From Echinarachnius parma (Eukaryota; Echinodermata; Echinoidea; Clypeasteroida; Echinarachniidae), in contig JBAMJV010011129.1 of the NCBI GenBank assembly GCA_037951105.1, forward strand, positions 25,529 through 89,528: DNA of 64,000 nt, in the 5' to 3' direction. Shown here piece after piece: positions 1 through 64,000 of this stretch; position 1 is the stretch's first letter; every line of letters starts with the position of its first letter. The notes below the pieces were generated by a model. That model had not been told where the DNA came from. It did not search any database and saw nothing but the letters and a program-made list of their open reading frames with translations. The translations under genes and the position numbers were made by a program.

Positions 1-301
1 TTTGTTTAAACAAATAATGATTTTTAGCACCAACAAAAAATGAACACAAATACTTGGTAGTATGCATACGTTATCAGACTCTAATGAAAGTGTTTCCTTG
101 AAGTGTGATCTACAATTCAATTGTTTTGGTATCATGTGAATCTACCTAAAATGAAGGTTAACTTAGGAATATGTTTTGTTTTTTCATGGGTGTATTCAAA
201 ATACTACTTTTTGTAAAATTTCCTCTGCTCTGAGTATACCCTTGAATATACATTTTTGTATTTATCTGATATTTTTTGTTTGTTAATGTTATTAAATACA
301 G
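1..301 (+). other. Intron (3' part) of the left-edge gene
   Basis: AT-rich sequence ending in a T-rich tract and the acceptor ATACAG at 296-301. It is followed by an open phase-0 exon. I see no other element in it. Confidence 0.7.
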
Positions 302-1116
302 GAGCTCATACAAGATATTGCCGAGACTCTGCACAGTTGCATGATGGGAAGTGTGTTCAAGTCTGCTGAACTCAAGAGGGCTCTGTCCATGTATCTTGCT
401 GCGTTGTCTGAAACCGAGAGGAAAGGTGATTTTGTTGGTGTCTGCACAGCACTCATGATGTCAGCGTTGTATCAGTCACCCTGTGTGTCGCCGGATAATG
501 TGATGGAGATCCTGGATCTACTGGTAAGACAATTATTAAGGTGGTCTCCCACAAAGAGACCAAAAGCTTGCCACAAGGCACGACTAAGATTGTATGAGAC
601 TAGCTGCAACAGTCTTGTGTGAGCATCCAACATTTTGAACATGTTCCCTCATAGCCCTCATAAGAGAGGGACAGTGGTGATTTCTATTTAAATATATGAG
701 AAGGCGTGTAGAAAAGCAATTACTACTTTTTTATGAAATGACCGAATATGTATTATGCCGTAATAAAAACATATAAAATGTTGGTTAATACAAATATTTC
801 TGATAATATTAACAAATCAATCTTATTAATCAATATTTTTGTATTGTGTTAAACATAGCTTACTTCAGTGGGAGACTCTAACAGCATATACCACAAGCTT
901 ATCTTTCTGCTGGACTACACAGACCTCCTGCAAGCCGCACTCCCGGATGAGGTGTCGGGAGTGGGATTTCACTCTGGCATTCCTGCACACATAAAACAAG
1001 CCGTTAGGAATCTTGTCGAGACATTGGACAAAGATGTAGCAGAGGGCAGGACTATTATGCCTGGTAAATCTGAAATAGAGGTGCTTCGCACAAGATGTAA
1101 GGATATAACTCGTTGA
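302..1116 (+). CDS. Last two coding exons of an unrecognised protein (helical C-terminus)
   Basis: Exon A is 302-523 (74 codons, phase 0 at both ends), starting ELIQDIAETLHSC after an ATACAG acceptor and ending before a GTAAGA donor. Exon B is 859-1116, starting LTSVGDSNSIYHK after acceptor ACATAG at 853-858 and ending in TGA at 1114-1116. I chose 859 rather than the nearer CAG at 868 because only 859 keeps exon A's frame and reads as a plausible protein. Joined, the two exons give 159 residues that look mostly alpha-helical and could be a HEAT/ARM-like tail, with no motif I can name. The 5' part of the gene lies outside the window. Transcription runs toward the tail end of the syd-1-like gene (convergent). 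I do not recognise the family. The exon structure itself is well supported by splice sites, phase and codon content. Confidence 0.72.
524..858 (+). other. Intron between the two left-edge exons
   Basis: It begins GTAAGA at 524 and ends ACATAG at 858. The content is AT-rich with no recognisable element. Confidence 0.68.
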
Positions 1117-1140
1117 TTCTCAGAACCAAGTCACGCACCA

Positions 1141-1465
1141 CATGAGGTGTCAGGAGTGGGATTTGACTGTGATGGGATGTTCCCTCACATGTGAAAAGCC
1201 ATTAAACATCTTGTAGAGACATCAGACAAAGATGTAGTAGAGGGCCGGTTGATTACACATTGGGAACCTGCTTCACACAAGATGTAATGATACAACTCGT
1301 TGATACTAAGAAGCAAGCCACACTACCACATGAGGTGTCGGGAGTGGGATTTGTCTGTGGCATTCCCTCACGTGACGAGCCTCATGCAGAGGGCAGGTTG
1401 ATTTAACACGTACACCTCTTCTCCAGGTGTTTCACACAAGATGTAATGTTCTTTCTCATTGAAAA
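1141..1465 (+). pseudogene. Two decayed tandem copies of the terminal exon
   Basis: The segment starting ATGAGGTGTCGGGAGTGGGA at 947 inside the real exon recurs at 1142 and 1330, giving spacings of 195 and 188 bp. Later blocks, such as the one around AGATGTA, the GAGGGC..GGTTGATT block and CACAAGATGTAATG, recur in the same order. Copy 2 has an in-frame TGA soon after its start. Copy 3 has an internal deletion and an in-frame TAA. They lie just after the stop codon of the real exon and could be read as its 3' UTR. They are remnants of a tandem duplication, not working exons. Confidence 0.75.
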
Positions 1466-1527
1466 CAGATAGATCATTTTGCCTCCGGCAGAAAGTTTAG
1501 GCCCTCTATTGATTTGTTTTGTTTTAA

Positions 1528-2013
1528 AGGGAATTCAGACCGGTATATTAGACGCGTGGATCCATATTGCGCACTTTTACGCACGGTACGTAATCCCCAT
1601 TGGCTCGGTTATAAGTAGCGATCACAAAATGTCCCACTTCACGAGCACCCGAGTCGAAAATGCATCAAAAATAGCCGCGTTCGGAATGTTTGTACTAGTC
1701 GAATGGAGATCCATCAGAGATGTTTACGAGCGAAAATATTACATAACACGCTCAACCGCAGTGCCGCCGTTTGATCTGATCAGCGATGGTCAGCGATGTT
1801 TTGCCTCAGGTTACAGCTCGAGCAATTCGCATGGTATATAATAGATACCAGCTGTGTGCTGCATGTAATTTCATAAGAAGGCCCGTGTTCAGATATTTCG
1901 AAGCACCGCTCTTCGATTGATCCAACATATATCGTGAGTTTACCTCGGGAGATTACGGTGGAGTGCGAGTTGGAATTTGCTGACTACCCATTTTAACCCA
2001 CGCATATATGCCT
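1528..2013 (+). mobile_element. TTAA-flanked MITE, family C copy 1
   Basis: It is flanked by TTAA at 1524-1527 and 2014-2017. Its right end reads TAACCCACGCATATATGCCT. Most of the body matches, in inverted orientation, the element at 38158-38601 (for example GACGCGTGGATCCAT and ACTAGTCGAATGGAGATCCA). The left terminus has diverged. The open frame at 1479-1841 is a by-product of this repeat. Confidence 0.75.
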
Positions 2014-2238
2014 TTAAACAGATAAAATGGGGTCTTTCGATTCTATTAGTTCTGAGGGGAACTTGCATCTTTTCTCATCAATTTCCAGATATGCAACACT
2101 GTCGGGTAAATTTAGTGGTTATGAAATCAGTTGTCTGTATTGTGTATTTATATATGTGAGTATTGGATATTTTTCAGTGTTGACGCGCGCTACCACTTAT
2201 GGTGATAGTTTACATGTGCTTAATATCAAATGGATATA

Positions 2239-2708
2239 CAGTGAAACCTCAGTATAATGAGCATGTTGGGTCCATTGAATTTACCTCGTTATATCAGATA
2301 TATTGATGTATCAGGGCTTAAAAACAACAAAATACATACAACCTGGGGGGTGTTTCACAAAGATCCTAAGTTGAACTTAACTCTAAGTTGGACGTATCTA
2401 TTATGGAAAGCCATGTGTAGCCGTAGAATAAAATATATTCAATACCAAGAATGCAAGTATTTTCGACTGTCATAAATTTTACATCAAAAACATGGAATCT
2501 TCTTGATAATAGAAAATATTAATGATTTAAATCAACATTTTTTCCTTTGAAAAAGGACTTTTAAAACAATTTTTCAAAGAAACTAATGGCTTTCCATACT
2601 TTTTAAGTCCAACTTAGAGATAAGTTCAACACCCCCCTGGACTTGTGAAATACCTCGCTATATCAGGTATCTTGTTATTACAGAGCTTGTTATAAAGAGT
2701 TTCCACTG
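2239..2708 (+). mobile_element. Tc1/mariner-like MITE carrying a nested element
   Basis: Termini CAGTGAAACCTC.. and ..GTTTCCACTG are inverted, and TA dinucleotides at 2237-2238 and 2709-2710 fit a TA target duplication. The middle is occupied by a second TIR element (2345-2638), so this is a nest. Confidence 0.6.
2345..2638 (+). mobile_element. Foldback element, family F copy 1 (nested)
   Basis: The left end GGGGTGTTTCACAAAGATCC is followed by AAGTTGAACTTAACTC. The right end is the inverse, GTCCAACTTAGAG..AAGTTCAAC then a run of C. A second copy with the same body lies at 35729-36026. Confidence 0.7.
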
Positions 2709-2761
2709 TATATAGCTAAGCAGTTCAACATTAATTTAGGGACAAAATATATTCCTTAATT

Positions 2762-3052
2762 GCAACGTATTTTGTAACAATTTCTCTGTAAAGTTTATGT
2801 CAAGGCAGGATTTGAACATTACTGGAAAAAAAAGCTTTGATTTGTCAAATGTCTCCTATTAACAAATATATTCCTTTTTATGGCAAGGGGGGATTTGAAC
2901 ATTACTGGAATAAAAAGCTTTGATTTGTCAAATGTTTCCTATTAACAAATATATTCCTTAATTGCAATGTATTTTGTAACAATTTCTCTGTAAAGTTTAT
3001 GTCAAGGGGGGATTTGCACATTACTGGAAAAAAAAAGTCTCCTATTAATGAT
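2762..3052 (+). repeat. Three imperfect tandem copies of a ~100-bp unit
   Basis: The block TTTCTCTGTAAAGTTTATGT, then AAGG, GATTTG and ACATTACTGG, then a run of A and CTCCTATTAA, recurs near 2782, 2875 (partial) and 2985. Downstream, 3050-3260 resembles parts of the dispersed family seen near 15.4, 23.1 and 32.4 kb. Confidence 0.6.
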
Positions 3053-3614
3053 TGGAATTCAAAAGCGTTCCAGAACACTTTTCTATCGTAGTCAAAATCA
3101 ATGGGCAGTAGGTGACAGTGTTTTTTTTTTCTATGATTCATGAAACTATCATACATCATTCAGAAGAATCTAACAATGATATTGGTGTAGGATTTAAGTC
3201 TAAAATATGACTTCCGGAAAATCCATATGAAGTAAATTGGATCGCTTTAACCCCACATGACAAACATGAATAAAGAATTCATAACAATTGCATTTTCAGT
3301 GGCCCAGCTAGGCAATATTTTATTCCTTTAAATTATTAATCTCATATTTCTCTTGAAATATAGACAGGCATGCACTGCACAAATCACAAATATTTAAAAC
3401 ACACACAGTTTAGTCTGATTGATTTTTTATCCTTTAGAAGTGATAAAATTAGTGAATTGTCTTCCGATAAAGTTTGAGCAAAATATACACGGACATGCAG
3501 GAAGAGAAACAGTGTAAATCCTTCTGAAGGCTAAAAAACAATTTCTTGTAACAATAATCTTCGCTTGACATCATTGCCATTGTTGATATAACCCCTTGCC
3601 TACTTGATATTGCA

Positions 3615-3754
3615 ATTCCCATAGACTTATAGTACACAGTACACCAGGTTCCTGTAGGCAATGGGTCAACACACGTATCACTCTATTCCCATAGACTTAT
3701 AGTACACAGTACACCAGGTTCCTGTAGGCAATGGGTCAACACACGTATCACTCT
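3615..3754 (+). repeat. Perfect 70-bp tandem duplication
   Basis: Two adjacent copies (3615-3684 and 3685-3754) begin ATTCCCATAGACTTATAGTA. I see no mismatch between them. The embedded CACCAGGTTCCTGT..GCAATGG motif also occurs near 10656. Confidence 0.85.
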
Positions 3755-3756
3755 AT

Positions 3757-6460
3757 TCGGTATGTACTTCATCTTGGAATGTGATTTGATTCGAACATTA
3801 AAGTCAGACATCACAATGACAAACTGGTCTGAATAACATACACATTGAACGTACCCTTCCATAGGAATTAAATAATGTCATCATAGATGACACCATCATC
3901 TGATTGAACTTCATATTAAGTTGATTAAGAAATTCAAAATAAAATCTAGTTTTATTCTTTAAAATATGTTTCAGTAAATTCATTGGTTTGAATCAATATA
4001 TTAAAATTTCACTTGTGCTTTTCTTATCACTGTTGTTGCATGCTAACTACTATACCTTTGGATTTATAAGTATAGCAAAGAAATCAAATATCCGATATAA
4101 ATTGTCATGGTATCATCATGCATGTTCATAATAATTCTGGCAAGATAAAGATTTGAATATTGACCAGTTGGAATCGATTTGATTAAAGGACACACATGTA
4201 CTTTTACTTCACCCATGGAACATACTTCAACTAAAGACGTTTCATATAGTATTTACAGAGATAAACAGTGAGAATCTACAGTAGAAAAAGCTGCTCTGCA
4301 CTTAAAATACAAATACATAAAGCTTTGTGTCCAAGAAATTTGCCAAATAAATCTTATTTACTCTTTCTTTCTAATAAATATATTACATTTTGTGCAGGAG
4401 AGCTGGATCACAATCACACGGTACACACAAACAAAGCAGTTCTTTTTTTCTTACTTAATGTATGTATATGTTTTATATATATAGATAGATGCACATTTAA
4501 TTGCCTGGAACACATAAAACATCTTATAGTTAATAGAGACCACTGTACTGTACAGTACTTCACAATATGTACAAATGCATTCCCGGCATTAAACAAAAAA
4601 CTATTTAGTGAAGGTTTTGCAAAATCAAGATTTGTTTGAAGAACGAATAGCGAACAGCCAAGACAATGCTGTGAAAAATCTCAAATGTTTCTTGACAGAA
4701 ATGAACATAAATACATCTAAAAAATGCAGTAGTAAACCATGCTTTGCATGACAAAAAGAAAAAGAATGGACTTGAAATAAAAAATTGAAAGAGAACTGAA
4801 TGATCTGCAAAAGATATCCAGATTTCTTGATCTCATCTTGTTTTACAAAATTAAACATTTGTGTGTGGATCTTTACAAACTGTAATCTATTATAATTCAA
4901 ATTAAATGCCAAGAAACAAACTAAAACAAAACTTTTAATAGTAAAACTAGCTGAAAGAATTGATTGCAATGAACTATACAAATTTTAGTATTTGCATTAT
5001 ATTCTGAGTATTTAAATTATGAATTCTCATTTATTCTACACACATGTCTTGAATACATTTCTTCATTATAGTGTTTTTTTTTGTCTTTTACCATGTAAAT
5101 TCTAATACATATTTCTATTAAGTACTTCAAGAATTTCCCACTGATTTTACTCATATTTTAGGAGCCTTCATTTCTTTTATACATTGTACATGTAATTCAC
5201 AAAACTCAGAGTAAGCCTGAAATTGATACATTACTATGCTATTTCTTATTTCAGATTTAAATACATTGTGTGACATTAGTGATTGTATTACCTTTCCATT
5301 TCTACTATACAACTGTAATGATTGGTACAGAATTTAAAAACAATCTTATAAATTTCCTTCAACTTATTTCATATATAAAGAGATTTAAATACAGAAAAAA
5401 TGTATGTAACAGAAATATCTCATAGTTTCCCCTTTGAGTTCACATATGGATCCATATTACATTGTTAATACTGGAAACCAACAAAGTAAACACTAGTCAA
5501 AGTCACAGTTAATGAAAAAATGACAACTTGAATTTTTACAAGGATGTATTCTAAAGGGTCAAGATTATCAACATGTTGTTGCAAGGTAAGTTTCATGTAT
5601 TAAAACTATTTATAAATAGAAGTCAGTTTGTTTTAATTCTCACTTGTCAGTGCAATACGGCTCTTGTTTTGTCAAGGTCTAGTCTTGAGTTAAGACTGCT
5701 ACATATACAAGCTTTAGCTTCAACATTTTCAAATATCTTATATATGTACTCATATGAAGGTAAAAATGAAACACTTCAGTCAGGTTTTTTGGAGTGCAAA
5801 ATTTAGTTTTTACGTTTGGTAACTGCAGAAAGCGCACACACAAGTAAAGCTGCTGTCCTACGCACGTAACATACAAGCGTTGGCGCCGCACAAGGTTTAG
5901 ATAAATAACAGTAGTTTACACACAAACTAAGCTGAGCTAGCAGTGCAATAGATGTACATGTAAAGTCTCCAAAGTAAAAAAACAAAACAAATTGTATGTC
6001 AATACATTAAAGCAACCTTCGTGTCGTAAAAAATAACAACAAAATCATGGAACAAATACACAGCTGTAAGAAGCTCCAGCTTTCCATGTCGGTGACACCC
6101 GTGTCACAAGTAGTTAATTAGTAAAATAGTTCTTCATTTTTGTCCTGTCATTTTTGTGCATCAAGTGTAGCCAGCCACTTGGAAACTAAATGGCCCAAAC
6201 TCAAATCAGAGGGTTAAATTTAGCCCTAGGTTATTTCCCATCGTGTTGATTCGTAAGTGGTTTCTTTTGTTCAAGGGGGTTGATTCAATTCATTTCATTC
6301 CCCACTGGAACAAAAGACATTTTCTGAAAAAATCTATGGCAGTGTTTTTTTTAGTCCACGAGTTTGATTCGTGCATAAAATTCAGTCCACGAACTACTTT
6401 ACTTTTAATAAAGTAAAATTTAAACATATTTTACTTTTAATAATGTACTTGTAATATGTA
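3757..6460. other. AT-rich stretch without a recognisable gene
   Basis: There are only short open frames without protein-like composition and no convincing splice-bounded exon. It could include 3' UTR or intergenic DNA between two convergent genes. Confidence 0.5.
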
Positions 6461-6471
6461 AAATGATACAA

Positions 6472-6536
6472 TATAACCCAGAGTTAAATATAACCCAGAG
6501 TTAAATATAACCCAGAGTTAAATATAACCCAGTGAT
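6472..6536 (+). repeat. ~18-bp tandem repeat, about four units
   Basis: The unit TATAACCCAGAGTTAAA repeats three times. The last unit changes to CCCAGTGATG. Confidence 0.8.
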
Positions 6537-7013
6537 GATAGATTTTGGGCCAATAAGTGAACTTAACCTAGACTATACCACTAGCCTCCGTTAAAAAATA
6601 AATTATATTTACATAAAAACAAACAAATATGTATAGACAAAACCGATCTGATAAACTAGCTCGACTCGACCTCTTGCTTATTCAATCAATCTTCTACAAT
6701 GAAAGGTGTGGTAGTAATAGTGGTAGTAGTGAACTAAAAGGTACAAAAATAACTCGACATTCTCAATAATACTTTCTTGTGTCTCTGGTTAGTGGCTTTT
6801 AGTCCGAGATATATATTTACAATTACAGTGACTGTCGTGAGTTCATACGTAAGTTTAAAAAAGAATGCACAAATGTCCAACGTGAAGGAACACGTGCTTG
6901 CGCATAGGAATGTATATGTCAACAGTCCAGGCATATATATATATATATACATGTACGTATATGTTTATTTGAAAAACTATTACAGATTTCTATTCTGTAC
7001 ATTTCTGTCAAAC

Positions 7014-7101
7014 CATGTCTAGCATTTCCATGTATGTCTAGCCATGTCTAGTACTCATGTCTAGGATATAGGTCTAGTCATGTCTAGCATTTATGTCTTG
7101 C
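7014..7101 (+). repeat. Short ATGTCTAG-rich simple repeat
   Basis: ATGTCTAG or a near variant appears about seven times in under 90 bp with irregular spacing. Confidence 0.75.
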
Positions 7102-7589
7102 AAAAACATTTCTGAAATTAAAAATCAAAAATGAATTATGCATCATGACCAAAGTACACGCACGCACATACACTCTATACTTCACAGCGTTAGATGGATG
7201 GTGTTCTCAATACTATGAATTTGGTACAGGGCCATAGGTTATTTCTTCCCTGCAACTGTATTGAATGATTTCACCTTTCCTACATACCATGTACTCCCTC
7301 GTGTGCATTGTACAACATCGTAAACACACTCACACCAAAAATCATAACATGGGCTTATATATCAGCACCATAAAGTTCTAAAGCATTCGATGCTCTAGCC
7401 AAATATATTCATTATTATGTAAATAATTTAGAATTGAATTTGACACATTTTGAATTGTAACCTACAATATATACACATTATACAAACATTGTCATAAAAT
7501 ACGTTGAATTGAATACTCTACTTGAACGCACACATAGAATTCTCTCCTTAACATGTTATAACTTTGTATTGCACTACATTTTCTCCAGC

Positions 7590-8090
7590 TATGTACTTTG
7601 GCTTATATACACTCCTTTACTATAATGATGCATCTAAAGGGATAAGAATATCTTTCCTACTCTGTGTAGAAAATTAATGGCACTATAATAAATATATTGA
7701 CATCTGTTGTGATTTCATAATCATATAATCCTTTCCTATCAATCTAGGGTTCAAATAACATATTTCTATTATGTAAAATATTAATGGCACATACTGAATA
7801 TCATACTGGCATCCTATCTACTTTGATTTCATAATCATGGGTCGATTTAAACTAATGAAGTACATGCACCTATAAAGGGTCAACAAATATGCTTTCTTCT
7901 TTCTGTAGAAAATCAATGGCACAAATATATCGGCAGCTATTGCGATTTCAAAATCATAGAATACAGCACTATAATGATGCACTAGCATATGAGGCCTAAG
8001 AGTTTCTTATATCCTTGTGTATAAAATCAATGGCACATACATATCACATCTATTCTGATATTTTGACACACCTAGATTTCTAAGGATAGA
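7590..8090 (+). repeat. Degenerate ~120-bp tandem repeat, four units
   Basis: Each unit contains GTA.AAAAT.AATGGCAC followed about 50 bp later by GATTTCA.AATCAT. They occur near 7667, 7770, 7906 and 8023, with the last unit most diverged. Confidence 0.6.
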
Positions 8091-8273
8091 AAGAATTTCT
8101 CCCAACCATATATGAAAATGTACCCCCCTAAAATATTGTAAGCTATTCTAATTTCATTACCAAGGTATAAAGGGCTTCTGAATTCTGTTGTGACAACTTT
8201 GGTATGCAGCAATATCACAGGAGGAAAAAAATGGGGAAAGTGAATACAAAGTTCTGTGTCGGCTAGATTTTGA

Positions 8274-8580
8274 ATACAATCAAACCTGCTTTAATGGCCA
8301 TCTGTGTATAAGGACCACCTGCCTGTAAAGGCTTAGCTCAATTCTCTGATAGGCAATTTGCATGTAAAGTAATCAATTTCCTATGATTAACTGCAGGCCC
8401 ATTAATCCAATTCAAATAACTTATGGACTGGAAAAATTAAATCAAACAATGCTTTGAATAATTTGACTACAGTGTCTTTTCTAATTAAATGCCAACTGAC
8501 CGATTTGCATGGGTTCTACGAACCCAATTCAAACTTCCTAGCCATGAAGACCCTTTATGATCAATATGATCGACTGTATT
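8274..8580 (+). mobile_element. TIR MITE with TACARTCAAACCTGCT termini
   Basis: It begins ATACAATCAAACCTGCTTTA and ends GATCGACTGTATT. The same terminus, with TAGnGACCACCTGT following, occurs at 28487, 29268 and 63890. Confidence 0.5.
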
Positions 8581-9043
8581 CTATTTCAGGAAAATATGTA
8601 TAAGATTAAAAGCGCATATGCTTTGGTATCTAATGATTTAATATTATAATACAAAATACAAAGCGGAAAGATTGTCAAGAATCAATATTAAAAGGTTAAA
8701 TATACTTGAAATTGATTGAATTCTTACACATATTACGGGACCAGAGACTATACTCTTGGATGATTAATGACAAGAAACACTAATATTTCAGTTCCATTCA
8801 CTGCAGCTGAAAGTTGCGCCAAGATAAGCAGAACTAACTAACATTCACATAAACAAATGCAACAGGGTCTCAAGGTAATGATAAATCAAACTTCCTATTA
8901 TTCCCACCTTGAAGTCAATTAAATGGTGCTTCCCTTACCAGTGTAACTCTGTTACCGGTGTAATTCCGTTACCAATGTTTTCATAGGAATGGGTTAAGAT
9001 ATTAATGAATTGGGTGTTTGGGGTTGTAAGGACACAGATTTAA

Positions 9044-9414
9044 AGGGACTTAGTAACTTGTCCAAATCCTCAAAATAAAATTTTAATTCTAGCGGTTCCC
9101 TCATACCTTGTTGTATTCGTATTAACAATAAAATCATGGGACCGGTTTTTCAAATTTCCCTTTCGTTACAAAGATATGTACGATTGAAGTATTCAGATAA
9201 GAAAAACTCAGGTGGAGTTTTGAAACCGTGTACAAAGTGAGTGCAGTGAGTTAGTGAATATCACTTTGCATTTTCGCTCATTACTTGGCCATGCAATGTC
9301 CATTTGACTTGAAATTTTCACACAATACCCTGTGGACATATGAGATAACAATAATATACATTGCATCAACCCTTCATCACTTTTTGCACATGTCAACAAA
9401 GTTACTAGATCCCT
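9044..9414 (+). mobile_element. TTAA-flanked MITE, family A copy 1
   Basis: It is flanked by TTAA (9040-9043 and 9415-9418). Termini are AGGGACTTAGTAAC and GTTACTAGATCCCT. Related copies are at 16690-17067, 26551-26938 and 51180-51458. A minus-strand open frame that recurs among the copies is repeat-derived. Confidence 0.85.
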
Positions 9415-9419
9415 TTAAA

Positions 9420-9676
9420 GGTTCGGATTCACAAAGGAGGTTTGTACAAACCATGGTTTAAACCATGGTCTACATCTTTGGAGTGCCATTTGTAAACTGA
9501 TGGAGAAAGAATGTAAACTCCTTACTTGTTAACAATGTTGATAGTACACATTTACAAAATACACCAAATAAATGTGTGTCTTCTCACATGGTGAAATTTG
9601 TTGGTTAGCAAGCACTAACATTTTAGACCATGGTTTAAACCATGGTTTGTACAAACCTCCTTTGTGAATCCGGGCC
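9420..9676 (+). mobile_element. Foldback element with CCATGGTTTAAACCATGG ends
   Basis: The left arm runs GGTTCGGATTCACAAAGGAG, then TTTGTACAAACCATGGTTTA. The right arm is its inverse, ending CTTTGTGAATCCGGGCC. Each arm is also internally palindromic (TTTAAA centre). Confidence 0.8.
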
Positions 9677-9679
9677 AAA

Positions 9680-11003
9680 TAGTTGGTCATGTAAACTTGT
9701 CTAACAAACTTGTGTCTAACTTGATTATTGGAGAGACTATTTGGTTTTGGTATAACACCCACTCTCTTTAAACCACATCCCCAGTTTCAGTCCTGAATGG
9801 GTTAATATGTCTCATTATACTCGTTTTGTATTACTTTAAATTAAGGAATGACTCTCAAGCAAAGAGAAAGAGTCTGTTTGGACTATTTAGGTAGGTTGCG
9901 GAAAAAAAACAAATTGTTCTGTGCCTATTTCAGAAAAATTGCTTGGTTTTAAGAAAAAAATGGTTAATTATTTGGGGCTTATTCATAATATAAGCAAAAT
10001 TCTAGCCAAGGGCCCCTCCAAAGCAAAAATTCTCTCATTTCTAAGCAAAAGCCTATCAAAGCAAAACTGCTTTGTGGTTTTATGAATACTAAAAACCCTG
10101 GGCATTGTGTGAAAGTCTTTGCTAGGTTTATCTACGCTGATTGATTGTCTAATTTGTATGGAACTAAACAACATCTAGATGCTGGTGTAAAGCACGGTGA
10201 ACAGAAATGACCCTGAGCAATAGGAACAACACACTGAATACCTGTCAGTACTACATGTAGACTATAAAAAAAAAACATTACTATTTATCTATCAAGGTCG
10301 CCAGAAACAAAAGTAAAAATAGATCAACAAATGCTACATATTAGTAACTTCTTCACCTTTATTATTCCCTCTTATCTTTCCTTCTATATTCCTGCCATCA
10401 TAATAGCACCCATCCCCATTCTCTTGCAATTTCAATCCTGCATTAGTGATACCTTTGGTGATAATTGATTTGCTTCAAGTAAATGTCTTTTAGCTTAACT
10501 CTATCAAATTTAAAATAACATAGTTACATCTCTTTTTTAACTCCCATATGATCTACAGTGGCTCTCACTTTGTACACAATCTCTGCATATAACATAAGAG
10601 TTCCCCCAATTTCACCAATATCATGCTGTTCCCATGGAATTAATTCATGGTCCACCAGGTTCCTGTGGGCAATGGCTTAATCCCACTTATGACACCAGTT
10701 CTGTATGCCAGGGCTCATCATTAGCACAGGCCCGCTGGCTCGAGGCCACTAAAAGTTAGTTTCGGGCCACCAATATTTCATTAATCCTATTTGTACTTGC
10801 ACAAATGGGAAACCAAAATAACAGACTTCCAGATGATTTCCAGATATCTTGATTTCCTTGCCCAACTGGGCCACAAGGAAAGGGGATAATTCCCAGCACT
10901 ATGTACTCCCATCCCCGACACTGGCAGTTCTATTTTCCTGTATCCCACTGCTTGACACCAGTTCTACTATTCTACTGTACTGTATCCCGCTCCTGACACC
11001 AGT
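9680..11003. other. No gene recognised; probable 3' UTR or intergenic DNA of syd-1
   Basis: The minus-strand gene ends at 11004, so its 3' UTR must lie in the upper part of this stretch. I cannot place the poly(A) site. 10640-10680 shares the CACCAGGTTCCTGTGGGCAA motif with 3650. 10725-10780 has GGCCCG..GGCCAC blocks of the dispersed GGCCCG family. Confidence 0.5.
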
Positions 11004-11230
11004 TCAGCAGGCAGAGACTTCAAGGTTTTCAGAGTCCCAGTTGACCTCTGACGAGTCAGATTCTTTCTTCTGCCGAGCCTCCCCGTCTGAGGGAGACGGA
11101 CCGTCGTTCAGGTCATCGTTGCTATGGTAACAGCTGTCCTCCTCTTGGTTGTCCGTGGAGACTGGTTCCTCAGACGATGGCTTGTCGTCTGATCCCTTGC
11201 TGGCAGCTTCGTTGTCATCGGTCTCCAGTT
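11004..11230 (-). CDS. syd-1: syd-1 exon 5: acidic C-terminal tail and stop
   Basis: Acceptor CAG at 11231-11233 and entry phase 1 (split codon gives E959). It encodes about 74 residues rich in D, E and S and ends VSAC before TGA at 11006-11004. It has no domain and follows the RhoGAP fold. Confidence 0.88.
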
Positions 11231-14200
11231 CTGTATGAAAATATCAGATAAATTAAATATATTATGTACAGTGTTATTAACTTATAATGTTATAACTTGG
11301 AATGTTATGAATATTTTTGCGAGAACTAATGTAAAGCTAGAAATTGACAAGTTTCCTTGTGATTAATTTAGACTCCAGAAAACTAATGAAACCATTGGCA
11401 TAAATCGTATGGGCAACTCCAGCGTCACGGACATTACAAACAGACAGTATTTTCATGACTTTCCAATGCCACTACTAATTCATACCTCTATCTAATGTCT
11501 AGCTTTTATTTTGATTACAAAGCAATAGCCTGGTTAAGTATGCAAAAAAAGTTTCAGAACATTTATCCAATTCGTTACTGAGTAATTCTGCAAAATGTGC
11601 GCCGTCACGGACATTACATTTTTTGGACATGACTTTTTGCATCCATATACATCTTTGCAAAAATCTGTGAGTTCTGAGACCTCACAAAGGTGATTTAGGT
11701 ATTCAATTATAGACAAGGCAATGATGAATTGAATCCAAGTTGGATTTTGCGAAACGGGCCAGGTATATGTGATCTAGACAACAAAATGTTGCGTCACGGA
11801 CATTACATTTTTCAGCGTCACGGACATTACAGTTTGTCCAGAGGATTTGATTCATTAAAAAATATACTTTAGAGCACTCAAAAGACTGAAATTTTAATCT
11901 GAAAAGGTAATTTAATTATCAGTCATCAAATTTGGTGCCTTAAATAATAAAAATACCAGAAAATTTGGAAAATATAAGGATTTTCCTGAAATTTGCACAG
12001 GGTAATCCCATGTGTGGAGTTTCATGTATGGTTTCCGTTTCTCCTATAAGGAGACACCCGAGAATTAAAAAAATCATGTGAACTGAAAGATATAATCATA
12101 GGATCATGTTGTATGGAAAAATAATCCAGAAAAAATCAATAGGATTTGAAATAGAGCCAATTGTTTTTTTGAGTTCATGTCCACTTTTTCGTGGAATTGC
12201 CCGTATGCAAAATATTTTCTTAAGGGTAGGGGGAGTTAATGAATAACCAATCCCAACTATAATAAAAGATTTATAAACAGACCCACACCCATGCATAAAG
12301 ACTGCACATCTTGTTGGGTCACTACATTAGTCCTGTCCATGATCTGGCATGGTAGTTAACGGCTTTGAGGTCACCTTGGGAAATGACTCTGGCAAGTCTG
12401 GGTACTGACTAGCAGTTGTTTCCTACATGTAAATCGAGGTCATTCAAATTGAGTCAACCAAAACCTACCTCTTCTGACTGGCCACACTTCAAGAAGACAT
12501 GATAAGAGCTCTATGTGCTTCTCTGCGCAGTCCACCGACTTCTCTCTCGCGTCGCCCCTCGCGTCCGGTTTCACGTCGGGGGGCCCACGCGAGCCCCGGA
12601 CACCGCGGCCACCACCGTCCTCCTTCCCCGAGCTCATGAGGACCGGACCAAAGCAGACGGCCAGGTTGTAGGGTGTCATCTTGTTGGAGTCGCAGTGGAT
12701 GATGACGTTCTTGAGATGGTCCAGGATGTATTCCACAGTTTCCTGCTATGATTAAACACAAGGACAGGGTGGTATTTAGAGATTGATATTGAAATGAGGA
12801 GGCGTTAAGAGGTTTTTATCAAAAATAAGCTTGAAAAGAAGCCCCTGAAAAAAACATTTAATATTTTCACTATACAGGGTGGCCCATAAATAACGGAACG
12901 GGGCACTTGTCAAAATAAAGCAACGAAATAGCTGGGTCCATCGGATAGTGTGTCTTTTCAAATGAAAATTGATACCAAGAACATTAATTTTGGTCCTGTA
13001 GTTTTTGTTTTAGAGCGCTGTGAGTGACACCATGTCAGGGTTCATTTTTCTTCAATTTTGACTGACCTATTGGCTAAAGAATGATCCGAACGGCGCAACA
13101 TAGAATTACGGTGCTCTAGCTATTCAGTCGATTGCACATTAACAAAGGTGTCCGCATCATTGTTTACCGTAATTCTATGACGAGCCGTTAGGGTCATTCT
13201 TTAGCCAATAGGTCAGTCAAAATTGAACAAAAATGAACCCTGACATGGTGTCACTCACAGCGCTCTAAAAAAAAAACTACACGACCAAAATTAATGTTCT
13301 TGGTATCAATTTTTATTTGAAAAGACACACTATCCAATGGACCCAGTCATTCCGTTACTTTATTTTGGGAAGTGCCCCGTTCCGTTATTTCTGGGCCACC
13401 CTGTATAAACAATATCTATTGATGATGACCAGTGAAGGTGGAAAGTAACTTGTCATCTTGTTTTAGTCGCTGTGGATCATGCCATTCTTGAGCGGGTCCA
13501 TAATGTACTCTACTGTTTCCTGCTTTGATCAAACACAAAGACAGGGTGGTATTTAGAGATAAATATTTAATCTAGGTTTTTTTTTAGATAACACTAATAA
13601 TTCTTCTTTAATATTTATGATAAGAACACTAAGCTGTTTTTATGCATGCAAGTTGTTGCCCAAGTTACACAGAACAAATCATTGTCAATCTTGACTCACT
13701 CTGAACTCAGAAGCATGTAAGCCATCGCTACCAGGATGGAGCATCCGGATCGTACGATATTATTTGCAAGAGCCTCAATATCACTGTAAACTACAAATAA
13801 ATCAAACTACAAACAGGGTGCTACATAACTTTTTATTTTTCAAGCCATGACACTACCCAATATGGGCAAGTATATTTCTGAACATTTTTAAAACCCCTTG
13901 TAGATTATTAAAATATGAAATTTCTATGTACTTTCCTATATTTTGCTTGTTATATTCAGAAAACTACTTTTCTTGTCTTCCGAAAATACTGTCCTGTATC
14001 TGGCTCATCCTTTCCCAGGACAATCTGTCAAGTGCCTATTATATCAAATGTAGTATTACACTGCTGTAAGAAAGACCAAAACTCACTTTATTTGGCCCAC
14101 ATTGGTCGATGACATTGACGGCGTCATCACCATTGCACACAGGATCATCGGGTGAGGAATGAGTGAGTGTAGATAGCACCTTCTCCATCATACTGGGGGG

Positions 14201-17171
14201 CATCAGAGGCTCCGGTAACTCCCGCAGATAGTCCTTTAGCACCCCTGCACAAGAAATCAAGGAATATTATTGTCATCATCATCATTATCATCGTTGATCA
14301 CATTATCATCATAAAAAACTCATATAATGATCAGTATTCACTGATGTTAAACAGAATATCGAGTGCCCTTTTCTATCATACTCCGGGACATGAGGGGCTC
14401 GGTATCTCCCGGAGATAGTCCTTTAGCAACCTTGCAGAAGGAATCAAGGAATTACATAATCATCATTGATCATATTATCATCATAAAACACTCATATAAA
14501 ACAAACAATATTTACTGATCAATGTTAAACAAATATCGAGTGCCCTTTTCTATCATACTCAGGGGCATGAGGAGCTCCGGTAACTCCAGAAGATAGTCCT
14601 TTAGCACCCCTGCAGAAGGCATCGAGGAATATTTTTGTCATCATTATCATTATTACCATTATTGTTGTCATAACCATTATCATTGCATTTTTATCCTGGA
14701 ATAACAAAGAATATTCATTCATGATGAACCAGTGAACATGGATAGCACCTATTCCCCCTTACTGGGGATACCAGGGGGTCTTGTAAGCTTGCGAAGATGG
14801 TCCTGTAATGCCCCTGCAGAGCGAATCAAATCATTATCATTATCATAATCAATATCAAAATATTATTATAATTAACAAAACAAATACAAGTATATAATAA
14901 TCAATGATTATTAACACGTTCCCGCACATCACAACCAAATTAAAATGACAGAAATATCAGCAAGTTGATTGTGGTAACTATATAGGGAAGAAGAAGAATT
15001 ATTAATAACCATTGAGCAATCTTTTCCATCATACTAGGGGGCATGAAGTCTTTTAGCACCCTACAGGGGGAATGAAGGACATTCATCATCACCACCACAA
15101 CCACAAACGTTCTTGTCATGTGTAAGAAGAAAAAAAAGTGGATGGGTGAATATATCAGTAACAATTTCATAAAAATCATATTTCTAAAATGTTCATACAA
15201 TAAGAATTTAAGCATATATCTTCACTATTAATACATACTGTATCTTGATGTCACCATACTATTAAGCCATTTATAAACAAATGTTCAAACACAAAACCCA
15301 TACTTCATGTAAGAGTCATGACATAAATGAAAACAATTCAAGTAAACATCTACACACACAGTATTTTAAGTTTACAATAAATTTTTTCATTATTTTCAAA
15401 GAAAAATCTGTAAGCTATCAAAGTGATCCAACAACTTCATGAGATTTTCCAAAAGTGTTTAATGAAGAATTAAATCATACTCCAATATCATCGTAAGATT
15501 CTTCTGAATGATGCTTGAAAGTTATGCTGTAAGTGACCTTGATGATCTGATTGTTAATCCGATAGGCAAACTTTGATTTATGATCGAAATCGGATAAAAA
15601 ATTATTCTTCATTCGATGTCAATATTTAGTGTGATTTACTATGATTAAATGTTTTACTCTGTATCAATAATATCATAACATATTTCAATTTGTGTTATCT
15701 GTAAAGATAATGTTGCATTATTGATAAAGAAAATAAATACTATTCTCGACAAGGCAAAATCTGCATTTTGTTTTAAATGCTCAGATGAAGAAAGACAAAT
15801 CCTGATCTTTTTGATTTTTCTCCATGATCTGAAATCGGCAGAAATATGTCGATTAAATGCCGATCCGATGATCAGTTACAGCATTATTTGAAAGTTTTGT
15901 AGGAAAAGAAATGAAAGAATGCAGTTCACCAAGTGAAAAGTGAAATTTCATGTTAGATTGGATCACCTACTGCCCATTAATTTTAACTACATGTACAGTA
16001 TGTCCAATTAAACAGCATTCTGGAACACTTCTCATTCAATCATAAATATCTCCATAATTAGGGAGATATTTGAAGAAAAAAAATATACCAAAACATTTGA
16101 TTCTTAAAAGCCACATAACAAGGTACAAGAGAACTGTGAAAGCTCCAAGTGATTTTGGTTGAATTTGACTAAGTCAATGGATCACTAACGTAATCAGCGA
16201 AAAAAATACACCGGGGAGGCGGGCGAATTCGCCCCCATTTGGATCGTGATCAAATGCTTATTAGATGACCACTTACAGCATTAGAGCTTAATAGTAGCCC
16301 CTGAAATTCAAACAAGAGCCCAGAAATTGGTAGTCCCCGAGATGATAAAAGTAGCCCCCAAAAGTTGGAAAAGTAGCCCCCGAAAAGGAGCCCCCGAAAT
16401 AAAAATATTAATTTTTTCGCTGACCGTAATTATAAACATGCAGCGTAGATGCATATTGATTTGAATTTTGTCTGTTTTAATATTTTATATATATTTAGTT
16501 TCCATAATTTATAACTTGCCACCAATGTTTAACAAATATGTTATGTAAATACATAGGGACAAGGACTATATTTACTTTTGATATATCATTGAGTTTTTTT
16601 CAATTCAATTTTATGGATATTGTTTTGCCACTAACATTACGTTATTTCATACAATAGAGAAACATGATCAATACATGATTTAACCTTAAAGGGACTTAGT
16701 AACATTGTCCAAATCCTCAAAATAGAATTATAATTCTAGTGGTTCCCTTATACCTTGTTGTATTCGTATTGACAATAAAATCACAGGACAGGTTTCGTTT
16801 TTTCAAATTTCCCTTTCGTTACAAAGATATGTATGATTGAAGTATTCAGATAAGAAAAACTCTGGGCGAGTTTTTCTTCTGTGTACAAAGTGAGTGCAGT
16901 GAGTTACTGAATATCACTTTGCATTTTCGCTCATTACTTGGCCATACAATGTCCATTTGACTTGAAATTTTCACACAATACCCTGTGGACATATGAGATA
17001 ACAACAATATACATTGCATCAACCATTCATCACTTTTTGCACATGTCAACAAAGTTACTAGATCCCTTTAATGCAGCTTAAAGAAGTGTGTAGAGTACAT
17101 GTACAGTGTATGTGTATCCATGGCACAATGCCAGACATGCAATGTTGAACTACTGTATCCAGTGGCATAGC

Positions 17172-17206
<35 letters not shown>

Positions 17207-20200
17207 CTCCAATAATTGGGAAAATACAATAAAACAAACATTGAAGGGGAAATTTCCCCCCCCCCCCCAAAAAAAAAAAAAAAAAAAAAAGCACTGACCA
17301 TACCAGACATCATGGTACTTAGAAAATCATTGTATAAACAAGTTGAGAAAAAAGTAAAGGCAATATTCAATGTAAAAAAAAGTTAGGGGCGTCCAAAAAC
17401 TTAAATTTGAGTAATGTATTGATTGGTCAATTATGAAGAGAATGCAATTTATATTAAAACAACATTGTACAAAAACAATCATAAATGTGTGGAAACACTG
17501 GTATGTATTACAGTTTTTGCAAGCATGCATTGATCCTCATTTGTTATGGCCTGTACACCCTTAATCGAACATATGTATATATATTACATTTATAACACAA
17601 TAAAATGCTGAGCACGAGCAAGTCTTGGATGGCCTTCGAAGCATTATTTCTCTTTACTGTGTACAATCAGTCCAAGTTGAATCTTGGGCCCCTGCTTTTT
17701 CTGCACTGCGAATTCACTGGTATTGCATTGCATTGCACATCCCATATTATAAGCACATGTACATGTATGCAAACACACTAACACACAGACACACTGTACC
17801 CTAGTATTAAACGCACACATTGCACCCACCTTCGACTGTACACTACATCTACATAATATGCACTTGCTCTATGCATCCAATCCAAGACAGCATTTTACCC
17901 AATACACACAACACATACCCTGTAACAGTATAATAACACTACTCCTAGATACCAACCACTGCATGCAATGCAATGCAATGCAGCGCATACAGCGCGATAC
18001 ACACACCACCACTGCACTCAAATCGCGCCACCAGTATTAGAATGGAAGATGTGTGTTGAATGCATTCAATATGCAGCAATAATACATTAGAGCTAGCAGG
18101 TTTTTAACATGAGCCCACTTCTATGGCCACTGCTACAGACTTCTGGAATAAGATTATAATGCATCCATATAGATCTCCCGGATACATGTTAAGTTCCCTT
18201 TTCAAAAGCAATGGTCGTGTGTTTATGTGTATGTTTGTGTGTGTGTGTGTGTGTGTGTGTTTTTGAGGTGCATGAATTGTTTACAATCTTCAGTAGATTT
18301 CCAGAGATATTTTTTCCCCCACTTGTGTCCATTTTTTGTTTTTAAAGGGAAAGAATAATATTTAATACAAACAGGACCAAAATGTGTTCGTCAAGTAGCA
18401 CCTGTAAACTCATTAACTCATTCCAAACTATAAATGCTACAACATGCATTCCCCATGGACCCTAGCATGCATTCCACATGGACCCTAGCACAAATATTTG
18501 CAAGACCCGTCCTGAAAGAGTTAATTATAATGTTTTCCCTTTTCTTCATCTAAAATAGACTAGCTGTGTTTACATCCTTATATTTACCCTTTTGAATGTA
18601 CCTATTTACACTTTATTACTCTTTTCAATTAAAAGAGAATATTATGTTGTTCTATTATCATTTATAAGTTATGACTTGCTAAATGCTTCAATTCATTAGT
18701 ACGATTTTGTCAAAAATTGAATTGAATGGAACTAGACTGATTAAATGCAACTAGTTTTTTTACAGAAGTTTGCATTTTAATAATTCACAATTGAGCCTCT
18801 TCTGATTAGTCCATGATGATCATCTTTCCAAATGTATGCAAAATATAGGTTTATCTTATCCTTTTTTAATCAACCTTCAAATCAAATCATACTGATTAAG
18901 GAAAACAATAATATGTGTGGAATAGCTGTCATACATCAAACTTCCACTTTAGGAGACACACTACAATGAAAACATGTGTGTAATTGAGCATGTAATCACA
19001 ATCAGGCTGGGTGAAGAAGGCATTCTATTTTTAAGCTTTAATCAAAATACAAATTACTTTTCAGGACTTCATAGTTTTTACAAGACTATAATTTGACAAC
19101 TATTTGATTTTCAAAAGATATCATGTACATGTTTATGTTTAAAGGGGACCACCAGGCAAAGAACAACACATTATTATATGTTTTGGTACCGTTTTGTGAT
19201 ATCAAATAGATACCCAACATTTTGCAAAGGGTTGTGTAATTCATAAACAAAGCAATTAATTTCCACCACTTACGGAACCAATACTATTTCCTGGTTCCAT
19301 ACGGGCCAACCATTTGCGAGTGCGCCAATGCTATTCACGCGTACGTTTGTAGACAATAGATTCCCGGGCGATTCGTTCGCTCTGCACACATTAGTCTTCG
19401 CAATTCAGACCGCATGAACGCATGCTTTAGAATGGTGATGCATTTTCCAATTATATACTTTTTTTTCTGGAAACATATTTTTGTGAACTTGTTGATGGAA
19501 TGGAATACTAAAGATGTTACCTTTCTTTAATAAGAATATTATTTTTGGGTGGTGGTACCCTTTAAGCACATAGTATTTCAAATTTATGTTTATTAGCAAC
19601 ACAGCCTAATTAACGAAATATATCTTAGATTAAAAGCCCATGCTCTCCTATTTTGTCAAATACAAACATAATACTTGGCATCATCTAATTCAGAGCTTTT
19701 ACAAATATAACAGGAAAAGGTTATAAATAACACTCCCAACAACTTTGCATTTCATCTCTTGTGATTGAGAAAGTTCTTTTGAATGAAAATAAAGAAGATT
19801 ATAAATGACACTTACGATGTTGTACGTATAATCTTTTTCTTTTCTCATTCAAAGGTTTGTTCATACTTTGCATTTGTTACTTGATATAGCAAAACCCTGC
19901 ATTTGTCTGTAAAAATCCAAACAAAAATTCCAGCCATTACAAAGGCCTCATCACAAGCTTTCATTTGATGCCTTCTTCTAAATATTGGACAATATTTGGC
20001 AAATATATGATTTTTTCAATTTTACTAATAAAAGTCTTTTATATACATTATGTGAACTTACAATGCCCATTTCTCCAAAACAAGAATGCAGGGTTTTGCT
20101 ATATCCAGTTACATTTAATTAAAATAAGTTATGAATGAAAAATGAAGGAGATAATAAATGACCCACCTGTGATGATGTTGATGTCTGGATAGTTATCGTA

Positions 20201-23200
20201 GGAGAGATCAACCAGCGCGCTCGCCGTCTCAAATTCATCGTGCAGCTTCTTCTTCTTCTTGGCCGATCCACACACTCGATAAATTCCAATCATTCTGATT
20301 CCACGCGACTCAATCTCGTGGATACACTTTTGGACAAGAATGGGTATTAACCTCGGCGACCCCTCCCGCCTCACAACAACGTCCAGAGGAACACCAAACA
20401 GACCCCTTCTGTCCAGCGAAGGGACTCTCTTGAGTGTTGCGTGGCGCTCTGTGAACACCATGGAAATGTAGAGGATTCCGCGAGGTTCCATGCGGATGGC
20501 TATATTATACACATCATCACGCGCCTTGCCGTGAATCAGAATTTGAGTTAACTTGACGAGTGACTTGTGGCAGAGCTTCTGCCTACCCTCAGGGTTCCAG
20601 CCGTAGTTGTAGACCATAATGCCAATGTCCTGAGCACGCTCAAGGTCAACTTCAAAGCGCTCATCCCAGCAGAACTCGTCGCGCCCCGTCACGGTGGCCG
20701 TCTGGGCCTTGTGGACGGCGTCGATCTCCACCACGCAGTAGAGGTCTCGCACCTGGCTGCGGGAGGTCAACGTGGGTGCCATCTTGCGACCACCCTGCAA
20801 ATGCAGGTTGACAATCCCGGAGAACGGGAGATGCCGGCTGTATGTCCTGGCACTCACCTCCCCCTTGATCTTGGTGAACTGGGTCACGTCGATGTCCAGG
20901 GGCTTGCTGTTGGATATCCTCCGAGACTTCTTGTCCGGCGACGGCTTGGGCACGTACTTGCTGGTACTGCCCGTGCTGTTCTCCTCCCCCAGCGACTCTG
21001 TGCTCTGCTCCGATTTCTTCCCCGCAAGGCTCGCCATGCTGATCTTGCGGCCGGGCGTCACGTTGCGCATGAGAGCCGCCAGTCGCTGCTGGCTGAAGAG
21101 GTCAAGGTAGCGTCCACCCTGGCCAGACTTCCTGGACCGACCACTGCCTCCATCCATATCAGCCGTCCGTTGCTCATCTGGTGTGGAGCGCTGTCTTGTC
21201 ATGTGTGCATCTGTGGGGGACGAGAGAAAAATTGAAAGGATATTAGTAAATAAGTCATGATTCACCTCTTTTTCATTTTAAAATATTTTGATTATACATT
21301 TGGATGCATTTTTTTTTTGGGGGGGGGGGTGGAGGTGGAGGTGGAGGTGGAGGTGCAAGCATCAACTACAGTACTTAGTACAAATTTGAGGACTTGTGAA
21401 CTATTGAATGGGTGTGTGTAAGTGGTTTGCATAATAATAGAGGAAATGGAATGGATACTTCTAATGTTCACACAGAAGTTACATAATTACAAGAGTATAT
21501 TTTGTCTAAGCTTCGAGCTTATGAAACTATGAGGAGATGTTTAGGGGAACTAACTTTTTTGTTATATTTATATCAAGTTTTGTTTCAATATAAAGCTAAC
21601 TAGCCATTTATCCAGTATGCAAGAATAAAGTTAGGTGACACCCCTGATTAACAATCACACAAATGCATTCTAAGTTTTTTAATTCAGCATGCATCATCAC
21701 ACAGGGTGTGGGGGTCAGTGATTTACTTTTGTCCCCGACACGATTCAAACTGCGAAGTGGTCGGCCCTAAAAACGTGTGACAGGAAATTGGTAATCGCTA
21801 CCTGTAATGACAGGATGCCTTTCGTCAAGGTGTCACACTCTGTGACTGTACAGACTCAACTGTGCCACCATGGCCAAAATAATAACAATATAGATACAAT
21901 GGATTAAGGGATCCATTAAAGTGGACCACCGTGCAACGTGTACATCCTAGACAATAGACTTGTCTTCTTCTGCAGACCCATGAACACATAATTTAGTATG
22001 GTGATGAATTTTCACATTATTATCATTTGACTGGAAGCCTACATGTATAAGCCAGTTCGTAATTACAAACTGCGCATGCGCGTAATTACGATCTAGCCTT
22101 CCGGGTTCTGTGGATGAACCACAACTTGATCTCAAATGAGGTTAGCAGACGACACTGTGTGTGTGTGTCAATGGACAATTTACTTCCTGGTATGACACCG
22201 GACACTTAATGAAGATATTTCTTCATAAATACTAATTTCATGACACTTTCAGTGCTAACTGGGCAAAAAGAACACCATCTGGCTAACATTTCCAACATAT
22301 TCGATCATTTCTGTCACATCGTACCGCAAGAAACTTAATTTGTATGAACATTTTGTAACCGGTACAGCGCGCGCGTACCACACGTTCAAGTCACCGGCTA
22401 GCTAACGGCATAGCTGCTCGTGAAGTCCCGCTATTTCGAAGCTGGTGCCTCGACGCTTTCAAAGACATCGATTAAAGTCTCCAAAAAAATTAAAAAGTGC
22501 TTAAATGTTGACCAAAAGATTTCAACAGACCATCGAGGGATAAGGACAAAGTGCAGTGAGTTAATACGAATTATTTAGTTGAGTTTAAAGACAAATAAAG
22601 CGTTGGGAAAAAAAGAGAAAAAAATGGGTACGAAAAAAAAAAAAAAAAAAAAAAAAAAGAGTACGAAAGCACTTTAGCTGACTTTCAAGTTCCTTTTACG
22701 GAGAAAGTCCTTCAACGCAGCAACAGACCACAACTTAATTTCGTCGATAGATATTTCTTGATCTTCATCCGCCATTGTAAAACAGCCAAATCACACACAA
22801 GAAACAGAGAAATACCGACATATCTTGCACTGTAAATGTCACATTTTCGATGAGGTCGATTCCACGTTCGCGAAGAAGGATTATGCATTGACAATCTACA
22901 CGTGTGCGTACTCGCGCGCTGCCGTGCATTTTTCCTTTCTAGGGCTCGCGCGCGCGGGCTGGGATCTGTGGTACAGTGACCTATGACCTGTGACGACTTC
23001 CGGGCTCCTTGCTCTAATTACGAACTGGCTTATTTGTCTGAACTTGTTGGCGGAAAGGACTAGCTATAATTACCTTTCATTTAGTTCCTTTTAACTTCAT
23101 AACATTTTTTTCAAAAAGTAATATTTTGAGACTTCAATCATACCAATAATATCTTTGTAAGATTCTTCTGGATGATACGGGATAGTCTCTTAGAAAAAAA

Positions 23201-26200
23201 TAATGTTTACCTAATAAAAAAAAGTGGAAAAGAACAAAAAAATGGAAAAAGAAAGAGAGGACGTCCTAAAAACACTTGGCGAAGAACTGTGGAAAGTGTG
23301 ATAAAAAGACCTTAACCACACATGGGGAACCATCCAGAAACTGGCCCAAAATCGAAATGAGTGGAAGACTTTTGTTGCTGCCCTATATGCCAGGATGCAT
23401 GACGGGCAGTAAGAAAGTAAGTAAGTAATAAAAATAATGAACATTGATGTCAGATTTTAGCGCTTACTGCCGATTGACGCGGTGTTCCGGGAATGCTCAT
23501 TCATATCTCTATAGAAAGGGAGCCATTTGAAAATTCAAACCCATTTCATTCTTATGTTACACTTTAGCTAAATATCAATAGGTACAAGGTAAAGGTGAAC
23601 GGTCCAAGTAGTTTTGGCTGAATCAGACAAAGTTATCGCTTCAACTGTAACAACATGGCAAAAATAATAATATTACTGCCATTCTTTAATAAAATCAAAG
23701 TATTTCTCCCCCCCCCTCTCCCAATCACAAACTGACACTTTGAAATACAATTTACATCAAATGAATTCAATCAATATCCTGTATAACTTACCAACAATTG
23801 AGGTCATGACTAAACAACCACTGACCTATCCAGCCAGAGTAACACTCTTGTTTAATTAAAATTTCGAAGCCATTGTAAGTAATGCAGTAAATTTCAAAAT
23901 TAAAGTCACAGATCCATTTTCACAGTATCATGAAATTAAGATCTCCAATCTCCAATCCAGTCCATTGTATTCCGATTGTTACTAAAAGGTAGATCTCTAG
24001 TGTAGGACCACACAGTCTATAAAATCTTAGTCCACGTTGGCACTTTCACTCTCTCCCGCGACAATTGTCTGACTGGCCAATTGTCTGACTGGCCGATACA
24101 GGTAAACCTGACTGTACTCAACTCGGAGCCTAACTTGTAAACACATTACACGTGAGGTGACACAGAGAGGGGAACACCTATGAATGACCTGATTGCACAA
24201 ACAAACTGAACCAGTTTCAGTGGGACTACTCTGTGAGACTACGATCAGCAATCTCTCACACAACCTTCTGTTTAAGTCCATCGCACATGTATTACACGGT
24301 CTGATTCTGATTTGCCAAACAACTGCGCATCTAAACTGTACTAGCAAGACTTGTATGTATTCAAATTATGTAGTATATTAAAGTTCAGATACTTTTTTTA
24401 ATGTTTGTCAGATCAGATTGGATCGTGTCATATGCAATGGGCTTTAGACTCGAGGATGCCTGGGAGTTACAAGCTGAGAGCCTGAAAACCGGATGATATC
24501 TAATTGGTATGGATAATGATAAGAATGAGCCTGAATTTCTCCGTGACCAGGGCCTGTAATCAGGCTTTTGCCTGAAAACTGGCATCCCATACTATCTAAA
24601 ACAAAGCTCAAAATTGTTACAAGCTAGGTAAGTAAAGAATAAATCTTGAAGATTAAAATTAGACGAACAATATTGACAGTGTATCAATATGGACAATGAA
24701 CAAAACCAATTATGCAGCCCTAGTTATATAAATTTAATTTCCAATCAAATAACCAGTCACAGGTATATAATATCTAGGTCAAATTATGTACTAGGAACTG
24801 TTCAGGCTGTCATTTGTGCAATCAGGGCCCAGATAGGACCTACAGTAGAAACTGTACCTCCCAAACCTGCCCATTAAGTACCCACATCCTCTAGCTCGCT
24901 TTCAGACACACAACATTTAATAAAGTCACACATCTTTGACTAGATACGATGTGCATTTGCAAATCCTTAATACAATGTGATACTAACATATATCCCATTC
25001 ATACTTGCTTCTGGCATTGGCTCGGCACTGGCTCGGCACTGGCTTAAAGGGATCCAACACTCAAAAATAATTTTCCAATAAATGAAAGATCTATAACATT
25101 TTTAGTAATCCATTCTACCAGAAAGTTAATACAAAATAGGTTTCCAGAAAAATCCTATAAATTTAAAACTCATCATCATTCTAAATTATGCATTCAAGGG
25201 TCTAGTCTATGACGTACGCATTATCCTAACGTACGCGTGTATAGAATTGGTGCACTCACAAACGTTTGGCGCTTACAGAAACTAAGACCCTTTTTGGTAT
25301 ATTCATACTTACATGGTTTGATACAGTATTTTTTACGGCATGTGTGAAAGGGATGGACAGTAACTCTTTAATTGCCTGATAATGGAGCATTCATGAATCA
25401 CTGTCAGAATAATACAGCTGGGACCCTGCATTCCTTTGTCAAACAATTTATTTTCAATCTCTATTCACTACTGTGCATTTTAGATGAACATCTTTCATCT
25501 GATATTAAAGGGAAATGACAGTAGTGGGAAATGCCCTACACACAAAAAATGAAATGTACGCTCTTATTACCAACCATGTGAAAAAATATAATTTGAATGA
25601 TATGAAATTATAAACAATTGGCCAGGAAACCGCCTACTAATGGATATATTTGCAAAATTATAAAACTGATTTACAGTAAATTGATCGCCAACGCGGAATC
25701 GCGCATACGCTTTTGGTCTGCATGTATAAAAGATTTCTCCTTCATTACAAAGACAAAACTAGCTGAAACACTTATTATAGAAATGGTGTTGACTAAAAAT
25801 GGTTGATTGCAAACAGTTAGTCTTGTGCAAGTCAGGTTCAAGTTGCAAATTATGTACTAACCCACAGAGTTGTGGGGTTGATGGGTTAAATGTATGCACT
25901 AGAACTGTGTGTGACTCATGGGTCTTGTAATCAATAAATTATGGGTTTGTTCCCAAATCGCACTGAAAATGAGTCACACCCCTCGGCCTCGACTCTACAT
26001 GCATAATTGCATAATTTGCATAAATAATCCATTTCACTCTATAAATAGATGATAAATACTCCCATGTATCATTCATTCCCTTACTGTACAGTCATCGATA
26101 TAGCACCTAGGGTATATAGATATAGCACCTGTTACGGAAACAATTTCTTTCATGAACTGTGAACTGTGTTCATTTTGTGATTGCGATCAACTCTCATTTC

Positions 26201-29200
26201 ATTTCATTTTCATTTTTCATTTCAACTCTAACTAGTACAAACATAGAAGTAGAAGTATTTAACATAATTCAATGCTTGAAGTTGAAATAATCTCTGTTCA
26301 TTTGTGGCCTTGTTCCAAGGCAAGTACAAATTAAGACTCGTAAACTTTTGGTGGCCTGAAACATGATTTGGGTAGCCCAGAACAAAGGAAGAGTCTGTTA
26401 CATTTGGTGGCCCAGTCGGGCATGAATTACATTTTTGTAGATCAAAGTTTATTTTTGGTGGCACTGGGCCAGCAAGCCAGTGTTTATTTCAAGCTTTGAT
26501 ACCTTACATGGAGAAGAATGATCATACTATGTATATCCAAGAACCATTAAAGGGACTTAGTAACATTGTCCAAATCCTCAAAATAAAATTGTAATTCTAG
26601 CGGTTCCTTTATACCTTGTTGTATTCGTATTAACAATAAAATCATGGGACAGCTTTCGGTTTTTCAAATTTCCCTTTCATTACAAAGATATGTATGATTG
26701 AAGTATTTAGATAAGAAAATCTCCGGGCGAGATTTTCATCCCTGTACAAAGTGAATGCAGTGAGTTGGTGAATATCACCCAATATCACTTTGCATTTTCG
26801 CTCATTACTTGGCCATACATTGTCCATTTGACCTGAAATTTTCACACAATACCCTGAGGACATATGAGATAACAACAGTATACATTGCATCAACCATTCA
26901 TCAGTTTTTGCACATCTCAACAAAGTTACTAGATCCCTTTAAGGAAAACAGAAAATTCAAAATATTCCTTAATTAATGAAGTAAACAGATACAGGTAGTC
27001 TTGAGAGCTGGTTCGAATTTTAAAAACATAAATGATAGCCCCCCAAAAGCAATTGATGGTTTTCCCTGGTGGGTTTATATTTTAGTACGAAGTACCTATA
27101 GATTCAAATCTGCTCTAGCTAGCACCTGTACATACCCGCTGACAGGGACGATTTTCTACATAATTTGCTTTCCCTGCTCCAAATTTCTAGCAACATTTCC
27201 AGCAAAATTTTACACAAAATATCAGCAAAAAATAAGGAAATTTAACTGAGCATCGCGATTGTGGGTAAGCATTTATTATCTACTACGTTAACCCCAGTTG
27301 GAAACTAAAAGGATCTCTTGTTGCATACTTAGCCCTATCACAGGGCTCGACACTAGCACTTATTGACAAGTAAACATTGATATCGGGCAATTATTGGTCA
27401 ACTATGAGAGATAATGTAATTCCTTCTAAGGTTTAAATCTCATCTAGTAAGCGGGCAAGTAAAATTTGAAAAGCTATGATTTCACTTTTAGTGGGGGCTT
27501 TTGCCTATCAATCTAAAATAGACTTAGAAAGGAACCAAGCTAGTACACTTTTAACATTCTATGTACATGAATAGGTTCATATCCAATGAAGATTTATTTA
27601 TGAAAAGTTACTATACCATTCTTTGCTCTACGGTCCATGCCAGTCTTTGCTCTATGGTCCAGACCAGTGACATTTCATGTTAAATGTTGGTGGTCTGATT
27701 AGTTGAGTAAAATATCAATGGAAATAATGTGAGAAAATAATGCTTTCTAAAGTGTTATTCCCACCCGTTTCTCTGATTTTTTCTACCAAATTAAATTGAC
27801 AAATTTGTAAAATATAATGAAACATGGCGCATGCAAGACTGGTGAATATCTGATGTGCAGCAATGGTATTGAATAGAATGGATATTAAACAAAATCCAAT
27901 CTACATCTAAAATTAATACTTTTAAATGTAAGATTACATAAAATAAACTGAAAAATTACAATTGTTAGACAAGTTAAAAAGTGAAAATGAATGATTTTGT
28001 GGGCCTGACTGAGCCACTAGAAAACAAGTATGCCCGATATAACCCAGAAAGCACACTTTCAAAGCTCTGTAAACTATTAATTTAAAACATTAAGAAATGT
28101 TCATGTTAACCGATTGTCTATGGGAACCTGGTGGGTCCTGTATTAACTCTAGATGGAGATTGCAAAATCTAGTAGGAAACGGGGTTAAATGTTGCAACCG
28201 TCATGATGATGCACGGTCTTCGACCATATCATATCCCCCAATTTAGCATCAAGAGCTCCCTAATATACTCGCAGACACTTGGGTCTTGGCTGCGGTGCAA
28301 AATTACCCAGATTATTTAATTTAACCGGAGCCCGGAATCCCCCTAAGGTTTCCGTAAAGTAATCTAGCGCGATGATGCGTTCCAGGCCATTCAGGACCAG
28401 TGAGTAGCCTCTAATAATCGCATTGCCGGAGAAGGTGGAAGGTTTGGGGGTATTTGGAAAGTTGAGAGAGAAATACAGTCATACTTGTCTATAAAGACCA
28501 CCCAAGGGAGTCATAATATGTGGTCTTTATAAGCAGGCAGTCTCTATAGGCATGTTCACTGCTCTAAAGGGAATAACAGCGTGTTCACACACAACAAATT
28601 TTCATCCCGAAATCATGACTAAAGAATCATGATTTTAAACAAAACTAACGAACGTTCACACACACAAAAACAAGATCCCAAAACAGCTGGCATTCAGCAT
28701 CGTATAAGTGCGCAGTTTGCTACTGCGCAGTGTGCTGTCTTTTTTCTGTCTGCTGTCACGTTAAGCCACGCCCAGTTATACGAGTTTCGTATAGCGAATC
28801 ATGATTAGCGAATCGACCGGGCGTTCACACACAAAACGAGCGTGATTCTTTAGTCAGCTCTCGTATGAAACGATGCTCAAACCCCCGTTTCGTTAATCAT
28901 GATTCATTATACGACGTTTCGTTAGTGAGCGTTCAGACACACAATTTCCGACAATTTCCGTCGTATAGCTAATCATGAGCTGACTAAAGAATCAGCTCCT
29001 GACTAGCTATACGATGAAATTTTTGTGTGTGAACACGGGGTAAGAAATAGTGGTCTTTAGTGGTCATTAGAGCAGATTTGGAAGATAACCTGAAAGGTAG
29101 GATGAGCGATGAAATAGAATGGTAGTGATAGACATGTAGTACTCTTGAGAAGGTGGAAGGTAGAACGTTTGTGGGTATAATAAAAAGTTGAGAGATAAAT

Positions 29201-32200
29201 AGTTGCATTCAGAAATAAGAAAGGCACATGTTTGATCAAAGATGAAACAGAATGGTAGCTATGAAGTCAAACCTGCTCTAGAGACCACCTGTCCATAAAG
29301 ACCAGTATTCTTGATTAAGAATACAATGTATGTCAGAGTTATAATGGACAGATAACAGTTCAATCAAGAAAGGGAAAGAAAAGATAGAGGGGGCTGCAAA
29401 AATAATATACCTGGAAATCGCACAGGGAAGATATAGAAGCTTGCGTGAACAGTGAATGAAATAAAATGCAAATGAAATGGATACAAAAGTATTGAACTTC
29501 GAAAATTTTTTTTTTTTTAAATACAAAAACTTGTAAGATTCTCGAGTATAAAAGGAGGTACATTGTTGTTACATGTTTTTACATTGGTTCCATGACATTT
29601 ACTCCGGCGACAATTGCTCACTTCTGATTTCTCATAAACCAAGAAAGATTTAAAACTCTAACCCAAAAAACGATACTATAAGTCCACTAACCCTTACCCT
29701 ACCAATTCACAAAAAAAATAGCATGGCAATGAACACTAGGATAAATCAAATTGTCACTGGTTACATCACTGAATAGCATGGCAATGAACACTAGGATAAA
29801 TCAAATTGTCACTGGTTACATCACTGAATAGCATGGCAATGAACACTAGGATAAATTAAATTGTCACTGGTTACATCACTGAATAGCATGGCAATGAACA
29901 CTAGGATAAATCAAATTGTCACTGGTTACATCACTGAATAGCATGGCAATGCACACTAGGATAAATCAAATTGTCACTGGTTACATCACTGAATAGCATG
30001 GCAATGAACACTAGGATAAATCAAATTGTCACTGGTTACATCACTGAATAGCATGGCAATGCACACTAGGATAAATCAAATTGTCACTGGTTACATCACT
30101 GAATAGCATGGCAATGAACACTAGGATAAATCAAATTGTCACTGGTTACATCACTGAATAGCATGGCAATGCACACTAGGATAAATCAAATTGTCACTGG
30201 TTACATCACTGAATAGCATGGCAATGCACACTAGGATAAATCAAATTGTCACTGGTTACATCACTGAATAGCATGGCAATGCACACTAGGATAAATCAAA
30301 TTGTCACTGGCTACATCACTGAATAGCATGGCAATGAACACTCTAGGATAAATCAAATTGTCACTGGCTACATCACTGAACAGCATGGCAATGAACACTA
30401 GGATAAATCAAATTGTCACTGGTTACATCACTTGCATAGAGACTTAAATTTATTTTTGTGATGCGCTATATAAAAACGGTTTATTATTGTTATTATCACT
30501 GAATTTTACAAATCAACGAATATCCCTGATCTATGCAACTCTTCTGCTGTACAAAAAATACCCTATTTGCTGGTGTATTAACCACACATTTTTCCTGACG
30601 GAAGAACCCACAAAAAGGTGGGTGCAGTCCAAAGATAAGTTATGTGAAGGAAAAGCATGATAGGATTACTGAAAATGTGGTCATATTCGCGGTGCATTAA
30701 TTAATTAAGTCGGCGTCCGCGAATATTAAAACCCGCAAATATAAATGCCCGATTTGCAATGCGTGTGAACACTTGCTTGGCCGCGAATGTGTTTTAGTGT
30801 CGCTCAGCGCGAAATATTAATCGCGCGAAAATAACAACGTTTACAGTATCCGTTATGTTTCGCTCCAATCAGAAACAAGTTTGTGTTTTATGTACTAAGA
30901 GTTTACAATATTAATTAGGTTATTGAGAAAAGCCTGGAATATTTGGTTTAATTATGTTACACTGATCCCCAGCACAGTTGGATCATCTAGACCAACCATT
31001 TTCCCCTTATTTATTTGACCCCCAGCAAATGAATGCCGTTTATACACCGTAAAATGGTAATAAAACGGTAATGCACAGTATATAAATTGTATTAAAAAAT
31101 GGCTGCATGATCCTTGTGTAATGCATAGCATGCTTTTGCATTTATACAAGAAGGTGTCGAGAAAAATCTAATTCTGGAGTATTAAAAGCTCTTAACCTTG
31201 GAAGGTCGCTAGTATTCCAAGGCAAAACATTTCGGAAAAGCTTTTTACACGGCCCATTTATTTCCTCTATTTTTTTCTTCTTCTCTCTCTCTGCTGAGTC
31301 TGACAACTTGCCACGACACCTTCCATGCATGCCCGAGTGCATTAAAATTGATTTAATATGCCTTAAGAATTTCTTTGCGTCTTTGGTAAGTGTCTATCTG
31401 GCAACGTATTAGTGGTATCTATGGTAGTCTTTGGTAAGTGTCTATCTGGTAACGTATTAGTGGTATCTATGGTAGTCTTTGGTAAGTGTCTATCTGGCAA
31501 CGTATTAGTGGTATCTATGGTAGTCTTTGGTAAGTGTCTATCTGGCAACGTATTAGTGGTATCTATGGTAGTGTTTGGTAAGTGTCTATCTGGCAACGTA
31601 TTAGTGGTATCTATGGTAGTCTTTGGTAAGTGTCTATCTGGCAACGTATTAGTGGTATCTATGGTAGTGTTTGGTAAGTGTCTATCTGGCAACGTATTAG
31701 TGGTATCTATGGTAGTCTTTGGTAAGTGTCTATCTGGCAACGTATTAGTGGTATCTATGGTAGTCTTTGGTAAGTGTCTATCTGGCAACGTATTAGTGGT
31801 ATCTATGGTAGTGGGCTGGCCCCTGTCCAGGTTAAAGTCATCCACTAACTTTGTCCAATTTATTGCATATAGAAAAGGAAAACAGAATACAAAAAAAAAA
31901 AAGTGGAGACCTCTCATTTGATTAAATATCACTTAATTTTGTTTGTACATGTTCAATTGTTTATTCCTAATTGTATTGTATTTGTTATGCATGTCGAATA
32001 TAATGATGATCAACGATTGTAAACGTTTTTGATTTGAAGCAATAAAAAGAATTAAAAAAAAAAAAAAAAAAAAACTTTGTCCAATTCAACCAAACTCACC
32101 TGGAGCTTTTACATTTCTCAGATTGTACCTTGTTGTTTGGTTTATGGTAACAGAAGAATGAAATGGGTTGTTATTTTGTTAATGTCTCCCTAAATATGGA

Positions 32201-35200
32201 GATACTTACAATTGAAAGAAAAACATTCCAGGACGCTTTTAGATTATAGCCAAAATCATTGGGCAATGGTGATTAATCTGGCATAAATTGTACTCCTTTT
32301 CATGAGATAAACAGGGTTTTTTCTATGAAATTATCACACATCATTCAGAAAGTGGTGTCTATACGTCACCTTTTTAAAGTGATCCATTAACTTCATAATA
32401 TTTTTTCAAAAGTGACATTTGAGACTTCAATCGTATACCAAAATAATTGTACGATTTTTTTCTGAATGATGTGTGATAATTTCATAATCAAAACCCATTT
32501 CATTCTTCTGTTACCATTAATTTAGTGTTTTAGATCCTATTCGTTGTGGCCAATACAAAAGCTTCTATTGGCCAAATGGAATTTCTGGCGGCCATTGGCA
32601 CGTGGGGCAGCTACTCCTTTAAGGGCAAGCCCAGCATACATTATTGCAATGTAGCAAAATGATAGCATGTGCAGTATCACTTATAGAATCAGACAATGTC
32701 ATTTCATATTTTTGACCAGTCTTTAGCACAAATTAACAAATTTCCCATCAAAAGTAAAAACATACATCGGTTCCTCTAGAACTTGCTAAACGTGGTTAAA
32801 TAGTTTATTAATTAATTTTGGGCATTTTTTAAAATACAGGTCTCTAAACCCCGAGTCCCCTTCACTGGCTGGGACTGGGTGTATGACACATAGATACCAG
32901 TACTTCTTAATTCATGTGATAACAACATTTACAGCTCAGGACTACTGTAGCTACCATAACTATTTAAATAATAATTAATAAAAGCATTTTTTTAAAGAAA
33001 TTTTCAATTTATCAACAGATAGATGAATAAAATGTGATATCAAATAACAATTGAAAAGCCTACATTTCTGTTTGACTGACTACATTTTGTAGAAAAGCAA
33101 ACATAGTTGGCCTAAAATCAGCTTCTCATTTCCGTCCCGACAGAGTGAAAATAGGGTTGGGTTACTGTCTGCCTTTGTCGCAGTTATTTCTCTTGCCATT
33201 TCCACTCATTCATGATAATTCATTCAGAAAGGGAACCGAAACGTAAAAACATTCTTCCACAGAATTCTGCAACATTACACACAAAAAACCATTGGCTTTG
33301 AACTGTTCTCTGTCTCTCTTATTCCCTTTTTTCTGAGGGTGCATCCAATCGTTATAATATCAAGAAAGTTTCAAAATTTCCCTTGAAAGAGAATTTTTTT
33401 CTCTTGATAAAGATAAGCCTCAAACACGTTTCAAAAAGCTTTAAACACCTTTTTTCAAAGGCGTTTTAGCCCTCGAAAAAGCCTAAAAGAGCCCCTCTCA
33501 ATTTGCATAGAGTTTAATGCAAATTTAATTTTTAAGTGCAATTTTAATGCAGGCGAGCTCGAAAAGTAGCCCATGAAAAATACATTTTAATTTTCCCCCT
33601 GATTTAGAGAGGAAAAGATGGATTAAATATTAAATTATTGATCTGTTCACCATCAACACCATAAAGTCATGCAAATGACATGACGGTTTTTTGTTTACAA
33701 TGATGAAAAATGGAATGTCAAACAGCTGTAAAAATTACACATTTTATTTTTAGATGAATCTAATCATGCGAAGTATTTAAAAATAAATGGAATTTAATGT
33801 AATGACAAAACTACATTTATGCACTAGTCTGTGGTTTCAGGAAGCGATTAAAGGGTATTAAAAGACCGATACAAAACCACAAATTGGAAATGATCACGTA
33901 GGAAGGAAATCATCAATTATGATGGATAATAGGATGCAGCATTTCAGCCCAGTGGATGATACAATCTTCATCTTTCTCTTCATCATTTTCTCTCTTTCCT
34001 GTGCAGTTTCAAATAATACACAGGGGCTTAGGGCAATCCCGATTTGTCCCTGAAATGCTCAAAAGAGGCCCTGAAAATCATATACATTGTAAGACCCAGG
34101 GCTGTAAAATTGCATAATGTTCAATGCAAAACTAACTTTTAAGTGTTATTTTCATGCAGGCAAACTTGAAAAGTAGCCCCCGAAAAATAAATATAAATTT
34201 TTTCTCAGCTAAGTATGTGTGATCAAGTGATCGTATGGAATCGCTGAGTTATGATCACAATTATTATGTGCTTTATTTTGATACAAATTTTGACAAAAAT
34301 GAGAAGGCTTGTTTAAAGAATCAATTAATGCAAATCAACAATGTACAGTACATGATCATACTTGTTAACTATCAGTTTCTGTACCCTGGTTGTTATTATT
34401 ATTTTTTTTTAAATCAACACATGGTTTGGTTTCAAGTATTTATTTTATTTACACTTTAATCTTTATGAACATAGAACACGCTCATTATTTCCATTTTTGT
34501 ACAAATAAGATTTTTTGTACAAATACAAATCTACCATACGGCACAGGCTCTCGTAATGCTCGTAACATTACACTATACACATGTGGAATGCATGCACACA
34601 TACAATGTACATATGGAATGTATGTATGAACAGATTGTACAGCACATGTATGTATGTATGCATGGGAGTAATTCCCTGGTACACACATGTTCAGTACAGT
34701 ATGCTGAACGTGTGTACTGTAGGGCAGTATGTGCATGCACGCATCCAATCCCGATTGCCGAGTTATTATGTGCGGGGCAGACATTAAAATGCAACACTTG
34801 AGGGAGCACCCTCCTGCATCTCCTGACCTTTGGTATTTACAGCAATACTACGATGAGGATGGAGATGGAGATGCAGATGAAGATGCCGAGTGCATCTTCC
34901 CAATCGCATCCCAGATAAGATGAGATGAGAGGAGAAGAAATACTTTTTTTTTGGGGGGGGGGGGATATTTTTCAAGCTTGTCTTCATTATTCTGATGTAT
35001 GCTACACAGTACACTGTATGTGTAATTGTTCTACTGTTCATGAATTGTTTCAAGGGTCTGAAATCACAATGCAATCTCATCCCAGATAAGATGAGAAGAA
35101 ATAAATATAATCTTTCTCCTTTTTTTTTTCTTTTTTTTTTTTTTTGGGGGGGGGGGGAGATATTTTTCAAGCTTGTCTGCATTATTCCAATGTATGCTAC

Positions 35201-38200
35201 ACAGTACACTGTATATTGTTATACAGTTCATGAATTGTTTCGAGGGTCTGAAATCACACTTTGTGTTTTTATTCAAATCACAACAATAAAATGCACAATT
35301 TTGCATCTGAGACAAGATGTGGTGAGGTCAGAGAGAAAAACAAAAACTTGTTTAGAGGGAGATACTTTTCATTTCAAGCTTGTCTGCATAATATTTGTAC
35401 GACATTATGGGGCTCTTTGATAGTTTTCAGGGCTCCTTTTTTGCTTTTTGGGGGGCTACAAATTTATGCAATCACATCAAAGATTGAGGAGAGGAGGCCA
35501 GAGATAACAAAATAAATTAATTAAAATCTTGTTTTGATGGATACTTTATTTTATCAACAAGCTTGTCTGCATTATTTGAATAATATGTCAGCAAAATATT
35601 TCTTTTACATCAAACTCTATGAGAATTTATGGGGGCACTTCTTCGGCTCTCAGTCTCAGGGGCTTTTTTGTAATTTCTGGCCTCTCTGGGCTAAATCACT
35701 CTCAGTCCTGGGGGGGGGGGGGGGGGGGGGTTCGCAAAGATCCTAAGTTGAACTTAACTCTTATTTGGACTTAAAAAGTATGGTAAGCCATTTGTAGCCT
35801 TCGAATTAAATATATTGAAAAGCAAAAATGCAAGTATTTTAGACATTTCATATATTTTACATCAAAAACATGAAATCCACTTAATAGAAAATACCAATGA
35901 TTTGAATCATCATTTTATGCCTATTAAAAGATATTTCACAAAATGTTTTTTAAAAAACTAACGGCTTGCCATAGTTTCTAAGTCCAACTTAGAGTTAAGT
36001 TCAACTATCTTTGTGAAACACCCCCATGGTGTATTTTGTCAATGATTGACGAACTACACAGTAGAGCTATAGGATTCCTCCCAGTATAAACATACATGTA
36101 TCATACATGTATCATATACAATGACATGGGCATATTGCTCAAAAGTAGCAACAACAAATATCTAGATACGAAAAACAAAACAAGAAATGGGGAAGATCAT
36201 ATTAACTCTATAAATTCATATTGAGGGATGGAAAAAGGCCCTGGGATATAGGTGTGCTTGTGTGCGTGCTGTGTGTGGTTGTACCGTTGTATATTGTGTA
36301 CATTGTATGTACATGTACAGTACAAATTAATGTGTTGACAAATTTTATGATTTTTTTGATTTGCAGCGTTTCACCTCTTATATATTGTGATGGAGAAGAA
36401 TTCTCCTATTTCGTGAACACACCTGCATAAACATTTCATCTGTCTACGTTTGATTTTGACATTACGTTTGATTGACATAGTTAGCCAATGTGTCAAAGTA
36501 GAATAAATATGCAAACAAAGCTTTTATTTGCATTCAAATAAAATTGATGAGTAATGCAATGTCCTTATCTAAGATTGACACTTCATATCAATTCTTGCAA
36601 TTCAGCCACTTGAACTATAAGCATCCTGTCCATTTAGAAAGATTATATTGGCATATTTGGCAGACCATATAACTAAGGTAAAGGTAGCCGGAAAACTAAA
36701 CTAAATAGTCAATGACAACTAAGTTATAAATTAAGAAATTAACCTTTTTTTCTCCTTGCGTCTCAGTCTGGCAAGTGAAATTAAGATTTCCTAAATGTTA
36801 CTGGCCAAAAACAAAGAAAAATACTGACAAGTCTGTTTTGCCCATTTTTGCAAATAACATGTTGATTAATTAAAGGGACTGTCCGCCTTTTACAAATCGT
36901 CTGAACAGTTTCATGTAGACGGATGAGGATGAATGTAACACACACACAAAAATTCAGATCGAACAGCCCTGTAATTTGGATTCTACGAATGAAAAACGAA
37001 TGCGCCCCTCCACCAAACTATATATCGGTCAATAAAGGAGTTTAACTGATTAAGCATATAACAACAATATTGTACTTATTCTTGTAAAGGTATTGTGAAG
37101 CCGACATTTGTAAAGGTATGTCACGGAAAAGGTCTCGAAAATGAAGAATATACAATTGCATGTAGTCAGTTTTAGCGAGTTTTGGTTATTTTGTTTAGTA
37201 TTCGCTTAAGCCGTTGTTCGATCACAATCTGTGCTCGGGTACGTAGTGAGCACGCACAGCAACGTGGTACTCCGCTCCGTGGAATGTGCCGTGAGCGAAA
37301 TTTCGCACTAGGTGAATACTCGTATAATGCACAAACGCGCTGTGTCGTTTTATTTTTTTGAGGTCTATAACTCCACGAAAAAGAGATTTCAAGCCCTGAT
37401 TTTTTCAGGCATGCTGTTAAATGACATTTTCTTTCATATAAGACAATAACCTCGCAACTTTTGAAATTTGGCTTGCAAAAGGCGGACAGTCCCTTTAAAT
37501 TGTGGTGGCCCGAAGCACATTTTAGTGGCCTAGGGCCAGCGGGCCAGTGATAATTTCAAGCCCTATATCAGAAGTTTCAGGCAGATTTTGTATTGTAGAA
37601 AATATATGAAAAGGAGACAAACGACCCAAAACATCTTCTAGTTGGTTAATGTGTGCAGAGAAACCATGACTGTGCAGAGTAAATTTGTTTGTCTCATCTG
37701 AAATTCTCACTTTGTTTTTTGTTAGCAAAGAAGGGTACACATGTTTGCAATGAGACAAAACAAACTCTTGACCATTTCAAACGAAGAGTAAGACTTTTTT
37801 AAATGGTTCATAAATAGGCATAAACCATCTTTCTTTTTGTTAGTGTGTGGATGTTGAATTTGGAAAGACTCAGTTTAGTCTAAGGCCAAAGGGTAAGTTT
37901 AAATAATCTTGTCTAGACCTAAATGAGTGTGTTAAAATGTGTTTCAAGCTTATCTTTTAATTGTATAAACAAATTAGCAGCCGATTCTTTAATAGACAAG
38001 TCTATCTAAATGCACCATAACTTAAGTAATCTGAAACTGTCTGAAGTTAAACCATTATATGGGGTGGTTCAGAACAGTTTAGGAATTAACTTTACAAATT
38101 ACAATCATAATGTACAGTGTCACAGTGTACATGTGTGAAAAGGCACAGGAGCTTAAAGGTATATATATGCGTGGGTTATAAAGGGTAGTCAGCAAATTCC

Positions 38201-41200
38201 AACTCGACTCCACTGTAATCTATCGAGGTAAACTCACGATATGTGTTGGATCGATCGAAGAGAGGTGCTTCGAAATATCTGAACAAAGGCCTTCTTATGA
38301 AATTGCATGCAGCAAACAAATTTCTCACGCTGTCACCTAGGCATCAAACGGCGGCACTTTGAAGTCGGTTGCGGTTAAGCGTGTTACGTGATATTATCGC
38401 TCGTAAACATCTCTGATGGATCTCCATTCGACTAGTACAAACATTCCGAACGCGACTATTTTTGATGCATTTTTGACTCGGGTATTCGGAAGTGGGACAG
38501 TTTGCGATCGCTACTTATAACTGAGCCAATGGGGATTACGTACCGTGCGTAAAAGTGCGCAAGATGGATCCACGCGTCTAATAACCCACGCATATATGCC
38601 TTTAAAGGGTACCACCACCCAAAACAAATATTCTAATAAATGAAAGGTATAAATCTTTAGTAGTCCATTCCATCAACAAGTTTACAAAAATATGTTTCCA
38701 GAAAAAAATATATAATTGGAAAATGCATCACCATTCTAAAGCATGCGTTCATGGGTCTGAATGTATGAAGACTATTTTGTCCAGAGCAAACAAATCGTCC
38801 GGGATTCTATTGTCTCCAGACGTACGCGTGAATAGCATTGGTGTACTCGCAAATGTTTGGCCCATACGAACCACGTAATAATAGTGGTTCCGTAAGTGGT
38901 GGTAATTAATTGCTTTGTTTATGAATTACACAACCCTTTGTAAAATGTTGGATATCTATTTGATATCACAAAACGATACCAAAACATATAAATATGTGTT
39001 GTTCTTTGCCTGGTGGTCCCCTTTAAACTAGTTAGAATCAACAAACTATAACCAGAGGTGGGAGGAGCATCTCTCTGCTATAACTAACAACCGATGGTGA
39101 GACATAAAACAAGGAAGAAGTGGGTGTGATCTTTTGCAACCCATGAGAAGGGCGTAACCTATTACCATGACAACTGAAACAAGCTCAATGCCTACAACAG
39201 AAATACTATGGCTCATGCCTTGCAAATTTAAAGTTGATGATGTGTCGTTTTTCTTACTCTGCTTCTGCAAACGTTTAAATGTTTAAACTTGGGTGTGAAA
39301 GGGGAATATCATAGCATCTGTCTCAACATGAGGAGTGGGTGTTTACTCTTCACACAGACAGAATTTGCATATCAATGGACAATCCAATTCACAGTTACAT
39401 GTAGGCTCAACAATCAAAAGGGAGATGGGGAGACAGTGTTAATACACTGTCTCACGTGTGTACAGAGTTCATTTTCTTGTACAAACACATGTATACTGTC
39501 AAGTTAGTACACTTGTACAGCTCAAGTATCTATTGACGTGCATTTCATTGTATTCATTTACGTAGAATACAATTACAATTATATACATGTATGTTGCACC
39601 TTATTGCCTAGGTTGTGAGTAGTTGCTTTCATTAGAAATTCACATTATATTAATCAAAACATCTTCAGAGAGTTAAAGACCGTGTACTGCAGTTCTGCAC
39701 AATTTACCATGGCATAGTTTTATCATGGAAAATGGTATCAACAAATTCCATTTCATCACCTTTTTCAATGGCTTGAAAATAAATATTTGATTAATGAAAT
39801 AATAATAATGATAATGTACACATATATTGTGTAGATATACTCTACTGTGCATAACATTTACATGTACATCTAACAGAAGAATAACAATTTGAAAAGGTGT
39901 ACATACTGAAGAGATATTTTTAAACTTTGTTTTAATATTGTCTATACTTGGAGACTGTCTAATACAAAGGGGTAAATTATTCAAGAGTATAGGAGCAGCA
40001 TAATTGTAAAATAACGGAAATTATACTTTGCAAATTATCTACCACAGAAAACAGTGTGGTTGTCTCCCTACAACTACAGCCTTAGACACAAACAAACTTT
40101 GTGTTTATGAACTGTAAGGTTAATGTACTATTCCCTTCTTATAATATTGAATAATTCAATAAAACAATATAACATGATACAGCAGACATGTTGAAAAATA
40201 AGGGTCTTAAATTCCTAATGCACTCGCTCAAGAGTTTGGTAAAGGTAAACTCTGTGCCTGGTTTTAACCCAGTCAGGGCTGGTCCTGAAAACACTCAGGC
40301 TTGTGTGTTTAATAAGCAACAATTGAATCTTCAATGGGTTAGTCCGTTAGTCAATTAATGGTCTTGGGCCCACACAGTTGTGACCTCAATAAGGAACTGA
40401 AAATAAAGCAATATGTTTATAATACTGTCATAAAACCTATTACTACTTTCATTCAAGAGACATAAAGTATTGGTTTACATTATGTGATGCATCTAGCCTA
40501 GCTGACATGCTAGAAATTGTTTCTTTCTTTCTAAATTGTGGCCCAATCAGGCAATTACATATATTTAGCACTTTAATGACCTAATGTATAACAAGCCTAA
40601 CACTACAGTAAACCTAGGCCTATATTACAAAGATAACTACTTAAATGTATGTTATATTTGGTTGCCCATACAGGCAACTAAAATTTTGCGTTAATTAAAT
40701 GTTGGTGGTTTGAAGGATAAAGCTAATTGTTTGTGTCCAGACTGGAGTCAGTGGGACAGCTAGAGCCAATGTCAAGCCCTGCCTATGTTAAGGCCTGGTC
40801 ACACAGGACACGACTAGACCCACGAATGCAGTACGCATTGGTACTAATCTATGGCAAGCCGTTTTTAACATTTAGTCTTATTTCTTGATCAAGAATTCAA
40901 TTCTTGATATCAAGAAATCGAATTCTTGATATCAAGAAATCGAATTCTTGATATCAAGAATTGATTTCTTGATATCAAGAATTGATTTCTTGATATCAAG
41001 AAAGACTTTTCTGTTGTTAAGCATTGGTAATTCTTTATATCAAGAAATGCATTCTTGATATCAATAATTTAATTTTTGATATCAAGAAATAGGAATAAAT
41101 GTTAAAACGGCTTGCCATAGATTCGTACCAATGCGTACTGCATTCGTGGGTCTAGTCGTGTCCTGTATGACCAGGCCTTAAAGTACTCTCTTAAGAGTCT

Positions 41201-44200
41201 TAGGGGTGGAGCCTGTCATGAATGTTAAATGTGTGAAACATTTGATACTCATTACAAAGCACACCATCTTTATCCGGTTAATCTCCTCCAGCCCTCCTCA
41301 GTGTGTGAGCTTCATTAATTGGGAAATTTGCACCTTGCTGGGTAGAATGACCTGGGCGGAAAACTGAACCCAAAGTCGAGACTCAAGTTTAAGAATTGAC
41401 CAGTCACTGCATGGCATGTAATTGCGTACATGTGCCCCAAATGTAATTTTCTAGAACAACAGTCTTGGAATTAACCTGGTGACCTTTGGGTTATTCGCTG
41501 CATGGTAGCGTGGAGCTATTCTGGGAACCGTGGTGAAGTTTCACAGCATTTCGGTCAGGTGCAGCTCTTTGAGAACTGGACCACAAAAACACATTTGACA
41601 GTGAAGTATGCACATGGACATGGTAATACGAGAACAGAGCATGCACCTCCGGCCCACCCTGTGAATAAAATCAGACTTGGATAGCTAAGGCAGATTTACC
41701 TTTTGCAATGCAGAATGGATGAATGATATTTTCTAGATCCTAACTCTTTGGTGGCCATTGGTACCAGGGCCACCGATAATGCAAAGCCCTGATCTATTCA
41801 AGACAAGAACTTTAAATCTTCAACATTCACTATAAATAAATGTGGAAATGCACCAAAGTTTGTTCCTCATTTAGATCTATCCACTGAGAGAAGTGTAACC
41901 TATTTTCTTGACCTCCTAAAATTGTTGTGGAAAACATATAATCGGTACTCCTACATGTATAATAACAGGATCTCTGACAGATTTACAATAATACCACTAT
42001 GCTTGTTCTGTTACCCCCTGGGCCCTGGCAGGCAGGGTGAGCCAAATACAAAGTCACAATTCAATCAGATTTAAAAGAAACAGAACTCAATCATAAATAA
42101 AGATTTATCAGATCTATAAAAGTACTGAAATAAGATGGGAAATAGTTCGAGTGAAAAGTCAATGTCTCTTGCCCTCTTTGAAACTTTCATGAGAAGGATT
42201 TATAGAAAAGAATGGAAACGTTATAAATGGAAGGTAGTGTTCAGTACACACCCAAAATGCATAATGGCTTCAGGGCAACTCGGCAACTCAGGTTGAATAC
42301 AAACTAGTTCATCCCACAAACTAGAAATATTGCAAAAGGGGATGAAAACAGATAAACACAATGTATTATGGATAATGAGGTCAATAACCAGCACTTAATG
42401 TTAGGCAAAATAGCATGCCATTTTAGGGGAAATGTTTCTAAAATTGGGGATTCGTCAATGAGTGATTGATCTCCTTTGTGGTGAAGGAATTTGAGGTCAT
42501 AATAAAACAGGTCGCTGAGTAAAAGAGGAAATCAATACACATTTTATTACCAAAATTTCATTTGAATTAAAATCAGATATATATTCCTTTTGTAGTTTTT
42601 GACTTCCATTCAAGCACAACAACAATTGGCAACTTTTCTAAATGTTCTTTAATGATTTTTGGGGTGTATAATATAGTAACAACTCAAACAATAATACATT
42701 GTGCCTGTTGCTAAGTACTGGTATCACTAAATGGTTAGTAAATATGTAACTAACTAGTGCTATCTTGGTCAGCTCAATTTATTGGCAAGATAGTGGTTAG
42801 GAAAATATGTCACAAGAAACTGTTTGGTTGTCACGACTAACAAGCCTTGGATTTAAAAAAAAGGGCCTGAAAGATGGAACGTTCACTACATAAGTAGCCA
42901 CCATTACACTAATTAGGACTAGATTTGCTATACATCATAATGATTTTGTTTCAGAGTAACTATAAGCAATCAGCATGCCATAAACCATGGCACATAAAAT
43001 GTACTCCATCCTCAAAGTCAACTTCAAAAGAACAATGTTCCATCACTGGTCACAGAAATACCAGATGGCTTATTAACTGAAGTTTAACACACAAGTTCTT
43101 CATTTATGGAAGACAACAGAAAATTATAATTTCATGGGATTGTCAATTTAGAGTACTTACAATTAAGCACAGCCATCAACCCAATTATCAAAGGAATGAA
43201 ACATTCAACTACCAAGCCATTACCATAAAAACGCCAACACCCCATCAATGGAATGGAATAACTTCATTCATGAAAGTCTGGACAGTAAAACTAAAAATAG
43301 AATATTGCGATGGTGTTGTTTCTCTATATCTGAAATTGGCCATCAAAGTAAATTTTTGCAAACAAAGGCGTGTGAAATTTACTCCATGATACTCAAAGTC
43401 CAAACCAAACTTGAAAAGAATAAAATTCACTGTACAGTTAATGTAGTTCTCTACCATTATCAGCAAATGGAACCTTTACTCTCTTTGTGGAATTTTTGGA
43501 TAGTATTTCTTCATAGAGATGCTGAATAAGAAATCAATTGTAGTTTACTAAATATTTAAAAACTGACCAGAAATGTATACAAGAGCCCCAGGGGGGCACG
43601 ACGCTCACCTGAGGTCAATCAATTCACATCTGGCGCATGTTCTCTCTGGCACCCTCAGAAGATATGAAATCAGTTGAAATCATGCTAAAATCTATAATGT
43701 GATGTACTATTTAATCAATAACTTTTGATCCCCTGTACCTAACATTATGATTTACCATAATGTTTGGGTGAATCATAAAAAAAGACAGACACACATATAA
43801 GACAAAGCTTAACACATTTCACCAGCCACTGACCACTTCAGCATATTAACCCCACTCACATAGGGACCCTATGGGGCCATTCTGCGATATGACAACTTGC
43901 ATTGTCATTTACCGTAAATCTCCGTGTGTACGGCGCACTCGTGTATAAGGCGCACCCCCTACTTTCTAAAAAAAAGAAATTTTGTTTTGGGACACTTACT
44001 TACAAAGATCTTCAATTATGAGAAAAATTTATAACAAATTGTTAATTATTAGATAATTGCATATATAATGAGTACTGCTGCTCATGAATGTATGAATATT
44101 CATTAGTAATTTGCTTAATAAACTTGAATTTTTTACCTATTTTTTACCTATCTTATATATTATTTTTTTTTGCTGTACCTGTGTATAAGGCGCACCCCCA

Positions 44201-47200
44201 ACTTTTTCTATTTGTTTCCGACGGAAAAAAGTGCGCCTTATACACGGAGATTTAGGGTATATAGATACCTACATGTTACAAAATGTCCAGATTGTAATAC
44301 TTGTTGATGTGGAGAAGAAAATATTTGAAATTCATTTCACATTTCCTACGAGCCATTCTTGGGTCCCATGCAGCTAGGTAAGAATAAGACTAGTTATGTG
44401 AGGTGTACAGGAAGAAAGAGCATAAATTCCTTTATTTTTAGAGCCCTATTTTGTTACTCTACCTGCTTTAGTTATGTTTTAATGATTTTTATTATTGTGT
44501 AAATAACTATAATTTAGAAAAAATCCTCAAATTGGCAACACATTGTGATACATGTATTTGTGAAAGATGATTCCTGCCATGTTTGGTTGGAATCTAATCA
44601 TTGATTCTGGAGAAGAAGATGAAAATGTATATTTCCTGTGGTAGGACCCCCCAAAAAACTCTTACGCCCACAGGACCCTTATGGGGCCACCCACAAAAAT
44701 CTTGTGAACAACTTTCATTCTTCATCAATAGAGGCATCTAAATATGAAATATCAGGTCTGTCATACTTCTGGATCTTGAGAAGAAGATATTTAAAATTAA
44801 CATATTTTTTACACTTGGTGCCCTCCCCCAGGGCCCCCCTGAGGGCCACGCCCACCATTTTAGCAACTTCGATTCCTCTACCCCTAAGGATGATTCCTGC
44901 CATGTTTGGTTGGAATCTAATCATTGGTTCTGGAGAAGAAGATGAAAATGTATATTTCCTATGGTAGGGCCCCAAAAAAAACTGTTACGCCCACAGGGCC
45001 CTTGTGGGGCCACCCACAAAAATCTTGTGAACAACTTTCATTCTTCATCAATAGAGGCATCTACATATGAAATATCAGGTCTGTCATACTTCTGGATCTT
45101 GAGAAGAAGATGTTTAAAATTTACATATTTTTTACACTTGGTGCCCTCCTCCAGGGCCCCCCTGGGGGCCACGCCCACCATTTTAGCAACTTTGGTTCCT
45201 CTACCCCTAAAGATGATTCCTGCCATGTTTGGTTGGAATCTAATCATTGATTCTGGAGAAGAAGATGAAAATGTATATTTCCTATGGTAGGGCCCAAAAA
45301 AAAACTGTTACGCCCACAGGGCCCTTGTGGGGCCACCCACAAAAATCTTGTGAACAACTTTCATTCTTCATCAATAGAGGCATCTACATATGAAATATCA
45401 GGTCTGTCATACTTCTGGATCTTGAGAAGAAGATGTTTAAAATTTACATATTTTTTACACTTGGTGCCCTCCTCCAGGGCCCCCCTGGGGGCCACGCCCA
45501 CCATTTTAGCAACTTTGGTTCCTCTACCCCTAAAGATGATTCCTGCCATGTTTGGTTGGAATCTAATCATTGATTCTGGAGAAGAAGATGAAAATGTATA
45601 TTTCCTATGGTAGGGCCCCCAAAAAAACTGTTACGCCCACAGGGCCCTTATGGGACCACCCACAAAAATCTTGTGAACAACTTTCATTCTTCATCAATAG
45701 AGGCATCTAAATATGAAATATCAGGTCTGTCATACTTCTGGATCTTGAGAAGAAGATGTTTAAAATTTACATATTTTTTACATTTGGTGCCCTCCCCCAG
45801 GGCCCCCCTGGGGGCCACGCCCACCATTTTAGCAACTTTGGTTCCTCTACCCCTAAATATGATTCCTGCCAAGTTTGGTTGGAATCCGATCATTGGTTCT
45901 GGAGAAGAAGATGAAAATGTAAAAAGTTTACGGACGACGGACGACGCACGACGGACGACGCACGACGGACGACGGACGACGGACGACAGACAAAAAGCGA
46001 TCACAATAGCTCACTTGAGCCTTTGGCTCAGGTGAGCTAATAAATGGGGGGTCTCGGGTTCCAATCTCGGGGGAAGCATTATATTCTTTGCTTATTTTCA
46101 TGTATTATAAGATACACATTTTAATATGTATGCATAATTTACATGTTCTAAAAATAATCAGCCATTATCAACACTGCAGCAATGTGGTAATATCCTGCTC
46201 TTTCATCCACCCTCCGGGTTTTATTGATCTTTTTATGCACCCATGGCCCACCAGCCATCCTTTTACCAGATGTGAAAGAGCGAAACAATGGGGCACAAAA
46301 GACTCCCCAGGATGGCTTCTAATCGGCTCTGAGAAATAAAAAGAGTACTGGTATCACACCTATTCAGGGTGCCCACAGCCATTGTACCCCATTGAATGGG
46401 AGAATCAGCCAACGAAAACCACAACCAGCAACCAGTCCTTGAAAACCACAGACACAACAAATGAGTCCGTATTATTTTGATAAATCACCTTTGAAGTTTT
46501 TTTTTTAAACAAACTGTGTGTAGATTTGGCCTACAAGGGCTGATGACAAAGTTGGGTTTTGATTAATTGGTAATGGCAATGCAAATACTTGTAATACAAA
46601 AAATGGGCATGTGGGCCTGAGATAAGAATCTCTTGGCAACTGAGAGTTTCTACATTACCTTACATGTCATCTTTTTTGCCATAGTATAAACCCATGTCAG
46701 CACTGCAGTATGAACTACAGCAACGCACCAATTGATACAATTTGACTTTTAGCTGAAGTGCATATTACTGTCCCATACACTGTGATTAGAGCATTTTATT
46801 ACACCTCCAAAGTAACATCTCTAGGTAATGTGTCCTCTGACAATGTGTTTAATCAAATTTAAGAAATCAAGAAAAAGATTTTAAAATCAAAACTGTTTAG
46901 ATCTAGCTAGGCTTCACTGCTACTGATCAGATACAAAATGCAACAGAACAAGTCAACACAAGGGTTTATCCCTTTGAAAAGGAAATGAATGTCAAGGAAT
47001 AAAGCCAATTTAAATATTTTAAATTTTAAATAAAGCCATGTTTGACATACAAATTATCTTTTCAAAATCCGAAATCTAGGTCTCGGAAGGACTTCACTTT
47101 GAATGATCTGGACAAAAAGATTTAACTGTCGCATACAAACTACAACATTTAAAGGTAGTTCAAATTCGTCAAATGAGATGCGCGGCGCCATCTTGCATAC

Positions 47201-50200
47201 GCCTTGCGCACGGTGCGTGATGCACGTTAGCTCAGTGTCATGCGGTGCGCGCAAACTAACCCAGTTCAAAATGGCGACCCGCTATGTAGCATCCCCACGC
47301 TTGATGCCCTTTAAGAAGCAAAAACATGTATTTTTTAAGTCAAGTCAACCCTTCTTTAAACATGACAGATAATACACAGATGACACAGATGCTCTCAGGA
47401 AATCTCGATGAAACTCAATTTCCTACAGAGATTACAATTCCTCCTACTTACGTATATAATGTGACTGATATTCAATAACAACATGTCAAACCATTTCAAA
47501 AATCAGGATTTCAAGTTATTGTGAGCTAATTCAAGAGTACTGATGACCAATTTTCTTATGTTTTTTGTTCTGTTTTCTTAGGATCTTATGTCAAAGTTAA
47601 CACAAATTAATTATGCTATAAAGAAATAAATAATCATTCAGACAAAATTAACATTTTCATTTCTCCACTTCATTTGTTTGTTCCCCCCATTTTGTTTATA
47701 TCATGGATAACAGACCAAGGGTGAATGTTTGATTTATTGGTAAATATAACAGGAAAAGTGGCTATTTCTTTAGTCTGTTTGGGTAATTATTTCAGGCAAT
47801 TAGTTATGTCTTTGGACGAGAAAATGCATGATCCATTTACATTAGACAAGCAAAACAAAAACAAAGTTAACTTGTAGCACCTTGCCTGAGAGTCCAGAGA
47901 CATTTACTTTTTATTTTCCTCGATCAAAACTTCACACCACAATGAATAACATCATAATTATGATGTTATTCATTTTGATTGAGTAACTTGGACATACTTT
48001 GTTCAAAGAATGTACAGCACTTGGTCTTGCCTAATTTGGTATGCTTTTGCAGCACTAGCATTATTTCCATTTAATAGGAGCACACATAATTTATCAACCC
48101 ATTTCTTACAGGAACTGAATGGGTTATGTATAAAGTCTATGGGGATTTCAGAATCTTGAATAGGTTAAGTGACTCCGACATTTTCATAAGAAATGTTTGG
48201 TCAAACCCTACCCATTTATGACAAGTGCCCGTTTAAACATTACCCCATCACTTGACATCAGTGCTAAGTTCTGCTAAGCCTAGATATTGAATGCATACAA
48301 ATTGTACAGTTCTAAATTGTGTAAGTTTTGTAAATTCCTAACAAAGTAAAGTTTCTATAGTTCTAGATGTATTTACATTATTATTTAGCCAGACAGTTGT
48401 AAGGTTGTCACTCAGTAAACATAAATTGTCATATTAAAAAATTAATTAAAAATGATACTGAAATGTACATACCACAATTTACATATCAATTTGCATTGAA
48501 ACTACTATCTAGCATTCTCATATGACTGTATACTAGTAGGGTATACTATACATTGTAGGGAGTGCCAAAGTCAACAAACAGAAATTATCATAGCACAATT
48601 TTCTCTCTGAGCACAATGCATACATCATGTACTGATTAACATGAAATTTTGCAAGTGTACATACTATATTGAGTGTGAATGTGCATACCCAATGACAATG
48701 ATTTATTAAACAATATATATAAATTAAATGTGTTACAAGTTTTTTGCCCAGGTGGGCAGGTAAAATCAGGAATGTTCACATTTTACTGGCCCAGAATTTT
48801 ATTCTGGTGGTTCCAAAATAAATGAAAAGACTGATTTGGTTGCCTATATATTTGGGCAAGTAACATTTGGCATAATTAATAACGTTTGCCCAAAGTCCAA
48901 AGCTAATTTTTAGTAGCCCAGGGCCAGCAAGCCAGTTGCTTATTTTGAGCACTGGCATACAATATATCAGTGGAAAAAATAATGTTTTTTTCCAAGCCTT
49001 TTGCCTGCATTGAATTGGCACAACACTGATCACTATATTTGATTTAGGATCAACTAATTAGAGATGTACAACTAGATCCTACACATAATAAGGCTACAAT
49101 AGATAGAACCAAATGCACACAAATCTGTTCTACTTTTTAAAATGAAATTTGTAGGTCAACCAAAGACTAATTGCAATAACGTGCACAAATATTCCTTTTC
49201 TCACATGAGCAGCAACTCGGAAAATCCTTTTCATGTTTAATGAAGCGAGATTAATGCATTTTGCTCAATGCTTAATAAAGTAACAAAAAACTTGTAATTG
49301 AATCTAAAAAAGGGTTCAACTGTTGAAAATCACACAATGAAGATTGTGAACCAATGTACCATGCAATTGTATTCACCATAAAACTTCTGATGCGCCAAAT
49401 TTTATTTCCCCATTTATTCTTATAATGATCAATTTTAGTGCTCACTCATCATGGATCTAAAGACTTGCATTGATGAATACATAATTTGTGTACTATCTTC
49501 CCTGGAAAGAGCTCCTTTTGTAAATGTGTACCCTCCACTAGGATTTCAAATACAACCCTGCTCAGTCTTGATATATTGTAAATTTAAGACTGGAAAACAT
49601 TTGTAATTTTGAATAAAATGCAAAATATAGATCTTTACTTTAGCCTATTTAGGTCGTAACCATCTTGTTATAGTCCCTCATAACATTCTCCATTATTTAT
49701 TTTTGTCAGTAAAGGGTACAAAGGGAACTCTTGTCTGATAACCATCATTCAATCATAACCATCATCATCACTATAATCAACCCTCGAAATTAACTTTTTT
49801 TGCTGGTGGCCCGGTCGGGCCAGTAAAATTAGTATTTTTCCAATTTTGGTGGCCCGAAACCAAAATCTACTGGCCCGAAAAAAATAAGGAAAAACAAAAG
49901 TAAAATTAAAACAATAACCATATTCATAGTTTCAGGGTACTGGGCAATGTTTAGCCTCATTTGTTATTCCAATGCTCGAAATTATCTTTTTTTCTGGTGG
50001 CCCGAAAATAAAATTTACAAACAAAGAAAAACAATGGTCATGACTACTTGGTCATTAATTGGTAAATTATGGAAGTTATGTGTTAAAATTACCACCATCA
50101 TTAAAGAAATCCATCACTGAATAAACAAAACAAAACCTAGAATCGAGCAGTTTCATCTAAGAGTCATCAACTGATGAAACTAAGCTCTTTTCCATGTACG

Positions 50201-53200
50201 ATTTTGTTATTTTATGGTCCATAAAATCTCCAACACAAAAAAACACACATGGGACTGAGCATAGCTAAGAAGTAGGATAACTTTTCAAATCGGGAAATGA
50301 AATCACTTAAATCTTTGTTATTTTACAAGCTAAAATAATTCCAAGTAGTCACAAATCTCTACCTTGTAAAAATGATTCCTTCTAATACCTTCAAAAATAT
50401 AAATAATGATCCGAAAGATGAAATTATTCCCCTTTATTGACGGTATCGCGGACGGTATCGCAAAGCAATATGAATGAATGTGAAAAGTTAGACATGTGTT
50501 TTGATAGGTCTTAGTATGCACACATACTCCCTCTGTGGATTGGTTGTTCTATGTTTATATTCTACATGTTGCAAAGGCTTCCAGGGGGTGTGTGGGAAAT
50601 TAAGAAAACAGCATAAGCATGCTTTTACTTTTAGTCATTACACACCTCTGGAAGTTGTTTAATTTTACCATGATTTATCATGCAAGAAGTAGATAATTCA
50701 AGGGAGAGTGTTCATATGAGGAAATAGCACATCTTATGTAGGCATAAATAAGGATTAATTCAACTAGCGCAAGTGCGCTTGCGACTTTTTATGTCCGTCC
50801 TTTTCATTTCTTGCAAATATTTAAATGACAATTAAAGTGTTTTTAAGAGGTGTCAAACTTGAGATTCATATTCCTTGATGTTGTCTTCTTATGGTTTAAA
50901 CATTTGGTGGCCCGATCGGGCCACCAAACTTTGGCATTTTCATGTTTTTACTGGCCCGACCGCAACTTTTACTGGCCCCGGGCCATCGGGCCTACGCCAA
51001 TTTCGAGCGTTGCTATAATAGTCATCTCTTTTGTGATCTGTAAACTTATTCTCTTCAAACATTCATCACTACATCATTCAATCATGGTTATAGAATGTTA
51101 CTACTTGTGTTTGGAAAGTAAGTTCTTGCAAAGACTTGCATGTCTTGTGAGTCTGTAAGTCTTGTAAGTCTTAAACTAAAGGGACTTAGTAACATTGTCC
51201 AAATCCTCAAAATTCCCTTTTGTTAAAAAGATATTTAGGATTGAAGTGCTCAGATGTTAAATTATATCCAATGGATCGCCGAAACTGTTTAAAAAGTGAG
51301 TGTAATGAGTTAGTGAATATCACTTTGCATTTTTGCTCATTACTTGGCCATATAATTCCATTTAACTTGAAATTTTCACACACCAAGTGGACATATCATA
51401 TACATTGTATCAACCATTCATCACTTTTTGCACATGCTAACGAAGTTACTAGATCCCTTTAAGTTGTTTAACAATGCACTGGAAATCAATATTACAAAAA
51501 AGTGAAAACAAAAAGAATGGGGTCACAATAAACATCATATCAATCATTTGCATTTTCATCAGAACTCATTTTCATTCTCTTGATCACAGTTCAATACTTC
51601 AATGTCAACTTCCTGGATCTTGGGTACAGTAAACCTTACAACAGAGCATGTTATAATATTAGTATGCAGTTTGGGTTTAATCCCTTGGACAGTCACTCAT
51701 TACAGACATCTATGTACAGTTGTGTGTAGCAGGATTTGCATCTAGACAATGCATGGGTGGCTGGTAGCAGAGACTTTTCAACACATGTGCATTGTCTTAC
51801 TACTCTGTGTTGTCTGCGCTACAGGGAATTGCGACATGGGGTGTAAATGGTCCATTTACAATATTGCAGATCTATGTGAAACTTACCATGGGGTGAAGAG
51901 GATGGGCGCTTCCGTTCCTTCTGTTCCCCTTCCCTCCAGTTTGATGCAACAATATTATCCGACGAGGAGGAATGCCTCATCTTTCCCGAAACCTCGACCG
52001 ACTTCACAGACATCGATAACGACTCCTCGTCATCCAGCAGAGAGCGGTCTGGAGGGATGATGGTGGAATAGGGTCGTTGCTGGTGCCGCTGTGATGGTGC
52101 GCTTCCCGGGACGGGGGCGCTGCTTCGCAGACCGTGGATATTTTGGAAAGAGGAGCTCAGCGTCTCCACAAAGTCCGCGTCATCGACGAAGACCACGGAA
52201 TCGCTGTCCTCTTCGCCATGGATGCTCGGGTCAAAAGATCCCGGGCGGCTCAAACGGGGAGGGCGCTTGAGATTCAACTCAGACTGAGATTCTGGCAATA
52301 TGCTCGGATCCGGAACTGGGCCATCGTCCAATATTCCTGTCGTAGCACTGCGGTTCCTAGAGAGGATTCGCTTCTCGTTGTTTTCTTGTTTGATTTTTGC
52401 GCATCTCAGCTCCGTCTTGGTCAACCTCACCCCACCATTGTTACCACCGGCAACTCGATTTGAGAGATTGTACCGGACAGTGATGTCAGTCCCATTTCTG
52501 ACAGATTCAATGGCTGCAGACTTGGCCGATACTCTTCTTTCGGGGTCTATGATACTACTGAGGGCAGCAGAGTGTCGGCCAGGACTTGCAGGAAATGATC
52601 CAGACTTATCGTACCTGGGAGAATGTACAAGTTGTGAGTTGGAATGTCGATATGAACTCCGCCCAATCTGCCTTGATTTCAATGTTATGAGAAGGCGGTT
52701 TGGTATCTGCATGACCATGTACACATCATCTAAAGTTTTGTAAGAAATGTCTACATTATTCACATACAATATTTCATCTCCTACACGAATCAGTCCAGAG
52801 TCTTCAACAAGTCCACCAAGCATCAGTCTGGAAACAAATATTCCATCTGCTCGGTCGATTCCGTCTCCTTCTCTGATGTAAAATCCCAGCGTTTCGCCTG
52901 GAATTTTCATGATTTCTACCGTCCGCAAGAGGAATGATCCTCCTTGTATTTCCCTCTCCTGTATCATACTTATTCTGGGCTTTCCACCATTCATTCTGCT
53001 ATCTAAATGTACAATGAGCCGGTCTAAATTTTCAAATTCTTCTGCCTTTGAGTTTGACATATCCGCGAAATGTTCCCTTTCCGCTGCCTGTATTGCCTGC
53101 ACTGTCTCGCTGGTGATGCCGCTGACATGCCGAAAGCCTGCCGGTCCGTCGATTTGTAACTCCCGGCTGTCTGTGCGAATTCCTTCCTCCGAACTCGAAT

Positions 53201-53285
53201 GACTGCGGGTCTGTTTTCGAACCACTCTCGCATTTGTTTGGATGTCAAACGAATTAATACTCGATTCTTGGCTTCGGTCAGACAT
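11004..53285 (-). CDS. syd-1: Syd-1-like RhoGAP with PDZ, C2 and RhoGAP domains (whole gene, 5 exons)
   Basis: Joined exons, in order of translation: 53285-51887, 21210-20167, 14244-14087, 12742-12469, 11230-11004. Every junction has GT-AG sites and matching phase (1, 1, 0, 1). The total is 3102 nt, or 1033 aa plus stop. Domain order is PDZ (about residues 121-205), low-complexity Ser-rich linker, C2 (about 593-721), RhoGAP (about 737-955) and an acidic tail. This order is that of C. elegans SYD-1 and Drosophila RhoGAP100F, presynaptic assembly proteins. Vertebrate SYDE1/2 lack the PDZ. The arginine finger is present (R778 in GIYRVCGS), as are LKDYLRELPEPL and NKMTPYNLAVCFGP, so GAP activity is plausible. 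The gene spans 42 kb, of which 30.7 kb is intron 1. Alternative exons in that intron cannot be excluded. Confidence 0.93.
11231..12468 (-). other. syd-1 intron 4, with four copies of GTCACGGACATTACA
   Basis: Donor GTAGGT at 12468-12463. CGTCACGGACATTACA occurs at 11423-11438, 11603-11618, 11792-11807 and 11816-11831, all in the same orientation. The rest is AT-rich with no other recognisable element. Confidence 0.75.
12469..12742 (-). CDS. syd-1: syd-1 exon 4: second half of RhoGAP
   Basis: Acceptor AGCAG at 12743, phase 0, starting ETVEYILDHLKNV. It contains the conserved NKMTPYNLAVCFGPVLM block near residues 885-900. A Gly/Arg-rich insert (GGGRGVRGSRGPPD) follows, then the closing helix EKHIELLSCLLEVWP. 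The exon is notably GC-rich in the insert. Donor GTAGGT, exit phase 1. Confidence 0.92.
12875..13403 (+). mobile_element. Palindromic mariner-like element (529 bp)
   Basis: TA flanks at 12873-12874 and 13404-13405. Ends are CAGGGTGGCCCATAAATAAC and its near inverse. The two arms (~230 bp each) are inverted copies over almost their whole length, including AATGAACCCTGACATGGTGT and TTTAGCCAATAGGTCAGTCA. The centre is unpaired and lacks a transposase. It is a non-autonomous foldback in syd-1 intron 3. Confidence 0.85.
13453..13562 (-). pseudogene. Decayed copy of the 5' end of syd-1 exon 4
   Basis: It matches 12690-12785 over the exon start, acceptor and upstream intron: the sequence around TGTTTCCTGCTTTGATCAAA parallels the real acceptor region, then ACAGGGTGGTATTTAGAGAT. 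The coding part carries several substitutions. The mariner-like palindrome sits between it and the real exon. Confidence 0.75.
14087..14244 (-). CDS. syd-1: syd-1 exon 3: RhoGAP middle (LKDYLRELPEPL)
   Basis: Acceptor TGCAG at 14249-14245, entry phase 1, exit phase 0 before GTGAGT. It encodes 52 residues plus a split Gly, starting VLKDYLRELPEPLMPP. The Lys and Arg of LKDYLREL are conserved RhoGAP residues. The upstream intron holds four decayed copies of its 5' half. Confidence 0.93.
14346..14445 (-). pseudogene. Pseudo-copy 1 of syd-1 exon 3 (5' half)
   Basis: It carries the acceptor region (TCTGCAAGG) at ~14431, the TGCTAAAGGACTATCTCC block and GTATGATAGAAAAGGGCAC. A one-base loss in the ELPEPL region shifts the frame. 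Confidence 0.82.
14525..14626 (-). pseudogene. Pseudo-copy 2 of syd-1 exon 3, frame still open
   Basis: Acceptor CTGCAG at ~14610. It reads GVLKDYLLELPELLMPLSMI in the same frame as the real exon, with R-to-L and P-to-L changes and no stop over about 24 codons. It lacks the exon's 3' half and a donor. Confidence 0.8.
14718..14832 (-). pseudogene. Pseudo-copy 3 of syd-1 exon 3
   Basis: It aligns to the same segment: acceptor CTGCAGGGGC at ~14814, then ACAGGACCATCTTCGC, then CCCAGTAAGGGGGAATAGGT. It is more diverged than copies 1 and 2, and the conserved leucines and prolines are partly lost. Confidence 0.65.
15015..15080 (-). pseudogene. Pseudo-copy 4 of syd-1 exon 3, internally deleted
   Basis: It reads VLKDFMPPSMMEKI in one frame. 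The residues between KDY and MPPSMME have been removed by an internal deletion, and the acceptor AG context is retained at ~15061. Confidence 0.75.
16690..17067 (+). mobile_element. TTAA-flanked MITE, family A copy 2
   Basis: TTAA at 16686-16689 and 17068-17071. Same termini as copy 1 and nearly collinear with it. Confidence 0.85.
17176..17291 (+). repeat. Homopolymer cluster: G30, then C and A runs
   Basis: An uninterrupted G run covers 17176-17205. A C run near 17257 passes directly into a run of A to 17290. Open frames across it (poly-Pro, poly-Phe) are artefacts. Confidence 0.9.
19143..19561 (+). mobile_element. TTAA-flanked MITE, family B copy 1
   Basis: TTAA at 19139-19142 and 19562-19565. 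Ends are AGGGGACCACCAGGCAAAGA and GGGTGGTGGTACCCT. An inverted near-full copy is at 38606-39022. Confidence 0.85.
19884..20104 (+). mobile_element. Short foldback element, ATATAGCAAAACCCTGCAT ends
   Basis: The left end ATATAGCAAAACCCTGCATT is mirrored by AATGCAGGGTTTTGCTATAT at the right. 221 bp, with no coding content. Confidence 0.75.
20167..21210 (-). CDS. syd-1: syd-1 exon 2: C2 domain and start of RhoGAP
   Basis: Acceptor CCCCAG at 21216-21211, entry phase 1 (split codon gives D467). A Ser/Arg/Lys-rich linker (residues 467-590) leads into a C2 domain, from RHLPFSGIVNLHLQGG to RGILYISMVF (about 591-720). The RhoGAP then begins with LFGVPLDVVVRREG (about 737). The arginine finger R778 is coded at 20278-20276. 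A five-Lys run follows (AKKKKKLHDEF), and the exon closes with DINIITG at a GTGGGT donor, phase 1. The exon is GC-rich relative to its flanks, and long antisense open frames over it are shadows. An in-frame Met (M470) near its start could serve a PDZ-less isoform, but no promoter evidence is visible. Confidence 0.94.
21301..21356 (+). repeat. G run plus (GGTGGA)n simple repeat
   Basis: A T/G homopolymer pair is followed by about four GTGGAG units, just upstream (minus sense) of exon 2's acceptor. Confidence 0.85.
22047..23033 (-). mobile_element. 987-bp TIR element retaining a SAP-like first exon
   Basis: Perfect 16-bp inner ends ATAAGCCAGTTCGTAATTA and its inverse TAATTACGAACTGGCTTAT (one end with an extra mismatch beyond). 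On the minus strand it begins with a CpG-rich, promoter-like stretch (22900-22960), then a 33-codon open frame (22775-22674), then a long homopolymer and non-coding sequence. No transposase is seen. I cannot define the target duplication, so the superfamily is open. It is inserted within a family B MITE. Confidence 0.75.
22674..22775 (-). CDS. 33-aa SAP-like N-terminal fragment inside the TIR element
   Basis: ATG at 22775 to TAA at 22674. After an acidic start (MADEDQEISIDEIK) it reads LWSVAALKDFLRKRNLKVS, which fits the first helix and turn of a SAP DNA-binding domain. It stops exactly where the domain's Gly and second helix should follow. It looks like the first exon of a larger transposon gene, cut by an internal deletion or at a lost donor. 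The reading is short, so the match rests on pattern alone. Confidence 0.5.
   Translation of the reverse strand: MADEDQEISIDEIKLWSVAALKDFLRKRNLKVS
23087..23645 (+). repeat. Dispersed repeat family G
   Basis: It shares AACTTCATAA.ATTTTTT.CAAAA, GAGACTTCAATC.TACCAA and TTCTTCTGGATGATAC with 15420-15530 and 32380-32480, and AACCCATTTCATTCTT with 32500. The termini are not resolved. Confidence 0.5.
23700..25040. other. Intron 1 stretch without recognisable element
   Basis: Low-information AT-rich sequence. There is a duplicated GACTGGCCAATTGTCT-type pair near 24070 and a GGCTCGGCACT duplication at 25018-25040. Confidence 0.45.
25048..25330 (+). mobile_element. Diverged family B MITE copy (left part)
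   Basis: TTAA at 25044-25047. It then aligns in order with 38606-38880: AATAAATGAAAG, AGTAATCCATTC, TTTCCAGAAAAA, CATCATTCTAAA, ACGTACGCGTG. The right end is not identifiable. Confidence 0.6.
26270..26490 (+). repeat. GGTGGCCC-type dispersed repeat
   Basis: It contains TTTTGGTGGCCTGAAACATG, TTTGGTGGCCCAGTCGGGC and TGGTGGCACTGGGCCAGCAA. Similar blocks recur at 10730, 37505, 40540, 41750, 48740-48930, 49800-50000 and 50905-51000. Confidence 0.55.
26551..26938 (+). mobile_element. TTAA-flanked MITE, family A copy 3
   Basis: TTAA at 26547-26550 and 26939-26942. Same termini and body as the other family A copies, with a small duplication of ATATCAC near 26773. Confidence 0.85.
26945..28260. other. 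Intron 1 stretch, no gene recognised
   Basis: Mostly AT-rich. It includes a CTTTGCTCTA.GGTCCA duplication at 27620-27663 and a GAACCTGGTGGGTCCTGTAT motif at 28122 that resembles the inverse of 10650. Confidence 0.45.
28580..29037 (+). mobile_element. TIR element with GTGTTCACACACAA ends
   Basis: The left end CGTGTTCACACACAACAAAT, then TTTCATC, is mirrored by GATGAAATTTTTGTGTGTGA then ACACG. Internal copies of TTCACACACA and of dyads such as AATCATGATT repeat several times. No coding capacity and no clear target duplication. Confidence 0.65.
29719..30431 (+). repeat. 55-bp minisatellite, 13 units
   Basis: Units start at 29720 and every 55 bp after. They begin AGCATGGCAATGAACACTAG. Two variants occur (GAACACT and GCACACT), the twelfth unit has a 2-bp CT insertion, and late units share a GGCTACATC variant. 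Confidence 0.95.
30432..30497 (+). mobile_element. Retroposed SINE/LINE tail in the last minisatellite unit
   Basis: A short insert ends GATGCGCTATATAAAAAC, then GGTTTATTATTGTTATT, a tail type seen in animal SINEs. It is flanked by ATCACT on both sides, and the minisatellite unit resumes with GAAT. Confidence 0.6.
30560..30855 (+). repeat. CpG-rich MITE-like sequence
   Basis: TATTCGCGGTGCATTAATTA, CGCGAATATTAAAACCCGC and CGCGAAATATTAATCGCGCG, then ACGTTTACAGTA. The composition is unlike the flanks and the right end resembles a TIR, but I cannot define the left end. Confidence 0.35.
31378..31812 (+). repeat. 48-bp minisatellite, about 9 units, open on both strands
   Basis: The unit begins GTCTTTGGTAAGTGTCTATC. 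48 is a multiple of three, so the array is open in the minus strand (16-residue repeat TTIDTTNTLPDRHLPK) and the plus strand. Units differ by a C/G and a C/T variant only. I do not call a gene: the flanking parts of the frames run into a retroposed tail and homopolymers. Confidence 0.9.
31861..32072 (+). mobile_element. 5'-truncated LINE-like retroposed tail
   Basis: AACTTTGTCCAATT flanks both sides (31847-31860 and 32073-32086) as a 14-bp target duplication. The insert ends with AATAAA near 32040 and a ~20-nt A tail. It has no coding sequence. Confidence 0.8.
32145..32517 (+). mobile_element. TIR copy of dispersed family G
   Basis: The left block TGGTAACAGAAGAATGAAAT is mirrored by CATTTCATTCTTCTGTTACC at 32498-32517. 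The inside holds ATCATTCAGAA and TTCTGAATGAT in opposite orientations. Confidence 0.6.
32520..34790. other. Intron 1 stretch, repeats with GTAGCCCCCGAAAA blocks
   Basis: 33540-33600 and 34135-34200 both carry TGCAGGC.A.CTTGAAAAGTAGCCC or similar, like 16300-16400. 34550-34760 is rich in short ACATGTA-type palindromes. No exon is recognisable. Confidence 0.4.
34900..35580 (+). repeat. Degenerate ~180-bp tandem repeat with G runs
   Basis: Units share AGATAAGATGAGA..GAAATA, a T then G homopolymer, TATTTTTCAAGCTTGTCT, ATGTATGCTACACAGTACAC and TTCATGAATTGTTTC.AGGG. Two good copies start near 34912 and 35088. Two decayed copies follow near 35315 and 35490. Confidence 0.7.
35710..35730 (+). repeat. 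G21 homopolymer at the edge of a family F element
   Basis: 21 consecutive G directly abut the left terminus of the foldback element at 35729. Confidence 0.9.
35729..36026 (+). mobile_element. Foldback element, family F copy 2
   Basis: The left end AAAGATCCTAAGTTGAACTT is mirrored by AAGTCCAACTTAGAGTTAAG, then TTCAAC..GTGAAACACCCCC. Same body as 2345-2638 (CATCAAAAACATG, GCAAGTATTTT). Confidence 0.75.
36874..37494 (+). mobile_element. TTAA-flanked MITE, family E
   Basis: TTAA at 36870-36873 and 37495-37498. Ends are AGGGACTGTCCGCCTTTT and AAAAGGCGGACAGTCCCT, perfectly inverted. 621 bp with no transposase. Confidence 0.85.
38158..38601 (-). mobile_element. TTAA-flanked MITE, family C copy 2
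   Basis: TTAA at 38154-38157 and 38602-38605. Ends are AGGTATATATATGCGTGGGT and TAACCCACGCATATATGCCT. Inverted relative to 1528-2013. Its right TTAA is also the left TTAA of the next element. Confidence 0.85.
38606..39022 (-). mobile_element. TTAA-flanked MITE, family B copy 2
   Basis: TTAA at 38602-38605 (shared with family C copy 2) and 39023-39026. Ends are AGGGTACCACCACCC and GCCTGGTGGTCCCCT. Inverted relative to 19143-19561. Confidence 0.87.
39030..40787. other. Intron 1 stretch, no gene recognised
   Basis: AT-rich. There is a GGCCCA..GGCAA block near 40543 and a GTTGCCCATACAGGCAAC palindrome near 40660, like the dispersed GGCCCG family. Confidence 0.4.
40792..41177 (+). mobile_element. 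TTAA-flanked foldback with palindromic tandem core
   Basis: TTAA at 40788-40791 and 41178-41181. Arms GGCCTGGTCACACAGGACAC and its inverse extend about 90 bp (GCAGTACGCATTGGTAC, GGCAAGCCGTTTT). The core (40885-41095) is a run of alternating TTCTTGATATCAAGAA palindromes. Confidence 0.85.
41182..43590. other. Intron 1 stretch, no gene recognised
   Basis: Nothing beyond short open frames and one GGTGGCCATTGGTACCAGGG block near 41751. Confidence 0.4.
43913..44262 (+). mobile_element. Nested MITE, AAATCTCCGTGT..GGCGCAC ends
   Basis: The left end CCGTAAATCTCCGTGTGTAC, then GGCGCAC, is mirrored by GTGCGCCTTATACACGGAGA, then TTTAGGGT. Inner GTGTATAAGGCGCACCCCC repeats occur near both ends. Confidence 0.65.
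44568..45925 (+). repeat. 323-bp tandem array, four units plus a partial
   Basis: TGATTCCTGCCATGTTTGGT starts at 44568, 44891, 45214 and 45537, with a variant at 45860, so the period is exactly 323. Units 2 and 3 are nearly identical. The 109-residue open frames read across each unit are repeat by-products. Confidence 0.95.
45930..45992 (+). repeat. (CGGACGACGGACGA)n simple repeat
   Basis: ACGGACGACGGACGACGCAC and similar units, immediately after the 323-bp array. Confidence 0.9.
46045..48735. other. Intron 1 stretch, no gene recognised
   Basis: Mostly AT-rich. 47150-47310 is CpG-rich (GATGCGCGGCGCCATCTTGC, CGCACGGTGCGTGATGCACG) and sits between TTTAAAGG and CCTTTAAG. This could be another TTAA-type element, but the termini do not match well. 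Confidence 0.4.
48740..51010 (+). repeat. Cluster of GGTGGCCCG/CGGGCCA repeat blocks
   Basis: At 48745-48930 (TTACTGGCCCAG, GGGCCAGCAAGCCAG), 49797-49875 (GCTGGTGGCCCGGTCGGGCC), 49985-50005 and 50905-51005 (GGTGGCCCGATCGGGCCACC, GGCCCCGGGCCATCGGGCC). The spaces between are AT-rich with no gene. Confidence 0.55.
51180..51458 (+). mobile_element. Family A MITE copy 4, internally deleted
   Basis: The left flank is CTAA and the right flank TTAA (51459-51462). Same termini as the other family A copies. About 100 bp shorter (279 against ~380). Confidence 0.8.
51887..53285 (-). CDS. syd-1: syd-1 exon 1: start codon, PDZ domain and Ser-rich linker
   Basis: Starts at ATG 53285 (MSDRSQESSINSFDIQT), with an in-frame TGA about 30 nt upstream that supports this start if the exon is not spliced further 5'. 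The PDZ is at about residues 121-205: LRTVEIMKIPGETLGFYIRE with carboxylate loop TLGF, then VGDEILYVNNVDI and the closing LLITLKSR. A Ser/Arg/Pro-rich linker of about 260 residues follows to donor GTAAGT at 51886, phase 1. Intron 1 is 30.7 kb. PDZ domains in Syd-1 proteins bind partner C-termini at presynaptic sites (known for the family). The partner here is unknown. Confidence 0.94.
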
Positions 53286-54030
53286 ATTGCATGGTTTTCC
53301 GCAGACCTGACTTCATAAAAACGCGAATTTTCACACTTTTATCGTCGAAAACATGATGGAAATCCATGTACGAGCGATGCAGACAGATAGCAAGGAGCGG
53401 CCCGGATGTTGCATTCTATATTTGCATTGCATTCAATGCATTTATCGAGGTTTTTGCAAGACGCGTCGCACCTCAGCTCACCACGGCCACACACATAACA
53501 TGCATAACCGCATGAAAATACGGTAATAAATAGGGGGCTGTTGCGTGTGCCGTGGTACCACATGCACACTACGGGTTTCTCCCATAGAGCGAAGATAATG
53601 TTATGTGCTAGTTTCCCGCATCCATGATGAAGATGAAGCGAAGATGGAGATGGGGAGGAGAGGTGGGTGGTGGGAGAAATGGACGTGGCTATCTGTAGTC
53701 ATACAGATTTGCTTGGCTTATAATATGAGAATGGAATGGAGAAAAACAAACCCTAATATATAAGTAATAGTTATTAGTAAGTAATTAATTTCATGATAAT
53801 GATCTTGAATGAGAGAAGGACTACTAATAATTCTTAGTTAGACGTTAGACTATGACTTGGCCTGAATGCTGTAATACGACTATCGTAGGACTTAACATCT
53901 TAAAACTAACCTGCTTGGTGAAAATTCAGTTTGAGCCAAACTGTACCGGTACTCTCTTTACCAAAACTCAACTACATTTCCGAAATGGAGTCAAGTGAGG
54001 TTAACCTCAAGCCTCCCCACCCCCCTCCCT
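53286..54030 (-). other. 5' flank of syd-1 with overlapping uORFs
   Basis: Two upstream ATGs in one frame (ATGAAGTCAGG.. and ATGCAATATGTCTGA) share a stop that overlaps the main ATG. No TATA box or CpG island stands out. 53420-53480 has repeated TTGCATT..GCATT blocks. Confidence 0.5.
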
Positions 54031-54039
54031 GCCACACAT

Positions 54040-54040
<1 letters not shown>

Positions 54041-54123
<83 letters not shown>

Positions 54124-54162
54124 ACACACACACACACACACACAACACACACACACACCCCG
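54041..54162 (+). repeat. (CA)n microsatellite, ~120 bp
   Basis: Nearly pure CA with a TCA interruption at 54118 and a CAACA interruption near 54143. A (CAA)n tract follows at 54254-54280. Confidence 0.97.
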
Positions 54163-54406
54163 AATTTGAATGATAGACAGGCAACATCTAAATCAGGAAC
54201 TTCATTAAAATTATTTATTATACAGTGTAAATATTAATTTTGAACGAACGCCAAAACAACAACAACAACAACAACAACATCACACTACATGTGTGGAAAT
54301 AAACGAATATATATACGCTACACCACTTTTTGTCTTCATTTTTCTCCATGTTGCCTCTATCACAGGTATCCACTCTCCAGTCATCCAGTTGACTCGGGAA
54401 GATGGT

Positions 54407-54430
54407 GGGGGGGGGGGGGGGGGGGGGGGG
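54407..54430 (+). repeat. G24 homopolymer
   Basis: 24 consecutive G, four bases before the TTAA of a family D element. Confidence 0.9.
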
Positions 54431-54437
54431 TTCTTAA

Positions 54438-55001
54438 AGGGATAGTTGAGTTTTGGTACAGAGGGCGCTACACAAAATAATTTTTTGTGAGATAATAAAA
54501 AACTGAGTGTCAAATTTGAAAGAGCATACCATTTTAATGGCAGAATAAACTTTATTTGATCAAAATCGCTTCAGAAACGGCTGAAATATCCATAAACATA
54601 TCCATTTGTAATAATGTGGGGCCCCACAAGTATTCAATAATTTTGAACCAGCCGTTAAAATTTGTTCTAAAATGCTTCCTCTTTTCAAAATTTGTCTAAA
54701 GAGGTTTTTAGATAGTTGTTGATTATCTCTCTATCTAATCACTATTTCAACAAAACATCACATGCACAAAATTTTAATTAAAATTATTTAAACAAATACG
54801 TTTTTTTTAAGCGCCCTCTTTAGTTTAAACAGCTCCTTTTGAATGATAACAGGCATTAACTTAGTCGTTTGTAATTTGTTTATTCCTTTTGAGCATGGTG
54901 GAGTTATAACTTTTAGTTTGTAATGTAATGGTGCAGGTTTTGGTTACTAAAATTCTGTTTTACTAAAACTGTACTCTCTCTACCAGAACTCAACTATCCC
55001 T
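54438..55001 (+). mobile_element. TTAA-flanked MITE, family D copy 1
   Basis: TTAA at 54434-54437 and 55002-55005. Ends are AGGGATAGTTGAGTTTTGGT and CAGAACTCAACTATCCCT. Contains GTGGGGCCCCACA and the uninterrupted site GTGCAGGTTTTGGTTACTAA, where its sister copy took the BEL element. Confidence 0.87.
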
Positions 55002-55017
55002 TTAATTTGTGATTTAA

Positions 55018-55561
55018 AGGGCCCAGTTCAGTTTTGGTAAAGAGAGTACAGTTCAATGGGTCAAACTGAATTTTAGTAATCAAAACATTACAAACTAACA
55101 TTTATAACTCCACTATGCTCGAAAGCAATACAAAATTACAAACGACTGAGTAAAAAGCCTGACTTATTATTAAAAAAGAGCTGTTAATAGTCAAGAGGGC
55201 GCTCTCCAAAAAGTGATTGGTTTGAATGTGCATGTGATGTGTTGTTGAAATAGTGATTATATAGAGAGATAATCAACAACTATTACCAAAAAAACGCAAT
55301 AACCTCGTTTGTTCATTTTTTTAAAAGAGGAAGCATAAAAAAAAAAATTTAAGGCAGGTTCAAAATGATCGAATATTTGTGGGGCCCCACAATTATTACA
55401 AATGGTTATGTTTATGTATATTTCCGAACCGATTTTGATCAAATAACGTTTATTCTGTCATTAGAATGTTATGCTCTTTAAAATTTGACACTCCGGTTTT
55501 TTCTTTAGTAAAAAAAAAAGATTTTGTGTAGCGCCCTCTATACCAAAACTCAACCATCCCT
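55018..55561 (-). mobile_element. TTAA-flanked MITE, family D copy 2 (inverted)
   Basis: TTAA at 55014-55017 and 55562-55565. Ends are AGGGCCCAGTTCAGTTTTGG and CCAAAACTCAACCATCCCT. The body is the inverse of copy 1 (GTGGGGCCCCACAATTATT). It starts 12 bp after copy 1's TTAA. Confidence 0.85.
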
Positions 55562-55814
55562 TTAAGAGGAGTCTGCATCTTGCACATAATTTGTTTAATC
55601 CAGGGCGACTTTTATTATATACAATGACCCATCAGTTTTGTTTCGTTATTTTCTCCTAAAAAGCATAATTATACTTATTTCCAAGGACGTGATGAACAAC
55701 ATTTTTTGAAACCATATTGCATATTACTTATACTGCTTACACAATCCATCATGTATATAATTAAGTTATGCGGACCACGTAGTCCTTTCTCAGGACATTA
55801 TTCATGCATATGGC

Positions 55815-55850
55815 CTACCCCCCCCCCCCCCCCCCCTCCCTCCCACCCAT
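55815..55850 (+). repeat. C-rich homopolymer
   Basis: A long run of C near 55819-55837, then CTCCCTCCCACCCATCCCC. Confidence 0.85.
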
Positions 55851-55994
55851 CCCCTATTTTGCACCCTCTCCTAATATACATCCGATCGGCAAAATCTGAC
55901 GAATCACACTAATCAAGGATTAATTGTAAATGACACATAAAATATCACCTCAGTTAATCAGGTATGTTCCCCAACACAAAAAAAATGATAAATA

Positions 55995-56254
55995 GACTAC
56001 TTTGAAAAAAATCTAAATAGGTTTTTAAATAGTTGTTGATGATATCTCTATTGAATCATTATTTTAACAAAACATCAAATGCACAATTTTGTATGAAAAA
56101 TGGCTAAAACCAATGAGTTTTTAGAGAGCGCCCTCTTGAGTTGTAACGGCTCTTTTTTTTAATGATAACAGGGTTTTTACTTAGTCGTTTATAAGTGGGT
56201 ACCTTTCCAGCATGGTGGAGTTATAACTATTTGTTTGTACCGCAATGGTGCAGG
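55995..56254 (+). mobile_element. Family D MITE copy 3, left part (split by BEL/Pao)
   Basis: From AAAATCTAAATAGGTTTTTA it matches the second half of copy 1 (TAGTTGTTGAT, GCGCCCTCTT, AGCATGGTGGAGTTATAACT) up to GCAATGGTGCAGG. The left end is missing. The remainder resumes at 63242. Confidence 0.8.
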
Positions 56255-57740
56255 TGTTGCGGCAGAATTACACTTATATTTTAAAGTGGTAATAGTTTGT
56301 GTATTATGTGATACATATTATGTTCCCTGTATAAATACATTATACTCCCTGTATACTTGTAGTATACAGCCTGATTAATACAGCCCTATAGTTTAATACA
56401 GTGCATAAACAAAGGGGTCTCTGTGCTGGCCAGGGGGGCAAACATAGATAAGCAGGAAGTTCTCCCTGCCTGGATGTTTACTTTAGTGATAACATTGACC
56501 ATGCCTTCTATGTCAGTGGGGGTAGTAATATGTACATAGCCCGTTGAGCATCACTTCTACAGAGAAAGTCAGTGGGAAGAGTCTGTTGTTTGAAGCTGGT
56601 TGAAAATAGTTGGTTGAAAACAGTTGGTAAGTCGATATATTTCACTTTTTGTACATTATTGTAGTATAATAAGAAACCACTGTAACTTTAGAATATTATG
56701 CCATACACTATGTTAAATGTGCACTCTATAAGAAAGAGTGAGAGACAGAGAAGTTGTGAGAGATGAAGTGGTATATTCACGTAATAATTATGTCATTATG
56801 TACAGCACAGTATAGTATAGTCGAGCACTATAGTTGTAGTAAATTGATGTTTGTTATGCCACATATAATGAAGTTAGTATTCCTATTAATTATAAGGACA
56901 GAATTTGCATTAGTTGATGAATATTGAGTAGATGCAAAATGATTAGTTATATTCAAACAAGGTGCATTTGTTAATGCATATATAAGTAAATCTCTTAGAA
57001 GAGAAGATATTGCAGAATATCGAGAATATTGTGTTATCATTAATCTTGGTAAACTTTGTATTATAAGTTGTTTGGTAGTATTGATTATAGTTATATACTA
57101 CACGCATTAGCACACAAGTTTAGTTACATACAGTTGTATGATGTTAATATATTTAGTTGATAATTAATGCTCTATGACACGAGTTGGTATTTTGGAAACA
57201 CTAAATTGAAGGAACTCATTTGAGTAGTTAATATTCATAAATGTTTGGTGAATTAGGTTCAATGATTATATGTTCATGTAACAGTTATTGTTAGGAACTC
57301 ACATATAAAGGTTAATTAGTCAGAACGTTGATTATAGGAATTATGGTTTGTGTGTACAGTTAATTACTTGAACATATAACTTATTATTGTTTTTACTGAT
57401 TGTCCTTATTTCAGTAAACCGTCAAATGATATACGGACGTCGTCGTCAAATACGGACGTCGTAGGTCGGCGTCAAAGGAAATATACGTCAAACGTCATCT
57501 ATAATAGCGTCGGCTATATCGTTAGCTATCGTCATCGTAGTTGATATTGTTGTCATCGTCGTCGTCGATGAGTGTTCGTCAAGACATAATGTTGTCGTTG
57601 TCGATATCGTGCGTCGAATAAAAGGACTTTGATTTGTATATATACACAACACATTCATCTTGAACTGGTCGCTTTGTTTGTTGTTGTGTGCTGACGTGTT
57701 TGCACTGGAAACATAACCCCTTATGTAGTTTACAGCTACA
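56255..57740 (+). repeat. 5' LTR of the BEL/Pao element
   Basis: Starts TGTTGCGGCAGAATTACACT and ends GTAGTTTACAGCTACA. AATAAA at 57617-57622 and TATATATA near 57637 lie in the 3' part, and about eighteen CGTC words crowd 57419-57615. G at 56459 corresponds to T at 61960 in the 3' LTR. Confidence 0.95.
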
Positions 57741-57778
57741 TAAATAGTTTACAACTTGTTATAAATCTTCGAATTATA

Positions 57779-60700
57779 ATGGATCAGACGGTGAAAGACC
57801 AGACGGTTCAGGACCAGGCTGCAGCTCTGAAGGAGTCATGTAACAGTTACCTCGGTGACCTCGGAAGGAGGTACAATCAGTTGGAGCAACTATTGTCAGA
57901 TCGAGATAACTGCACGGTGGTCGTCAAGAGATACGACCAATTGAAGGGTATATTTTCCCTTTATGAAGAACAGTACATGGAGTACGTCACCATGTTGGAT
58001 GGTGATTTGAAAATGGACGCGAGCAAAGTGTTCGCAAGTCAGCGACAGAACTTGGAGGAGTTCAATAAAAGAATTACGGCGTGGCTCAGTGACTCTGAGT
58101 CTAAGGAGGTGTCATTCACGGCGATCACGGCACCAGTAGACGACGACCAGCGTTCCGAGTATGCAGCGAGCACATCGTCTTCGAGTTCGAGAAGCAGCGC
58201 AAGGCTGAGAGAAGCTAAGCTAAAGCAGAAAATAGCACGGCAACGAATCGAGCAGCTTAAAGAGCAACAAAGACTTGAGCGTGCTAGGCGTGAACTCGAC
58301 GAACGGCTCGTCGCGCTCCAGATCGAGGGCGAAATGAAGCATGCTGAACTGGAGGTGGAGATGCTGGAGGAGGAGCTGATCGAAGATCGAGTTTCTGCTG
58401 GTGGCCGAGATCTGACAGCTTTCCAAGTTCAAACGGGTGGTGAAGACTCCCGTGGCCGTACGGATGATCTGAGTGGTGGTCATGGTGAACGGATCCGTGA
58501 CCAAGATCAGATCAAGAAAAATGGACAGATAAGTAGTGACAGGGCTGCAAGAACTGTAAGTAGTAACAAGAATAAAAACAGTCCTGTTGCATGTGGTGAT
58601 GTTGATACACAAAGTAGAATGAATGTGGGCATGAATGTAAACATGGGTAGCAATGTACTTGTAAAGGCAAGTAGCCAAAATTCTACTGATAACGGCAATT
58701 CCGTATCTGATTTGTGTAATATGTTGATGGTTTCCATGAACATGCCGAAGCCAGAGTTGCTTAGGTTCGACGGTGATCCAATCAAGTATTGTAGTTTTGT
58801 GAATAGCTTTGATGTTAATGTTGCATGCAAGGTCAATGATGACAAAACTAGATTGATGTATTTGCTGTCTTATTGTGAGGGTAGGGCCAAGGAGTGTATC
58901 GAGTGTTGCGTACTGCTACCCTCAGATGAAGGGTACAGTAGGGCTAGGAAGATTCTAGCCAATCAGTTCGGTCAACCTCACGTGATATCACATGCTAGGC
59001 TTAAGAAAGTCCTTAATCGCCCCCAAATTAGGCCCAATGACGGCCACGGCTTGCGCGAGCTAGCAAGGGAAATGAGCGCGTGCCAAATAACTCTTGAGCA
59101 GATGGGACACACTGCAGATATGAATTCCAGTGACAGCCTGCTGAAGATCCAGGGCATACTTCCGGTGCAGCTGCAGGCTAGATGGGCCGATCGAGCAGAA
59201 GGTCTGCTCGTGCAGGGCATCAAACCAAGCTTTCGTGACATGGCAAGCTTCATCGACCGGCAAGCCAAAGTCGCCAACAACCTATATGGTAAAAACGTAG
59301 GTCAGAGTGTGAAACCTACTAATGTGAAGCCTCCAGAACGTCCAGAGAGGCCCATCAACAATGGCGTAAGAGCCACTACACTGTCAACAGCAGGTAAGGG
59401 AGAAAGGCGGAAGTGTCCTTGTTGTGCGGAACGTCATGAACTGACGGAATGTGAGCAGTTCAAGGGCAAACCACAGAAGGAACGTTTTAGGCTAGCGCGC
59501 AGGAATCGCCTGTGCGACAACTGCCTTAAACCGTCCCACATGGCCAAGGACTGTTGGCAGAAGTCTGTGTGTGGCAGCAATGGCTGCGAGAGAAGGCACC
59601 ATGCCCTTCTTCATTTCGAGCGTGTGGAGAATCTCACCGGGGCCGGTGAAAGTAGAAACGACGTAAAAGATGCGGGTACCCAAGAGAAACCACTCGTTAC
59701 AAGTCTTTCGGCGAGCATCAGTTCAAAGGTATGCCTTAGGGTGCTGCCTGTCAAGGTACGGAGTAACGGCAGAGAGGTAGAGACTTGGGCTCTGCTTGAC
59801 AGTGGAAGCGACGTCTCGCTCTGCGACCAAAGGCTTGCCACAAAACTAGGCCTGAAAGGAAATAAGAAACAGTTCAAACTGTCAACTGTGAACGACGAAA
59901 ACAAGAAGGTAAGTGGGATGGAGCTATCGATGTCGGTCTGCGGACTTGACGAGAGTGAATCCATCAGTTTGGAGGCAGTATGGACTGTCGACAAACTACC
60001 AATCTCTACTGAGAGCATACCGAATCCGAGCGACATCCATCAATGGTCGCACCTCCAAGATGTTTCCATTCCCCAAATCGACGACAAGGAGGTTATGCTT
60101 CTCATAGGTGGAGACACGCCGGAGGCCTTCTGGGTGAAGGAGGATAGACGCGGAGGGAAGGGAGAACCTTACGCCATGCGGTCTGTCCTTGGGTGGACCC
60201 TGATAGGACCAACCTCACGACATGAAAGAAGGTCACAGTTCTCATCCAACTTCACACGCCTGCACTATGACCTTCTGCAGGAACAAGCTGAAAGGTTCGG
60301 AAAACAAGACTTCGGAGATAATTGTAATGAGGTAGGTAAGGGTCTGTCAGTAGAAGATCGAAGGGCAGAGGCGACTATCAGGAAGACGGATGGCAACTAT
60401 GAACTAGGGCTTCCATGGCATCATTCAGAAGTTGACGCGAAGTCAAATCCGGCGGATGAGGGTCCCAGAGGCATGCCAGTCAGTGAGTCGACCGGCGATG
60501 CAAGGCAGGTCAAGGGACCACAATTCCTGAGGGAGAAACCCGAGAGATGGCCCCAAGCCGTGCATCTGCCTCAAAGCCTACCTGAAGCCAATGAAGATCC
60601 TGAGGTAAAGAAGACCATGAGGAACAACTGCGTTACGAGCAGTGGTAAGGTAGACGACCTTATCGATCGTTACTCCTCGTGGTCAAGGCTCAAGAAAGGA

Positions 60701-61168
60701 GTTGCCTGGATCCTCCGATATGTAAGGTACCTTCGTTCAAAGGCAAAGTCAGAAGACGGCAAGGAGGTTAGACAGAAGACATTGTCGCTCCAGGAATACC
60801 AGGATGCTGAAAGAGCAATCCTTATGTGTGTACAAATGAAGGAGTTCCCAGAGGAACTTAGCAAACGTGACAAGAAAGCTGACAAGAAGAAAGGGACTGG
60901 CTTAACAAAGCTCAACCCTATTGTCGTGGACGGAGTGCTTCGTGTTGGTGGACGACTGACCAATGCACCTGTGCCATTCGACACAAAACAGCCACACTGC
61001 CTACCACCCGGTGTCTTCAAGAAGGAAGATAGGTATTGTCGGCGAAGGTGGCGCCAAACCCAGTATCCGGCAGATCTGTTCTGGAAGCGTTGGCGTTGGG
61101 AATACCGACCATCGCTCCACCATCGCTACAAGAAAGACAGGAGTGGTTGCAACCACAGCGGAATTTAA
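57779..61168 (+). CDS. BEL/Pao Gag-protease polyprotein with pol deletions
   Basis: 1129 aa from ATG 57779, 38 nt after the 5' LTR. Residues 140-200 form a charged coiled coil. The DUF1759-type Gag core starts near 327 (ELLRFDGDPIKYCSF). Zinc-finger region: CPCC near 545, then CCHC knuckle CDNCLKPSHMAKDC near 578, then a Cys/His pair. The aspartic protease has active site LLDSGSDVSLC near 672 and extends to VLGWTLIGPT near 810. The pre-RT block GNYELGLPWHH (~877) then jumps directly to KSNPADEGPRG, the segment that follows RNase H. Near 1085 the pre-integrase sequence ends at PHCLPPGVF, joining the region after the integrase core. Both joins keep the frame. The last ~18 residues are out of frame after an 11-bp duplication. 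It acts as structural and protease protein only; polymerase functions are missing. Confidence 0.92.
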   Translation: MDQTVKDQTVQDQAAALKESCNSYLGDLGRRYNQLEQLLSDRDNCTVVVKRYDQLKGIFSLYEEQYMEYVTMLDGDLKMDASKVFASQRQNLEEFNKRITAWLSDSESKEVSFTAITAPVDDDQRSEYAASTSSSSSRSSARLREAKLKQKIARQRIEQLKEQQRLERARRELDERLVALQIEGEMKHAELEVEMLEEELIEDRVSAGGRDLTAFQVQTGGEDSRGRTDDLSGGHGERIRDQDQIKKNGQISSDRAARTVSSNKNKNSPVACGDVDTQSRMNVGMNVNMGSNVLVKASSQNSTDNGNSVSDLCNMLMVSMNMPKPELLRFDGDPIKYCSFVNSFDVNVACKVNDDKTRLMYLLSYCEGRAKECIECCVLLPSDEGYSRARKILANQFGQPHVISHARLKKVLNRPQIRPNDGHGLRELAREMSACQITLEQMGHTADMNSSDSLLKIQGILPVQLQARWADRAEGLLVQGIKPSFRDMASFIDRQAKVANNLYGKNVGQSVKPTNVKPPERPERPINNGVRATTLSTAGKGERRKCPCCAERHELTECEQFKGKPQKERFRLARRNRLCDNCLKPSHMAKDCWQKSVCGSNGCERRHHALLHFERVENLTGAGESRNDVKDAGTQEKPLVTSLSASISSKVCLRVLPVKVRSNGREVETWALLDSGSDVSLCDQRLATKLGLKGNKKQFKLSTVNDENKKVSGMELSMSVCGLDESESISLEAVWTVDKLPISTESIPNPSDIHQWSHLQDVSIPQIDDKEVMLLIGGDTPEAFWVKEDRRGGKGEPYAMRSVLGWTLIGPTSRHERRSQFSSNFTRLHYDLLQEQAERFGKQDFGDNCNEVGKGLSVEDRRAEATIRKTDGNYELGLPWHHSEVDAKSNPADEGPRGMPVSESTGDARQVKGPQFLREKPERWPQAVHLPQSLPEANEDPEVKKTMRNNCVTSSGKVDDLIDRYSSWSRLKKGVAWILRYVRYLRSKAKSEDGKEVRQKTLSLQEYQDAERAILMCVQMKEFPEELSKRDKKADKKKGTGLTKLNPIVVDGVLRVGGRLTNAPVPFDTKQPHCLPPGVFKKEDRYCRRRWRQTQYPADLFWKRWRWEYRPSLHHRYKKDRSGCNHSGI

Positions 61169-61425
61169 AGATTGACGATCTAGTCCTCATGGTAGATGAC
61201 TATGCACCTAGAGGACAATGGTCCATTGGCAAGGTTGTAGAGACCTATCCTGGAAGAGATGGTAAGGTGCGCCAGGTTGAAGTGAAGGCCGGAACGAAGT
61301 TCTATAAGCGACCGATAGCCAAGCTATGTCTCCTGGAACAGTGTGGACCAAATGATCACGAAAATGAGGCACGAACTCATTTTCCATTGCACATGCGCAG
61401 TTATTATAAGTTTTTGTTTATTTAG
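61120..61425 (+). pseudogene. Frameshifted C-terminal pol segment (DUF5641-like)
   Basis: A second frame carries LKIDDLVLMVDDYAPRGQWS and on to KLCLLE, the conserved region after the BEL integrase. It is separated from the main frame by a tandem 11-bp duplication (61109-61119 and 61120-61130, one base different). The frame ends at TAG-region stop 61425. Confidence 0.85.
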
Positions 61426-61429
61426 GCGT

Positions 61430-61755
61430 AATGGAATAAGGTGCTTTCGCTTAAGTCGCATGTGGTATCACATGAATTGATAGGAGTGATAAATAGGTCT
61501 ATCAGGTTCATGTTAATAGTGTAAAGATGGTTGCGATTCAAGGTTGCAAGTACAAATTTGTTGTATATGTTTCGTCATTATTTTGTAACGTAAATTAGAA
61601 TGAATTTATGTTTGGTACATAACATTCTTAATTAGGATTATTTGAAGAGAGTCTTGAAATTGATTAGTATACAGGTGTAGGTGTATTGATTTGATCGTAC
61701 CTGCCGCTTTTTAAGTGAAATTAACTTGTTGGTGTTCGTTAATTTGGGGCCGGTA
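61430..61755 (+). other. BEL/Pao 3' untranslated region
   Basis: AT-rich, with GGGGCCGG shortly before the 3' LTR as the only candidate polypurine tract (weak). Confidence 0.6.
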
Positions 61756-63241
61756 TGTTGCGGCAGAATTACACTTATATTTTAAAGTGGTAATAGTTTG
61801 TGTATTATGTGATACATATTATGTTCCCTGTATAAATACATTATACTCCCTGTATACTTGTAGTATACAGCCTGATTAATACAGCCCTATAGTTTAATAC
61901 AGTGCATAAACAAAGGGGTCTCTGTGCTGGCCAGGGGGGCAAACATAGATAAGCAGGAATTTCTCCCTGCCTGGATGTTTACTTTAGTGATAACATTGAC
62001 CATGCCTTCTATGTCAGTGGGGGTAGTAATATGTACATAGCCCGTTGAGCATCACTTCTACAGAGAAAGTCAGTGGGAAGAGTCTGTTGTTTGAAGCTGG
62101 TTGAAAATAGTTGGTTGAAAACAGTTGGTAAGTCGATATATTTCACTTTTTGTACATTATTGTAGTATAATAAGAAACCACTGTAACTTTAGAATATTAT
62201 GCCATACACTATGTTAAATGTGCACTCTATAAGAAAGAGTGAGAGACAGAGAAGTTGTGAGAGATGAAGTGGTATATTCACGTAATAATTATGTCATTAT
62301 GTACAGCACAGTATAGTATAGTCGAGCACTATAGTTGTAGTAAATTGATGTTTGTTATGCCACATATAATGAAGTTAGTATTCCTATTAATTATAAGGAC
62401 AGAATTTGCATTAGTTGATGAATATTGAGTAGATGCAAAATGATTAGTTATATTCAAACAAGGTGCATTTGTTAATGCATATATAAGTAAATCTCTTAGA
62501 AGAGAAGATATTGCAGAATATCGAGAATATTGTGTTATCATTAATCTTGGTAAACTTTGTATTATAAGTTGTTTGGTAGTATTGATTATAGTTATATACT
62601 ACACGCATTAGCACACAAGTTTAGTTACATACAGTTGTATGATGTTAATATATTTAGTTGATAATTAATGCTCTATGACACGAGTTGGTATTTTGGAAAC
62701 ACTAAATTGAAGGAACTCATTTGAGTAGTTAATATTCATAAATGTTTGGTGAATTAGGTTCAATGATTATATGTTCATGTAACAGTTATTGTTAGGAACT
62801 CACATATAAAGGTTAATTAGTCAGAACGTTGATTATAGGAATTATGGTTTGTGTGTACAGTTAATTACTTGAACATATAACTTATTATTGTTTTTACTGA
62901 TTGTCCTTATTTCAGTAAACCGTCAAATGATATACGGACGTCGTCGTCAAATACGGACGTCGTAGGTCGGCGTCAAAGGAAATATACGTCAAACGTCATC
63001 TATAATAGCGTCGGCTATATCGTTAGCTATCGTCATCGTAGTTGATATTGTTGTCATCGTCGTCGTCGATGAGTGTTCGTCAAGACATAATGTTGTCGTT
63101 GTCGATATCGTGCGTCGAATAAAAGGACTTTGATTTGTATATATACACAACACATTCATCTTGAACTGGTCGCTTTGTTTGTTGTTGTGTGCTGACGTGT
63201 TTGCACTGGAAACATAACCCCTTATGTAGTTTACAGCTACA
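61756..63241 (+). repeat. 3' LTR of the BEL/Pao element
   Basis: Collinear with the 5' LTR at an offset of exactly 5501 bp, with one substitution seen (T61960) and no indel. Followed by the target duplication GCAGG. Confidence 0.95.
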
Positions 63242-63290
63242 GCAGGTTTTGGTTATTAAAATTAAGTTTGACCAAAACTCAACTATCCCT
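63242..63290 (+). mobile_element. Family D MITE copy 3, right part
   Basis: It continues GCAGGTTTTGGTTATTAAAA to ACCAAAACTCAACTATCCCT, with TTAA at 63291-63294. This completes the copy begun before 56254. Confidence 0.85.
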
Positions 63291-63294
63291 TTAA

Positions 63295-63885
63295 ATTAAA
63301 CTTGAAAGGGGGTATAGGGGTAGTATAGCCTACAATTACATAATTGTTATTAGAACCAGGGGCCTATTATAGCGAGGGAATGGTTTCCTGTCCTGGGTTC
63401 GAGCCCCCCCCCCCCCCCCCCCCCGCCCCCTCCCCCACCCTAAGGCCCGGCATTTTTGTTTGTTTGTGTTTTTTTTGCTTGCTTGCTTGTTAGTCGGTAG
63501 TTTTGATTTGGGGGCTTTGAATAGCTCACATCCAAAAGCTTCGGGGGGGGGGGGGGGGGGCTCCGCCTCCTGGATCCTTGCCAGGGGGCCTTACGGTGTG
63601 ACCCCGTGGAGCCCGCATGCACCCGAAGCAAGTCTATGCCCTCCAAACACGCACGAACACACAATTATAACACCCAAAGCACATTCATTATGTAGAGTGT
63701 ATACATCGAAGAGAACTTTACATAAATGACTCTACACAAGGTTCAGCCCTTATAATCGCCATTTTGTCAATACATGCACCTTCGATCATGAATGGGGCGG
63801 CCGCGATCGATTCGATGATATTGATGTACTCGAGATGGGATCGAACGAAGCAGACTGGAACTGAATACTTTATTCAGTCCAATGT
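63295..63885. other. Right-edge stretch: C and G runs, no gene recognised
   Basis: A long C run sits at 63406-63424 and a G run at 63543-63560. GGTTCGAGCCC at 63397 resembles a Pol III B box, but no tRNA fold or clear A box is seen. Confidence 0.5.
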
Positions 63886-64000
63886 TATGATACAGTCAAA
63901 CCTGCTCTAGCGACCACCTGTATATAAATATCACCTGTCTGTAGAGACCACTAATCTTGACTACGTATACATAGTACCGAAGTGCATGTCACAGTTATTC
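63886..64000 (+). mobile_element. Left end of a TACAGTCAAACCTGCTCTAG-type MITE
   Basis: Begins TACAGTCAAACCTGCTCTAG, then GACCACCTGT, like 8274 and 29268. It runs off the window. Confidence 0.5.

What the first reader, a model, noticed from the sequence alone, without database searches (positions are those of the whole stretch)
56255..63241. Recently moved BEL/Pao element that kept Gag and protease but lost RT, RNase H and integrase core in frame
The LTRs differ by one base in 1486 in my reading, and the 5-bp target duplication is exact, so insertion is recent. Yet the polyprotein lacks the RT/RNase H block (join near 60425-60445) and the integrase core (join near 61005-61020), and both joins preserve one 1129-aa frame. 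Preserved frame after two large losses suggests the shortened protein was kept while the element moved using enzymes from a relative. Gag-retaining non-autonomous elements are known in plants for other LTR groups. A Gag-protease BEL/Pao lineage would be less familiar.
Basis: partly seen in the sequence, partly recalled or inferred. Interest (0 to 1): 0.75.

Follow-up and report, generated by a model that had tools for sequence, protein, structure and literature searches.

The report
Gag-protease-only BEL/Pao retrotransposon family
A jumping element of an animal genome has lost its copying and inserting enzymes but kept its shell protein and protease; it has spread to several sites, apparently borrowing the enzymes of intact relatives, and at least two other element families in the same genome did the same.

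Summary
LTRs 56255-57740 and 61756-63241 differ at 1 of 1486 positions, with an exact 5-bp duplication. The 1129-aa frame holds DUF1759 Gag, zinc knuckles and protease, but no RT, RNase H or integrase core. Correction: a short duplication shifts the frame inside DUF5641.

Both joins recur at three other sites (C13990, C3915, C1375); C2380 shares join 1 but lost the integrase core by its own deletion. All five have distinct 5-bp duplications and an open Gag-protease frame. A full-length relative, C463 (1983-aa frame), has LTRs 99.7% identical to ours although its CA-NC-protease part differs by 14%: a mosaic expected from co-packaging and template switching.

Two further BEL/Pao lineages (B, C) show independent Gag-protease derivatives beside full-length relatives with matching LTRs; D and G are candidates. 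Gag-protease is constrained (pN/pS 0.18 versus 0.41 downstream, p=0.005), but recombination confounds this. New variant of a known kind; mobilisation in trans is inferred, not shown.

The parts
56250..56254 (.). 5-bp target site duplication, left copy (GCAGG)
56255..57740 (+). 5' LTR, 1486 bp, TG..CA, TATAAATA at 56330
57741..57760 (+). conserved stretch after the 5' LTR where a primer binding site is expected; no TGG start (inspection)
57779..61168 (+). 1129-aa open frame: Gag, protease, pre-RT, post-RNase H linker, start of DUF5641
58766..59128 (+). DUF1759 (Gag, capsid region), aa 330-450
59414..59554 (+). Cys/His zinc motifs; CCHC knuckle CX2CX4HX4C at 59513-59554 (motif name recalled)
59750..59917 (+). 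retroviral-type aspartic protease, DSG at 59798
60431..60436 (+). join 1 (6 positions matched by both sides of C463): RT and RNase H block missing, about 1461 bp more in C463
60437..60987 (+). remnant between the end of RNase H and the integrase zinc-binding domain
60988..60995 (+). join 2: integrase zinc-binding domain and core missing, about 788 bp more in C463
61043..61425 (+). DUF5641 remnant, split over two frames by an 11-bp tandem duplication near 61105-61126
61740..61755 (+). G-rich stretch before the 3' LTR, possible polypurine tract (weak)
61756..63241 (+). 3' LTR, one mismatch to the 5' LTR
63242..63246 (.). 5-bp target site duplication, right copy (GCAGG)

Best explanation
The window holds one recent copy of a non-autonomous BEL/Pao lineage. 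Shown: its members kept LTRs, leader, Gag and protease, lost RT/RNase H through one shared in-frame deletion and the integrase core through a second, and inserted at separate sites with their own target duplications. Shown: a full-length relative with almost the same LTRs is in the genome, and the shortened copies are mosaics with sequence like it. Inferred: the RNA is made from the LTR; its own Gag-protease and the relative's Gag-Pol build shared particles; the relative's RT and integrase copy and insert it; template switching between co-packaged RNAs makes the mosaics and keeps the LTRs alike. Inferred: the joins arose as short-homology template switches during reverse transcription. At least three BEL/Pao lineages of this genome (A, B, C), with different joins, made such derivatives.
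For: Family A copies and joins. The Gag DNA search scored 7 of 7 candidates: 5 shortened copies, C463 full-length, C4428 broken. Distinct 5-bp target duplications in 6 of 6 copies examined at both ends (5 shortened + C463); LTR-pair mismatches 1/1486 (window), 1/1500 (C13990), 0/1464 (C1375) and 0/1486 (C463); the pairs of C3915 and C2380 are interrupted and were not compared. C463: RVT_1, Peptidase_A17, Integrase_H2C2, rve, 1983-aa open frame. Mosaic: window versus C463 0.27% in the 5' LTR, 13.97% in CA-NC-PR, while versus C13990 1.01% and 2.66%; ends-versus-middle Fisher p below 2e-26 in 4 of 4 triplets. Family B: 5 shortened copies with one shared, different join; LTR pairs 100% identical with own target duplications in the 3 copies whose LTRs were held whole; full-length C12525, C12282, C471. 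Family C: at least 10 copies with LTR matches on both sides, 8 of them with a 919-945-aa frame, and full-length C4799 with 95-96% LTR matches and a 1956-aa frame. Constraint: pN/pS 0.176 in Gag-protease versus 0.405 in the remnant, Fisher p 0.0047; derived singletons 0.218 versus 0.588, p 0.027.
Against: No expression, particle or mobilisation data. Gag segments are exchanged with full-length elements (C3915 and C463 differ at 2 of 800 positions in one segment; in B the integrase remnant is identical in 5 of 5 copies while Gag differs by up to 6%), so low pN/pS in Gag need not come from selection in the shortened lineage. The remnant also stays open in 5 of 5 family A copies, and among four of them its polymorphism is slightly below neutral (p 0.048). 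Gag RNA could be kept only as a packaging signal. Only one intact full-length family A relative was found, and its middle is not that of the parent.
Confidence: 0.8

Rival explanations
1. The Gag-protease frame is a passenger. Movement needs only LTRs and a packaging signal that happens to lie in the gag sequence; intact Gag reflects recent birth and repeated recombination with full-length copies, not use of the protein.
For: Gag diversity exceeds remnant diversity and some Gag segments match full-length elements. The leader and Gag N-terminus appear exchanged even between families A and B (95.8% DNA identity to the window over 909 positions in C1133, where CA/NC/PR are about 50-60% identical in protein).
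Against: Derived singletons in Gag-protease, absent from C463, are still constrained; three lineages with different joins all kept Gag and the protease core; DSG intact in 5 of 5 family A copies.
Confidence: 0.35
2. Deletions after insertion at this locus only, with no family.
For: None found.
Against: Both joins in 4 copies and join 1 in 5, at sites with different target duplications.
Confidence: 0.01
3. Assembly collapse across two gaps.
For: Draft assembly of 14790 contigs.
Against: Same joins on separate contigs with different flanks and internal divergence of a few percent; C2380 with a different integrase junction.
Confidence: 0.01
4. The joins are splice junctions: a spliced Gag-protease messenger was reverse transcribed and inserted.
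For: Single-frame elements can make a Gag-only spliced RNA (BARE, PMC3735527 abstract).
Against: Read by eye against C463, neither join leaves a GT..AG intron; both lie in short shared stretches; C2380 used a third junction. C463 is not the direct parent, so this is not airtight.
Confidence: 0.04
5. Division of labour: the shortened elements supply extra Gag-protease to full-length relatives whose single frame makes Gag and Pol one to one, so both gain.
For: The full-length frames are single; Gag-protease is kept and constrained in the shortened forms; among the copies found, shortened outnumber full-length in A (5 to 1), B (5 to 3) and C (at least 10 to 1) (capped lists).
Against: No test of benefit to the full-length element; parasitism fits the same counts.
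Confidence: 0.15

Closest known systems
Bel-21_AG, non-autonomous Pao-Bel family of Anopheles gambiae (PMC3212995, passages and section 11 read)
   Same: BEL/Pao, three copies, identical LTRs within elements, one long ORF (927 aa), called non-autonomous.
   Different: No conserved domain recognised in its ORF, LTRs unlike those of its nearest families, dN/dS reported neutral. Here Gag and protease are identified, LTR-sharing full-length relatives are found and the frame is constrained.
rooA of Drosophila erecta (BEL/Pao; PMC3087523, passages)
   Same: Short elements thought to spread passively through intact helpers; similar LTRs despite diverse coding regions are discussed.
   Different: Those are about 25% of full length, some with stop codons; here a full Gag-protease frame is kept.
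TR-GAG elements of plants (Arabidopsis AT5TE33540, PMC8704663, passages)
   Same: LTR element with a Gag frame and no enzymes; moved in ddm1; full-length relative known.
   Different: Plant Copia, Gag only; here animal BEL/Pao with Gag plus protease plus pol remnants.
Cattle ERVK[2-1-LTR] competent/defective pair (PMC10924933, passages)
   Same: Defective elements outnumber competent ones; recombination between them read as co-packaging.
   Different: The defective type lacks functional genes; vertebrate ERV.
BARE1/BARE2 of barley (PMC3735527, abstract)
   Same: Parasitic subfamily packaged with a helper.
   Different: Mirror image: BARE2 cannot make Gag; here Pol enzymes are lost and Gag kept.
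CM-gag of Culex pipiens (title only, in the reference list of PMC3286476)
   Same: Reported as a repeated element with only a gag gene.
   Different: Class and mobility not seen here.

Membership tests
BEL/Pao (Belpaoviridae) | Gag with DUF1759 and zinc knuckle, aspartic protease next to it, DUF5641 at the C-end (association with BEL/Pao recalled) | tested here: met
BEL/Pao (Belpaoviridae) | RT, RNase H, integrase after protease in Pol | tested here: not met
   Absent in the window element; present in its LTR-sharing relative C463. So it is a defective derivative of BEL/Pao, not a complete member.
BEL/Pao (Belpaoviridae) | LTRs of 0.2-1.2 kb (PMC8742986, whole text) | tested here: not met
   1486 bp; full-length C463 1486 bp, C12525 1444 bp. 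Slightly outside the stated range.
BEL/Pao (Belpaoviridae) | 18-nt primer site matching the 3' end of tRNA-Arg or tRNA-Gly (PMC8742986) | tested here: inconclusive
   Stretch after the LTR does not begin with TGG (inspection); no tRNA in the window to compare.
BEL/Pao (Belpaoviridae) | RT falls in the BEL/Pao clade on a tree | not tested
   Only the Pfam Peptidase_A17 ('Pao retrotransposon peptidase') and RVT_1 matches of the relatives.
Non-autonomous LTR element moved in trans | Several copies with the same lesion, each with its own target duplication | tested here: met
Non-autonomous LTR element moved in trans | Full-length relative with matching LTRs in the genome | tested here: met
Non-autonomous LTR element moved in trans | Enzymes of the relative shown to move it | not testable with these tools
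   needs an experiment
TR-GAG | single ORF that encodes Gag alone | tested here: not met
   The frame also holds protease and pol remnants

The most novel reading that the evidence does not exclude
BEL/Pao lineages of this genome have repeatedly split into a quasi-bipartite system: a full-length element that supplies enzymes and shorter Gag-protease elements that supply shell protein in excess, held together by shared LTRs and frequent recombination. This would answer for these elements how a single-frame element gets more Gag than Pol.
Probability: 0.15. Interest if true: 0.85.

Novelty: new variant of a known kind. Interest (0 to 1): 0.62.

Why it matters
Non-autonomous LTR elements are usually either stripped of coding capacity or, in plants, Gag-only. 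Here an animal genome holds several BEL/Pao lineages that, with different joins, lost the enzymes yet kept Gag and protease and multiplied next to full-length relatives with matching LTRs. That gives matched shortened and full-length pairs in which one can ask whether a defective element uses its own Gag, whether it harms or helps its helper, and how recombination keeps the LTRs alike. It also warns that LTR identity dates the insertion, not the coding region.

Tried and rejected
Rejected: deletion after insertion and assembly collapse; splicing origin of the joins (by eye: no GT..AG against C463); counting every short DUF1759 frame as a Gag-protease element: the 980-1005-aa group was sampled in C6784 (1 of 4 copies) and holds RT and integrase with the frame broken inside RT, so it was dropped; C11659 groups with family C. 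Families D (structure read in 1 of 4 copies, C2285) and G (1 of 2, C2813) are only candidates: Gag-protease without RT in the 4.2 and 4.0 kb fetched, LTRs not checked. The first plan, to read selection from low pN/pS in Gag, was weakened once family B showed an identical integrase remnant with diverse Gag; counts by site and derived singletons were then made. LTRs that were not counted as family A elements: C5100 (a solo LTR with ATAAT on both sides), C3579, C12683 and C12745 (no matching 5-bp flanks). Copy counts are lower bounds: 40 of 68 candidates scored, 40 of 100, 87 of 296, 150 of 194; no family B shortened copy appears in the list.

Full report
What is there. The element lies at 56255-63241 on the plus strand. 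The LTRs are 1486 bp, differ at one position (56459), begin TG and end CA, and are flanked by GCAGG on both sides. One 1129-aa frame runs from 57779 to 61168. Pfam finds DUF1759 (aa 330-450), an aspartic protease (aa 658-713) and the first third of DUF5641 (aa 1089-1119), and no RT, Peptidase_A17 or integrase model. The protease DSG motif is at 59798 and a CCHC knuckle at 59513. The rest of DUF5641 is in another frame (61036-61425), because of an 11-bp tandem duplication near 61105-61126.

The genome test. Join 1 searched as DNA gave 8 matches: 5 contiguous across the join (the window itself, C2380 100%, C13990 and C3915 99%, C1375 89%), two halves in C463 about 1.46 kb apart, and one left half in C4428. 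The LTR searched as DNA gave 52 matches (40 of 68 candidates scored), among them pairs in C463, C13990 and C1375, and interrupted LTRs in C3915 and C2380. Gag DNA gave exactly 7 loci: the same five, C463 and C4428 (7 of 7 candidates scored). The direct search for join 2 did not complete; that C13990, C3915 and C1375 also share join 2 is read from their loci.

Each copy inserted on its own. The 5-bp duplications are GCAGG (window), CTACT (C13990), GTTTG (C3915), CTTTG (C1375), ATATA (C2380) and CCATG (C463). LTR pairs differ by 1/1486, 1/1500 and 0/1464 in the window, C13990 and C1375, and 0/1486 in C463; those of C3915 and C2380 are interrupted by other DNA and were not compared. So the joins were made before these insertions, and the dated insertions are recent. 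I give no age in years because the host and its mutation rate are unknown.

The full-length relative. C463:415945-425201 carries LTRs 99.7% identical to ours, one open frame of 1983 aa, and RVT_1, Peptidase_A17, Integrase_H2C2 and rve in the stretches that span the two blocks missing from the window element. C4428 has a frameshift and a stop in the protease/pre-RT stretch and no RT match beyond 53 aa in the DNA read, up to C4428:287500. Family A thus shows five shortened, one full-length and one broken copy in this assembly.

Mosaics. The window and C463 differ by 0.27% in the 5' LTR, 1.8% in the leader and early gag, 14% in CA-NC-protease, 8.8% in the remnant and 3.0% in the 3' untranslated part. 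Versus C13990 the figures are 1.0, 6.0, 2.7, 1.1 and 4.6%. Sites where the window sides with C463 concentrate at the ends and those where it sides with another shortened copy in the middle, in 4 of 4 triplets (Fisher p 3e-35 to 2e-26). C3915 matches C463 at 798 of 800 positions in one gag segment. This is what template switching between co-packaged RNAs gives; the same reasoning was used for cattle ERVK (PMC10924933, passages) and high rates of recombination within a family were reported for Onsen (PMC5668417, abstract). Gene conversion in the chromosome could contribute and is not excluded.

The joins. Read against C463, join 1 shares six positions on both sides (one mismatch) and join 2 about three; by eye neither is a GT..AG intron. 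C2380 shares join 1 but has its own in-frame integrase junction at a 7-base repeat, lacks the 11-bp duplication, and after the junction is closer to C463 (4.4%) than to its sisters (10-12%). The integrase core was therefore most likely lost twice on the join 1 background. C463 is not the direct parent, so the exact ancestral junctions are not known.

Other lineages did the same. Family B (C1133, C5311, C9472 and two copies in C3579) has Gag CA/NC/protease about 50-60% identical in amino acids to family A, LTRs 82-89% alike over part of their length, one shared join from the end of protease to the middle of integrase with a short filler, the integrase remnant in another frame, and a 1061-aa open frame in the two copies held whole; no indel or stop was seen in 5 of 5. 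LTR pairs are 100% identical in the 3 copies whose LTRs were held whole, each with its own 5-bp duplication; the two C3579 copies were compared only in part (1 mismatch and 1 gap in 732 columns, 0 in 507). Full-length relatives are C12525 (2004-aa frame, identical LTR pair), C471 (1970 aa; LTR pair with differences) and C12282 (1970 aa; LTR pair not checked). Family C has Gag-protease plus about 90 aa of the start of the RT region, upstream of the RVT_1 match, and no further RT or integrase match in the 4.3 kb fetched; at least 10 copies have LTR matches on both sides, 8 of these with frames of 919-945 aa and 2 with about 385 aa, and the full-length C4799 has the same LTR type at 95-96% and a 1956-aa frame holding DUF1759 and RT. 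D (4 copies of 930 aa; Gag-protease joined to DUF5641 in frame, read in C2285) and G (893 and 918 aa; read in C2813) are candidates. Another group of short frames, sampled in C6784, is not of this kind.

Is the Gag-protease used? In five family A copies variable sites in Gag-protease number 143 silent and 90 amino-acid changing (pN/pS 0.176); in the remnant 20 and 31 (0.405); Fisher p 0.0047. Derived singletons give 50/39 versus 8/18 (p 0.027); the remnant's derived singletons do not differ from neutral (p 0.22), though remnant polymorphism in four copies is borderline (p 0.048). Against this, Gag diversity is larger than remnant diversity and partly shared with full-length elements, so some constraint may be imported, and these tests treat sites as independent. 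My reading: Gag-protease is more likely used than not (about 55%), not proven.

How it most likely works. LTR-driven RNA serves as messenger for Gag-protease and as genome. Particles form with Gag from both kinds of element and Pol from the full-length one; shared LTR, leader and early gag let both RNAs enter. RT and integrase act in trans. All of this paragraph is inference. Whether the shortened elements burden or help the helper is open. BARE, also a single frame, makes a spliced RNA for Gag alone (PMC3735527, abstract); a Gag-protease element could do the same at the genome level, which is my boldest reading.

Comparison. Bel-21_AG (PMC3212995, section 11 read) and rooA (PMC3087523, passages) show that non-autonomous BEL/Pao families have been proposed before; TR-GAG (PMC8704663, passages) shows Gag-only plant elements that move. 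The BEL/Pao survey PMC3118150 holds neither 'non-autonomous' nor 'nonautonomous' in its main text. A Gag-protease BEL/Pao family with LTR-sharing full-length relatives did not come up in the listings of paper searches. Verdict: a real, well-supported new variant of a known kind.

Noticed in passing
57741-57760 and loci L011, L013, L017, L030, L032, L035, L037: The stretch after the 5' LTR (about GTTTACAACTTGTT) is conserved between families A and B but does not start with TGG, so priming may not use an ordinary tRNA 3' end.
   Followed up: partly
window 20129-21265 and 51819-53285, minus strand: SYDE-type C2/RhoGAP and PDZ exons, probably one SYD-1/SYDE-like gene; the element sits about 3 kb beyond the PDZ exon on the gene's 5' side.
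   Followed up: no
C2380 (L002:2040-2140): Independent in-frame integrase junction at a 7-base repeat on the join 1 background.
   Followed up: yes
C11659:3464-14260: Three family C LTRs spaced 4886 bp with two internal regions between them: a tandem LTR-internal-LTR-internal-LTR array.
   Followed up: no
C3665, C5789:477469, C6784, C8252: Four DUF1759 matches with frames of 980-1005 aa; in C6784 RT and integrase are present but the frame breaks inside RT. Whether all four share the break was not checked.
   Followed up: partly
C945:28864-30363, C5374, C10935: BEL/Pao matches inside unusually long open frames (5949, 2736 and 2361 aa).
   Followed up: no
C1133 (L030) versus window: Leader and early gag 95.8% identical between families A and B although CA/NC/protease are only about 50-60% identical in protein: a module exchanged between families, perhaps holding the packaging signal.
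   Followed up: partly
control genomes: The DUF1759 model rang above its cut-off in one of 14 control genomes, Sulfolobus acidocaldarius; unexplained.
   Followed up: no
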